Shown: positions 1 to 64,000 of the stretch, in pieces
How the letters are laid out: each line of letters starts with the position of its first letter
Position numbering within the stretch: the first letter of the stretch is position 1
Notes under the pieces: model-generated
Databases searched by the model: none
The model's input: only the letters and a program-made list of their open reading frames with translations
Told to the model about the DNA's origin: nothing
Translations under genes and position numbers: made by a program
Assembly: GCF_900005765.1 (NCBI RefSeq)
Contig: NC_041689.1
Coordinates: forward strand, 992,001-1,056,000
Direction of reading: 5' to 3'
DNA: 64,000 nucleotides
From: Plasmodium relictum
Lineage: Eukaryota > Apicomplexa > Aconoidasida > Haemosporida > Plasmodiidae

Positions 1-1204
1 ATCCAACACAGAAAATGCAACTACTAATCCCAATGTTATTATAAAGGTTAAATATTTATAAGAGATGTTCTATTTCATATTTTACGAATATTTGATTAAT
101 ATATATATATATTTTTTTGTTTTTATAACTTATATTTTTTTCTTTTATAGATACAAAAAAAATGCCTTTTTTTACCAAATTGTCAATATGGAGAAAAATG
201 CCGTTATATTCACCCCAGCGAAAATGTAAAATATTACTTTATATAAATCTAATCATTCATCTTTTATTTTTGTTTATATACACATTTTTTTTTTTATACA
301 GTGTCGAAATTGGCCATATTGTGCTTTTGGACCAGAATGTATTTATATTCATCCAGATGTTCCTTGCAAATTTGGTAAAATGAAAAAAAAAAATTATTAT
401 AGAATTTTATTTTTACGAAATACATTTTATCTTTTTTTTTTTTTTAGGATTATATTGCTGTAACTATTATTGTAATTATTCTCATAATCATGTCAATTCA
501 ACGGTAAAAAAGAATATATATATATATAAAAATTAATTAGTACTTGTATTTTTTATTATGCACATAAAAATATCTTTCATAATTTTTTCTTTGACCACAT
601 ATAGGCTTTACCAGAAGTTGGAACAAATGGATATTTTTTAAATAAAAAATTAATTAATAATTATGATAAAAGTAGTAATAACACGAATTTTGAAGATAAA
701 GTGGCTCAAATTTCAATAAGTATGCCAAAAACACCACCAGAAATGAGAAAAGATAAAAGTAAAAATGAATATAATGAAAATGAGTATATTCAAAATCTCT
801 TAGAAACAGAAAAAGATGAATTAAAAGAGCAAATAAATGAGCAAACAAAAAATAAAGAAAATGTAAATGAATACACAGGAGAACAAAAAGAGGAGAAGGA
901 ATATGAAGCAGAAGATGATTTAGATAAGGAGGTAGAGGAAAACTACATATTTCAGAATAATAGTAACCAAAAAAATTACTCTTGTGATAATGAAGGAAAT
1001 GAAATGAATACAAATATAAAAAATAATGAAAATGAATCAATTAATTATAATTGCTTCGAGATAGTAATAGATCCTGATAACATGAAAGAGAAAAAATTAA
1101 CAAAAGAGAATTTTGAAGAGTCTATTAATAAAACGGATAATAATTATGAAATAAATGACAATGATAATGGCAATAAAGTATATACTATTGAAGATAGTTC
1201 TTAA
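1..1204 (+). CDS. NAB2: NAB2/ZC3H14-type CCCH zinc-finger RNA-binding protein (3' part)
   Basis: Partial gene, 5' end outside the window. I read exons <1-46, 151-225, 302-374, 448-503 and 605-1204; all junctions are GT/AG and keep phase. The spliced protein carries closely spaced CCCH fingers of the NAB2 type (C-x5-C-x4-6-C-x3-H). One runs from KCLFLPNC to CRYIHP in exon 2, one from CRNWPYC to CIYIHP in exon 3, and one starts at PCKFG and is completed across the intron as LYCCNYYCNYSH. Such tandem fingers bind poly(A) and act in nuclear mRNA 3'-end processing and export in other eukaryotes. After the fingers comes a roughly 200-residue acidic, Asn/Glu/Lys-rich tail (605-1204) with no recognisable domain. 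The finger spacing and aromatic residues make the family call good. The symbol rests on that similarity and on neighbourhood as I remember it in P. falciparum. Confidence 0.82.
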
Positions 1205-2011
1205 ATTACTATTTTTCTTTTTTTTTTATTTCCTTTTATTTTTTCAATTTTTAATGGAAAATGCTTTCTTTTTTTCACATACATCATATATATATTTTTT
1301 CTTTTTAATTTTATTTTTTCAATATAAAAGAAATTTTTTTTTTTAGCTTTAATGCCTTTTTTTTTTTTTATTTTTTTATTCATTCATTTTCTTTTATTTA
1401 CTTGCATAATTATTATTTTATCATAATTCTTTTATTTACTTTTTTTTGAAAGTTCTAAGATTTTAATTTATACAAAACAAAACCGATGTAAAAGTTGAAA
1501 TGTTCTTTTAAAAATTTTTTAGTGTAGAAATGAATTTATTTTTTAAAAAAACTCTAAAAAATATATCTTATATGTAAAATTAAGTTTCTTTTTCATTTTA
1601 TTAAGATGTGCATAAAAATTTTTTCTTTATATGCTTATATTCTTATTTAATACAATAATTAGTATATCTTTAAAGAAAAATTTCACATATTCTAACATTT
1701 CTTAAATTCTTATTTTTGCTTCACCCATTTTCTTTTCCAAGCAATATTTAATATTCCTCAATATTTAAGTTTAAATGCCTTTTAAACTATAGAGAAATTC
1801 AATTAAAATCAATTGTTCACAAACATATTTAATAAATATGATTTTATTTTGCAATATTATAAAAAATTTCATTGAAAAAAGAGATCAGGAAAATAAAGGA
1901 AAATTATGATTTGTTTCATATTTTATCATTTTAAAGAATGTAAACAAATATTTTTTTATGAAACTCTTTTATTATTTTTTTTCTTTTTTTGGAAAAATAT
2001 TATCTTTAATA
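1205..2011. other. Intergenic, AT-rich
   Basis: The 3' flank of the zinc-finger gene and upstream flank of the chorismate synthase pseudogene. It is T-rich at 1205-1400 and otherwise mixed A/T. I see no open frame with protein-like composition, no RNA gene and no long repeat. A functional promoter for the dead downstream gene cannot be recognised. Confidence 0.6.
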
Positions 2012-3477
2012 TTAAATGCATGTGGCACCTTACTAAAAGTTACTTCTTTTTGTGAAAGTCATTATAGAGAGATTTGTTGTTCTACAAATGTCTTTTTTAC
2101 CAAAATTTAAATAAATTTTAATTTGATTGAAAAACAGATAAATAGAAGAAGACCAAATCAATCTAAATTAACAAGTAATACAAAGTAAGAAGACAAGCTA
2201 TAATTGTATATCAGATTTTGATAAAAATAAAAAATTAGGTGACCCAGTAACACTTTTAATTTATAATGAGTATATAAAGAAAGAAAATTATAACTCGTTC
2301 ATAAATATAACCAGTATAGATCATGGGAATTATACTTAATTTATAAAATACCATGTTAAATATAAAAATTCAAATAGTGGATTTTCATAAAGAGAAGCAA
2401 CAAGAGTAGTAGCAAGAGCTTGTATAGAGTAATGATTAAATAATTTTTATAATTGTATAATTATTTGATATGCACATTATGTTGGAAATACAAAAACTAG
2501 CGGATGATATAATTCAAGAATTTGAAAAAATCCTATATCTAGATAAGTAATACGTAAGAATGTTTCAAATATAATGAACAAAAAAGTATATTTATGGATT
2601 ATTATAATAATATATATGACTTTTATATATTTTTAATAGATAATATAAAAAAAAAGAAAATATTTCAGATAAGCAAGATTATTTTATAGAAAAAAAAATG
2701 TAACTCATGTGAATTTAATGAGTGAATACATTCACGAACAAGTTGTCCACACACATATACTGTAGTACAAATTTTTTTCTTACATTTTAAAAATAATAAT
2801 AAAAGTAGATGATATGGAAGCAGTAGCTATTTTTGTAATTAAAAATGTTCCAATGGATATAAGAGAATATATTTTTGATAAAACAGGAGCTGAATTTGCT
2901 GAAACTATTTTATCTATTCTAGATATAAAAAGTTTAGAGTTTGGGATTGGCTTTGATGATTAATATATGCTTAGTTCAGAGCATAATGACATCTTTACTT
3001 TATTAAATAAAAAATTAAAATAGAAAAACTGTAAAAATGAAGGAAAAAATAATGAATAAAATGATCAAAATGAAGAGGAAAAAAAAATTAGAATATAATA
3101 TTATAACATTACTTTAAATGAGAATGAAACTAAATAAGTAGAATATTCAAATATGTGCAAAAATATATCTAACAGAAATATTTCAATTACAAAAACAAAT
3201 AGTTATAGTGATATTTTGGCTGGTATTACAGCAGGAAACAATGCAATACCTAGATCAGTAATCAATTATATATATTCAGTTATAATAGAAAAAAGAACAT
3301 ATAATCTTAGAAGTAACTTTTTTAATTTAGGTATAAAAAGAATATACAAACATTTTATTTTACCAAAAATCATCGTTATTAATTGAATCATCTCCTATTG
3401 TTATTGGTGATTTAATTTTAATGAAAATGGTAAAATATGGAGATAAGCACTTTCCATGATTAGTTTTGTATAAATAA
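2012..3477 (+). pseudogene. aroC: Chorismate synthase pseudogene (shikimate pathway)
   Basis: A full-length but destroyed copy of chorismate synthase, which makes chorismate from EPSP. The fragments run in order from N to C terminus. The start region reads GTLLKVTSFCESH (family motif GTLxKVTSxGESHG) and is followed by RRRPNQSKLTSN. Next come LLIYNEYIKKENYNSFINI at about 2250, KYHVKYKNSNSGFS then REATRVVARACIE, SCPHTYTVVQI near 2740, IFDKTGAEFAETILSI near 2870 and NDIFTLLN near 2990. The C-terminal part is DILAGITAGNNAIPRS near 3215 and VIGDLILMKMVKYGDK near 3400. In-frame stops include those at 2108, 2186, 2201, 2337, 2388, 2430, 2433, 2466, 2723, 2961, 3021, 3057 and 3135. Frame changes lie near 2205, 2800 and 3370. 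The active-site GESHG has become CESHY. No start codon survives at the expected place. Position next to NAB2 and AP2Tel matches the P. falciparum gene PF3D7_0623000 as I remember it. Confidence 0.93.
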
Positions 3478-5485
3478 AATATATTAAATGTGTAAAAACA
3501 AAATAAAAAAATCATTTTTTTTTATGTATTCTTGAATATATATAATAGATATTTTATAGATATCTCTTTATTATATTTAAATTTTTTATTATATATATTT
3601 ATTTTTATTTCTATTTTTTAATATTTCAATTTGTAATGATTCAAATAAATATGAGGGGAATTTTATTAAAGTGCTTTAAAAATAAAAATGATACTATGAT
3701 ATTGATATTCTAATGTGTTAAATACAAACGTTTCTTATCAATAAGCAAATAAAGACACATTAGAGAATAAGGATAATTTAATATTACCGAATAAATATGA
3801 CAATGCAGCACTCCAATGAAAAATATTAAAATGAAAAAAAAAAAAGGTATTTTTTTTTTTTTCTCTGAAACCTTGCAAGTCTACTAATAATAAAATTGAA
3901 CACTTAGTATTTAAATATATTACTTAATTTGTGTAATTTTATGTTTATATATTAAATCTAATGCTATTTGTAAAAACAATTGTTTGAATAAAAAAATTAT
4001 TCTCATGAATTATAGCATGAAATTTTAAGATTATTTGATTTATAGGTTTCTCTTGAAAAAAATGGAAATAAAAGGGAAAAAAAAAAAAAAAATTCAAGAA
4101 TATATATAGAAGATATATTTAAAAATTAAAATTATTAAATAAGAGGAAAAAAATATAATTCAAAAAAAGAATACAAATAAAGTTTAAATTTTTTATAAAT
4201 AGTATCAAATTATATCTTATTCATTTTTATAAATATAATACTACAAAAATAAACAGAAATGAAGTTTTTTGAATTTATCTATATGGAAAAACATCTAATA
4301 GAAAGTAAAAAAAAAATATGTAAGTAAATTTATTTTTCCATGAAGATATTTCATTAATGAAATTTGTTTATACAAGATAAATATTGAAACATTAAATGTA
4401 AACATATTAAATATTTAAATAAATGTAAAATAAAAAAATATTAGTTTAAAAATAAAGAAATAAACAGAGAAAAAATAAAGAAGAAAAATATAAAAGGCAT
4501 AAAAGAAATAAGATAAAAGAAAAAATGAACAAAAAAATAATGTAAAAACAGAACGTTGTATTAAGAATGAAAAAGTGGAATATTAGATCATATGTTAATA
4601 ACACAATAAGAAAAAATATAAAATACAAAAGAGATATGAACAAAAAAAGTGAAAAAAAATAAACAAGCAAAAAGCTCTAAATAATAATAAAATAAAAATT
4701 AATGAAATACAGCATGAAATAATAATCAGCAAAATTAATGAGTAAAAAAAAAATAATAGCATTTAATTAAAAAAATTAGAATAAGAAAATAAATTTTCAA
4801 AATATATGTCTTAAGCAGCTTTTTTTATATTTTTATGATGAAAAAAAAATTAAAAAAGAAATTTTTTTTTTTTAATACGCCAAAATAATAGAATGTAATA
4901 AAATAAAAGAGAAAAATATATTAAACAGTTATAATATTATGTGAAATTTTGAGGAAGATACAAAAAAATTACAAGGTTATAATGATGGGTATCATAAAAT
5001 TGTTGAACTGTTTAATAATTTTTATTTTTATTTTATATATTGTTTTAATTTTTTTAACAAAAATATTAAAAGTATCGTTCCAAAAATATTTAAACATTAT
5101 TTTAACAGTAAATATTATTTTAAAATGTAATAAAAAGTATATATTAATGAAAAATTTTATGTGTAATAAAAGGAAAATGTGAATAACAATATATACAGCA
5201 ATTATTATGATGTCATTCATGACAATAATTGCGTGAGAATTTTTAATTTTTTTTTTTTTTTTTTTTTTGCCTAGTCAATAAAAAACTAATAACATTAAAA
5301 ATTTTAATGATTTTTTTATCATTAAAAAAATAAATTTTTGATATATCAAACATTACAATATTCTTCAATGTTAAAAATGAAAAAAAAAATGGCCTGAAGT
5401 ATTCAGAGGAAATAATTTAAAGATTTTAGTTATTAGTAAAAATTTCATCACTTATATGAATAAAAAAAAATATTACTTTTTATAG
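3478..5485. other. Gene-free, AT-rich interval
   Basis: A/T-dominated sequence between two decayed genes. Short open frames (for example 4446-4670 minus and 4949-5182 plus) are Ile/Phe/Lys/Asn strings of the kind AT-rich noise produces, without motif or splice support. I find no RNA gene. Weak coding traces could exist but cannot be supported. Confidence 0.5.
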
Positions 5486-8400
5486 AATTTCTAAAGAACA
5501 TAAAAACATAACACTATAGTTACACAGATATAAAAATAAAACTTCTAATTTTTGTTATCCTATAAATCATTCACCAGAAAATAGAAAATATGAATACAAA
5601 AAAACTAAAATAGAAAAGAATAAAAAAAAATAGAAGAATAAATTATATGAGACTTATATATAACGAAGAAAATATTTTAAAAAAAAGGAAAACATGAAAT
5701 ATTTAATTTACGAACATTTTAATAAAAATACTACAATATTAGTTTTTTTTTTTTTTTTTTCTAAAAAATTGTCTAATTCTATAAAATTAGAAAAAAAATT
5801 TATAGAAAAAATTCACCTAATACATATTTTGAGGCTAATAAAAATAAATTTCAGAAGAATATGTTAAACGAAAATATAAACTATAATAATACATGCAATA
5901 ATATAAAATGATCATAATAATATAAATAATAAATTTATTTCTTTTTAGCAAATTATATTATGCTTATTTAAATAAAAATAATTATATTTTGGATTTAACT
6001 TTATTTAATAAAAGCCATGGTGTGTATATGGAAAATTATTTTGAATTGAAATATTCCTATAATAATATGAACAATTCTTCAAGCATAAAATGAAATAAAT
6101 AAGAAAAAAAAATAACTCTAGAATGGTTAAAAGCAATTAAAAATGATTCGCAACTCTTCATAAAATTTATTACTAAAACTCTTACGAAAAAAAATTTAAA
6201 GTAATCCCAAAAAAAAATTACTACATTAAAAATAAAAAATCGAATAAAAAATGAACCATGCAAAAAAAAAAAAAAAAAAAAATGGAAAAATAAATGGTTA
6301 TATATCAAGAAATATATTTTTTGCTAATTTTTAATAAGTTAAATACTTTTAGAACTTGTTCAAATAAAGAATGTACCAATAAACAAGGATTACAAATAAC
6401 TTTATAAAAAAAAGAAGCATTTTAAAATGAAAAAATTATATATTGCAACGATAATAATACATGTATAAAAAATTTAAAAAAAAAATAGAATTTATGAAAA
6501 GAAATATAATTGTATTAATTTTTCTCCATCAAATGCATCTTAGGATAGGCTTATATGAAAAAAAAGGAAAATTATTCTAAAGACAATAAAAATAACTAAT
6601 CCTTTAAAAATTGTCCCAAAAAGTTTATCTGTTTTATCTAATTTTAATAATAGTGAAGACTATTACATAAACTTTGAAATTTTTTTCTATTGGATTATTA
6701 GAAAATGTAAAAAAAAAAAAAAATATAATTACGTATATTTAGATATTTTAGCTATAGATAAAATAATAGCAAGACACAAGGGAGAGGATGAATATATATA
6801 TATATATAAATGAAAACTGAATATGTTTATTAAAAATATAATATATTTGTATTACTTTACTCGAGAATGTGTAAGGAAAGAAAATAGTATTGATAAAAAT
6901 AGTTGTAAAAAAAAAAAAATATAATAAATTCTTTAATAAATAGTAACATATTACTGAAAAAAATTGTTTCCTATAGGAATGTATTTAAGGAAATATAAAA
7001 GAAAAATAGAAGATATTTTGATTATAAAAGAATGAATATTAAAATTTAAAAATCATAAAATTCAAAATTCTTGACTAAAAAAAGGTAAATCTAAAATAAC
7101 TCAAATATGTTATATTTTCTTTTATTGCATAAATAATTATCCAAAAAGAAAATACGCTTATATTTATGTGATAAAAAAGAACATTATGTAAAAGTATTAA
7201 GTGATTATTATCTGCTATTTTATTTTATGAGGGTTAAGATATACATAATAATTATTTTTCTTCATCCATTTCATTTAATTGGGGTATCTTAAATAATTTA
7301 TAGAATAATAGAAAATTTTTCTTATAGTTATTATAAATGTAATTTAAGAAATTTTAAATTATCTTTTGAAGATGATTACATATTATACTATATTTATACA
7401 AATATACTACTTGACAAAGTTAATTCCATTATAAAACTGAATGAAAAACCATTTTATATTATTAGAAAATATACTTATATCACTATAAGGAAACAAATTT
7501 CTCGTGAAATATATGATGATATATACAAAAATAAATTATCACTTGTTCATTTCTATGAAGAATTTATTTAAAATGAAATAATTTTAGAGTTATAAAAAAA
7601 TATATATTTTAATAAAAAAATGTATAAATGATAAAATTATTCATAAAATATAAAAAAAAAAAAAGGAAAAGAAAAGAAAAATTGCAACTTTCGTTTTTCT
7701 TTTTGATTTCAATATGTATTTGTTTTATCAAAAATGCGATTTTCCTATTTTGAAAACTTACAAAATAAAGTACAAGGTATAAAAAAATTAAATTTTTCTA
7801 ATATTTAATATTATAGAAATAAACTAAAAAATTAACTAAATTTTTTTTATCATTTGAATGAATATAAAAAAATAGTAAAATTTGCGATAGAGATAATAGA
7901 GAGAAGAAGAAAGAAAAAAAGAAAAATAATAATCTCTAATATTTTATCATGCATTATAATTATAATAAGACAAACATATAAGATATATATGAAAAATACA
8001 GTATTGTCCCTAGTACTAATTTGCATAATAAGATACATATGGGATAGTATACCGAGTATCATGTAATTTAATATATGATAAAAGTAAGCATGGCTTTGTA
8101 TATAAAGTAATAACTATATACAATAGATTTAAAAATTTTTTGCTTTCTTTGTAATGTAATTATATACATTTTTACAATACAATTATAAAAAAAAATTATC
8201 CATAATAAAAATTTAATGAAAGAAAAAAAAAAAAAAAATTTACATTGTAAATTTATATAAAATGAAAACTTTTGATAATAAATACCTCCCATCCTTCAAT
8301 ATATTCAATAACATAACACATTTTAGATATAAAAAAATACTTTTTTATTAAATTGAAAATTTTGCAAAAAATTAAATAAAAAAGTATATAAGAAATAATT

Positions 8401-9541
8401 GCAGATAATTATTCTAAAATCATTTAATAATAAATAGATGAGCTTGATCATATATGTACAACAATATTCGAAAAAATAAAAAAGTTCTATTTTTTGCACA
8501 GATACATATTTTTACTCCTTTAAAATAGTGGCTATATTTTCTTTATTATATTGTTTTAAAAAATAAATTTTTGAATAAAAATATTTTTCAAAATACTTTA
8601 TCTTATATATGTAACATAATAAAAAAGAGAAATTATAAGAATAATAGTATAAATGATAATAACAATAATAATAATAATAATGTAATAAAGAAAAATCATT
8701 TAAGTGCAATGCCAACATAGAAATATAAACAAAATTGTTGTAAATAAAAATTATAAGAAGAAAAGCATATAGTGGAACAGCAAAAGAGGTATTTATGCTT
8801 AATAAAATTTAATTCATCCCAAAGAAGAATATAACTAAATGTTAATCTGCTGATGAAATAGAAAAAATTAAATGGGAAAGAATAACCAGTAACAAAGAAT
8901 ATGCATGTAAAAATATATGGCTTTATAAAATTTCTTATAATTTTAAAATTATAAAAAATGAGTTATCTTTTAACAGAAATATATATAAACATCATTTTAC
9001 TAGAGAAATATCCAATTTAATATTTCATGATTTGTCTTATTTTTTGCGTAAAATATTTTACCATGATTCCTTTTACATAAATATTTGTATAATCTATCAA
9101 AAAATGGAATCTGCTAATTACATAAATATATTTTTTTTTGGAATATATTCACTAGTAGATTAGATATTATATAACACATAAAAAATTTTGCCTTTTACAA
9201 AATCTTTTCTTCGTTTAATAAAGACCATTTAATTTTAGTTAAATCTCATATTTCCAAAAATTATTTTAATGAAAAAAAAAGCTCTTTACTAAAATACATT
9301 ATCATGCACATTTTAGCAAATAATACTATTAAAAAAAAAAAAAGAAAAAGCATTTTTTTATATGCAATAATAATATTAATAAAAAAAATTTTAATTTTAA
9401 AAAGGTTATAATGTTCCAAGATTACATAAGAGACATTGTAATAGTAGGTACTTAAAAAAAAATAATTATATTCTCAGTCATTTGTACTATTATATGAATT
9501 ATAAAAATTTAAGATTAAAAAAATATATAAAATACATATAA
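5486..9541 (+). pseudogene. Fragments of decayed protein-coding gene(s), identity unknown
   Basis: Several stretches on the plus strand read as protein when isolated stops are ignored, in changing frames: 5486-5867, 5949-6327, 6487-6813, about 7110-7292, 7293-7571, about 7677-7775, 8846-9163 and 9401-9541. The last three long ones are free of internal stops (93, about 33 and 105 codons). Composition is richer in W, C, H, R and D than the surrounding noise, for example YLDILAIDKIIARHKGEDEY, REIYDDIYKNKLSLVHFYEE and HHFTREISNLIFHDLSYFL. Possible splice signals remain: an acceptor before 5949 and an AAG/GTATAA donor after 7775. I do not recognise the family. In P. falciparum I recall no gene between chorismate synthase and the AP2 gene, so this may be a lineage-specific or elsewhere-lost gene. 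It could also be more than one gene. Confidence 0.55.
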
Positions 9542-11990
9542 CCAGAGAAATGATGAAATTTTTTTTTATCAACATGAAAAACCTTCATTTGAAAAAGTAA
9601 TAAATATTTTATAACTACTAAAGAAAATATATATAAGAATAATTGAAATAATAACATAATATATTTAAAAGACATATATAATTAAAAAAAACTTAAGCAC
9701 CCATAAATTGCATGAGGAAAAACGTTAATAGTAATAACCTTAGTGATACAAGTAATATTTTTTATCAATAAATAGTACCTGAAAAGTACAATATAAAAAT
9801 AAATAAAAAGAAAAATATATATAATATTATTAAATGAAAATATCAAAACAACATAAACAAAAAATTTTAAATTAATTTAATTATTAAATAATAATGAATA
9901 AAACAATATTTCAACTTTGTATATAAGTAAATATTTTAAAAATAAATTCTTATATGCAAAAAAAACAAAAAAAAATTCAAAAATTTAACAAAAAAATATA
10001 AAAAAAAGAAAACATGCATTAAAAAAGAATACTTAAAAAAGAACTAGAAATTTTATACTATATGAATGATTCATTATTTTATCATTTGAGCACTTTTAAA
10101 CTATTTTAAATAGTCAATTAATAAAGAGTATATATTGAAATATATACTAGCTTTATTTCTTATAAAATTACTATATTATAGTTGTATTTTTTAAAATAAT
10201 CATTAATATAAAATAAAGAAAATCTCTGTTATATAGTTTATGTGTTTTAAATTACTAATTTCAATATTTTGCAATAAATGTTTTTATTCACCCACTAGTT
10301 CTATTTATTCACTCAATATAAAGTTTCTAAAAAATATGTAATCTTTGGATAAAAAAAAATATCTAATGAAAAAGAAGATATTTAAAAAAAAAAATTATTA
10401 TTATTTTTTTTATAAAATTATTACACATATTTTACAAGGTTTTCTTTCTATTTATGTAACATATCTTTTTACAAAAGGATATCTATTTCCATGGTAAAAA
10501 ATTGATACAAGTATATTAGTATACAATAAATATACAAATGAATATTAATTTATGTGGCATTCATTCAATGATATCATTTGAAATAGGTCGATAATGTTAT
10601 TTATTGTCCAATAAATTATTTATTATAGTTGAAAGATCCTTTTTTTATTAACTTAAAGTAATATATAATTTTTAAATTAAACGGAAACAAACACAAAAGT
10701 AAAGGTAATAAATTTTCAAAAATTATTTTTTCATTGTACATATTTTTTTATTTTTTTATCGTATTAACTTTTATTATTCTATTTTATACTTTTTTTTTTT
10801 TTTTTTTAAATTATACCTTGTATTTATTGAGGGCATGCAAAAGTGTCTTTTTTTTTATATTTTTTGTGTTCGTTTTAAGTATTATATATACATACATATA
10901 CATAGATTCACATTTTTCTTGTTTTTTTCTATTCTTCAAAATAATTTTGTGTATATTTTTCATAATTATTTTATTATTTTAAAATCATTATAGATATTAA
11001 TAAATATAATTGAATTAAGCATATATCAAGCTCTTAAAGAAAAATTCATTGATTAAAGTTGTGCTATATATATATGATATATCAATGACTTAATTCTATC
11101 TTGAACATTTTTATTTAGAAAATCTTTTTTTTTAATAAACATATTAGATATATTATTAATGAAATGGAAAAAAATTTATGTATAATTTAATACCATTAAT
11201 ATAAAAACAAAGCAATATAAGTGTATCATTAGTTTAATTACTTGTATATTCCCTCTTAATATAATTTGTCGAGTTTTATATATAATATTTTTATTAGAAA
11301 GCATACAGAAATTAAAATAATTTACAGAAAAAAAAAACACTTTAAAACAATAATATAAGTAATATTATTTGTATTTTTTAGCATTTAATCAATATAAATA
11401 TCACTAAATAATATGAAATACAATGAAGAAGATATTATTAAGATTTACTTAGTGAATAATTTTTTAAAATTTAAATATTGTAAAAAATAATTTTAACGAT
11501 TTAATGTTTAATAATTGGTACATATTAGAAGATAATGTCAATTCATATACTATAGTAAATTAATATCAATTTAAAAAGTTCTAAATCATTATTATTATGA
11601 TTTATCTTCATTTTTTTGCTTTATTTTAACGTTTATTTGTGTAAAACTAAAGAAAATAAATTATTATGCTTGTTTGAAAGAAAAAGATAAATTTCGGTTT
11701 TATTTATATCTTGAATAATTTTTAAAAATTTTATATTGATATGTAAACATCTATTTTTTTCTAAATATTTTTTTAATTATATATCTTAATATTCTTATAT
11801 GAAAAAAATTGATATATATATATATATATATATAGAAAAAAAGGAAAATATATTCCAAACTTAAGAAAATAATATTTATTTTCTAGTATAAAAAAACAAT
11901 AATAATATAGTAAATTCTATGATTTTATATGTATATTCTAAGTAATTCTATTTATAAGGGACATATAATGTGTTAGATTAAAAAATATCT

Positions 11991-12030
11991 GAGAATTCAC
12001 ATCACCATTGTTGCTACGTGTGCTGCTTAT
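11991..12030. other. Small GC island in AT-rich spacer
   Basis: About 40 bases with roughly 44 percent G+C by hand count, in sequence that is otherwise nearly all A/T. One plus-strand frame gives a Cys/His-rich run (HHHCCYVCC) that then continues open for about 11 codons. No family is recognised. It could be a coding relic, a small non-coding RNA or chance. Confidence 0.3.
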
Positions 12031-12801
12031 TAAAGTTTGTTTCTTCTATTTTTTAAACCTTATTAAAATTATTATATTTATTTGAAAAATTTTTCTATCT
12101 CATTATTTTTTGTTATTATTTATTTCAGAAGCTATATTATAAATAAGATGCTTATAAATTTATATAATGTTATAGTAAAGAAAATTTCATACTTTTAATA
12201 AGAAAACAAAAGAGCAAATATGAGCAATATTATTGTAGAAATACTTCTAACTTTAATAAGGCATCTGGATATTTCACTTTTTTTTTTTTTTTTAATAATT
12301 TATTGATTATTTTTGATTATTATTATTAAATAAAGGAGTATATTTAAGAAAATTTAATATCCATTTTACTATATTGAGATTTTTGTAATTATAATAATAT
12401 AATATTTTCATTAATATCATATAAAAATTTACTTAAAAAAATATGGATATCTTGAAAAACATTGCCAAAAGTTGTCTAACAAATAAAAAATTAAGCACTA
12501 TATATTAAAAATTAAAGTTTATATAAGGATTTCTTAAATAATTTAAATTTTTTTCATTTCCCTTATAAAAAATTTCATACACACTCTTTTGTAGTATTTG
12601 TTTAACAAATAATTTTGATATGAATGCTTATTTATTTGTTTTTATTCTTATATATATTTAAAACTTTATAAATAAGCATAAATTGTGAAATATTAATACA
12701 TATAAAATATATTACTTTTCTTCCTATACAAAGAGAACTTTAGAAAAACTTATATAATTGAAATTCTTCTGTTAACAAAAAAATAATGAAATATAGCATC
12801 T

Positions 12802-12805
<4 letters not shown>

Positions 12806-12838
<33 letters not shown>
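12806..12838. repeat. (TA)n microsatellite
   Basis: An uninterrupted alternating TA run of about 16 units in gene-free sequence. Confidence 0.9.
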
Positions 12839-12841
<3 letters not shown>

Positions 12842-13759
12842 GTGTTTTAGTGCGCAACAATAATTTTTTAGATGTAAAATTAATTTGAAAGTATATATAG
12901 TTAAATTTAATATTTTTGCATAATTACATATATTATTATAATTTTTTATTTTGAGAAATAACAAATCCTAAATTTTTCTTTATATTTTAATGAAAAAAAA
13001 TAAAAATAAATTCTGTTAATGTAACTTTTTTTTGGTATTGTGATATATTATATGAAAACTTTGAATTTTTTTTTTATATTTTTTAAAAAAATAATAATCG
13101 CATAAAATTATAATTCGTTCTTATTATAAAAAATTTTTTTTTTAATTGTATATTGAAATATTATACAGCGAAATTAAATTTTATCAATAAATATGTAAAA
13201 TTTTTTATTATTTATAAATATTTGTACTATATATTTGCATGCAAAATTATCTGTCTAGATTTTATGCATTATATTATTTAAAAAAATTTTTTTTAATTAT
13301 AATATTGTTAGAAAAAAATTTATATATTAATAAAATAATAATGGGAATGTACAAATATATAAATAGTAAAATTTCTTGATTCTTTTTATAAATTAAATTA
13401 TTACTATCAATAGTACTTAAATTACAATACAGGAAATATATCAAGTATATATGTACTTTGCTTTTAATTTTTTAAGTATTTTTAAATAAGTAGTTACAAA
13501 AATTATTTGTAATATTATTTTCTCTTTTTCTGAATTTATAAATAGAAATTTTCTTTTTTTTCGCATTTGTAATATTTTCTTACATTTTAAGATAATCTTG
13601 AAGATATTTTTTTTTCGTTAACATTTTTTATTTTTGGATGATAATAATGGTATTCATAACATAAAAGAAACTTCATCATATTTTTTTTTTTTTTTAATTT
13701 TATAAGTTATAGCAAATTTAATCAGAAGTAAAAAAATGTAAAAATAAGAAAATACTTTA

Positions 13760-13815
13760 ATCCAACAGAATTAGGAACACTTCTTCACCAGCAATTGCTT
13801 GCTTGATTTAGCGAC
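13760..13815. other. Small GC island in AT-rich spacer
   Basis: About 56 bases with roughly 41 percent G+C by hand count, flanked by sequence of very low GC. The plus frame reads NPTELGTLLHQQLLA, one TGA, then FSDKILEK; the minus strand gives nothing better. I see neither C/D nor H/ACA boxes that I would trust. A coding relic, an organelle-derived insertion or a small RNA are all possible. Confidence 0.35.
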
Positions 13816-16800
13816 AAAATTTTAGAAAAATGATAAAAGAATAAAAAATTAATTATGTTTTATTTCTTAAAGAGAATGATTCCTCCATAAATTAAGGAAT
13901 TTTTAAAATGAAGAAAAATAAAAAAAACAGTTAATGTAAATAATAAGGATATTAATATTATAATTTAATATATTTGCTCCTGTTCATAAAAATGACACTT
14001 TTCTCTTTGTATTTCAGTTTTACCTTTGGTTTTGACATAATTTTTATTGTAAACTATTTATTTATTTATATAAAAAAATTAATAAAACAGTTACATTTAA
14101 TTCTCAAAGTTTTTATATTTGTCAATTTTTAAGGAAGGTATATTGATCATACAAATTTATAAAATAACGTGTGCATGAAAAATAGATTTACCTTTTAAAA
14201 AAAAATAAATAAATGAAATAAAATAAAATTAAATGAGTAAGATAAGTAAAATAAGATGAGCAAAATAAGCAAACGAAATTAATATATTCAAATAAGTAAA
14301 AAAAAGTAAAATAAATCAAATAAATAAATGAAACTTAGTTTTTCCTTTATATATTTTCAATTTTTCATTTAATTATCAGAAAAAAAAAGGTAGAAAAAAA
14401 AAAAAAAAAAAAATCAAATTTAAAAAAAATAGGTTATAACGAAATATCTTTTTTTAGTGAATAAAAATTAAATGATTAAACATGCATAAGCTTTTTTGAT
14501 AAATATTACATTTTCTTTTAATATACCTTACATATATTTTTTCTAATTTTGAAACTTTTTTGTCTTTTCCTACGTTGTAAGTGTATATAATTTTTTTTTG
14601 TTTTTAAACAGGAAAAAGTAAAAAATAACTATATTTAATTTTAAGAGTAAAAAGATAATTCAATACACAGCACAAATTTTTTTTAACTTTTGTGTTACTA
14701 AAAACTTTCTTTAAATAAAAAATGAAGGTTATAACATTTCATAGAAAATTCTAGGACATTTTCTAGGTTTTATTTTATTTATTTCTTATTATTTATATAA
14801 AGATCTCCCAATTTTTTTTTCTTGCATGTAATTTATTAGCTAAAAAATAAAATAAAATAATATTAATATGTATCTTTCATTTAATACTTATAAAAAAAAA
14901 TAAAATAAAATAAAATTATAAAAAGATTGATAATATTACAACCAAAACAAAAAAAAAAAAGAGTTGAAAAATCAAAACTTTAGAACAATGTTATCATAAA
15001 TAGTAGGAAGAGATATAAAGATATTTGTATTTATTTTTTTTTTCTTATGTAACTCAATTTTCATAAAGAATTTCGATGTCTCATTTATAGAATAATGATA
15101 TATATAATACCCATAATTTTTTTTTTTTCCATTTTTGACAGCCTCAATTAATTCTTATTCTAACAATTAGTTTATTAATTTTTTTTTTTTGTGTGTGTAA
15201 AAATTAATTTATTCTCATTTTTTTTTTTTTATATTGTTTTTTTTATAAACAGTATCTAATATATTATAAAGAGTTTTAAAAATATTACTTCTGATTTAAA
15301 TTTTTTTTTTTTGTCTATAAAAATTGTTACCTTGTTGAAACAAAATTTTTCATTTTTCATTTTATTTCATAGAAAATTGTATATTTATACAATTTTTTTT
15401 TTAAATTTATTTTGAAAAAATTACATAATTTGTTATTTCATATACATTTAATATTTTAATGTTTAAAAAAATATTAAATAAAAGTAAAACCAAAAAAATA
15501 TATACATATTTATTTTTATATTTACGTTTATAATGTAGTCTTCGTTTTTAACTTTATATAATGCCAATGCATAAACAATTTTATTTCTTGAAGAATTATC
15601 TAGAAAAATGAGTTGAAATAAGTACATTATATTTATATTTTATATGAGAGATATAACGAAATACGTAAGTACATTTCTTTTTTTATAGAAACGTAAAAAA
15701 TTTATTTTTATTTATTTTTTTCGTTTTTGTTTATATTTAAAATAAAATTATATGTTTATATATATTGTCCTACTCTTCATTTTTTTTATTTTCTTTCATT
15801 TTTTCCTTTTTTTCCTTTCATATATTATTTAAAATACAGTTTACTATTTTTCATCAATCAAATAGTATTATAAAAAATATTTTTATTGTTTTTATCTTTT
15901 TAATAGTATACTTTATACATACAAACAACATATACATTTTTTATTATATTTTTAATAAGATTATAATTATTAAAACGATAGCAATAACAATAATAACTAT
16001 CATTTTTATATTTATTATAGTTCATATTACCTTACCATTTTAATTATTATATATATAAAATTATTATTACATTCCTTTTTTCCTTATTGTATTATTTATT
16101 TTTATTTTTCCTTTATTTTTTTTTTTCTTTTTATGTCTTATTAAATAAAGCATGCATGAAGAAATTAATGAACATTGCGAGTTATTATATTTATATTACA
16201 ATAACTTTTAATTTAAAATATAAAATATTATTACACGATTATTTTATTCTCATAAAAAGTATGTATATATATAATTTTATGTTATTTAAAATAGTTTATT
16301 TTACCATTTAAATGACTTGATTTTTTTTTTTTTTTATATACTTATTATCATTATTTTGTAAATAGAAATTATGCTGGGAAATCATTTTTTATTTTTTTTT
16401 TTTTTTTTTTTTTGTTAAATACCATTTAATTATTTCAAAGAAAAAGTAAATGAAATTACATTCTTTTTTATTTTATGCTAAAAATTTTTTATTATAAAGA
16501 ATAAAATATTTCTTTTTATTAAAGGTCTTATGTACATTCAAAAATATTAATACCTTCATATTTAAAATTATAAGAATTATCATTTATAAAAATTAGAAAT
16601 GAATTAATTTAATTTTATTCTATTAATTTTTCACTTTTATTTTTTTTTTTTTTTAAATTATATAAAGTACTTGTTTTAATAATTATAGAATTTTTTATTT
16701 TTATTATAAAGACATAATATGTAAATTAAAAAAATATAACTCGTTTTAAATATATATGAAAAAACTATTAACACTATATTTTTTTAATTAATAATCTTTG

Positions 16801-16933
16801 TTTATGTCAAATAAATACATTTATACAATATATTAGCAGAAATTTTTTATTTTTTATACTTTTTAATGTACACTTTACAGATAATATGTGCATATATTTT
16901 AATGAAATTTCAAATTTTAGATGTTGTTAACTT

Positions 16934-16938
<5 letters not shown>

Positions 16939-17022
<84 letters not shown>
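16939..17022. repeat. Long (TA)n microsatellite
   Basis: About 42 units of alternating TA, among the longest perfect repeats in the window and self-complementary. It lies about 0.9 kb upstream of the AP2 gene start. Its length in the assembly may be unreliable. Confidence 0.92.
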
Positions 17023-17027
<5 letters not shown>

Positions 17028-17883
17028 GCATATACTAAATATATATATATTTTTAAGTTTATTTTTTATAACTAAATTTAAATGAAAATAAAAGATACCA
17101 CTTATATAAAATAGCTTTAAAGTAATTTTACTCGTTTTGTTTTATTTTATTTTTTTTTTTGTTTCTAAATGAAATTTTGTTTAAACAATCTTTTAAATGT
17201 TTAAGATATTATTTTTCTATAATGTTATTACATTAACTGCATACTTTATATTTTAATATATATATTGTGTTGTTTTATATATATGTATATATTTCTTTTG
17301 CAAGTGTTGAAAACATACACTTTAAAATTATTTTGTTTATTTTATTTATACTTATTTAAAAAGAAACAAAAAATTATTAAAGAATTTTAAACTTTTATGC
17401 TAAGTAACTTTATGATTTATTTAAAAATATTACATATGCATATAAATAAATATATGTCTATATATTCGAAACTACATGTAAATTTATATATTCATATACT
17501 TAAAAAAAATGATGCAAGCAAATAAAGCACAAACAAAAAATTTTTAATATAAAAAAAAGTATAATCTTTTTATAAATTATAAAAGAAACATATGTATATA
17601 CGAAGACATAATTGTGTATGCATAGATGCAATATATTATTGTTTTAAAACACTTGAAATATAAGATTTTTCAAAACAATTTTTCTGCTACAGTTTATTCC
17701 TTTTATAGAATTTAAAAAGATTGTTTTTTATCTTAAACCTTTTTTGATATGTAAAAAGTTTTTTTTAATTAATCAATGATAATTATAAAAAATTGATGAA
17801 AAGAAATTTTTGTGAAAAAACACTTTTCTATACGTTTCTTCTTAATTTATTTATCATTTTTTTTTTTTAATTATCTTATAAAA

Positions 17884-20800
17884 ATGGAAAATTTTCTTAA
17901 TTCATCTTTTGTTTTAGTATAAATAAAAATAAATAAAAATAAATATTTATGAAAAAATAGGATATTTTATGCATATATATATATGTCCACATACCTATAT
18001 TCCTTTTTTTTCATGCAATTAATAGACATTTTATAATATATTACCGCTTTTTACATGCATTGAAATATAAAAATTTTAATAACAAAATATGTTTTTTTTA
18101 TTTCATTTTATATCTTTTTATCTTTTTTTTTTCTATAGAACTTGGATCACAAAAGGAAAAATTTGAAAATTGAAGATAAAAAAACTTCACCAGGTAGTAT
18201 CAAGAGTTGTATTGAAGATTTTTCAATCTTACAGAAAAATAACAATTTGTTTTATGATGAAAATTTTGATAAAAAGCACAATGTATCCAAAAATGTAACA
18301 TCAAACAATATATGCTCTAATTCTGAAAATGAGTATTCGATGAAAAAAAAAAATATTAAATCGGTTAACTTAATTCCAGAAGATTTCAACAATAATAATA
18401 ATAATGCATATAAAAATAATATTCTATCAAATAGTAATTGGTTTTTAACAAATAAAGAAACAAGTGAAACTTTTAAAAATGAAGTGAAATGTGATGAGAA
18501 TAAAAATATTATGAATAATGAATATTATGATAAAAAAAGCGACTTGAACAAAAATATCGAAAAAAAAAATATTACAAGTGAAATTAATAAATATTGTAAT
18601 TTCAACACTATAAAGAATAACAGTTATTCAAAAAAAGTTAAAGATCAAGTTACGAGTTATTTTCGCGCATGTAAGCAAAGAAATAAAAAAAATAATACAT
18701 TGCATTTACTCGATATGCGTAAAAATAGAAAAAATATGATTTGTAATGGTTTTATGAATAAGTATCGTTTGTATAAAAAAATGAACTTTAAGAGTAAAAA
18801 TATTAAAAAAAAAAAAAAATTTCTAAAAAAGTATACAATTGATAATAATATAAAAGAGAACAACAATTATAGTAATTTCAAAGATAATTTTATCAAAGGC
18901 AAAAATGATTCTGAACAATTTAATGAGAATACAAATTTCGATTTTTACTGCAACGAAGTAGAAAATAATAAACTTTTAGATGACGATTATTTAAAAAATA
19001 TAGATAGAAAAAAAAATATAAATTCAAAAATAAAAAAAAATACTTTTAATTATCTAAAAACTGAAAATACTAAAAAAGATAAAAAAGAAAATTTAACTAT
19101 AGATGATACTAACAATTTACTCAAACTAAGCTCTTCCAAATGTATTAATTGGGAAGAAAAAAATAATAATTTTAATTCATCATTTCATAAACACGATTAT
19201 ACAAGTGATAATTTTCCTCTTCATTTAAAAAAAGAACAAATATATGTCGAACTTTTTAATAAAAAAAAAGTAAAAAAAAAAAAAAATAAAATAAAAAGAA
19301 GAAACAGTAAAAAATTAAGTTCCACAATGATTATCTCTAGTGATAAAGAAAAAGAAAAAATTAATATGTTTAATATGTTGAATGAAAATAAGAATGTTGA
19401 TGTGTATACTGACAATGATGAGAAACAGTATGAGCATGCAAAAAAAAAAAAAAATAAAGAAAAAATAAATTTAGATCAAAAAAATCTTCCTAATAAAAAT
19501 ATAAACGAAATCATTAATAATCGAGAAAAACAGTTAGAATATTTTAAAAGGAATAATCAAAATGGAAAATTAGAAAAAAAAAAATTTTCAAAAGAAAAAA
19601 GCAGAAGAATATTTGACAATCAGGTAGATATAACATTTAATTCTGGTACTTATAAAAATACTTTAAATATAGTTAAAAATGAAGTACAACAAGAAGAAAC
19701 ATGTTGGAATAAAAAGGATAGCAAAATAAACTTCTACATAAAAGAAAACAAAGACGATTTATCAGATAAGAAAAAAAATGGATTAGATAAAATGCATCAT
19801 CATATTATTCAAAATTCATTAAAAAATCAGGAAAATTCTTCAATTTCTATAATAGATAACAAAAGCAAAAAGAAAGAAATGAATTACACGCCACTATATG
19901 AAAACAATTATTGTAAAAAGAAATATATCTCAAACAATAGCCCTATTTTATTAAAAAACATCAAAGTAGAATCAGAAGAAAATGAGAACAAGAATAATCA
20001 GGAGAATGAAAAGGATAAAGGAAGTAAAAATGAAATGGAAAAAAACTATCAAAAAAAAAAAAATTTATTTACAGAATTCAGTAAACAGAACAATGAAAGT
20101 GCTGCAGAGAATATAAATGAAATTATTTCAAAGACAAATGAAGGAAAAGAAGATATTCATTATAATAATATAAAAGAAAAACAAGCAAATGCATACATTA
20201 ATAAAATAATAAAAGAAAAAGAGAAAACAGAAGAGAAAGAAGAAAAAGAAAATAAAGAAAAAAATAGTAAAATTTACTTCAAAGTTAATGAATTAGTCAA
20301 AGAAAGAGGAAAGATTAATGAAACAAAAGAGAATATTGATAATTATATTGAAAAAAATAAGGAAAAAGAGAATAAAAAAGACGAATTTAATAGTTTTAAA
20401 AAAGAAATAAATGATTATGATAAAAAAGGTGAAATTAATGAGGAAAATAAAAATGAAAAAAATTTTGAAAACGATGAAAGATACACAATAAGACAAGAAA
20501 ATAAAATATTTAAAAATCATATATCATCAGAAATAGAAATTATAGCAAATTTAGAAAAGATAGATTATAATGAAAAATTAAACGAACAAAATAAAAAAAA
20601 TTTTAATAAAGAAAAAATGGAAAAATTAAAGAGAAATGATGATATAGTAATTGAAAAAAATAATTTAAAGAACAAAAATAAAAGAGATAATGATTTAGAT
20701 AAAAAAGAAACACCTTATAGTATTGATGAACATAATAACGGAAATGAGGATGGGATTATTAACGAGGAAATCCAAAAGTATATTAACTATATAATGGAAA

Positions 20801-21681
20801 ATGATGATATTGATATTTCTAAAATAAATATAAAGGCTAAGAGGAATCATTTTAAAATAACATTTTTTCTAAATCAATATATATTAAAACACGAAGATTT
20901 TAAAAATAGTGATTTATTGTTTTGCTTTGGTGAATCAAGCGAAGAAGAAATTCTCTCAGAAAAAAATTCAAAGAAAGACAGAGAATTGGAATTCAAAAAA
21001 AACAATGAACTTCCAATAAATAAAAAAAAAGTAAGACAACAAAAAAATAGAAAAATAAATTACGATGCTGTTGATACTATGTGGCAACCCCATTTTCATC
21101 CTCATAATCAAGAATTTCGAGTTAGATATAGATATAAAGGAAGTATGAGGCTAAAAACAATTTCTTGTAAATATTTTGGTTATTTAATTAGTAAAAAAAT
21201 ATCCATTTTATTTTTATTCAGATGGATATTATGTGGAAAGTACATTGCAGAAAAGACCAAAAGATCAAGACTAAGTATTAGTGATATAAATGAAAATAAA
21301 TTACAAGAGCTTTTAACAAAAAAAAAAAAAAAAAAAATGTCCCACGAAAATGAGGAAGAAATAAATGAAGAAAGTAAAGAAAAAAATACAAAAGAATTTT
21401 ATAAAGATATAAATAAAATTAATAATTTTCTTTTAAATAACTATAAGGATGAGAATTTTCTTAATAAAATAAAAAATATCATAAACAATTACGATAGCAA
21501 ACAAAACAAGGAGGATTTATTAGACAAGTTGAACGAGTGCTTTTTAGATAATCTTTTTACAATTAAAGAAGAAACATCTTTAAAATATTTAAAGAATGAA
21601 AAAAAAATAGAGCATTATAATAATAATGATAATAATATTCATAATAATAATTATACTGATAATAATAATGATAATGGAGAT

Positions 21682-21760
<79 letters not shown>

Positions 21761-24700
21761 TCAACAACAACAATAATAATAATAAAGATATGAATAATAA
21801 TATTAATAATATTAATAATAATAATAATAATAATTATCGTAATAATAATAACAATAATATTAATAATAATATTAATAATAATAATAATAATAATAATCAT
21901 AATAATAATAATCATAATCATAATCATAATTATAATAGTAATAATAATAATAATAATAATAGTAGTAATAATAATAATAATGATAATGGTAATAATAGTA
22001 ATAATAATAAAAATTTTAATATTAATAATAGTAATAATACTAATAGCAATACAAATATTAATGCTTATACCAATATTAATACCAAAACTAATATTAGTAC
22101 TGATGCTGATACTAATTATAATAATAATATTAAAACTATTATTACTAATAATAATAATGATAAGGATAATAAAAATAACAGTATTAATAGCATTGGTAGT
22201 AAAAGTAATAACGATAATAATGGTGTTAATAATATTAATACTTGTAATCGTTATAATGATAATAATAATAATGTTATCTATAATAATAATATTGATAATA
22301 TTAATAATAATAATAATAACAATAATAACAATAATAATGAAAAAGTCATTTTTTTCAATCCATCTAGAAAAGAACATCCTTTAAAAGGTATCAATAATAA
22401 TATAAATAAAGAAAATATAAATGCAATAAAAAAAACATGTAGTAAGCAAATATTAAAAGATGTAATAAAAACAAAAGGAAACAAATCATATAATAAGGAT
22501 ATACTAAATAATTTCCATATATCTGATTGTGACAGTAAAGAATTAAATAATGAAAGAAATAAAAATTGTATAAATAATAAAACTAAAACACAGAAAAGTA
22601 GTATAACTAATTTTGATAGTTTTCAAAGTAATTGTAGTAATAATAGTAACAAATATAATGATTACGATAACAAAAATGATGTCATTAAAAATAATAGTAT
22701 TATTAATGAAAATAAAAGTATTACAGACAATTCTGATCCTTTTAAAAATTCATCTCTTAATAATTTAAATCAGCCTTCTTTAAATTTAGAGAAATTATCC
22801 AGTAAAAATGAAATCAATGAATTTAATAACTCACTAATAGAACTAAAGAAATCAATATATATAAAAAACAAAATTAACAATTTAGATAAAATAAAGTATT
22901 CTAGTATTAATGACAAATTTATAGAATTATTAAATAAAGAATCTGTTTTAAATAGTTTTAAATTGAATAATAAAACATGTCATAAAAATTCTAATGGAGG
23001 TAATGCTTATTTATATGCTATTTACTGTGCAAATAAATATAATATAAGCAAAAACATTTCTTATGATGTTAAAGATAACTCAGAAATTTTAAATGACTCT
23101 TATTATTACAAAAATCAGAAAAATATGTTTTACAACAGTAATAACAGTAATAATACAAAAAGATTAAGTAACGTTTCAACATGCCCAAGTTTATGTAAAA
23201 ACAGTTCTTCGTTATGTTCGATTTTACCAGATGAAAATTGTTGTATATGTTGTTCTCTATCTAATAAAAAAAATAAATGCAATAAGGAAGTTATTAACGA
23301 AGAAAATTATTTAAAAGATCAATTAAAAAAAAATCAATTAAATTTAATAGAAACATGTGAATTATTTCATTCGTTCTCAGACAAGTCTTCAAAGTTAAAT
23401 TCTTCAGAAAAAAATTTATTTTATGAAAAAGAGGATAATAATGTAATTTATAGAGAAAATAATAATAATAACTTTTTTCCGGATAATTTATCATATGATT
23501 ATATGAATAAAATCATTTTTAAAAATGATAATAAAGTTAACAGTGAATGTGATTATAAAAATTGTAATAACAATTTTATCTCATCTAATGATTCTTTGTC
23601 TCCTAAAAATGATATTAAAAATAATAAAAAGGAAAATAAAAATTATATTTTTAGTACAAAAAACAAAACCTTTTCTAATGAGAAAATAAATAACTTTAAT
23701 GAAATCTTTCAAGAAAGTAAAAAATTAAATCAAATAAAATGTGATACTTTTAATAATATCATTAAGATTGTATTACCTGAGAGAAAAGATGATTCAAATT
23801 GTTTTTACTGTTCTTATATTGACAATATAAATGATGAATTTAAAAAGGAAAACAAAAATGTATGCACAACGGATAAATGTATAGAGGGAGACAGTGTTCC
23901 GTTTTTTCAGAATAATAAGATGGATGTCGTAAAAGAAAATAAAAATAATTATTGCTGTGAATATTGCAATTTTTATAATAAAATTTTTATTTTAAATGAA
24001 GAGAAATTGTTAAATGAAGGAAATAATGAAAATAAAATGAATAATGAAATAAAAAACTATGAAACGAATGGCAACGAAACTACCTTAAAATATAGCAAAA
24101 AAGATATTGCTGAAAGTAAAGAAAAATTCAAGATTTACATTAATGATAATGGGGACGAAGATGCTAATTATAATAATGAGAATAATTGTGTTACTGGTAA
24201 TGATATTAATAAAGTATATATCGATAATGAAATGAAAATAAAGGATATATATAATTTTGAAGGAAAGGATTATAAAATAAGCAGAGGAGATGATGAGATA
24301 AAATGTAGTATGAATAACGATATTGAAAATAGCATAGAAAAATTTATTAAAAATAATATTAATAATAAGAAAAGGAGAATAATGAATATTTTTTTTCATG
24401 ATTTATTTGACTCTAAAAAAAATAATAACATTAATAAAGAAAATCACAGTGTTATATCTGAAAATGTAAAAGAAAAAGAACAAGAAAAGAATAATATAAT
24501 CAGAAATTGTCAATATAAAAAAAACAATTTAAATGAAGAATATCAAAGCATGTATTACAATAATGCATATAATAATTTTTTGAAAAAAGATATTAAAGGA
24601 GTTGAAAATAACTACAAAAATAAACTTGAAGCTTATAATAAATCAAATTTAATTATTAACGAAAAAAGTTTCGAGTTAATAAAAAATTTTATTAAGGAAG

Positions 24701-25188
24701 TTAAAGAAAAAAAATACATTAATAGCAGAGATAATAATAATAATAGTGATAATGAAAATAATCATAGAAATAATAATAATGAAAATAACATTTTATGTTA
24801 TAATGGATCATTAAAATCAAATTTCAATAATTCAAAAAACGGAAATAAATTTAATAATTTATTAATTAATAATTCTACAAATAATAAATGTGGCAACATT
24901 GAAGATAATAGAATAAAAAAATTACCCATATCTTTAAATAAAAAAATGAAATGCCAAGAAAATATAATACAAAGTGGTAACAACAATTTAAACGAAAACC
25001 AAGATAGATATAAAAATAAAAATCATTTAAAAACTGAAAATTCTTCATGTGTAATTGATAATCTTAATTTTTTAAAAGAAAATAATATAAATGATTATAT
25101 TAAATCATTTTACCAATTTAAAAATAACATTTTTGATTCATGTAATAAAAAAGATGTTTGCTGTAAGCAACATATTTTTGAAAATTAA
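17884..25188 (+). CDS. AP2Tel: AP2-domain DNA-binding protein, AP2Tel-like
   Basis: I read two exons. Exon 1 (17884-17916) encodes MENFLNSSFVL and ends at a GTATAA donor. Exon 2 (18139-25188) starts after a TATAG acceptor in phase 0, because the long frame itself begins without an ATG (AAC TTG GAT). The protein is about 2360 residues. Near residues 985-1050 lies a single divergent AP2-like segment: MWQPHFHPHNQEFRVRYRYK, then a basic strand and SCKYFGYLISKK, resembling the three strands and following helix of AP2 domains. The rest is Asn/Lys/Glu-rich. Residues about 1165-1410 are an Asn-dominated tract encoded mainly by AAT (21604-22340). Scattered Cys pairs (CCICCS, CCEYCNFYNK) occur at 23.2-24.0 kb. 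Being next to LeuRS and the chorismate synthase locus points to the orthologue of PfAP2Tel (PF3D7_0622900 from memory), a non-canonical AP2 protein reported to bind telomere repeats. Telomere binding here is inferred from orthology only. Confidence 0.78.
21604..22340 (+). repeat. (AAT)n-rich polyasparagine tract
   Basis: About 245 codons, mostly AAT with some GAT, ATT, AGT and CAT, inside the AP2 gene. It includes one nearly pure AAT run at about 21684-21760. On the opposite strand the same repeat reads as polyisoleucine and leaves a long but meaningless open frame. Length is likely to vary between isolates. Confidence 0.92.
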
Positions 25189-25329
25189 ATATATGGAAAT
25201 ATGCCCATAAAAAATACCTAAACAAATATAAAAAAAAAATAATAATAAAATAAAAATACTATATATGTATATTATTATTAATATATATTCATAGTATTTT
25301 TTTTAATTCTATTATAATGTTTAAAAATA

Positions 25330-25361
<32 letters not shown>

Positions 25362-26359
25362 TTTATTTTTGTTTAGCATGGGAAATATTATAATTTTTTA
25401 TGTTAAATATGATACAGTTTATTTATTTTATAGACTGATGTAAAATTTTTTATGTTTTTTTTAAATATCAAAATAAAAAAATATTTATTTGCACTTTTTT
25501 TTTAAAATACTCAAAAAAGTTTCGTTAATTTTAAAAAATGGGTAACTTTTTAAAAAAAAATTTGTTTTTTTTTACGATAAATTTGTCTACTGATTATGTT
25601 AATTTTAATAAAACTTATTATATATATATATATATTAATAATTGATCTTAAAATTTACTGTTAAAAACCATTTATTATACAATGCCGCTTTCTTTTATTC
25701 TTTATACTCAATTTATATTATTTTATCCTGTTTATTTATTTATTTTTTTTTTTTTATAATTATTAAGATTAAAACTTGAAAAGAAATACTAACCTTAAAT
25801 ATGGAAAAAGCTTGAATTTTCCTATTTTACGGTGATAAAGTAAATTTATAAATTTGTTCATATATTGACATAAAAATATATTGTGTTTCTATAGCATTGA
25901 AAACGAAAAAAAAAAAAGAAAAAAAATACTTCTAAAATGTCTTTTGGTAAATATATTATCATATTTTTTTTATAAAGAAATTAATTGATGTTTTATTATG
26001 AAAAAATTTAGTTTCATTAAGAATTATTCTAAGAAAATTTTTTTTTTTTTAATTCTTAGTAAAAATTAGGGTATTATTGAATTCATTAAAAATTAAAAAG
26101 TACATTAACATATTTTAAACATTTCAATTTTTTATTTTTTTTATTTTACCCTCTTGAATTAAAATAAATATCATGTAATGCTATATCATGAAATAAAATA
26201 AAAAAAAAAAAAATGTATTAATATATTATATTCTTATATTTAATATAAATATATAAAAAGAAAATATAAACAAAGTATATATAATATAATTTTGTATTAG
26301 AAAGAAAATATACATAAATATGTAACTTTAAAAAAAATCATTTGATTTTTTCGTTTTTA

Positions 26360-26394
<35 letters not shown>

Positions 26395-26619
26395 CTTTTT
26401 TACATCAATAAATATTCATATTATATAATTAATATGTTAAATTTATTTTAAATAAGTATAGGACTACTAATAAATTTTTATGATTATTAAATATTATTGC
26501 TAATAATATATTCTACACAATTTTTTTTTTCTTATTGCTTCTAATATTAAATTTAATTTTTTTTTTTATTATACATTTTTACTTCATAATTATTTCATTT
26601 ATTTTATTTTAATTCTTTT
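25189..26619. other. Convergent intergenic region
   Basis: Sits between the 3' ends of the AP2 gene (plus) and LeuRS (minus). It contains both 3' untranslated regions, several poly-T and poly-A runs and (TA)n around 26366-26391. No open frame or RNA gene is supported. Confidence 0.6.
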
Positions 26620-29600
26620 TTATGTTTCGATTTTATGTATAAAAATAGATGGATTTCCAGGGTTTGCTAATTTATGAATATCTGTACTATCAATTTCACA
26701 CTTTTTGGTGTTTTCTAAAACTTGAATATCTCCTAAATGTAAACTTCTTTTAATAAAATCTACGTTCTTTTTTATTAATTGAATTTCATCATATGGAAGA
26801 GTTAATTCATATTGATTATTATTTAATGTGACATTGTCTTTAACCAAAAATGTAGCAAAACTTAAAATATCCTTCTTTTCATTTTTTGGTAGATTATTGA
26901 CATATTCATTTTGTACAAGTAAATTTATATAATTTGCTGGTAATTTTTTGTCTTCACTACTGTTTATAATATTATTTAAAATTTCAATAATTTTTTTTTG
27001 TGTATCATTATATTCTCTTGCAACATAAACTATTGCTTTGAATTTCAAACCTTCTTCTTCATCTTCTTTATAATTTTCTTCATTGTTTTCAATCATATCA
27101 TTTTCAACATCATTTCTTTTTGTGTTTTTATTCTTTTCTATGTCATTTAAATTATTACATTTTATTTCATTCATTTTATTTTTAATATTATTTTTTTCAT
27201 TGGAATCATTCTGATTATTTTTTTTTTGCTTATTACTTTTATTGATAACTTTATCATAAGATTTTCGAAAGTTTTCTACAACATTTAATAAATTATTATA
27301 TTGTTTGTGCATAACAATAGAAAAATTTGTATTATCATTAGATGGCCATTTTTGTTTTATCAAGAACTTTTCTTTTTTTAAGATATATGTCCATATATGT
27401 TCAGTTACATGTGGTATAATTGGGTTAATAATGATACATATTCTTTCAATAAAAAAATTAACAGTTTCTTTATGCATATGAATTTTATCACACATAATTC
27501 TGTACGTATCTCTTTTTAAAAGCATATCATAGAATCCATATTTTAATACATCCCTAAATAATAATTTTTCATATGATTCTTTACATTTATTGGTCAAGTA
27601 ATTTATTTCATTTTCAAATATTAAATCATTAAATGTTTTTTCCCCACATCTAAATATATATACATTATTTTTTGTTTCTATACAAAAATTTATTAAATTA
27701 TATAATTTCATGATAGCGCTATTTGCCGTATCTGTGTTAAAATTAGAATCTTCTATTGAATCACCTGCATCAGCTAAAGCAATTCGCGTACCATCACTTG
27801 TATATAAAGATATACTTTTTTCAATTGTTATAAAATTTCCTTTACTTTTAGACATTTTTTCTTTATTAATTAAAACATGCCCATTGCAAAAAAATGATTT
27901 AGGAAAATATTTGATAGTTTCATAATTATCTAAATTCAATTGTTCTATTTCATTTAATATTTCATTTTGTCTATCTAATATACTTTTTTCTTCTAAATAT
28001 TCTTTATTTGTATTATATACTTTTTTCCCCCATACAGCTACATGATTGAATAAAGCCATAGTTAAATGATTGAAAATCAAATCCTTTCCTGATATTCTTA
28101 TATCAAATGGATACCAATATTGAAATTCTCTTCTCATTTTAAGTAATTTTTCTTTGCTTATATTTTTACTTATTTTACTTGTATCATCACTAATATCAAA
28201 AACGTAATCGAAAAATTCATCATTTATATCACTTACATCAATATCCAATGAACCCCTAGTTTTTCCGTCTACACTTCCTTGTAAAAAATGACTTATAGTG
28301 TAGTAAGCCATATATATAGTTGAGTCAGACAAACTTTCAATTAATTCTTTTTCTTTTGTATTTTCTTCATTTGGGATATTTGAAGTATGTTTCATTTCAT
28401 TTACATTATTTTCCCTAATGTTTTGATTTATCTTTTCAACTTCTATTTCTTCACTATTTTTTTTTTTTTCGAGAGATTCATCATTTGCATAATTTTTTTT
28501 GGAATTATTAAAATCAGGCATATATGTACCTAATCCGTATGATCTACTACATGACCAATCATCTAGCCAAAAAATAACATGTTGTAATTGCTTATATAAA
28601 ACATCATTATATGTTTGAAAATTACTCTTTTTTAATTGTATTAAAACGTCTTTTTTAAATTCCAAATTTCCATAATTAATATACCATTGATTACATAGTG
28701 CTGCAATACATTTAACATTATTTCTATCTATTACTAAAACTTCAGGTTCGTTATATAAAAACCCTTCATTGTTTTTAATAATATGTTGCTTTGCTAATTT
28801 TCTACAGTTGAATGTTTTCATACCATAGTAAGGTTCCACTTTCATTATTCCTTCAAAATACTGCTTTTTATATAAAACTTCTTTGATTTTTTGTAATTTT
28901 GCATCCTTATAAGAAGAAATTTTTTCTAATTCATAAAAGTATTTTCCACTATTCGTTCCAATATCTGGTAATTCTACACACGAAAAACTTTCATTGTTTA
29001 AATATTCTTCTTTTAAGTTGTATTTTTCACAATAATAATTTTTTTTTTTTTTTATATCTTCTAAGCATGCATAATCATCTGTACTATCACTTGACACGCA
29101 TGGAACAATAGCAGTAGATATATTCATTTTAATAGTAGTCATTGGCAAAATATATAAATTTTTTATTTTGGATAAATTAGTGTATGTTCTTAAACCAACA
29201 AGATGTTCTCCTTTTAATTTGTTTAAAATAAAAATATCACTAAAATTATTCAATTTATCAAACTTATTATTATTGTTGTTATTTTCGTTTGTACATTTGC
29301 TCTCATTTAACAATAATGGAATTATTCCTTGATAGGCCAAATTATATAAACTATTCTCCGAACAAATATAAATATTTTCACATCTTTTTATTATTCCTTC
29401 CTTGCTTAATATATTATTTACGTAATTTTTGTTTCCATAATGTAGCATTTGTTTGTCAAATCCAAAAGTTACATAATAATATTCATTTGGGTTTATAAAA
29501 GTGTAATTCTGACCATAAGCTGTTTCTGGTTTTAGAGTGCTTCCTAATAAAATAATCTTTTTTTTTTCAAAAAATTTTTCATCAAAAATTTGATTTTTTA

Positions 29601-30474
29601 AATATTCTTCTTTTTCATCAAATGTAGTAGTAAAATTTAAATTCTTCATAAAAATGTCAAAAAATTCTTTATTATCATGAACATATATTTTAATTAATGT
29701 ATACTCCTGGCATTTTACTCCCTCTCCTTCTGATCTTTCGTGATCAGCACAAGCTTGGTTGTTAACTCTACTAAATATAGTAATTCTACTACCATAATAT
29801 ATAAGATTTTTTTTATATAATCTATTAAATTGCCAATTAACAAACTTATCATAATAAGGATTAATATTAGTAGTAATAAATGATCTTCTCCAATCGCAAC
29901 AGAGGCCAAACGAATTTAAGTGTTCTTTAGCTTTAGAAGAAAAGTAATAACACCAATGTTCTGGGTTTTGAAATAAATGGATTTCTTCATCCTTTATATC
30001 CATTTGTTTCATAATTTCACATTGAGTAGTCTGCTTCGAATCTTTTGATTGAGCTTTACTTTTATTTGATCGAAACACAGTCACATCTACATTCTTTTTA
30101 TTATTTTCTCCATCATCTTTTTTTTTTTCTTCATTACTTGTTATTTCATTTTTTTCTATTTCATTTTTTATCATATTTCTTGTCTCATTCTTTATTTTAT
30201 CAGCACATACAACAATTGGTGTACCAGTACAATGAAATGAGAAAGGTAGTAACACATTATCACATATCATATTTTTATATCTAACTAAAAAATCTAATTT
30301 ACTTAAAGTAAAAGCATGACCTATGTGTAATAATCCATTCATATAAGGATAAGGAAAATTCCCTGTAAATTTTTGTTCATTGTTATCAACAAAATCTTTT
30401 TCATATATATTATGCTCTTTCCATAAATTCTGAATATTTTTTTCTATATTTAATAAATTCATACGACGTGCCAT
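26620..30474 (-). CDS. LeuRS: Leucine--tRNA ligase, cytosolic type
   Basis: A single 1284-residue exon. This class I synthetase attaches leucine to tRNA-Leu in the cytosol. The HIGH signature is at residues 50-53 within PYPYMNGLLHIGHAFTLSK, and KMSKS lies near residue 870 in KEKMSKSKGNF. Between them is a CP1 editing domain with the eukaryote/archaea-type segment VPCVSSDSTDDYACLEDI, whose Asp residues take part in clearing mischarged tRNA. An archaeal-like anticodon-binding domain follows, then a C-terminal extension ending near LANPGNPSIFIHKIET. Lys/Asn/Glu insertions occur at about residues 105-135, 695-735 and 1115-1150, as is usual in Plasmodium. The start ATG is followed by ARRMNLLNIEKNIQNLW, which aligns with the family N-terminus; there is no organelle leader. 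From memory it is the orthologue of PF3D7_0622800. Confidence 0.97.
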   Translation of the reverse strand: MARRMNLLNIEKNIQNLWKEHNIYEKDFVDNNEQKFTGNFPYPYMNGLLHIGHAFTLSKLDFLVRYKNMICDNVLLPFSFHCTGTPIVVCADKIKNETRNMIKNEIEKNEITSNEEKKKDDGENNKKNVDVTVFRSNKSKAQSKDSKQTTQCEIMKQMDIKDEEIHLFQNPEHWCYYFSSKAKEHLNSFGLCCDWRRSFITTNINPYYDKFVNWQFNRLYKKNLIYYGSRITIFSRVNNQACADHERSEGEGVKCQEYTLIKIYVHDNKEFFDIFMKNLNFTTTFDEKEEYLKNQIFDEKFFEKKKIILLGSTLKPETAYGQNYTFINPNEYYYVTFGFDKQMLHYGNKNYVNNILSKEGIIKRCENIYICSENSLYNLAYQGIIPLLLNESKCTNENNNNNNKFDKLNNFSDIFILNKLKGEHLVGLRTYTNLSKIKNLYILPMTTIKMNISTAIVPCVSSDSTDDYACLEDIKKKKNYYCEKYNLKEEYLNNESFSCVELPDIGTNSGKYFYELEKISSYKDAKLQKIKEVLYKKQYFEGIMKVEPYYGMKTFNCRKLAKQHIIKNNEGFLYNEPEVLVIDRNNVKCIAALCNQWYINYGNLEFKKDVLIQLKKSNFQTYNDVLYKQLQHVIFWLDDWSCSRSYGLGTYMPDFNNSKKNYANDESLEKKKNSEEIEVEKINQNIRENNVNEMKHTSNIPNEENTKEKELIESLSDSTIYMAYYTISHFLQGSVDGKTRGSLDIDVSDINDEFFDYVFDISDDTSKISKNISKEKLLKMRREFQYWYPFDIRISGKDLIFNHLTMALFNHVAVWGKKVYNTNKEYLEEKSILDRQNEILNEIEQLNLDNYETIKYFPKSFFCNGHVLINKEKMSKSKGNFITIEKSISLYTSDGTRIALADAGDSIEDSNFNTDTANSAIMKLYNLINFCIETKNNVYIFRCGEKTFNDLIFENEINYLTNKCKESYEKLLFRDVLKYGFYDMLLKRDTYRIMCDKIHMHKETVNFFIERICIIINPIIPHVTEHIWTYILKKEKFLIKQKWPSNDNTNFSIVMHKQYNNLLNVVENFRKSYDKVINKSNKQKKNNQNDSNEKNNIKNKMNEIKCNNLNDIEKNKNTKRNDVENDMIENNEENYKEDEEEGLKFKAIVYVAREYNDTQKKIIEILNNIINSSEDKKLPANYINLLVQNEYVNNLPKNEKKDILSFATFLVKDNVTLNNNQYELTLPYDEIQLIKKNVDFIKRSLHLGDIQVLENTKKCEIDSTDIHKLANPGNPSIFIHKIET

Positions 30475-30490
30475 ATTTAAATTAAAAATT

Positions 30491-30575
<85 letters not shown>

Positions 30576-31739
30576 CATACATATAAAATAACAAAATGTG
30601 ACAAAACAGCAGAAATATTATTCTCAAGTAATTATTAAATTTAAAACTTAATTTTAAATAAATAAATAAATATATATATATATATTAATTATAACAAAAA
30701 ACAAAACAAATAATATAAAGAAAACACGAAATATCTTCAAAATATATTTACATAAATATATAAATAAAATCCTATAAAATTATAATACAAAATTTTCTTT
30801 AAAAATACCCTTTTATATTAGAATAATATATGTATAAAAAAAAAAAAATTATTTTTGTAAAAATTAATTTAAAAAATAAAATTTAATAAAAAGGCATGAA
30901 CAAAAAAAAAAAAGTGTAATATATAAAGGCTAATGTTTCATAAATGCTAGTTTCAAAAAATTATAAAATTTTTTTATAAAAATTTATTTATTAATTTTAT
31001 ATTATATAAAAGATTGTTAATTTATATTTTACTTTATTTTCTTCTCATTCTTATTTAGTAGTTCATTTTTTCTACTTTTTTTTAAAGTTCTTATTTTTTT
31101 TTTTTCCCCCCTAACTTTTACCTTTTTTTTTTTTTTCTTAATTGTATTCTTTTTCTTTTTAAAATTTTTTTTTTTTTTATTCTACGTACTCTATGTTTTT
31201 TCTGCATGACATATAAATACATATAAAGATATATACTCTTTTAAATTATATTTTTGTATTCTTACATATACTTGTTTTTTAGTACATTCTTTTTTCTTTT
31301 TTTAACTTACATATTGATTTCTTTCTCTTATAACTTTTTTTAAAGTTAGGGAGAAATATTTTTTTTTAGTGTGGTATATATGCAATTTATAATTTTATAT
31401 TTTTTTTTTTTTTCATTATAAACTTTAATTTTCATATATGTTTACTTAGGCTTTATCCATTAGAATTTTTTATGTATTTAATAAGTAGGCAAAGAAAATA
31501 TTCGGTGAGATTAAATTAATATAATTATCCTTTTTTTTAATAGACTTTAAAATAGTTTTATTTGCTACTTTTATATTTCCTCGTATTTGTAGAATTTAAA
31601 ATTCTACCATAAAATTGTTTATTTTTCATTCTTCTTTTTTTTTATTATTCAATGATTTATTACTTTGTAGATATTATATAAAAAAAATTGTAAAGATGTA
31701 TTTAGAAATTTTTTCTTTTTCATTTCTTAAATTTTTAAA
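30475..31739. other. Divergent intergenic region
   Basis: Holds the 5' flanks of LeuRS (minus) and the RUS-like gene (plus). Besides the (TA)n repeat there are long T runs at 31030-31200 with a C-rich island (CCCCCC near 31108). I see no gene. Confidence 0.6.
30494..30565. repeat. (TA)n microsatellite upstream of LeuRS
   Basis: About 36 alternating TA units starting some 20 bases upstream of the LeuRS start codon on the minus strand. It must lie in the 5' untranslated region or promoter. Another short run lies near 30671-30685. Confidence 0.9.
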
Positions 31740-33151
31740 ATGAAAATATTGCTGTTATTCCTCTTATTCATGTTATTGCCTTATACGTCTTTTTCCTTTG
31801 TAATGAAAGCAAATATAAAAGCATTAAAATTAACTTCTATTAATTATGTAATTCCTGAAAAAAAATAAAAAAAATTTAATTCATGTAATATATTAATTTT
31901 TTTTTTAATTATTTTATTGTATTTTGAATACACATTTATACATTTATTAATTTTTATATAATAATTTTTTTTTTTTGCTTTTATATTTTACACATATGCG
32001 TGACGTTTTTTTTTCTTTTTTTTTTTTTTTTTTGTCCTAAATTACTTGCATATTTAATATAGAAGTTTTGATATATTTAAATATTTTTATTTATTAACTA
32101 ATATATATTTTTTTATAATTTTAAAAAATATTTCCTCTTTTTTTTTTTTTTCTTATTTTTTAAATAGAATCATGTGCATAGAAAAAATATAAGATCTTTA
32201 AAGATTTATTTATACCCACGCTTTTTAAAAAGAATAGTAGAACCATTAGAAAATGTTAATTTTAAGAATTACTTTTTTTTTCGATCATTATCACGTATAT
32301 GCGTTTCCTTAAGTAGTGCATTTTCTTTAAATGCAAAAGTATATTTATATAGAAAGAATATGAATAATTTATTATTAACTCAACTATTAATGAATAATGA
32401 AATTTTTATAAAAATCTTAAAAATATGTTGGTTATATAAATTAAGTCATTTTATAGATAAAAACATAAAATTATGTAGATATTTGTCTACTATATTTTAT
32501 ATTATTAGTATATATTTGGATATATTATCTACATATGATATTTCAAAAAATTTTTACTTTTACTATTTTTTATATTCCTTATCATCTATATTAAAAAATT
32601 TGAGTATACTAACATATACATCTATCAGATCAAGTATTAATTTTCATGTATCTCAAATGTTATCTTATTCAAACCAAAAAATTAACAAAGAAAGTATGGG
32701 AACTATAAAACTTACAGACAAAAATGGAGGTGAAAATATAAGCGGTGAAAATATAAATAATGAAAATATAAATAATGAAAATATAAATAATGAAAATATA
32801 AATAATGAAAATATAAATAATGAAAATATAAATGTTAATGAAAAATTGATGGAAATTAATGCATTAAAAAAAGACAAATATAAAGTAATAAACAAATTTT
32901 ACGCAAAAAAAAAAGAAGAGAATAACAATAATAATATTTTAAGAAATAATTTAAATGTAAAAAGAAAAACATTTTATATAGGAGAAATTAGTGTTATAAC
33001 AGATTTACTTTTTTCCTTAGTAGATTTATCAACAATCCTTTTTCTTTCCCGTGCAACGAAATATATAAAACAAAAACTATTTTTTTATATATTTTTATCT
33101 TCTCTACATTTATTTTTTTCTTACAAAGAACTAGAATATTTATTAATTTAG
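31740..33151 (+). CDS. Signal-peptide membrane protein resembling RUS/DUF647 family
   Basis: Two exons, 31740-31847 and 32168-33151, joined in phase 0 at GTAATT/AATAG, give 363 residues. Exon 1 supplies a classic signal peptide (MKILLLFLLFMLLPYTSFSF). A Lys/Arg-rich stretch through residue about 60 follows, so bipartite targeting to the apicoplast is plausible. Hydrophobic segments follow at about residues 135-155, 165-180, 310-325 and 340-355. The order of features resembles the root UVB-B sensitive (DUF647) family: a segment like EPLENVNFKNYFFFRSLSR, then a hydrophobic core ending TYTSIRSSINFHVSQ, then GEISVITDLLFSLVDLS where plant and animal members have an ADVSAKEGSQE-like motif. The similarity is weak and there is no clear DGxGxxG motif. 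A 15-bp minisatellite interrupts the middle. An unrelated multi-pass protein is the alternative. Confidence 0.62.
32729..32833 (+). repeat. 15-bp coding minisatellite (pentapeptide repeat)
   Basis: Seven head-to-tail 15-base units inside the RUS-like gene encode GENIS, GENIN and then five copies of NENIN. The last five units are identical at the DNA level, which suggests recent slippage or unequal exchange. Confidence 0.93.
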
Positions 33152-33881
33152 ATAAATAGGTATATGAAAAAAAAACACATATGTCATAAATTAATAATAA
33201 ATCATAATGAGTGTGCATGCCTGCATTTTTCTTTTATAACTTCATATTTTATTTCTTTATATAAGTCTCCTATATTTTTTAATTTACTTCTTTTTTGTTT
33301 TGAAATTTTTTTTTTAATAATGAAAAAAATTTACAACAGTCCTTAAATTATTTTAACTCTAGGCGTAAATCTTGACTTATTCTAAAGTTATAAACTTCTT
33401 AAAATTTTCCAAAACATATTTATTAAATTGAAGATAATTTTTTATAAAATCTTTAGATAAAGTATACTTTCCTAAATTGTTTTAAAAATAACAAAGTTAT
33501 GATAATCTACACTAAATGAAATATTACTCCCTGTAATACTATTATTAGTTATTAAAATTCTATAATAAATATGTTCATAAAAGTATATTTTTATATATTT
33601 CATTAACTTTGTTAAAATGTTATATTCTATTGTTCATTATTTCATTTTTTTGTGATTAACCATTATATTTATGCAAAGCGAAAATGTATCAAAAAAGCAT
33701 TTTACAAAAAAAAAAAAAAAAAATATTAATAAATTAAAATAAAAATAATGCAATGAAAAAAAAAGTAAAAGGAACATATTTAATATTTTTCAAGGGTCGT
33801 ATTTTTTCAATTCATTTTAAAAGCATCTTGAAGAATCAATTTAAAATGTTATCCTACCCATAAATTAAAAATCTTATATTT
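33152..33881. other. Convergent intergenic region
   Basis: Sequence between the 3' ends of the RUS-like gene (plus) and QCR9 (minus). A short frame at 33164-33346 has no supporting feature. Nothing else recognised. Confidence 0.6.
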
Positions 33882-34431
33882 TTATTCATCTTCTGGATAT
33901 GTATATGGACAGTCAATATATAATTTCTATAAAAAAGGAAACATTAAAAAAATAAATATTTAAGTCAAAATAATCATATTATTAGAATTATATAAAATTA
34001 TGTTTATATTCATACTCCTTTATTTATTTGTTTCCATTTATTATTGAACCAAATACCCCAAAAATAAGATGTAACACAACCTCCAGTAACAACAAACAAC
34101 CAATAACGAGTATTATATTTCAATATGTGATCGTATATTCTTATGAAAAAAAAAAAAATATATATATTTATATGTATATAATTATTATATGAACAGTTAA
34201 GAAATATTTTAATTAAAATATATATATATTTATATACTTTGTTTTATTTAAAGCTTGAAAAAAGGGATTAAAAATATCTTTATCTTTTCTACTCTTCTTT
34301 AGAGATTTCCATATAAAGGATGGATAAGTATCACTAAATGGACTTCCAAAAACCACTGAAAAATAAAAAATTTGAATATTCGTTAAAATTTTATTCTTTT
34401 TTATTTTTTAATTATTTTAATAATATTTACT
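33882..34431 (-). CDS. QCR9: Cytochrome b-c1 complex subunit 9 (QCR9/UCRQ10-like)
   Basis: A small minus-strand gene. Reading 5' to 3' the exons are 34431 (one base), 34238-34355, 34016-34139 and 33882-33926, giving 95 residues. All junctions are GT/AG in phase. The last exons encode an amphipathic start (IYDHILKYNTRYWLFVVTGG), one membrane span (about residues 52-72), then WGIWFNNKWKQINKGKLY and DCPYTYPEDE. Yeast and animal QCR9/UQCR10 have the same layout: one transmembrane helix followed by W..N.GKLWKD. It would be a subunit of mitochondrial complex III. The protein is about 30 residues longer at the N-terminus than the usual family member. No in-frame ATG exists in the first full exon. 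Joining the A at 34431 to TG at the acceptor makes the start codon, so the gene probably has a start codon split by its first intron. Confidence 0.78.
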
Positions 34432-35094
34432 TTTAAAAATTTCAAATTAAAATCATATAATGTTATGTTTCCACTTAACGTTTTTAAACAAAATGTTTTA
34501 GCTTTAGATAAAAAAAAAGATGAATTCTTTTAAAATGCCTATATTTCTTCTTCAAAATAAAAAAAATATTTATAAAAGAATATATATTTATGTTTACATA
34601 ATTCTTTTCTGCATTGAATTCCTTTATAATTTATTTTTATAATATTTTTTATTTCAATTTTTAAATAAAAAAATAAAATTTTTACTTATATGCATTTTAA
34701 ATGAAGTGCACGTAGTAATTTTCTGGAATATTTGAGTCATTCCAACTTTTTTAAGTAATAATTTATATTATTTAAGATTTAATTTTACTTTTTAAACGAA
34801 TTATTTATTAATTTGTTTATATATTTATATCTTTATTTGTTCTTTTAAATATTTATTATATATATATATATATTTTTTGTAACTTCATTATAAGTTCATA
34901 AATTTTATAGATAGTACTAATTTATTATCTTTATTTGCACTTGCATTATTTTTCATTATGCATAAAAAACACAATTTTGGAGTAATTCACCTATTTTAGG
35001 TATTTTGAATTATTATTCTAAGTACTTGTTATTATAATTAATATATATATATTATTTGGGGGCATTTTATGAATTATAAAAAATAAAAAAAATA
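34432..35094. other. Divergent intergenic region
   Basis: The 5' flanks of QCR9 (minus; its first untranslated exon lies just above 34431) and of the RsmE-like gene (plus). AT-rich, with no gene-like frame. Confidence 0.6.
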
Positions 35095-36363
35095 ATGAAT
35101 TTAATATTAATTAGTTCAAAATGTATTTATGAAGTTAATAATGAATTTTTTTTCAAAACAGATAATAGGCAAACAAATCATTTAAAAAATATACTAAAAG
35201 TACAGTTAAATCAACAAATTAAAGTTGGAGTAATTAATAAAGGAAAGGGAGAAGGAACCATAATAGAGGAAAATAAGAATTATTACATTATAAAGTTGTT
35301 ATCACCTATTCATTTAGAAAAATCAGAATCTAGATTTCTTCCAATAGATGTCGTTTTGTGTATACCAAGACCCAAAGTTTTAAGTAAGTTACTACAACAA
35401 TTGTCTTCTGTTGGAGTTAAAAAAATAATTATCGTATTTTCAGAGTATTCAAATAAATCATATGAGTCAAGTAAAATTTTTAGAAATGAAGAAATAAAAC
35501 ATGCACTTCAATTAGGATTAGAACAAGCTATGTGTACACAATTTCCAAAAATTTATATACATTACTCATTTAGCTCCTTTTTTATGAATATTGAAAAATA
35601 TGCTGATGATAATACAATAAAATTGTGCGCACATACAGATGCTAAAGAAAATACTGCTTCAAACGAATTATCTATTTTAAATAAAGAAGAAGGAAAAATT
35701 CTTTTAATGCTTGGTTGTGAAAGAGGTTTCTCAGACCTTGAAATTTATTTGTTAAAAAAATTAGGATTTAGTTTTTTTTATTTAACAGAAAGAATTTTAA
35801 AATGTGAAACAGCCTTTTTAATAATTATCGGTCAGCTACTTTTATTAACTGAAAATACGTGTTTACGACCTAGTGGTAAAAAAATGAGAAGATGTTCAAA
35901 AAATAGAAATGATTCTATAGAAAAAAATATAATTAAAAATAAAATTAAAGAGGAAATTACAGAAAATAGTTACTACTTTCAAAATAAGACAGAAATCATT
36001 AATGAAATAAAAAATATATTAAAGAATGAAACTTATTCTTCTGAACAGCTAACAATCTATGTAAATAATTTTATAAAGGAATGTGATAATATGGAAGAAG
36101 CTGAAAACATTACTAATAATAATGAAGATAATATACTAAAGCAGAAGACAAATATTATTAGTGATCTTTTAAAAAATGTACACTCTTTTAATACAAATGA
36201 CGGAAATAATTTTCAAAATATATATTTAAGTTTGCTACTGAAGAAAATAAAATATAAAAATCGTTTTTGTTTATCATACAATGATTTAAAAAATAATGAT
36301 GATGATGATGTATTTATATATAAAACACAAAGATACATAACAAAAAAAAAATTTGTTAAATGA
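35095..36363 (+). CDS. RsmE-family rRNA uridine N3-methyltransferase (SPOUT)
   Basis: 422 residues in one exon. The N-terminal about 70 residues match the small beta-barrel of RsmE (HLKNILKVQLNQQIKVGVINKG). The SPOUT domain starts at VVLCIPRPKVLSKLLQQLSS, with the family-typical GVKKIIIVFSEYSNKS. The knot region reads LMLGCERGFSDLE (about residues 203-215) and LTERILKCETAFLIIIGQ (about 230-247), corresponding to GPEGGFS..E and LG.RILR.ETA in bacterial RsmE. Bacterial members methylate N3 of U1498 in 16S rRNA, with SAM bound in the knot. The usual GPEGG has changed to GCERG, so activity is not certain. There is no obvious leader peptide, which leaves the compartment open. Residues after about 260 are an Asn/Lys-rich extension ending in a basic tail, absent from bacterial enzymes. 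Confidence 0.85.
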   Translation: MNLILISSKCIYEVNNEFFFKTDNRQTNHLKNILKVQLNQQIKVGVINKGKGEGTIIEENKNYYIIKLLSPIHLEKSESRFLPIDVVLCIPRPKVLSKLLQQLSSVGVKKIIIVFSEYSNKSYESSKIFRNEEIKHALQLGLEQAMCTQFPKIYIHYSFSSFFMNIEKYADDNTIKLCAHTDAKENTASNELSILNKEEGKILLMLGCERGFSDLEIYLLKKLGFSFFYLTERILKCETAFLIIIGQLLLLTENTCLRPSGKKMRRCSKNRNDSIEKNIIKNKIKEEITENSYYFQNKTEIINEIKNILKNETYSSEQLTIYVNNFIKECDNMEEAENITNNNEDNILKQKTNIISDLLKNVHSFNTNDGNNFQNIYLSLLLKKIKYKNRFCLSYNDLKNNDDDDVFIYKTQRYITKKKFVK

Positions 36364-36765
36364 TTTGCATTTATCTTAAAATTTAAATTCAAAAATTTTA
36401 TAATATTTTTGTTACATATTATTATCATTACTATAATTATTATTTTATTTTTTTTTATTCTTTTGAATTTCTTTTTAATATTTTAAATATATATATTTAC
36501 GTACACCAAAATATATGTATGTTTTTTCTGTTTTTTTTTTTTTTTTTTATAAATTACAAATTTATATATTTTATATATACTATATCGTGACTTTAAATAT
36601 ATTACTTTTTACTTCTCATATATTTATTATGTTTCTATTCAAATAAAATTACATAAATTAAATAAATTTTTAACTATTATATTTATGTAAAAAAAAAAGA
36701 CTTTCAAATATATTAATTTTATTTTTTTTTTTTTGTTAATTTTGTACTTTTGAAAATAATGTATT
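36364..36765. other. Convergent intergenic region
   Basis: A short T-rich spacer between two convergent genes; no supported feature. Confidence 0.6.
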
Positions 36766-37140
36766 TTATTTTAAAGGATACTTTTCTTTTAATTCATCAA
36801 TTTTATCTTCAAATGTTATTTCATATGGAAACCTTGGAAATTTATTACCATATATTTTTCTCATTAATATCCATTTTGTAAAACATTCAATTTCATATAC
36901 AGTCATTCTATGAACATTTATATTTTTGCTTTTTAAAAAGTTATACATTTCTTTCCTAGGTTCGTAATCTGGATTTATTCCTTTAATATAGTACTCCCAA
37001 CTTTTACTTTCGTCTGTTTTTAAGTCGTTAATGAAGTTTTCAAAATCTAAATTTTCGTTTTTCTGAACTGTACAGAAATTGTAAGTTTTAAAAAAAGTTT
37101 TATTTTTTCTGTTATACCAGTTATGAAATAATTTCCTCAT
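36766..37140 (-). CDS. Small conserved-looking protein, probably mitochondrial
   Basis: 124 residues in one exon, with normal amino-acid diversity and no low-complexity block, unlike noise frames of this size. The N-terminal 27 residues (MRKLFHNWYNRKNKTFFKTY...) are basic and hydroxylated with no acidic residue, as in mitochondrial targeting presequences. The rest is charged and aromatic, with WEYYIKGINPDYEPRKEMYN and KWILMRKIYGNKFPRFPYE. No transmembrane segment. I do not recognise the family; a subunit of a mitochondrial complex or ribosome would suit its size, but that is only inference. Confidence 0.7.
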   Translation of the reverse strand: MRKLFHNWYNRKNKTFFKTYNFCTVQKNENLDFENFINDLKTDESKSWEYYIKGINPDYEPRKEMYNFLKSKNINVHRMTVYEIECFTKWILMRKIYGNKFPRFPYEITFEDKIDELKEKYPLK

Positions 37141-37544
37141 TTTTTTTTCAATTTTTTTTTTTTGATTTTGTTAATCATATTTTATTATTTTATTTATTTA
37201 CTCTTTTAATATTAATCTTTTTATTGTATTTTTTTCTTTTCATACTTAAATTTTTTATTATTCTATTTAGGTTTTTTTTTTTTTTATGCTATTTGTTTGT
37301 ATTATAATTTTTATATTTCTTAAGAAAGCAAATACATTTTTACATTTATTTTATTTTAAAGAAACAAAATAAAAGGAAAAAAATTTTTTTACTTATTCCT
37401 TTTTTATAATAGTAATAGGACCAATTCAAAATTTTGCTTTAACTTTTTTTATTTTTTAATGTGCACAAAAAAAAAAATTAAATAAATACGTTTATTAAAA
37501 ATTACTGATGTAGAAAATAATTGAAAAAATAAAAAATTATATTT
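37141..37544. other. Intergenic spacer between two minus-strand genes
   Basis: The VTC gene 3' flank and the upstream region of the 124-residue gene; poly-T rich, nothing recognised. Confidence 0.6.
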
Positions 37545-40428
37545 TCATGGTATTTTTTTTGTTTTAAATTTAAAATTAAAGTAGAATGACAAAATAATGG
37601 AAAAAAAAAGAAACAATAAGAATATTAATGGACCAAAAAAGCTATCAAATCTTAGACGACCCTTCAAAGGTTCTTTTGTTTTTCTCCTAAAAAAATAAAA
37701 AATAAAGATAAAATAAAAAGTTGTATAAGAGTAAATTTATATTTAAAAAAGATAACTTGATATTTTATATAAAAAAATATATTTATAAAAATAGTTCCTA
37801 ATGAAATAATGATCATATAAAAATAATTTTAAGCATGTTCATGGAATTAATTTAATAATAGATCAAAATAATTTAAAGTAATTTCACTATAATATAAATT
37901 ATTTGGAAAAGCAATAAATGAATAAATTATAAATAAATTATATACATTTTTTTTTTCATTATCTTTGCATATGAATAAAATATGTGTAATTGTTTTTTTT
38001 TTATAATAATTAATGTTTTAATAAATCTTACTTTTGGATGATATCAATTCTTTTTAAATAAGTGGCATAAGATGATATTAAAGAAATGAACGAAGCTGAA
38101 AATAATAAAATAATAATGAAATCTAAATTTCTATTTTTATTTTTATATTTTTCTAAAAAAAGAGCTAATAAGTTAATATAAACAGACATAAGAGAATAAT
38201 GAAGAAATGTTCTTTCTGCAGCAAAGTTGATTTTGGGATCAATTTTTAATAAATTGATATTTTCACATTTATTGATTTTTTCATTATATTTATTATTTAT
38301 CCAAAAAAAAGTTTTATCTAATAAGTTCCATTTCTGTAAAGTGTTATATCTGGACAAATTAAATTGGTTCAAATAGTCAGTTGATGACATGTTATTTTTA
38401 TAATTTTTATTATAGGATAATTCATTAGTATTTATTGAATTTAAATCTTTTTTCTCTTTTTGATAATTACGCGAATTTTTTAATATAGAATTAGTTAACT
38501 TATTTGATGACTTAAAATTTTCGTGAATATTTTTATATATCCAAATTGGTATATATTTAATTTTTTCTGAATGTAATAAGGCCATTGCAGTTTGATATTT
38601 AGAATATTTATATGCATTAATAGATTTATTGGAATTTAATATATCATTTATCCATTCAGGCATATTTTCAACTTTTAATTTTACTTCTATAATACCATAA
38701 TTTAATCTAATAATTTCATTTTTTCCTAAAGCCTCTTCAGCTAATCTGCACCAGTGTTCTCTCTTTTCAACATATTCATTTAACATAGATACATTTGTAT
38801 CTATAGATATTCTTACTGCATTATCATTGGTTAATTGAAACGCTGATCGTAAATAAGATGTTCTTATTATTGGCTCTAATTTGTTTCTTAAAATCTTTTT
38901 TTGTATTTCATTACCTAATTTAATACTTTTTTTTATTTTTTCTTCAAGAATAGAATTATCTTCTTTACTATTATAATTCTTTTTTAATAATTCTTTTTTT
39001 TTTTTACTTAACCTTTTGAGAAAGAAATCTCTTATATTTAATTCTCCATTCATAAATTTTAATACGTATTTTTGGTCTAGTTCAAATCGTTCTTTTGTTG
39101 AAGATTCTCCCGTCCATTCTTCATGATGAATTTTTCTTTCAATAAAAATAGTTTTGTTAGGATCACCTTCATTATCGTTATACCAACGAAATCTTATTAA
39201 TTGAGCATTTTCATATCTGAGAATTCTTTTAGTATAACAACTAGCCTGTTTATTATCAAAATAAACAGACGTTATTTGCTGTGACTCATTAAATGGTTTA
39301 AAATTATTTTCCTTATCGTTAATATTTTTCTTCACATTAAAAGACTTATATTTTTCATTTTTGATAAAATATTTAAAATGGTTTTCTAAATCTTCATTAC
39401 TAAAATCAAATATTAAATATGGCAAATGTTTTACAATTTTTACTTTTGTGTATACAATATCATCATACTTTATTAAAAACTTTGTAGAAGTTCTCTCAAA
39501 TGTATCTGGTGGTTTCCATTTATTACTTTTATTCTGATTTTCTGTATTTTCATTTAATGAACGAAGTAAGGTATATAAAAAGGACAAATAAACAATTAAA
39601 TTGTCTATATTAATGTTGCAAAATTTTTCTTTTATTAAACTTAATAATAACCACTGATTAATAGATATACTCATTACTTTATCAAAAAAAAAACCCAATT
39701 TCATTATTATTTTACTATTTTTATGGATATAAAAATCAAAATGAATTATATCACATCCTATCAAGTCTAACTGTTTTTCTATATCATCCTTTTCAATCCC
39801 ACTCTTATTATACTCCAATGATTTTAATAATTTGTATATATTAATTAAGTTATAAATTATATCATTATATTTATTTTCTGCAAATTTATTTATCTTCTTT
39901 ATCTCCTGGCTTATAATATCATTAAATAAAAATGGAGGTAGCATTTTTATTCCTAAAAATTAACATGAATGAAAAAAATAAAATAAAATAAAACAATGTG
40001 CAATAATGATAAATATTCATTTACATTTTTTTACATATATTAAAATATTATAGAAAAAAGAAAAAAGAAAAAAAAAAGATAAAAGGTCTAATTAAGTTTA
40101 ATCATATAACATAACTATATTTTAACCTTGCTTATCAACCTTTTTAGCAGCATTTTGTATTAAGTCTTTTTCTAACTTCAATAAAAAAAAAAAATAAAAT
40201 AAATAAATAGGGCAACTTAAAAGAGTAAAAATCAAAGAAAAAAGAAAGAAAAAAAAAAAAAGCAAAATTTTGAAGTCATACTCTTTTTTTTTTTAAATTA
40301 AATATTAAATAAAATTAATATTTTCTTTATACCTTTTTTTTATATTTTCTACCCATCCTTAATATGGTTCGTTTTATTTTTTTATATGACACATAATATT
40401 TTCTATAATGACTTGGTATATCATCCAT
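37545..40428 (-). CDS. VTC: Vacuolar transporter chaperone, SPX-VTC-DUF202 polyphosphate polymerase subunit
   Basis: Four exons in transcript order: 40333-40428, 40127-40175, 38032-39952 and 37545-37686, all GT/AG and in phase, giving 735 residues. Exon 1 begins MDDIPSHYRKYYVSYKKIKR, the first helix of an SPX domain (inositol pyrophosphate sensor). Its later helices include FLFNDIISQEIKKINKFAENK. The VTC catalytic tunnel domain follows: FLIKYDDIVY near residue 205, LIRFRWYNDNEGD near 298, IFIERKIHHEEWTGE near 316, STKERFEL near 334, VRISIDTNVS near 425 and IEVKLK near 468. These retain the paired Arg, Lys and Glu residues used by VTC4 to polymerise polyphosphate from ATP. The C-terminus is a DUF202 three-helix membrane domain, from AERTFLHYSLMSVYINL to RLRFDSFFGPLIFLL; the last helix lies in the final exon. 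It is expected at acidocalcisome or vacuole membranes. Confidence 0.93.
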
Positions 40429-41686
40429 TTTTTAATTTTTCCAAAAAAATTTTTCTTTATATATATATATATAGTTTTTTCCTTTTGTTCTTTTTTTTTT
40501 TTAAATATATATGTATTTTAATCTATATTATAATCTAGTAGAAAAAAATCATTTTACTTTAATATAGATTTTACGACATTATTAATTTTATTTTTATATA
40601 ACAATAATAATAAAAAAATTTTCTTAATGAATTTTTTTTTTTTTTTTAATAACTTTTATATATTTTATAGCTCACATTAATGTGTATATTACTCATTACA
40701 TCTTTTTTTTTTTTTTTTAAATTTTCCAAAATAATTATGTTATACTAAAAAAGTTAAAAAAAAAAAAAATTATCTTAAAAAAATTAGTTTGTAAGATAAA
40801 AAAATGATTTAATAGTATATTTTAAAGATACATATTATTATTTAAGTTCCTTTATTATAATTTATTATTTTTTTTTCATTATTGTTTATAATTTTTGTTC
40901 TAAATACAGTAACAGTAACTTGCATTTTTTTCTTCAATTTTTTTGGATTCCTTTTTAAAAATTTTAAATTTAAAGAATTAAAAAGTACTGAAATGTTCCC
41001 ATTAACAAATTTTTTTTCTAATAAAAATGTAGAATTGTTTTAATCTTTTTTTTTTTTTTTTTCACCTACTTATGTATGCGCTTTTAAAAAAAAATTTTAA
41101 GTGACGAACTTTTTTTTATAGATTATTAAGTATGATATAATGTTAAAAAAATGTTAATGTTTCAAAGTGTTCTTATATATTTTAACATAATTTTTCTTTT
41201 TTCTGTTTTAAATATTACTTAAAGTTTGGTATAATTTAATAAAATAAAAATAATTTTATTTTTCATATATATGTAAATGACGTAATTAAATCAAAATATC
41301 CTGAATAACAAAAAAAAAAGAAAAAAAAAAAAAGTATAGTTATTAAAAGAAATAGCAATATTATTTTAAAAAAAAAAAATTTATTTTAAATATTGAAAAT
41401 AGAGATTTATTAGCATTCAGAAGACATTTGTAAAAAAAGTAATGTAAAAATTTTGATTTATTTTAAGAAGTATTATACTTTTAATATCAAAAGATTAAAA
41501 AAAAAAAGTTATACTAATGACGATCATATATATAAATAAAAAGGTTTATAACTTTAAGAGATTAATTATCTAAGTGTATTCTTATTATTATATTACTAAA
41601 ATAAATTAATAAACTTCTAAAATATATTTTTTTTTTTTTATGTTTTTGCTTTTTTTTATATATAATTATATTTAGTTATTAATAAA
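40429..41686. other. Divergent intergenic region
   Basis: The 5' flanks of the VTC gene (minus) and the CDKAL1-like gene (plus). Many A and T homopolymers. No open frame or RNA gene is supported. Confidence 0.6.
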
Positions 41687-43846
41687 ATGTATAGTAAAAT
41701 CAAAATTCTTAGTGTTTTTTGGTTAGCTGCCAGTGGAGCATACTATATTTACAAATATAAAAAAAATGAACTAAAACATCTATTACAATTTATACTTTTT
41801 AATAAAAAGAAAGAAAACAAGAAAAATATGAATGATAGTTTAAAAGAAGGTAATTTGAGTGAAAATTCATCTAGTGTAAATAATGAAAGTAAATCAAGTT
41901 TTAGTAAGGCAGATATCTTGAATAATAATGTACCAAATAAAACTATAGAAAGTAAATCAAATTTTATTGAAATAAATAATTTATATGAAGATATGGAGCT
42001 TCAGGATACAGAGGAAAATGATTTAAGTTCAAAGAAAATGAAATATTCATCAGAAGATGAAAATATAATAACGGATGTAGAAGATATAAATAATATTAAT
42101 GATAGGACAAATTATAAAGTTGTTCAAATAAAAAAAAAAAATAATAAAAAAAATAATATAAGGGAAAGTCCAAAAGTAGAGGAAGAAGAAAAAAAAGATA
42201 ATTATAATTTTAAAGAAAATAATATAATAATACCAGAAAACTATAAAATATATTTTAAGTCATTTGGCTGTGCACATAATAGTTCGGATTCAGAATTTAT
42301 GATGGGTTTATTAAGTAATTACGGTTTTAAATTTGTTAAAAATGTTGAAGATTGTGATATTTGTATTATTAATAGTTGTACAGTAAAAAATCCAAGTGAG
42401 GAAAGTATGAAAACAATAATTAATTATGTAAAAAAGTTAAATAATTCTAATAATGATAGCAATAGTAAAAAAAAAAAAACCCAAAATTTAGAATATTTAT
42501 CTACTTCATCTTCTGGATTTTCTGAATTTGAAGACTATAGCTGTGAAAAAAAAAGAACAAATAATTATAGTAGTATTTCTTATAATAATGCATGTGAAAA
42601 TAATAAAAAAGAATGTGCTTGTAATACAGAAGATTATGATGAAATAAATGATAAAAAAGATGTAGCTTTCAAAAATACAAATAATAAAAAAAGTAATGAA
42701 TTAATAGGCATTAAAAAAAAAAAAAAAGTAATAAAAAATAATAAAAAATATATCAAAATTATTGTTTGTGGTTGTGTTCCTCAAGCAGAAAAAGATATGC
42801 AAATTTTTGAAAATATTTCTTTAGTTGGAGTTAATAATATTGATAAAATAATTGATGTTGTCGAAAATGTAATAAATGGATATAATGTAAAATATTTAAG
42901 AATGAATAAAAAAATGACTTCTCTAAACCTTCCAAAGATAAGAAAGAATAAATATATTGAAATTATAAATATTAATAATGGATGCTTAGGAAATTGCACA
43001 TACTGTAAAACAAAATTTGCAAGAGGTGATTTGATGAGTTATAATATAAATGACATTATTAATAGAATAAAATATGTTTGTGATGAAGAGAATATAAAAG
43101 AAGTTTGGTTAACATCAGAAGATACGGGTTCCTACGGTATTGATTTAAATACTGACATAGTGAAATTATTAAAACAAATATTAGATAACATTGAAGATGG
43201 AGATGTTATGATAAGGCTAGGTATGACTAATCCTCCATATATTTTACAGCATATTAAAGATATATGTAATTTATTAAAACATAAAAATATGTATGAATTT
43301 ATTCATATACCTGTTCAAAGTGGTAGTAACAACGTATTAAAAAATATGAACAGAGAATATAAAATTGAAGATTTTATATATTTAGTAGATAATTTAAGAA
43401 AATATGTACCGAATATAACTATATCCACCGATATTATATGTGGATTTCCATATGAAACTGAAAAAGACCATAATGAAACAATTAATTTAATTAAAAAGTA
43501 TAAATTTCCTATTTTAAACATTTCCCAATTTTATCCTAGAAGTGGCACTGTAGCATTTAATATGAAAAAAATTGATACGAAAATTGTTAAAAAGAGATCT
43601 AGAGAAGTAACCAATGCTTTCCTATCCTATAATAGTAATTATAATTACTTAAAAGGAACTATACAAAAAGTTTTATTTACTGAATTATCTTCTAAAAGTG
43701 AACATATAATAGGTCATACAAAACAATATGTTAAAGTACTTTTGCAAAATAAACGCAATGAAAATATACATTTATTAGGTCATTTTACTTTTTGCAAAAT
43801 AACATCAATACATAAATGGCATGTTGTAGCTGAGTTACAACCCTAA
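41687..43846 (+). CDS. CDKAL1: CDKAL1-like radical SAM tRNA (ms2t6A) methylthiotransferase
   Basis: 719 residues, one exon. It has the MiaB/CDKAL1 order of domains. The UPF0004 domain starts at about residue 188 (YFKSFGCAHNSSDSE), with its three iron-sulfur Cys in FGCAHN, NSCTVKN and VCGCVPQAEK. The radical SAM core follows, with CxxxCxxC in NGCLGNCTYCKTKFARG (residues about 432-446), then HIPVQSGSNNVLKNMNREY and STDIICGFPYE. A TRAM domain ends the protein (about 656-719). The GCAHN, CxxxCxxC and DLMSY features favour the eukaryotic/archaeal branch, which adds a methylthio group to t6A37 of tRNA-Lys. A hydrophobic segment at residues 7-22 may anchor it in a membrane. A roughly 100-residue Lys/Asn/Ser insertion (about 255-355) separates the second and third UPF0004 cysteines. 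Animal CDKAL1 has its anchor at the C-terminus instead. Confidence 0.93.
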   Translation: MYSKIKILSVFWLAASGAYYIYKYKKNELKHLLQFILFNKKKENKKNMNDSLKEGNLSENSSSVNNESKSSFSKADILNNNVPNKTIESKSNFIEINNLYEDMELQDTEENDLSSKKMKYSSEDENIITDVEDINNINDRTNYKVVQIKKKNNKKNNIRESPKVEEEEKKDNYNFKENNIIIPENYKIYFKSFGCAHNSSDSEFMMGLLSNYGFKFVKNVEDCDICIINSCTVKNPSEESMKTIINYVKKLNNSNNDSNSKKKKTQNLEYLSTSSSGFSEFEDYSCEKKRTNNYSSISYNNACENNKKECACNTEDYDEINDKKDVAFKNTNNKKSNELIGIKKKKKVIKNNKKYIKIIVCGCVPQAEKDMQIFENISLVGVNNIDKIIDVVENVINGYNVKYLRMNKKMTSLNLPKIRKNKYIEIININNGCLGNCTYCKTKFARGDLMSYNINDIINRIKYVCDEENIKEVWLTSEDTGSYGIDLNTDIVKLLKQILDNIEDGDVMIRLGMTNPPYILQHIKDICNLLKHKNMYEFIHIPVQSGSNNVLKNMNREYKIEDFIYLVDNLRKYVPNITISTDIICGFPYETEKDHNETINLIKKYKFPILNISQFYPRSGTVAFNMKKIDTKIVKKRSREVTNAFLSYNSNYNYLKGTIQKVLFTELSSKSEHIIGHTKQYVKVLLQNKRNENIHLLGHFTFCKITSIHKWHVVAELQP

Positions 43847-45558
43847 AAATATATTCTTATTTTTATCATTTTGCTTTTTTTTTTTATAATATATATTTGC
43901 ATTAAACTTTTTTTTTTTTTTTTTTATACATTTATTCTTAAATATATATTTTATATCAACACGTAATCTTTATATATATCTTTTTTTTTCTTTGAAAAAA
44001 TGTTTTTTATTTATTATCCTTTTGTAATTTTACAACACTATCTTTAATTTTTTTAATATTTCTTCTCCCCATATACCAAGAACTCATCTATTTTAGTTTA
44101 TGTATTTTTTTATTTTTTTTTCTTAAGTGTTTAACTACTATTATTGTTTTTTAATATAGTGTTCATTTTTTTTCCTTCAAATATAATAGTTATCATTTGT
44201 TCATACAATTTATATTTTTATTTTATTTAATTTCATGTTATTTTAATTTGTATTTTTTTTTTTGTTTTTTGTTTTAATACTTCATTTTATATTTTTTATT
44301 GGAATATATTTTAAATCTCTTATTGTTAATTAAAATATTTTTTATTTGGTGATTAATCATTGTGTATTAAAAAAAATAAATATACTGAATCTTTGATATA
44401 TCACATTTTTAAAAGATTGAGAAGTAAAAAAATTAAACACAAAACTTTTATAACTTTAATCATTTAATTTTTTTTAAATTTTTAAATAATATTTACGTGA
44501 AATGATATATATGTATTTTTTCTTTTGTTTTACGCAATGTGTATAGTTGTATAACATGAAGAAATGGAAATAAAAAAGAATAAAAATATAGAAACCTATC
44601 TATAAATATATATAATTATGCAAATTGCATTCAAAATTAATTTCAACTTCTATAAAAGGCTTGCATTTTTTATTCAAATTTTTCTTTTTTCTGTAATTTG
44701 GTGCACTTTTTTAAAATGATAATGTTAAGGAAAATTAGAAAGTACTCCAAAAAATATTAACTATTCATAATAAATATATATTTGTTATAATTCTTTATAT
44801 TAATTTTTTTTATACATTTAAAAAAAAAAAAAAAAAAGATAGCATTTTTCTTTTTAATTAATGTAAAAAATATTAAGTATTCTCTCTTAATTTCCTCTTT
44901 TCCTTTTCAAAAAAATAGAAATATTATCCATTATTTACCTAATGTTAAAATTTAGGTGTATGAGCTCAGAAATATTAAAAAATATAAAATAATAAAAAAT
45001 ACAGTAAAAAAATATATTTCAAGTATAAGCAATTTAAATACACATTTATATATGTAAATTATTAAAAAATTAAACATCGCTTATAATTAGGCCAAAGTTG
45101 TATTCCTTATTTTTTTTTTTTTTTTCTGAACATTTTTAAATAAAAATAAAATTTTATTGATAATTAATTTATTTATACATTATAATCATTCGTATTTTGT
45201 TTATTTCCTATTTTCCCTAAATTTTTTTTTACATTTTCATTTTCGTTAAATTATCAATTCATATAAATAAAATAATTTCATATATATAATTTTTTGTATT
45301 TATATTTAGATAATTTTTTTTAATATAAAAATTAAAACAAAATATATATATATATATTATGTATTAATTTTTACTTCTCTTTTTTATCTTTTTTATCTTT
45401 TTCATGCATTATTTATTAGAACAAATGTTTTTATTTTTTTATTAAATATTTATACTTTTTCTAATAATGCTTTATTTTATAAGGTTGAATAATTTTGTTT
45501 TACATTATTATATTTAACTCATTATTTAAAAAAATAAAATAAATAAATAAAATAAAAA
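43847..45558. other. Intergenic region
   Basis: 1.7 kb between two plus-strand genes. T-rich just after the CDKAL1-like stop, mixed A/T later, with a small (TA)n near 45343-45358. No supported gene. Confidence 0.6.
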
Positions 45559-48500
45559 ATGAAGGGAATTAATAAAATTGATTTTAAAAGGGTAAAGAGT
45601 TCCTACCTGGAAAAAGATTTAAAAATAAATTGTGAAAATGTAAAAGCGTCAAACACAAAAAACGATAATATTCTTGAAATAATTAAAAATGAAACAAATA
45701 TAAATTGTTTAGACAATTTTGAATCAATTCAAAATAATTCAAATGAAATAGAAAAAAAACTTAATTATATTAAAAATTCTTTAGTTAGCAAAAGTGATAA
45801 AAATATAGGACTAGGTAAACATGATAACAACGAATACAGCAATAATTTAGGAAAAAAAGATGATAAAGAAAATGAAAATCTTTTAAAAAATGAAGTTGAA
45901 GGAAATTCAAAAGAAGACATTGAAGAAAATGAAGAATATCATAAAAATGTGGTATCAAATAAAATTGAGAATTTTACTGAAGAAGGTCTTAAAAATAAAA
46001 TATCTAAATTTGTAAATAAAACAATAGATACTTATAATTCATTGAAAGTAGATAAGTTATTTTTATGCAAAAATATAAATGATTTAATTAATGATAAAAA
46101 TACTGATATTTATGTTGATTGTTCAAATGATATAAAAAAAAAATATATTTATGAATGTAAAAATGCAGAAAATGTAACAAATAATACAAACAAAAACCTA
46201 AGTATGATGAAAAAAATAGAAGATAAGATAAAGAATAATAATTCAACTGTTCTAAAAAACATTTATCATGCATTTAGAGGAACCTTAAATGATTTTAAAT
46301 ATGTATATCTAGAAAAAGGTGATGATAGCATTGAATCATTGTATGATAAAATTTATGATTCCTATAATATGACTTATAAAATAACAAGAAAAGGTATAAG
46401 TGAAAATAGCGAATTAATACTAAATAATGAAACAAGTAAAATAGAAAACAAAAAGTTAATAAGTAACATGAGCATAAGAACAAAAAAAAATATGAAGAAT
46501 GACGATAGCAATCAAAAAGATAAGCAAATTAATAAGGCGTATATCTATGATGAAAAGGAAAATAATAAAAGTTATAATATCCCAAATAATATAAAAAATA
46601 ATTTCACTAACGAAATTAAAATAAGTGCAAACAGTGATGATAATAATAATATGAATGAAATGAATTCAATATATGAAAGTAAAGCATTTGAAGTCAAAAA
46701 ACATAAGACAAATAATAAATTAAATAATTGTAAATTAATTAATGAAAATGCAATAAATTATAAAAAAAAATTATCAAATGAAATAAATAAGAATATGAAT
46801 TATGATGATATATATTACTCAGACACAAATAAATTTGAATATTCAGATATAATTTCACACTATTTATATAATAAAGAGGATGCTAAGAATAAATATGCCA
46901 CCAAAAACAAATGTGACAATAAAAATGAGTATAATATAAAAAAAAAAAATGTTACTAATAATATTGATTATGCGCAACAAAAAAAGAAGAGTAAAATTAT
47001 TGATGTTCAAATTAATGATAAAAATGTTTTTGATATATCTCCTCTAACGCAAAAATATAAATACAGATCAAACATAATATTAACTATAAACAAAATTAAA
47101 AATATTGAAAAAGTAATTGAAATTAATATAAATATCAATGATATACAATTAAAAATCCCCGGAATGAGAATTGAAAACATAATATTGCCTTACAAATATT
47201 CTAATGATTTACTAACAATACAAATAAAAACACTAAATGAAGATGGAGATCAAATAGGTGAAATAAAACAAGAAAGAAATGATAAAATAAAAAAAAACAT
47301 AACAAAAGAATATGATAAAAATACAATAAAATATCAACTAAAAGAAGAAATCTCCTCTACAATAAAGTATTATTATGTATTTATACCATTGAATAATATA
47401 ACAGAAGAAATAATAAATAAACAATTAATTCTAATAACTTCAAAATATAAAAAAATATTCGAAAAAGAAAAATTATTACCGGATACAATGTATTTGATAC
47501 AATCAAAAAATATTGATTCGATGAAAGAAAAACATTTGTACATTTCTATTAGAAAATGTGTTAGTGGAATTCATTTTTATCCTAGGGTGAATGAAAATAG
47601 ATTGAATAATTTAAATAAAAATAATATTTTAAATACAAAAGGAAGCGATAGTACATTTAAACCAGTTTACGTTAGTTTATACAATGATGAAATAGATAGA
47701 GAAATAGGAAATCTGATAAATGAAAATAATTTAATTAATAGAATAAAAATAGATAAACTTCCAGAAAAAGGATATTATATGATTAATAATAATTATTTCC
47801 ATTTTTTTTTTAATAAAGAAAATGTTTTAGTTTGCAATAATAATATAAATAATAAAATGGAAAAAAATCAAAGTAACATTGAAAATGCTAGTAATTTATT
47901 TAATTTAATGTCTAATAATTTTATAATCGTAAAGAGTTGTATAGATTTATTCCCATTTTATATTTTTCCATCACTTGAAGATTTGGATTATCTTGATTTT
48001 ATAGAGAAAAACGAATACATAAAATTAAAATTTATGTTGCATTTTCTAGCAATAGTAGAGAATATATGCACAAATTTATGCTCATTTATGAATATAAATA
48101 CAAAGTCGAATTCATTGTTTCATAAACATATTAAAGCAGTTCAAATAGATGATGAAAATAATAAAACAAATTATTTTACTTTTTTATACACGTCATATGA
48201 TGAAAAAAGTAAAGCAACAAATTATTCCTTTAATTATGTTAAGCCGTTTATTTTTCAATTTCAAAAAGAATACGAAAATGAAAAAAAGGAAGAGAAAGAT
48301 AATTTATTAGATGAATTAAACGAAAATGACCTTTTCATTTACGAATACGGAAGAAAACAATCATTATTTTTATATAATATAATAAAAAATTATGAAGATA
48401 TAAAAAATATAGCAAGGTGTTATGATGAAAAAAAGCATATTTTTTATACAACTGATTATAATAAAAAACGATTTCAAGATTATTATATTAACATTTTATA

Positions 48501-49671
48501 TAAATATAATAAATTAGTTGAAGAAGATATATACAACAAAGAAAATATATATAACTGTCAGGATGGAATAAGAGAAATAAAAATAAAAGAAACAGAAAGA
48601 ATGAAAAATAATTTAAGACAGAATATTGTTTTAGAAAAAAATAATCATGATAAGATAAATCATAATAACTATATGAAAATACCAGAAAATATTTACTCCT
48701 CAGATAATTTTCCAACTATTAATAATAATAGTATTATATTAAAAGAGGAAGCAAAAATAAATAATACAAATAAGGAAAATCGTGAAAGACCAAATAATCT
48801 AAATAAGAAAGAGTTTAATTATTGTAATAATTTTGTTAAAAAATATTATCTAAATGATATAGAGCATAAAAGCAATAAAACATTTGCCGAACAGGGAAAA
48901 ATAGAAGAATATAACAATTTTGATTTAAAATTTAAAATAACAAACAATGAAAAAAATAATGAAATTAAGCATAGACAAAATATAAATAATAAAACATATA
49001 TTGGTCATGAAAACAATGGATTTTTTAATTCTAAAGAAAATAATAATTATCGTCTATGTGGTGATAATAGAACTATGAAAGAAGAAAAAAATAATACATT
49101 GAATATAGATAAAAATAATCCTCAAAATATATATCTAGATCAATTTAATACAAGTCAAAATGAAAAAGAAGATAAAATAAAACAAAATCATTATTCTAAC
49201 GATATTTTAGATAATGTATATGGGCAAAAAAAGGAACAGTATATGTATAAAAATGATTCTTCTTACCAGAAATTCTTTAGACAGAAAACAAGTAATAATT
49301 TTGATCTTTCTTCAGAAAATTTATTTTTAAAATCATATGACTATCTTAATAGAAGTGACAAGGAATATTTTGTCAATAAAAATAAAACAGAAGAAGAATA
49401 TGAAAGTATGAGAAGCAATGTTATTAATTTTAGCGAAAATGGCATAATTTTGGGTAGTTTTTCTGATGAAGATGAAAATAATTCTAATGATATATTTACC
49501 AATAACATAATAAATAATAAATTATGTATAGAAAAAAGTATATATCATGATGAAAATAGTGAAAAAATAGTTAAAATACTAAATTTTGAAAATTTAAAAA
49601 TACATAATGAAAATATTAATGACGCTACAAAAAAGTGCAAATTAGTTCAAAGGAATGAAAAAAATGTTTAA
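45559..49671 (+). CDS. Large uncharacterised Plasmodium protein
   Basis: 1370 residues in one exon from ATG at 45559. I do not recognise a family. Residues 1-485 and about 1000-1370 are Asn/Lys/Glu-rich with little structure. The middle (about 485-990) has normal composition and is probably the folded part. It includes beta-rich segments such as YKYRSNIILTINKIKNIEKV and KIPGMRIENIILPYKYS, LYISIRKCVSGIHFYPRV near 655, and a hydrophobic-aromatic block near 795 (SCIDLFPFYIFPSLEDLDYL) followed by helices with NICTNLCSFMN. No signal peptide and no membrane span are visible. The beta-strand pattern near 500-600 could be a C2- or CS-like sandwich, but that is a guess from hydrophobicity alone. Confidence 0.85.
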   Translation: MKGINKIDFKRVKSSYLEKDLKINCENVKASNTKNDNILEIIKNETNINCLDNFESIQNNSNEIEKKLNYIKNSLVSKSDKNIGLGKHDNNEYSNNLGKKDDKENENLLKNEVEGNSKEDIEENEEYHKNVVSNKIENFTEEGLKNKISKFVNKTIDTYNSLKVDKLFLCKNINDLINDKNTDIYVDCSNDIKKKYIYECKNAENVTNNTNKNLSMMKKIEDKIKNNNSTVLKNIYHAFRGTLNDFKYVYLEKGDDSIESLYDKIYDSYNMTYKITRKGISENSELILNNETSKIENKKLISNMSIRTKKNMKNDDSNQKDKQINKAYIYDEKENNKSYNIPNNIKNNFTNEIKISANSDDNNNMNEMNSIYESKAFEVKKHKTNNKLNNCKLINENAINYKKKLSNEINKNMNYDDIYYSDTNKFEYSDIISHYLYNKEDAKNKYATKNKCDNKNEYNIKKKNVTNNIDYAQQKKKSKIIDVQINDKNVFDISPLTQKYKYRSNIILTINKIKNIEKVIEINININDIQLKIPGMRIENIILPYKYSNDLLTIQIKTLNEDGDQIGEIKQERNDKIKKNITKEYDKNTIKYQLKEEISSTIKYYYVFIPLNNITEEIINKQLILITSKYKKIFEKEKLLPDTMYLIQSKNIDSMKEKHLYISIRKCVSGIHFYPRVNENRLNNLNKNNILNTKGSDSTFKPVYVSLYNDEIDREIGNLINENNLINRIKIDKLPEKGYYMINNNYFHFFFNKENVLVCNNNINNKMEKNQSNIENASNLFNLMSNNFIIVKSCIDLFPFYIFPSLEDLDYLDFIEKNEYIKLKFMLHFLAIVENICTNLCSFMNINTKSNSLFHKHIKAVQIDDENNKTNYFTFLYTSYDEKSKATNYSFNYVKPFIFQFQKEYENEKKEEKDNLLDELNENDLFIYEYGRKQSLFLYNIIKNYEDIKNIARCYDEKKHIFYTTDYNKKRFQDYYINILYKYNKLVEEDIYNKENIYNCQDGIREIKIKETERMKNNLRQNIVLEKNNHDKINHNNYMKIPENIYSSDNFPTINNNSIILKEEAKINNTNKENRERPNNLNKKEFNYCNNFVKKYYLNDIEHKSNKTFAEQGKIEEYNNFDLKFKITNNEKNNEIKHRQNINNKTYIGHENNGFFNSKENNNYRLCGDNRTMKEEKNNTLNIDKNNPQNIYLDQFNTSQNEKEDKIKQNHYSNDILDNVYGQKKEQYMYKNDSSYQKFFRQKTSNNFDLSSENLFLKSYDYLNRSDKEYFVNKNKTEEEYESMRSNVINFSENGIILGSFSDEDENNSNDIFTNNIINNKLCIEKSIYHDENSEKIVKILNFENLKIHNENINDATKKCKLVQRNEKNV

Positions 49672-50271
49672 AGAAATCCTAATACTATAAAAAAAAAAAA
49701 TTTAATAATTATACTTATTTTGTAAATCATATATAGGATCTCTTTTAATTAAATGATGAAATATAAAATGAAAAAGATACAAAAAATAAAATATGAATCA
49801 AACCTTAACATATAAATATACATATATACAGTATATAAAACTATATTTTGTAATAAAATATATTATTTGTTAAAGTATATTGTAAAATTATATTATGATA
49901 TAAATTAAATATTAAAATATAATAATAATTCATGCAATACTAGTAAGAATATAGAATAATGTTATCAATATGATAAAAAAAAAAAAAAAGAAGATATATA
50001 ATTATGTAATAACTATGTAATTTTTATTTATAAATACGCTAAATTAAAATTTTTTTTTCTCTCTTTTATTATATATATGATTATCTTTTTGTGTTTAATT
50101 ATAATATTTGAATATTATTGATTTATTTTTTTTTTAAATATTTTTACTTAATTTCTTTTTCTTTTTATTTTATTTTTTTATTTTGATATAAACAGTTGAA
50201 TGCAAAAAACAAATTTAATGAATTAATACTAAAATATGTCTGTTATATTTATTATATATATTATGACCTAA
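49672..50271. other. Convergent intergenic region
   Basis: Spacer between the 1370-residue gene (plus) and the small membrane protein gene (minus); AT-rich, nothing recognised. Confidence 0.6.
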
Positions 50272-51112
50272 TTAAATATTTTGCTTCATTTTATCATATT
50301 TTTTTAGACTTAAATAAGTGTAAATATAAAGATAAAAAAAAATCATATGAATTAAAATAAAAAAAATTAATAACTTTATCAAATTTTTTTTAAACTTTTT
50401 TGTTATTAAATTTCTGTAATAATTTAATTTTTGAAAAATATTAAGAGTTTTCTTATTTTTGTTATGTCTATTTTTTTCATTAGAATTATTATGCTCATTT
50501 CTTGATGCGCTATCTTTATCTCCTTTTATATTCGTTCTATGAAAGAAATATATTTATTATAATGAATATACTTATTCTAAAAAATATATATTTTTTTAAC
50601 TTAAAAGTTATATTTTTACTTTTTTATATCACCTTTTCAGTAAATTTATATATAGTGTGAAATCTGGATTAATAAGAAAAAAAAATTTAGAAAAATAAAT
50701 AAAATATATAAGATTCTCTGAATCAAAATACATATCGTAATTGTCACACTCGATGTTAACAAAACATTTTTCACTTAATGTACTTGCTATAAAATATAAA
50801 AAAAATTGCCTCTACTGCATTTCTTAAATTTTTTATTTTTATAATTTTTTTTATTTTATTTGTTATTTCTCTTTATTTTTATTTATTTATTTATTTTTTT
50901 TTACTATTTAGTAAGTTATATCCTTTTTTTAATTTTTTTTTTGAGCTGCAACCATATTCACAAAAATTAAAATTTTCATCACAAAAGTATCGCCAAGAAC
51001 ATGAGATATTTTCTAATTCCTTATTATCCCCTAAAGAATCTACATAAATCATTTGATAGCATAAAGTAGCTATAAATAAATGGCTAATACTTAGATAAAA
51101 AAACAAAAGCAT
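50272..51112 (-). CDS. Secretory-pathway protein with Cys-rich ectodomain and C-terminal membrane helix
   Basis: A three-exon model in transcript order: 50905-51112, 50633-50786 and 50272-50536. Introns use GTAAAA and GTGATA donors, and both codon splits resolve correctly (ACA Thr, AGA Arg). The 208-residue product starts with a signal peptide (MLLFFYLSISHLFIATLC) and then six Cys at residues 38, 44, 51, 55, 77 and 83, an even number suited to three disulfides. A charged Asn/Lys stretch (about 122-172) follows, then a hydrophobic helix at about 173-195 (LIKLLIFFILIHMIFFYLYI) and a short Lys-rich tail. This is the topology of a type I membrane protein, with a second weaker hydrophobic patch near 92-108. 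I do not recognise a family. The ATG frame alone would give only 73 residues; the two extra exons rest on splice sites and continued protein-like sequence. Confidence 0.66.
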
Positions 51113-51847
51113 TGTTCATGTTCTTATTAGCATATGAATGTTAAATAATCATTAATTTAAAAAAAAAAAAAATATATATTTTTATATAAAAAGAACTATT
51201 TAAATTATATAACTCTTAAAGTATAAAAAATAAAAAAATTCCTATAATAATATTTAGACAAAACACAAATATTGTGTAATTTTATGTTAAAGATACAATA
51301 AAAAAAAGTTAGGGATTTTAATTTTATATATATACTTCATTATTTTTCATTTTTCTTTTTCTTTTATTTTTATTTATTAAATTATAACATACTGCTACTT
51401 TATTTTTCATATTATATATCTAATTATAAAATAAATTAGCATACACTATAACGCGTTTTTAATTTTTATACTTGAATGCACTAAAGAAAAAAAATTTCTT
51501 TAATAAAGTTATATTTATAATTGAAAACTTAAAACATAAATTCTTAATAAAAATAAAAAAAAAAATTCCTTATAGCTATAATTTACAATTTATAAAAATT
51601 TATATATATGTATATATAAATATTATCAAAAGATTGATAATTAAGCAAAATAATAAAAAAAATGTTATCCTTAACTTTTTAAATTTAATTGATAACATAT
51701 ATGTTTATATATGTATATATATTTTTTTTTTTTTTATTTTGTACTTTTTATTATATATAAAAAAAAATTTAAGATATTAAATATATTTATTTTATACAAA
51801 AATTATAAATTTTATTTTTTACTTTCTTTTTTTTTTATCGTTATAAT
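51113..51847. other. Divergent intergenic region
   Basis: The 5' flanks of the Cys-rich membrane protein gene and SRP68. An open frame at 51472-51780 is Ile/Lys/Phe/Tyr noise in AT-rich sequence and is not called. Confidence 0.6.
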
Positions 51848-53875
51848 ATGGAAGAACTTAAAAACGAAATAGATAGAGAACATGAAGGTACAGTAAATAG
51901 AGAAAAAAATGAGGAAGGAAAGTTAGAATATGTAAAAAAAGGTGACGAAGAAAATCTTGAAAATGTAAAAAATGAAGAAATAAAGGGAAAAATAAGTTTT
52001 GATATATTTTCATATTTAAATAAAATATATAAAAAGCATGGTTCATATGACGAAGAAATATCTAGGTTTTTATCATACGTAAAAAAAAGAAGAGGAAAAC
52101 TAAAAAATAAAGTTCTCTTCAAAATTAAAAAAGTAGGTAAGTATATGTATAGAACATATCATACTGATATAATCGATGAAAAGTATTTAGAATTATTAGT
52201 ATTAGATGTAGAATTATGTAGATGTAGATATATACAAATTAAAACTGACATGAATAATTTGAAAATTCCATATAGAGCAAAGTTTTCTTACATAAGACGC
52301 TTAAAAAAATCATTAGATAAAATAAATTTTTTAAATAATATTATAAATAATTGTGTTGATAAAAATACAGAATTACAAGTAAGGTGCTATAACACATATA
52401 TTGAATCATCATACCTCCTAGAAAAAAAAGAATATGAAAAATGCTTAGAGAAAATAGATGAATTTACTAAACTTATAAAACTTATAAAAAGGATTACTAT
52501 CAATTCCCTTATCGATAACCAAAAAAGTGAATATATTACAAAAGAAGATGATGAAAAATATTTAAGTAATGAAAATAATAATATAGAAAAGACGTTAGTA
52601 AAAAAGAGTGATATGTTGTTAGATGAAGAAAAAAGAATTGACGAAATGTATGACTACTTTTTGTCGGTTATAAATTCATATGAACGTATTTGTACTTATA
52701 ATATTAAAAAAGTCAACATAGGTAATTCAAATGAAAAATTGCAGGAAGATGATTTCATGGAAAATTTAAATACCATATCAGAACACAATAGTAGTATAAC
52801 ATATAACCGATTAGATATAGAGCTATCAGATGATATAATAATAATTAATGTAAAAAATGTACAGTTTAAATTACAAGAGAATAATAATAATATATTAAAA
52901 ATAAAAAGCATTATTGATGATATAAAGTCTGTTATTGAAGATGAAGTAATTATAGGTTTAAATGTAGATTATAATTTAAGAGATATATCTAATAATGTAG
53001 AATCTGTGTTCAGTTTTTTAAATGATTACGATGTGAATTTCATTATAAATAATTATGGAAATATACTTTCCAAATATTTTGATTGCTTATCAATAGTTCA
53101 TGAAGAATTAATTAAATCAACTAATGAAAATAATAAGTTATCAAATGATAAGTTAATGGATAAGATATGGAATACTTTAGAAAATTATTTTCTTTCTGAA
53201 AAAATTTATATTGATATAGAAAGAACACTCTTAGTATTAATGAAAAATTTACTTCATGTTTATAACTCTGATGATTCAAGGAATTTCAGTTTTCACAACA
53301 AAAAAATGTTTGGTGATCTTATAGAAGCAATGCCATTACTGCATGAAGGAATAAGATATGCAGATATACTTAAACAAAATACTGATGAATTAAAAAGTCT
53401 AGAAGATAATAATATTTTTATTAATATTTTACAAATAATAAAAAACGTTAAGTCTTTATGTTTAGCATTCTATTATGCATTAACAAATAAAAATGCTGAA
53501 GCTCATGTATTATTTGATTTAATAAAAACAAGAAATTATGTATATATAAAAATTAATAATGCAGAAATACATAATAAGTCTTTATTGCGTGTAGCAATAT
53601 TATTTAATAGGTTACAGGATCTTGTTTCCTTAATGAATGAAAAATATTACTTCAGACATTTATCTATCTATGCTTTACAAGTTAAAAATAAATCAATAAT
53701 AAATAAAAATTTATTTTATGTAGATAATTCTTTATTTCAACCTAATATGAATCATATTTGTTTAAGTCCTCTACATATTGATATAGTAGATATGTGTCGT
53801 GATTCATTGTCAATAAATCAAAAGGAAAAATCATCAGGATTTAGAGGATTACTCAGATCATTTTGGAAAAAATAA
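51848..53875 (+). CDS. SRP68: Signal recognition particle subunit SRP68
   Basis: 675 residues, one exon. SRP68 binds the S domain of SRP RNA as a heterodimer with SRP72. After an acidic N-terminal 55 residues comes the conserved RNA-binding tetratricopeptide-like domain: DIFSYLNKIYKKHGSYDEEI, RFLSYVKKRRGKLKNKVLF with its basic cluster, LDVELCRCRYIQIKTDM, and FSYIRRLKKSLDKINFL. These correspond to the family pattern HGDYxRYRxYCxRRLRRLRK ... AERAWxxAM ... RLRKA. TPR-like helices continue to about residue 650, and the protein ends GFRGLLRSFWKK. In other SRP68s the C-terminal tail holds the SRP72-binding region. Asn-rich loops near residues 235-260 account for the extra length. No membrane segment. 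Confidence 0.88.
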   Translation: MEELKNEIDREHEGTVNREKNEEGKLEYVKKGDEENLENVKNEEIKGKISFDIFSYLNKIYKKHGSYDEEISRFLSYVKKRRGKLKNKVLFKIKKVGKYMYRTYHTDIIDEKYLELLVLDVELCRCRYIQIKTDMNNLKIPYRAKFSYIRRLKKSLDKINFLNNIINNCVDKNTELQVRCYNTYIESSYLLEKKEYEKCLEKIDEFTKLIKLIKRITINSLIDNQKSEYITKEDDEKYLSNENNNIEKTLVKKSDMLLDEEKRIDEMYDYFLSVINSYERICTYNIKKVNIGNSNEKLQEDDFMENLNTISEHNSSITYNRLDIELSDDIIIINVKNVQFKLQENNNNILKIKSIIDDIKSVIEDEVIIGLNVDYNLRDISNNVESVFSFLNDYDVNFIINNYGNILSKYFDCLSIVHEELIKSTNENNKLSNDKLMDKIWNTLENYFLSEKIYIDIERTLLVLMKNLLHVYNSDDSRNFSFHNKKMFGDLIEAMPLLHEGIRYADILKQNTDELKSLEDNNIFINILQIIKNVKSLCLAFYYALTNKNAEAHVLFDLIKTRNYVYIKINNAEIHNKSLLRVAILFNRLQDLVSLMNEKYYFRHLSIYALQVKNKSIINKNLFYVDNSLFQPNMNHICLSPLHIDIVDMCRDSLSINQKEKSSGFRGLLRSFWKK

Positions 53876-54318
53876 AAAAAAAAAAAATAAAAAAATATTT
53901 TTATTTAGAAAATTTTATTATTAATAGACATTTTATCTTTTTGGATTACATTTATACTTATGTTTATGCTAATACATATGCATATATATATATTTTTTCT
54001 CAGCCTTTTTTATTGTGAATTTTTTTAGAATATAAAACAAAAAAAGAAGTAAAAATAAAAATAAAAAATAAAACATAATTCTTTTTTATTGATAATCTAA
54101 AATTTTATTTTTAAAAATGTTTGAAATGATTCTTTTAATTATAAATGTAAATACTCATTTTCACTTAAATTTCGTATTTTTTTCACAAATATTTTTTTTT
54201 TTTTATTATTATTATTTTTAAAAAAGAAACAAGTTTATAAAATAAAAATTTTTATATATATAAAAAAAAATTAAAATAGGGATAAATAGAAATGTTGATG
54301 CTAAAAGTTATTATTTCT
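53876..54318. other. Convergent intergenic region
   Basis: Short spacer between SRP68 (plus) and NAC alpha (minus); A/T homopolymers only. Confidence 0.6.
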
Positions 54319-55113
54319 TTAACCACTCAATTCCATTATTGACTGAACTAGATCATTGTTGTTTTTTCTTAAAGCTTTAATTGCACTATCTCTGCTACAT
54401 TTTGTTTGTGACATAATTAACTCTACATCATCCATTGAAACATCATCAAATTTTTCTGTAATATTAAAAAAAAAAATAAATAAAATAAAATATTTATTAA
54501 GATGTTATTTCAAATATAGAACTTTATTTTGAAAAAAAAAAAAAAAAAAAATGAAATATACGTATATATACCTTCATCTAAATCTTTGACTTTTTCTTCT
54601 TTTTTTTCGGTTGATTCAAAATTTACTTCGGATTCAACAGGAATCTCAGGTTCTTTTGGTAGGTTTTCTGGCATAAAGTCTGCAAAAAAAAAAAGTAAAA
54701 TATAAGATATTTATATATACAAATACTAGCACAAATATTGATATGGAAATTAATAAAAATAATCCCATTAAAAAAAAAAAAAAAAAATCATTTAGTATAA
54801 AATTACTGTTAATTGAATTCGTTAAGTCATCAGTTTTTGCATCTCCAAATATTACATAAGAGTCAGTTCCTTCAATTTTATAAACTTCAACATTAGAAAC
54901 AGCGAAAACCATCTTTTGAGATTTCTTTATGATAACTTTATGAGCATTTGGTACTGCCTTTAAACCAAGTTTTACAAGCATTTTTCGAGCTCTTCTTTCT
55001 CCCTTACTCATTTTTGTTCTATTGGGAGGATTTAATATATTTTTATTTTCATCATTCTCTTCACAGGAAGAACTCGAAGATATATCCTCTTTTGAATTTA
55101 TTTTATCCTGCAT
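54319..55113 (-). CDS. NACA: Nascent polypeptide-associated complex subunit alpha
   Basis: Three exons in transcript order: 54807-55113, 54572-54679 and 54319-54455; both introns are GT/AG with clean phase, giving 183 residues. The NAC domain is plain: [19 protein letters not shown], then [20 protein letters not shown] and [14 protein letters not shown], matching the family SRxEKKARKxxxKLGLK ... FVISKPDVFKS ... YIIFGEAK. The middle exon encodes an acidic Pro/Glu linker. The last exon is a UBA domain ([20 protein letters not shown] to VQSIMELSG). NAC sits at the ribosome exit tunnel and restrains SRP from binding non-secretory chains, so it works in the same process as SRP68 next door. The first intron region reads open and would give a false hydrophobic C-terminus if left unspliced. 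Confidence 0.97.
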
Positions 55114-56363
55114 TTTTTGTATTTAAATACTTAAAAGAAAAGATATAGAAAGATAAAAAAAATTAAAATTAAAAAAAAAGAAAAGAAAAGAAATTTTTTT
55201 TTTCAAAAAAAAGTATTTTAAAAAAAAGTATTTTTTTGGATATAGAATAAAAATATTTTTTTGAAAAAACAGTATACGTTATAAAAAAATTTATAGTTTT
55301 ATTTTTCAAATATATATTTATTGCTTCTTTCTCTTTCCTTTTTTTTTTTTGATATTTATGAATACGTTATATATAAAATTTTGTTTTTACTGATTTGTAA
55401 TTTACATGTTTATTTAATTTAAAATAAAATTAATGAATAAATGCACGAATATGTATAATATTATGCTTATTTAATCTACATATGCATAAATTTGATGTTT
55501 AATAAAAAAAAAAAAAAAAAAAAAAAAAATTTAAAAAGCTCTTAATTTACTAAAAATAAAGCAGTAGAATAATAGAAGTCCTTAGTAAAGAGATAATATA
55601 AAAGTGAAATAATAATGAAAAAAAAATATCCATAAATGCTAATAACTATTTTATTATTTTTTTATAATTTCTTTTTTTGGGTGATAATGTATAAATGCCT
55701 TAAATAAACATGTTACAAAATTTATTTTTTACTAAAAATAAATATTATAGATTATTATTAAATATCTATATGAAATATGATATTTTTTTCTTTTTTTTCA
55801 ATTATACATATAGACCTTATTTTATTTTTAAGTACTCTTTTTTTCTTCTATATTAGAAAAATAAATATTATGAAATACATTTATACTTCACCTGAAAAAA
55901 ATGTGAAATAATTTTATCATATTTTTCTTTTTTACTGTTTATATACTCGAAATATTAAAGTATTTTTGTGAATAAAGTAAAAACAAATAAGAAATATTTG
56001 AAATTTCAGAAATATTTTCCTTTTTTATGATTTTTCTCTTTTTTTGTAATTAATTTTTTCTGTCATTGTTATTTTAAATAATTTCATACTGATAAAAAAA
56101 GATTTCATTTGAGATTTTTTTAGATTCTTATTAAAAAAAATTTTTGAATTCTATCTTAACATTAAAAAGTACAAAGAAATTATAAATTCATTGTTGAAAT
56201 ATATAGTTTTAAATATATTTTAAATAGAAAATTTTATAATATTTTAAAAGAAAATTTTTATAAATACATAAAAAAAAAAGTTTTTAAATATTTTAAAATC
56301 AATAACTCATTCTTTTATATATATAAATTATAAAAAAGATAAAATGTATTTTTTTTTTTTTTT
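55114..56363. other. Intergenic region
   Basis: 1.25 kb between two minus-strand genes (RAP protein 3' end and NAC alpha 5' end). It includes a 27-base or longer A run near 55504-55530. No supported gene. Confidence 0.6.
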
Positions 56364-59300
56364 TTATATATTTGCATATTTGATATTTTCCCAAAATTTT
56401 TTTTCTTCCATTATTTTTTCATTATTTGGTAAACTATTTAAATCTTTTTTTATTTTTTTGCAAATATTAAAAATATATAAAATAATGTTTTTGTCTTTTA
56501 TGCTATTATAAATATCTCTAAAATTTATAGAATGAACTGTCCATCCTATAAAATAAAAAATATGAAAAACATTTATATATATATTTATATGTCGATAAAA
56601 CTAAAAAATAGAGTATTAATTAATACCTTTTAAAGCAAGTTGTTTTTGTCTTAGTTCTGAGGATAATAATGGTCTATTAGATGGAAATAAGACATCCTTC
56701 AAAAAAAAAAAAAAAATTAAATAATATTTTTATATTTCACATAATAAATATCTATTTTTGTAATTTTATTTTTTTACCTCATATGATATTAAATCTATTA
56801 AATGCCTTTCATAAGGAAATGAGCAAGAAATTTTGTAAATATTTTCATGAATATAAGATCCTTTATATTGAATATTCAACTAAGAAAAAAAAAAATATAT
56901 ATGTATATGTAGATAATATATATGAAAATAATTCATTTTTTTTTTTTTTTTTTAAATAATAAATTGTCTTTTTCTTTTCTTTTTTATAACTTACGAAATT
57001 TAAAATATCACTAATAATATGATCAAAATGAAACATTTTTATTTTTTTTTTTTCTTTTTTGGATGCCAAATAATTAGTGTTTTTGCTATTGATATCGTCT
57101 ATATTGTAATTCAAAACAAAATAAAAAAATTTTGCAATGTTCATATTATTATCTAATGATTTACATATTTTTTTATTATTTAATGAAGAATTAATTGTTT
57201 GATTATCTTTTTCATTAATAAGATTAACATTTGTTATTTCATAATTTAAATCTAGATATATATATTCTTCGTTAATATATATATTTTCTGATACTCTATT
57301 CCATATATGATGCATATCTTTATTTTTACAAAAAAAATTGGAAAAATTATAAATATGATAGCATACTTGTTTTGATAACATAATAAATTCATAATTATAT
57401 GTATCATCATAATATTTGCATATTTCACTTAATATATGATATAAATAATTATATTTATTTAGCAAAATGTTTACATATAATAATTTTAATAATATTAGAG
57501 AGGTATATTCATCTCCTTTTTGGATATATGAAGATAATTTATCATTTGATTCATAAAATAAATTAAAGCTTAAAGTTGACTTCCTATCCCTTATTTCATT
57601 TTCTGCATTTCCTACATTATTTCCATGTTCATTGCACAGATTCATATTATTTGTTTCTATATTATAACTATATCTATGATGCATGTATTCTTCTGATAAT
57701 TTTCTAGATAAATCCATTTTATTATTTGTTAAAGTTAAAATGTATAAAAAATTTATTAGCATATAGGAATTTATAGGCTTCTTTTCTTCTATAATCATAT
57801 GTTCAATGATATCATATAATTTCAAAATGTTGTCATCCTCATAATGAATATTAAAACAAGCATAAGCAAGTGCTATGCAACTATTTATGTCTATTTTGTT
57901 TTTCTTTTTAATATCATAATTTAATTCAACAGCACTATTATTTGATACATATTCATTATTACAATATTTAATATTTAAAAAGCTATTTATACTTTCCTTA
58001 GAATCCTCTTCATCATCTTTATATGTATCAATGTTATTTTTTAATTCTTTGCTATTTATTATGTTTGCTTTTTCTTCTTTATTTTTTTCATTGATATCTA
58101 TATCACATTCTTTACCTGAACTATTATTTGAATGTTTATGACAATGAACAGACAAATCATTTTCATCCTCTTCATAATTATTCAATATATTCTGAGTTAT
58201 TGAATTAATTTTTTTTTTAAATACACTAATTAATTTAGGTCTACGAGACAAATGTGTCAATGCTATAAATTTCAAATTCTTATTCGATGTAATATTACTT
58301 AAGAAAATTAAAAATTCTATATTTGAGGATTTTAACAATATTGGAACAATTTGTCTCATTATCATATTTATTATTGTATCATCATACATATTAACATTTT
58401 TCATAATAATTAATAAATTATTAACATCCTTAATACTTAATTGCCAGAAATTATTTAATCTAATTTTTATCTGTTCATATAATAGATCACTTATATATGG
58501 TAAATATACTTCTTCTTCGTTATCAATATTTAAATGACTTATGTTTACACCATCATCAAATATATCTAAGTAATTATTTGTGCATGATATATTTTCATTA
58601 TTTGAAATATTTAAATAATCTCTCTTATCTTTATTTTCAGAAATATATGAAAAGTTTAAATAACCTTGATTGGTATATTTCATTAAATCATTTATTATTA
58701 GCATTATATTTATACAGTCTTCTCCATACAATAATTTATACTTCTTTTTTATTTGTTCTAAAATATAAGAAATTAATTTAAAAATATCAAGATTTTGTAC
58801 ATTTAAATAATATATGTTTTTTAAAGAATATAATATTAATGTTAAATTTTCTAAATATAACAATTTTCTTATTTGATAAAGTTGCTGAACTAATAAATAA
58901 TAGTATTTGTGGTCATATATATCCAAAAAGGAAGAATGATATATAACATTAGTTAGTTGTAATGGAGTAAATGCATATAGATTTTTTATTACTTTATTTT
59001 TTAAATGGTTAAATAAGTGCTTGTATCTATAATTATACTTAATTCTACTTAAGCATGTTAATATAGAAACAACATCTTTACTAGTAATGTACTTCATATT
59101 TTCATTTATTTTTGTTAAAATATTAATATACAAATCTGGTTTATCAACATTTGCAAAAGTATATGACCACAAAATAATGCATAAATTTTTTATACTCATA
59201 TTATGTATATAAATATTAACAGCATTATAAAATACATCATTATAAAGATAATCATCATATTCATTCAATTTTGTTAAAGAATATATTATATTAATAACAT

Positions 59301-61218
59301 CTAAATAATTAGAATCATGAATATTTTTTTCTATGATTTTTTTAACTTTTTTCACTAATTTACACGTATAATTAATATTACTAAAAGACCACAGTATGTT
59401 GCTTATATTTTTCATACTTAATTGATCTAAATTTTCTTCTATTTTTTTTGACAGCTGATAGTAAGTATTTACATCTTTATATTTTAATTTAGATAATGAG
59501 GTAAGTAAGCATATAACATCACTTAAACAAACAAACATAGAAATATTTGTTCTAATTAAATCAATAATTTTATTTTTTAAGTTCCTACTTTCATTTGTTT
59601 CAATAATTATATTACTTAATGTATATAAAATGCTACATATATGTTTTGCTTCTAGCTTACTTATTTTATTATTAATAAGATTAATGATGTCATTAAAAAA
59701 AAAAGGCAAATGATCAATTTTAACGAATGCATAAAAAATTTGAACTAAATTAGAAGTTTCAAACAAATTTAAACTTTCTTCAATTTTTTTTAAAATGCAT
59801 AAAAACATATAATTTTTTATGATGCTTTGTTTTTGATAGGAGTCTATTAACTTAGATATTTTAAGAAGTGCACTACTTAAATTAATAGGATCACAATTAT
59901 GCAAATTATTATACACTACATTTATTATCCCATTTACAGTTTTTTCTTTATTTATTTCTCTTTGTATAATTAAATTATCTATATTTCCATCAACAATGGT
60001 GCTTATGGACTCCCCACTTAATCTTTTTATTATTTCAGAAGGTTTAACTTCGATAATGTTTTTTTCTTTAATTTTGCTATTTTCTTTTATTGTGTCACTT
60101 TTTTTTATTTCATCAATTTTATAAAATTCACTATTTTTATTAATATCATCCTTTTCTCTCAATTTATTCTCTGTTGATAAATCATGAATGCATTTTTTTG
60201 CCGTAATATGATCTGTTTCTTCAACAAAAAGCATATTATTCTTTGTCATAGAAGAATATTTATTCTCTGGAGAATTTAAATCATTAATTAAAATATCACT
60301 AGTTAATTTTTTGTATTCATTATTGAATTTATTTATTTCATCATAAATAGTACGATACTTAAAATCTTCTTGAATTATATTAAGATCATCCTCTTTATTA
60401 TTTCCTTTATCATTTAAGCAATTTTCTTCTTCTAGCTTCTGGTCTTTATCATTTTCATTAATCCTTTTTGACGAATCTTCATAAATTTCATCATAAGATT
60501 TTATATCATTAACATATGTCTTATCATTTTTTAAAAACATATCAATGTCATCATGTATATCTTCTAAATTATTTTTTTTTTTATATTTACCTTTAGTATA
60601 ATCATTTAATTGCTCTCTCTTTTTTTTTTCATTTTGATCTAATTCAATAAATTTTTCTTCTTTTTTTATTTTTTCACTCTCTTTATTCATTTTGTGATCA
60701 ATTTCTTTTTGATATGCTTTCAGTTTTTTTTTGTTTCTTAGATAATCTTCTTTTTCTTTTAAAATTTCCCATAAACTTTTTTCACCATCTTCTAATGGTA
60801 TGTTTTGGCTGAATCTATTATTTTTTTTTTCAGATGAGGAATTGTTTTTTATTTTTTGATTGTTATATTTCTTTATAAAGTTTAAATATCTTTCATTGTT
60901 TAATAAAAAATCATTACTTACGTCATTTTTATTTATTATTTTAACTGTGCTATACTCTTCTTCGTTGTAGTTTTCCTCTTCAAATTTATTTAAAAAATCT
61001 TTTTGTTTTTGAATATATATATCATTTACAACATCCTTTTCTTTCTTTTCCTTACTTAAATCATCAATGCATTTATCTTCCTTGTTTATAAAACAGAAAT
61101 TTCTTAAAAATACTTTATTTTTTAATTGATTACAAATTGAATTAATGCAAGGAGCTTCTATTCCTGCAATATAATAAGAATTCAATCTATTGAAGTTTCC
61201 TATAAAAAAAAATTTCAT
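56364..61218 (-). CDS. RAP-domain protein with helical repeats, organellar RNA protein
   Basis: Four exons in transcript order: 56995-61218, 56778-56879, 56627-56696 and 56364-56545, in phase, giving 1525 residues. The N-terminus (MKFFFIGNFNRLNSYYIAGI...) lacks acids and may be an organelle presequence. Residues to about 440 are Lys/Glu/Asp-rich. From about 440 to 900 run helical repeats with recurring motifs such as LVQIFYAFVKIDHL, NISNILWSFSNINY, NLCIILWSYTFANV and LTNVIYHSSFLDI, as in OPR/HPR-type RNA-binding repeats of apicomplexan RAP proteins. The last three exons complete a RAP domain: HENIYKISCSFPYERHLIDL, FPSNRPLLSSELRQKQLALK, then GWTVHSINF. RAP proteins bind organellar RNA, for example fragmented mitochondrial rRNAs. 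If exon 1 is read through, the RAP domain is lost and replaced by Lys/Phe noise. Mitochondrion versus apicoplast is undecided. Confidence 0.87.
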
Positions 61219-61885
61219 TCTTTAATAAGTGTTCCTATAATCTACTCTTTTTTTTTATAAGATATTTTCTAAATTTTATATATTATTTTGAACATTTTTT
61301 TTTTTTTTTTTATAGTGCTTCATTGCTATATTTTTCATCATTTGCATCTTTATTTAAAAAAATTTTTTAGCAATCTTAATAACATATTTTTTTTATTATT
61401 TTTATTATCTTATATTTTTAATTAAAATCATATGATTTCTTTTTCAAATATATTTTTTATTATTGTTTTTATTTCTGTTTTTATTTTTTTTATTTTATAT
61501 TTTTAAATGTAATAAAAAGTAAAAAATTTTTCCAAAATAAGATTCACAATCGGCTTCTATCATACTTTTTATTAGTTGTGATTTACTTTTTATACTCTTC
61601 TATTGATTCTTTTTCAATTATATGTTTTATGTGTTAAATAGTTAAAAGATCAAACTTATATAAAAAAAAAAATAATGAAAATTTTTATTAATGAATTTAA
61701 GGGATATAAAATATATATATATATTTATATATTAGTTAATGATGGAAAAAATAAAGGAAATTTTAATGTATGATTAGTATTTATATGCTATTACCAAATT
61801 ATGAGACATATATAAATATAAATGTGCTTATATATATATAAGATTGTGTAATTTAAGTATTAAAGGATAAAATCTAATTGGTAAT
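61219..61885. other. Intergenic region upstream of RAP gene and tRNA
   Basis: The 5' flank of the RAP gene (minus) and of tRNA-Ser (plus), T-rich; nothing recognised. Confidence 0.6.
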
Positions 61886-61967
61886 GACAGTTTGCCCGAG
61901 TGGTTAAGGGGTTGGACTTGAAATCCAGTGGGCTCTGCCCGCGCAGGTTCGAATCCTGCAGCTGTCG
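61886..61967 (+). tRNA. tRNA-Ser (anticodon UGA)
   Basis: An 82-nt class II tRNA. The acceptor stem GACAGTT pairs with AGCTGTC (one G-U) and is followed by discriminator G. The D region has GCCCGAGTGG and GTTAAGGGG. The anticodon loop CTTGAAA shows anticodon TGA, and a long variable arm (GGGC/GCCC) identifies serine. The T arm is CAGGTTCGAATCCTG. No intron. Internal A box and B box (GGTTCGAATCC) fit RNA polymerase III. It reads UCA codons, common in these AT-rich genes. Confidence 0.97.
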
Positions 61968-61968
61968 G

Positions 61969-61975
61969 TTTTTTT
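61969..61975 (+). terminator. RNA polymerase III terminator of tRNA-Ser
   Basis: A run of seven T one base after the tRNA 3' end, followed shortly by another T run at 61981-61988. This is the normal signal for Pol III release. Confidence 0.8.
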
Positions 61976-63133
61976 AAACCTTTTTTTTGGTTTTTAATAT
62001 CTTTTTTAAGCAATCATTTTTTAAATTAAAATTTATAGAAAATATTTTTATATTAGATATTTATTGTTCTTTTATAAAAAGTTTAATAATTAATATTTAA
62101 GGTATTCTTTTAAAAAGTATTTTAATAATAGAAAAAAAAATATTATTCTCATTATATTATTTCTTTATTAAAAGCGAGAGTTCTGGTAACCCATAATATG
62201 TAATCAATTTTAAGTATAACCATTTTAAGAACAAAAATGATATTTTTAATTGTATAATATATAAATTATAGTTAATGCAAAAAAAAATTAATTATGAAAT
62301 ATCAAATTAAATAATTGGTCTATTATAAAAATTAAAAAAAAAAAAATAATAATTTTTTAATATTCTTTAAAAACTAATACAACTATTTAACTTTCCAAAA
62401 TAAATAATTAGAATGTATAAAACTCCCAAGCATATTTCCATTTTTTTTTTTGTAGAAAGATATCTCATAAATTTCCAATAACATATTGCCCTAAGAACAG
62501 AGTCATAATTTACCATACCTATTTTTAACCTATCATTACAATATTTCCTTTTCCTTTTTTTCTTTTTCTTTTAATATAAATTTATAATTATATATACAAA
62601 TATATACTTTTATAAGTAAAAATCTATGTGTTATATATGTGAAAATTTAATAAGTTACTTTCATTATTGTAAAAAAATTATATTTCTTCAATTATAAACA
62701 ATTCTTTCTAGAACATTATTATGAACTCATTATTATATTGAACATTTTGTTTAATAATTTATATTTATGTGAAATATCTTTTAGTTATAAAAATAAAAAT
62801 AATAATATATATGCATTTTCTAGGATTGTCTAGTTTATTTAATTTTGGAAACCTAAATAAAGAATAGGTATAAGAAAGAATTATGAAAAACAAATTATTA
62901 TTTTAAAATACAAAAACAAATTCAAGAAATATTAACTTGGAGTTTAAATAATAAATATATATGAAAAATAATTTGTTATAAAAAATAAAGTTATAATATG
63001 TTTTAGAAAAAAAAAGAAAAAGGTATTACTATTATTAAAAAAAATAAAATTAACAAAAAATGGTACATTAAACAATTATCTTGAAAATAATTTTTTTTTT
63101 TTTTTCAATTTAGAATAAATAAAGTGGGACTAT
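61976..63133. other. Intergenic region
   Basis: 1.15 kb between the tRNA and the 3' end of the RNase P subunit gene. A somewhat less AT-rich patch lies at 62173-62190. I see no open frame or RNA structure I can support. Confidence 0.55.
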
Positions 63134-64000
63134 TCACTTAGTCTCAACTGATTTAAAGAAGACTGCAGTATTTAATGATTTCCTTACAGAAGCCCTTTGA
63201 ATGCAGAAAATAGGCACGTTTGTGATACATCCAATAATATCTTTATATGATAATGTATTGAAATTAAAAAATATTCTCAAAAAATGCAATGGTTCTATTA
63301 TTTCACTTTCTTTTAAGCTTCCTGAACTAAATATAAGTCTATTTAGAGGAACAATAGAAAACAAATTATTTATATTTAAAGCGGAAATAACATACTGGTA
63401 ATCTTCACTTATTGTGTTCAAGGAAGAAATTTCAAAAAAAATACCCTTATCCAATGCAGATTGTATATCAGATTTTCTTAACGAAATAAAACTTTTCTTT
63501 AAATCATAAAAAATTATATCGCAATCAAATTTAGATGCTGCCAAATTAATTTCTTCTGCTGATGTAACTTCTATTGCTATTAAATCAAAGTTATTTTCTC
63601 TAATAAATTTATAATAGTTTTCTATTTTTAAAGCATCTTGATATTTTATATTTAATCTTTTTAATATATATGTACTATTGTTATTTGATAAAAAAAATTG
63701 TGTACTTGGTAAAAAATTATATAACTTTTTTAATTCTTCTTCTGTAATTTCATTTTTTTTATTTAATATAAAATCATCACATATATCTTTTATACATAAT
63801 GTATTACTTCTATTTATTAAAATGAAATTTTCTTCTATATTATTATTTATATTTAATAAGTAGTCATTCATTACATCTACATCATTAATATTATCAATAA
63901 AATAATTGCCTGATTCATTGTTGTATGATTTATGTAATATATCATTATATTTAAAACAGTTTACAATTTTCCATTTTTCATCAAAATTAAAATTAGAATT
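63134..64000 (-). CDS. RPP30: RNase P/MRP protein subunit p30 (RPP30/RPP1), 5' part outside window
   Basis: Partial gene. The frame is open from the window edge (64000) to the stop at 63134, 288 residues seen; the first internal Met at 63871 is not the start. The pattern is that of the p30 TIM-barrel family: FDLIAIEVTSAEEINLAASK, then FDCDIIFYDLKKSFISLRKS, then IQSALDKGIFFEISSLNTI, ISALNINNLFSIVPLNRLIF, FSSGS, and an end part LSYKDIIGCITNVPIFCI..RASVR. Family members show the same succession (DIIsxD, A..rGv.FEI.Y, N...L..iIiSS.A, and a terminal R). The subunit helps tRNA 5' maturation as part of nuclear RNase P and rRNA processing as part of RNase MRP. The N-terminal part has an Asn-rich insertion. 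Confidence 0.83.
   Translation of the reverse strand, partial: NSNFNFDEKWKIVNCFKYNDILHKSYNNESGNYFIDNINDVDVMNDYLLNINNNIEENFILINRSNTLCIKDICDDFILNKKNEITEEELKKLYNFLPSTQFFLSNNNSTYILKRLNIKYQDALKIENYYKFIRENNFDLIAIEVTSAEEINLAASKFDCDIIFYDLKKSFISLRKSDIQSALDKGIFFEISSLNTISEDYQYVISALNINNLFSIVPLNRLIFSSGSLKESEIIEPLHFLRIFFNFNTLSYKDIIGCITNVPIFCIQRASVRKSLNTAVFFKSVETK

What the first reader, a model, noticed from the sequence alone, without database searches (positions are those of the whole stretch)
2012..3477. Chorismate synthase is a full-length wreck: the shikimate pathway is broken here
Almost every conserved segment of chorismate synthase can be followed from the N- to the C-terminus. The gene nevertheless carries at least 13 in-frame stops, three or more frameshifts and loss of the GESHG active-site motif (now CESHY). 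P. falciparum relies on this enzyme for folate precursors, so a parasite with only this copy cannot make chorismate and should need host p-aminobenzoate or folate. I have a general memory that avian malaria genomes show loss of shikimate genes, so the loss itself may already be described.
Basis: partly seen in the sequence, partly recalled or inferred. Interest (0 to 1): 0.85.

Follow-up and report, generated by a model that had tools for sequence, protein, structure and literature searches.

The report
Dead chorismate synthase in bird malaria
A bird malaria parasite carries a long-dead copy of a gene for making an aromatic building block; the loss was already published, but the intact-looking genes around the break suggest the parasite still makes folate from p-aminobenzoate taken from its host.

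Summary
Window 2012-3456 is a full-length chorismate synthase (CS) pseudogene: against 13 Plasmodium CS proteins it shows 17 in-frame stops, 4 frameshifts, no start codon and CESHY for GESHG, scoring 731 against at most 46 in 24 control stretches. It is the only CS match in the 22.6-Mb assembly.

The loss is already in print: Boehme et al. 2018 (PMC5880244, passages) report two shikimate-pathway pseudogenes and a missing AROM in avian Plasmodium. Assembly size points to P. relictum (inference).

Added here: (1) the pABA synthase gene is also dead, with its chorismate-binding core missing. (2) GTP cyclohydrolase, PTPS, HPPK-DHPS, folC and two folate/biopterin transporters look intact in their matched frames. 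[quoted passage not shown] the genome fits folate made from host pABA. (3) A COQ2-like prenyltransferase is kept, so this natural chorismate-null bears on the source of the Plasmodium ubiquinone ring.

The parts
2012..3456 (+). Chorismate synthase (aroC) pseudogene, full length, profile columns 1-514 of 525; start codon lost, 17 in-frame stops, 4 frameshifts, 34 profile columns missing
   Evidence: two-reference check (15 stops, 5 frameshifts)
2051..2065 (+). Former GESHG motif, now CESHY (Gly14 and Gly18 in P. ovale numbering changed)
3138..3386 (+). Longest stop-free remnant of the pseudogene (82 codons plus stop), with the ITKTN..DILAGITAGNN stretch that matches the CS C-terminal part
   Evidence: only a weak CS match on its own, E 0.072
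1..1204 (+). Upstream neighbour: gene of several short exons with C..C..C..H patterns (CCCH zinc finger, read by eye); its last exon ends at 1204. The name NAB2 is recalled, not from a call
   Evidence: sequence; ORF; last exon has no Pfam family

Best explanation
The feature is a genuine, unitary (no functional copy found) chorismate synthase pseudogene in an avian Plasmodium, most likely P. relictum. The gene lost its function and has been decaying since. With it went other parts of the pABA arm: the two AROM-type domains tested are undetectable and aminodeoxychorismate (pABA) synthase has lost its chorismate-binding core. The pterin arm (GTP cyclohydrolase I, PTPS), HPPK-DHPS, folC and two folate/biopterin transporters stay open in their matched frames. 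The best-supported physiology is that the parasite takes pABA from its hosts and still builds dihydropteroate and folate itself; once pABA was reliably present, chorismate had no other essential use and its genes decayed. Shown: the two pseudogenes, the domains without a match, and the open frames. Inferred: pABA uptake, continued DHPS activity, and the order and cause of the losses.
For: CS pseudogene anatomy and controls. Single CS match in the assembly. pABA synthase pseudogene at G000:C7:762093-763187 between S-AdoMet synthetase and PGK, 59-61% identical over its open GATase piece to two Plasmodium pABA synthetases. The local alignment covers columns 1-413 of 984, score 685 against 40-47 in 6 control stretches; a separate C-terminal match scores 96.5 and ends near 763428 (no separate control was run for that sub-profile). 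It resumes near column 939 at 763216, so about 525 codons are missing within about 30 bases. Chorismate_bind, EPSP_synthase and DHQ_synthase have no match in the genome, while each rings in 14, 14 and 11 of 14 control genomes. Frames without stops: HPPK-DHPS 616 codons, aligned in three stretches over residues 26-612 to a solved HPPK-DHPS, 5z79, E 3.4e-241 (recalled as P. vivax); GCH1, PTPS, folC, two BT1 transporters. At the stop density of the CS wreck the 616-codon DHPS frame would be expected to carry 21.8 stops and has none. Published: the loss in P. relictum and P. gallinaceum (PMC5880244, passages); CS not needed in P. berghei (PMC6763611); Plasmodium mainly takes pABA from its hosts and is said not to use preformed folate as hosts do (PMC9241536, passages).
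Against: No expression, uptake or enzyme data were available. Whole gene models were not built: folC was matched over positions 2-332 of 400, and the first third of HPPK was not confirmed. Folate transporters look intact too, so preformed folate may also be used. The negative AROM searches have prokaryote controls only and cover two domains; a diverged remnant could escape, as the pABA synthase pseudogene escaped PF00425. Early P. gallinaceum sulfadiazine reports conflict in part (PMC9241536), and Taylor 1957, seen only as cited, found that high dietary pABA lowered P. gallinaceum parasitaemia (PMC12834005).
Confidence: 0.85

Rival explanations
1. The stops and frameshifts are assembly or sequencing errors in a working gene.
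For: AT-rich short-read assemblies do have homopolymer errors (general knowledge).
Against: 15-18 stops by three counts, plus 38 of 86 widely invariant residues changed, stopped or missing, while other genes in the same assembly run open for hundreds of codons. A second gene of the same arm is broken independently. The loss is also reported for a second species sequenced separately (PMC5880244).
Confidence: 0.01
2. This is a dead duplicate and a working chorismate synthase lies elsewhere.
For: The assembly has 514 contigs and may have gaps.
Against: One candidate and one match in the assembly; EPSP synthase, DHQ synthase and chorismate-binding domains without a match and pABA synthase destroyed. 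No avian species among the 13 Plasmodium-named CS proteins in the 120 listed of 3500 hits.
Confidence: 0.02
3. The whole folate route is relict: the parasite lives on host folate, and DHPS and the pterin arm are simply later in the queue to be lost. [quoted passage not shown]
For: PMC5880244 states it; two BT1 folate/biopterin-type transporters look intact; avian red cells are nucleated and nutrient-rich (the paper's argument).
Against: HPPK-DHPS, GCH1, PTPS and folC frames are open; with the CS stop density they would carry about 22, 14, 6 and 14 stops. HPPK-DHPS still aligns over most of its length to a solved Plasmodium-type enzyme. In the paper's main text the terms DHPS, dihydropteroate, pterin, aminobenzo, pABA and salvage do not occur.
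Confidence: 0.12

Closest known systems
Shikimate-pathway loss in P. relictum and P. gallinaceum (Boehme et al. 2018, PMC5880244, passages and abstract seen)
   Same: The loss itself: two enzymes of the pathway are pseudogenes and AROM is missing, in a 22.6-Mb P. relictum assembly like this one.
   Different: The main text does not contain 'chorismate' and the passages do not name the two pseudogenes; it concludes that folate cannot be made de novo, which the open pterin arm and DHPS frames seen here narrow to the pABA half. Supplements were not seen.
Laboratory chorismate synthase mutants of P. berghei (Choudhary et al. 2018, seen only as cited in PMC6763611 and PMC6832408)
   Same: A Plasmodium viable without chorismate synthase, with pABA available from the host.
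   Different: Here the loss is natural, pABA synthase is dead too, and two AROM-type domains have no match.
Plasmodium chorismate synthase family (PF01264)
   Same: Full-length collinear homology; 128 of 224 aligned Plasmodium-invariant residues kept.
   Different: No start codon, 17 stops, 4 frameshifts, broken GESHG motif.

Membership tests
Unitary pseudogene of chorismate synthase | Collinear homology to the functional family over most of its length | tested here: met
   Columns 1-514 of 525; score 731 against at most 45.8 in 24 control stretches
Unitary pseudogene of chorismate synthase | Disabling lesions that no plausible intron structure removes | tested here: met
   17 in-frame stops spread over columns 33-406 (repeated), 4 frameshifts, lost start, changed conserved residues
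Unitary pseudogene of chorismate synthase | No functional copy elsewhere in the genome | tested here: met
   1 candidate, 1 match in the assembly; the assembly may be incomplete
Unitary pseudogene of chorismate synthase | Same chromosomal place as the working gene in relatives (synteny) | tested here: inconclusive
   Neighbours read, but no annotated relative was available; the P. falciparum order is recalled only
Functional chorismate synthase | Intact open frame with GESHG and the other invariant residues | tested here: not met
   CESHY; 38 of 86 widely invariant residues changed, stopped or missing
Aminodeoxychorismate (pABA) synthase, functional | Glutaminase domain plus chorismate-binding domain in an open frame | tested here: not met
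   Aligned part has 3 stops plus 2 in inserted codons and 5 frameshifts; PF00425 has no match in the genome; about 525 codons missing
Folate synthesis from supplied pABA | GCH1, PTPS, HPPK, DHPS and folC present without stops | tested here: met
   for the matched frames; HPPK N-terminal exon seen only as a 65-aa ORF without a Pfam hit; whole gene models not built
Folate synthesis from supplied pABA | Uptake of pABA and activity of DHPS | not testable with these tools
   Needs live parasites

The most novel reading that the evidence does not exclude
Avian Plasmodium is a natural chorismate-null, pABA-dependent folate maker. By the genes tested here and the 2018 report it has dropped the route up to pABA, keeps the pterin arm and DHPS under selection, and keeps a COQ2-like 4-hydroxybenzoate prenyltransferase. 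Its ubiquinone ring therefore cannot come from chorismate and must be taken from the host or made by another route, as proposed for P. falciparum (PMC6763611). This would explain the pABA and 4-hydroxybenzoate interplay reported for P. gallinaceum in chicks in 1957.
Probability: 0.6. Interest if true: 0.6.

Novelty: already known. Interest (0 to 1): 0.38.

Why it matters
The pathway loss itself has been in print since 2018. What matters is what is left behind: with pABA synthesis gone but the pterin arm and DHPS apparently intact, bird malaria should be a clean natural test of pABA salvage in Plasmodium. The published phrase that it cannot make folate de novo would need narrowing to the pABA half. 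A parasite lineage with no chorismate but a kept COQ2-like gene also bears on the unsolved origin of the ubiquinone ring in malaria parasites.

Tried and rejected
Considered and rejected: assembly error, a dead duplicate with a live copy elsewhere, and a gene split by introns (17 stops spread across aligned columns). PF00425 found nothing; the fungal-type pABA synthase model TIGR01823 then gave three weak places, one with stops on C7, which the third protein search identified as pABA synthase. I read the other two as the GATase domains of carbamoyl-phosphate synthetase and GMP synthase from frame length and recall; they were not checked.

Dating: at sites identical in two reference species the CS wreck keeps 196 of 336 and the pABA synthase wreck 135 of 207 (Fisher p 0.12); stops 15 of 480 against 5 of 362 codons (p 0.11). 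No difference in age can be claimed. Working CS keeps 0.85-0.88 of such sites in three other Plasmodium species but only 0.52 in Toxoplasma, so lost identity alone does not prove decay; the stops and frameshifts do. A crude simulation gives about 0.15-0.2 neutral substitutions per site since CS died, once the 0.85-0.88 is allowed for; it is model-dependent, and the avian baseline was not measured. Whether P. relictum and P. gallinaceum lost the gene once or twice could not be tested: I had no P. gallinaceum DNA. Rows dropped: P0015, a Plasmodium-like CS from an unnamed source, was left out of the profile; P0017 (P. cynomolgi, lacks an internal piece) was left out of the invariant counts.

Weak points: given only the matched stretches, the two BT1 proteins, the COQ2-like protein, GCH1 and PTPS score below NCBIfam cut-offs, though BT1, UbiA, GCH1 and PTPS pass Pfam cut-offs.

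Literature: 10 of 10 searches used; several lists were capped (25 of 30, 12 of 308 and 12 of 267 papers). Apart from PMC5880244, no listed title or abstract start treated folate genes of avian Plasmodium. I read passages of PMC5880244, PMC9241536, PMC6832408, PMC6763611 and PMC12834005, and the abstracts of PMC5880244 and PMC6763611. Supplements could not be opened, so Supplemental Fig. S8 of PMC5880244 may already show the kept genes.

Full report
What is there. The window is G000:C11:992001-1056000 of a 22,602,028-base, 514-contig assembly. Boehme et al. 2018 give 22.6 Mb and 498 scaffolds for P. relictum and 23.8 Mb for P. gallinaceum (PMC5880244, passages), so P. relictum is the likely source; that is inference from size, not a tested identity.

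The observation. Pfam PF01264 rings once in the assembly, at window 2199-3377, with 18 stops in the frame. Against a profile of 13 Plasmodium chorismate synthases (P. ovale, brasilianum, gaboni, chabaudi, gorilla clade G1, yoelii, berghei, gonderi, fragile, knowlesi, inui, coatneyi, cynomolgi), a frameshift-aware alignment spans 2012-3456, columns 1-514 of 525, with 480 aligned codons, 17 stops, 4 frameshifts and 34 missing columns; 4 of 4 penalty settings agree. With two references only, 15 stops and 5 frameshifts are counted. The score is 731 against 39 for the reverse strand, at most 45.8 in 24 other window stretches and 37.3 in 24 shuffles. The first codon is TTA and GESHG reads CESHY. Of 226 columns invariant in 12 Plasmodium sequences, 224 are aligned and 128 kept; of 86 residues invariant in 18 wider sequences, 48 are kept. 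G+C is 22% in the wreck and about 16% in the flanks tested, as expected for a former coding sequence that has not yet drifted to background.

The pathway. There is no second CS match, and no EPSP synthase, 3-dehydroquinate synthase or chorismate-binding match, while those searches ring in 14, 11 and 14 of 14 control genomes; the controls are prokaryotes, and the other AROM domains were not searched. A fungal-type pABA synthase model gave a weak place with two stops on C7. Its 118-codon open piece is a GATase domain, 61% and 59% identical to Plasmodium gonderi and P. malariae pABA synthetases. The local alignment covers columns 1-413 of 984 at C7:762093-763187 with 5 frameshifts and 3 stops plus 2 in inserted codons; a separate C-terminal match ends near 763428. 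The homology resumes near column 939 at 763216, so about 525 codons with the chorismate-binding core are missing within about 30 bases. The flanks are S-AdoMet synthetase, PGK and glutamine synthetase; P. falciparum has the same neighbours as far as I recall. This is probably the second pseudogene meant by Boehme et al.; their main-text passages do not name it and the supplements were not available.

What is kept. Stop-free frames were found for HPPK-DHPS (616 codons), GTP cyclohydrolase I (381), PTPS (176), folC (393), two BT1 folate/biopterin transporters (469 and 416) and two UbiA-type proteins (493 and 461), one best matching heme o synthase and one 4-hydroxybenzoate prenyltransferase, the latter below that model's cut-off. 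HPPK-DHPS aligns in three stretches over residues 26-612 to a solved enzyme, 5z79 (recalled as P. vivax). These are matched frames, not full gene models. If these genes had been free to decay as long as CS, they would be expected to hold about 22 (HPPK-DHPS), 14 (GCH1), 6 (PTPS) and 14 (folC) stops; the frames have none. So selection on them most likely outlasted the loss of chorismate.

Mechanism. Shown: the pABA arm is broken at two genes and the AROM-type domains tested have no match, while the pterin arm and later steps tested are open. Inferred: pABA comes from the host, and chorismate had no other essential use. Published work fits: CS is not required by P. berghei (PMC6763611, PMC6832408), Plasmodium mainly takes pABA from its hosts (PMC9241536), and the main role of chorismate in P. 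falciparum is thought to be folate synthesis (PMC6763611 abstract). [quoted passage not shown] the paper's main text contains none of the terms DHPS, dihydropteroate, pterin, aminobenzo, pABA or salvage.

Ubiquinone. PMC6763611 (abstract and passages) argues that the P. falciparum ubiquinone ring may be made by a route not yet identified rather than from chorismate. A chorismate-less lineage with a COQ2-like gene fits that. [quoted passage not shown] gallinaceum blood stages; PMC12834005 reports that high pABA lowered parasitaemia and 4-hydroxybenzoate reversed this. Both fit dependence on host 4-hydroxybenzoate, but the original was not read, and a parasitaemia drop with pABA is not what a simple pABA shortage would predict.

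Age. At sites identical in P. gonderi and P. brasilianum CS, the wreck keeps 196 of 336, while working CS of P. ovale, P. gaboni and P. berghei keeps 0.85-0.88 and that of Toxoplasma 0.52. Simulation and stop density together suggest about 0.15-0.2 neutral substitutions per site since death. The pABA synthase wreck is not distinguishably younger (135 of 207 kept, p 0.12).

Verdict. A confirmed, ordinary kind of feature (unitary pseudogene) in a loss already in print; interest lies in the retained half of the pathway and the tests it allows.

Noticed in passing
window 3478-18141: About 14.6 kb without any ORF of 120 aa or more, 12-18% G+C in nearly all 1-kb bins, between the CS wreck and a 2348-aa ORF (18142-25188) that has no confident Pfam family.
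   Followed up: partly
L010 (G000:C7:758300-768000): pABA synthase pseudogene between S-AdoMet synthetase and PGK; glutaminase half decayed, chorismate-binding core missing.
   Followed up: yes
L019 (G000:C11:1560712-1561386): COQ2-like 4-hydroxybenzoate prenyltransferase kept although chorismate apparently cannot be made.
   Followed up: partly
window 38028-39944: ORF with a VTC domain and a weak, below-cut-off DUF202 match at its end.
   Followed up: no
window 61886-61967: One tRNA gene, the only Rfam match in the window at gathering scores.
   Followed up: no
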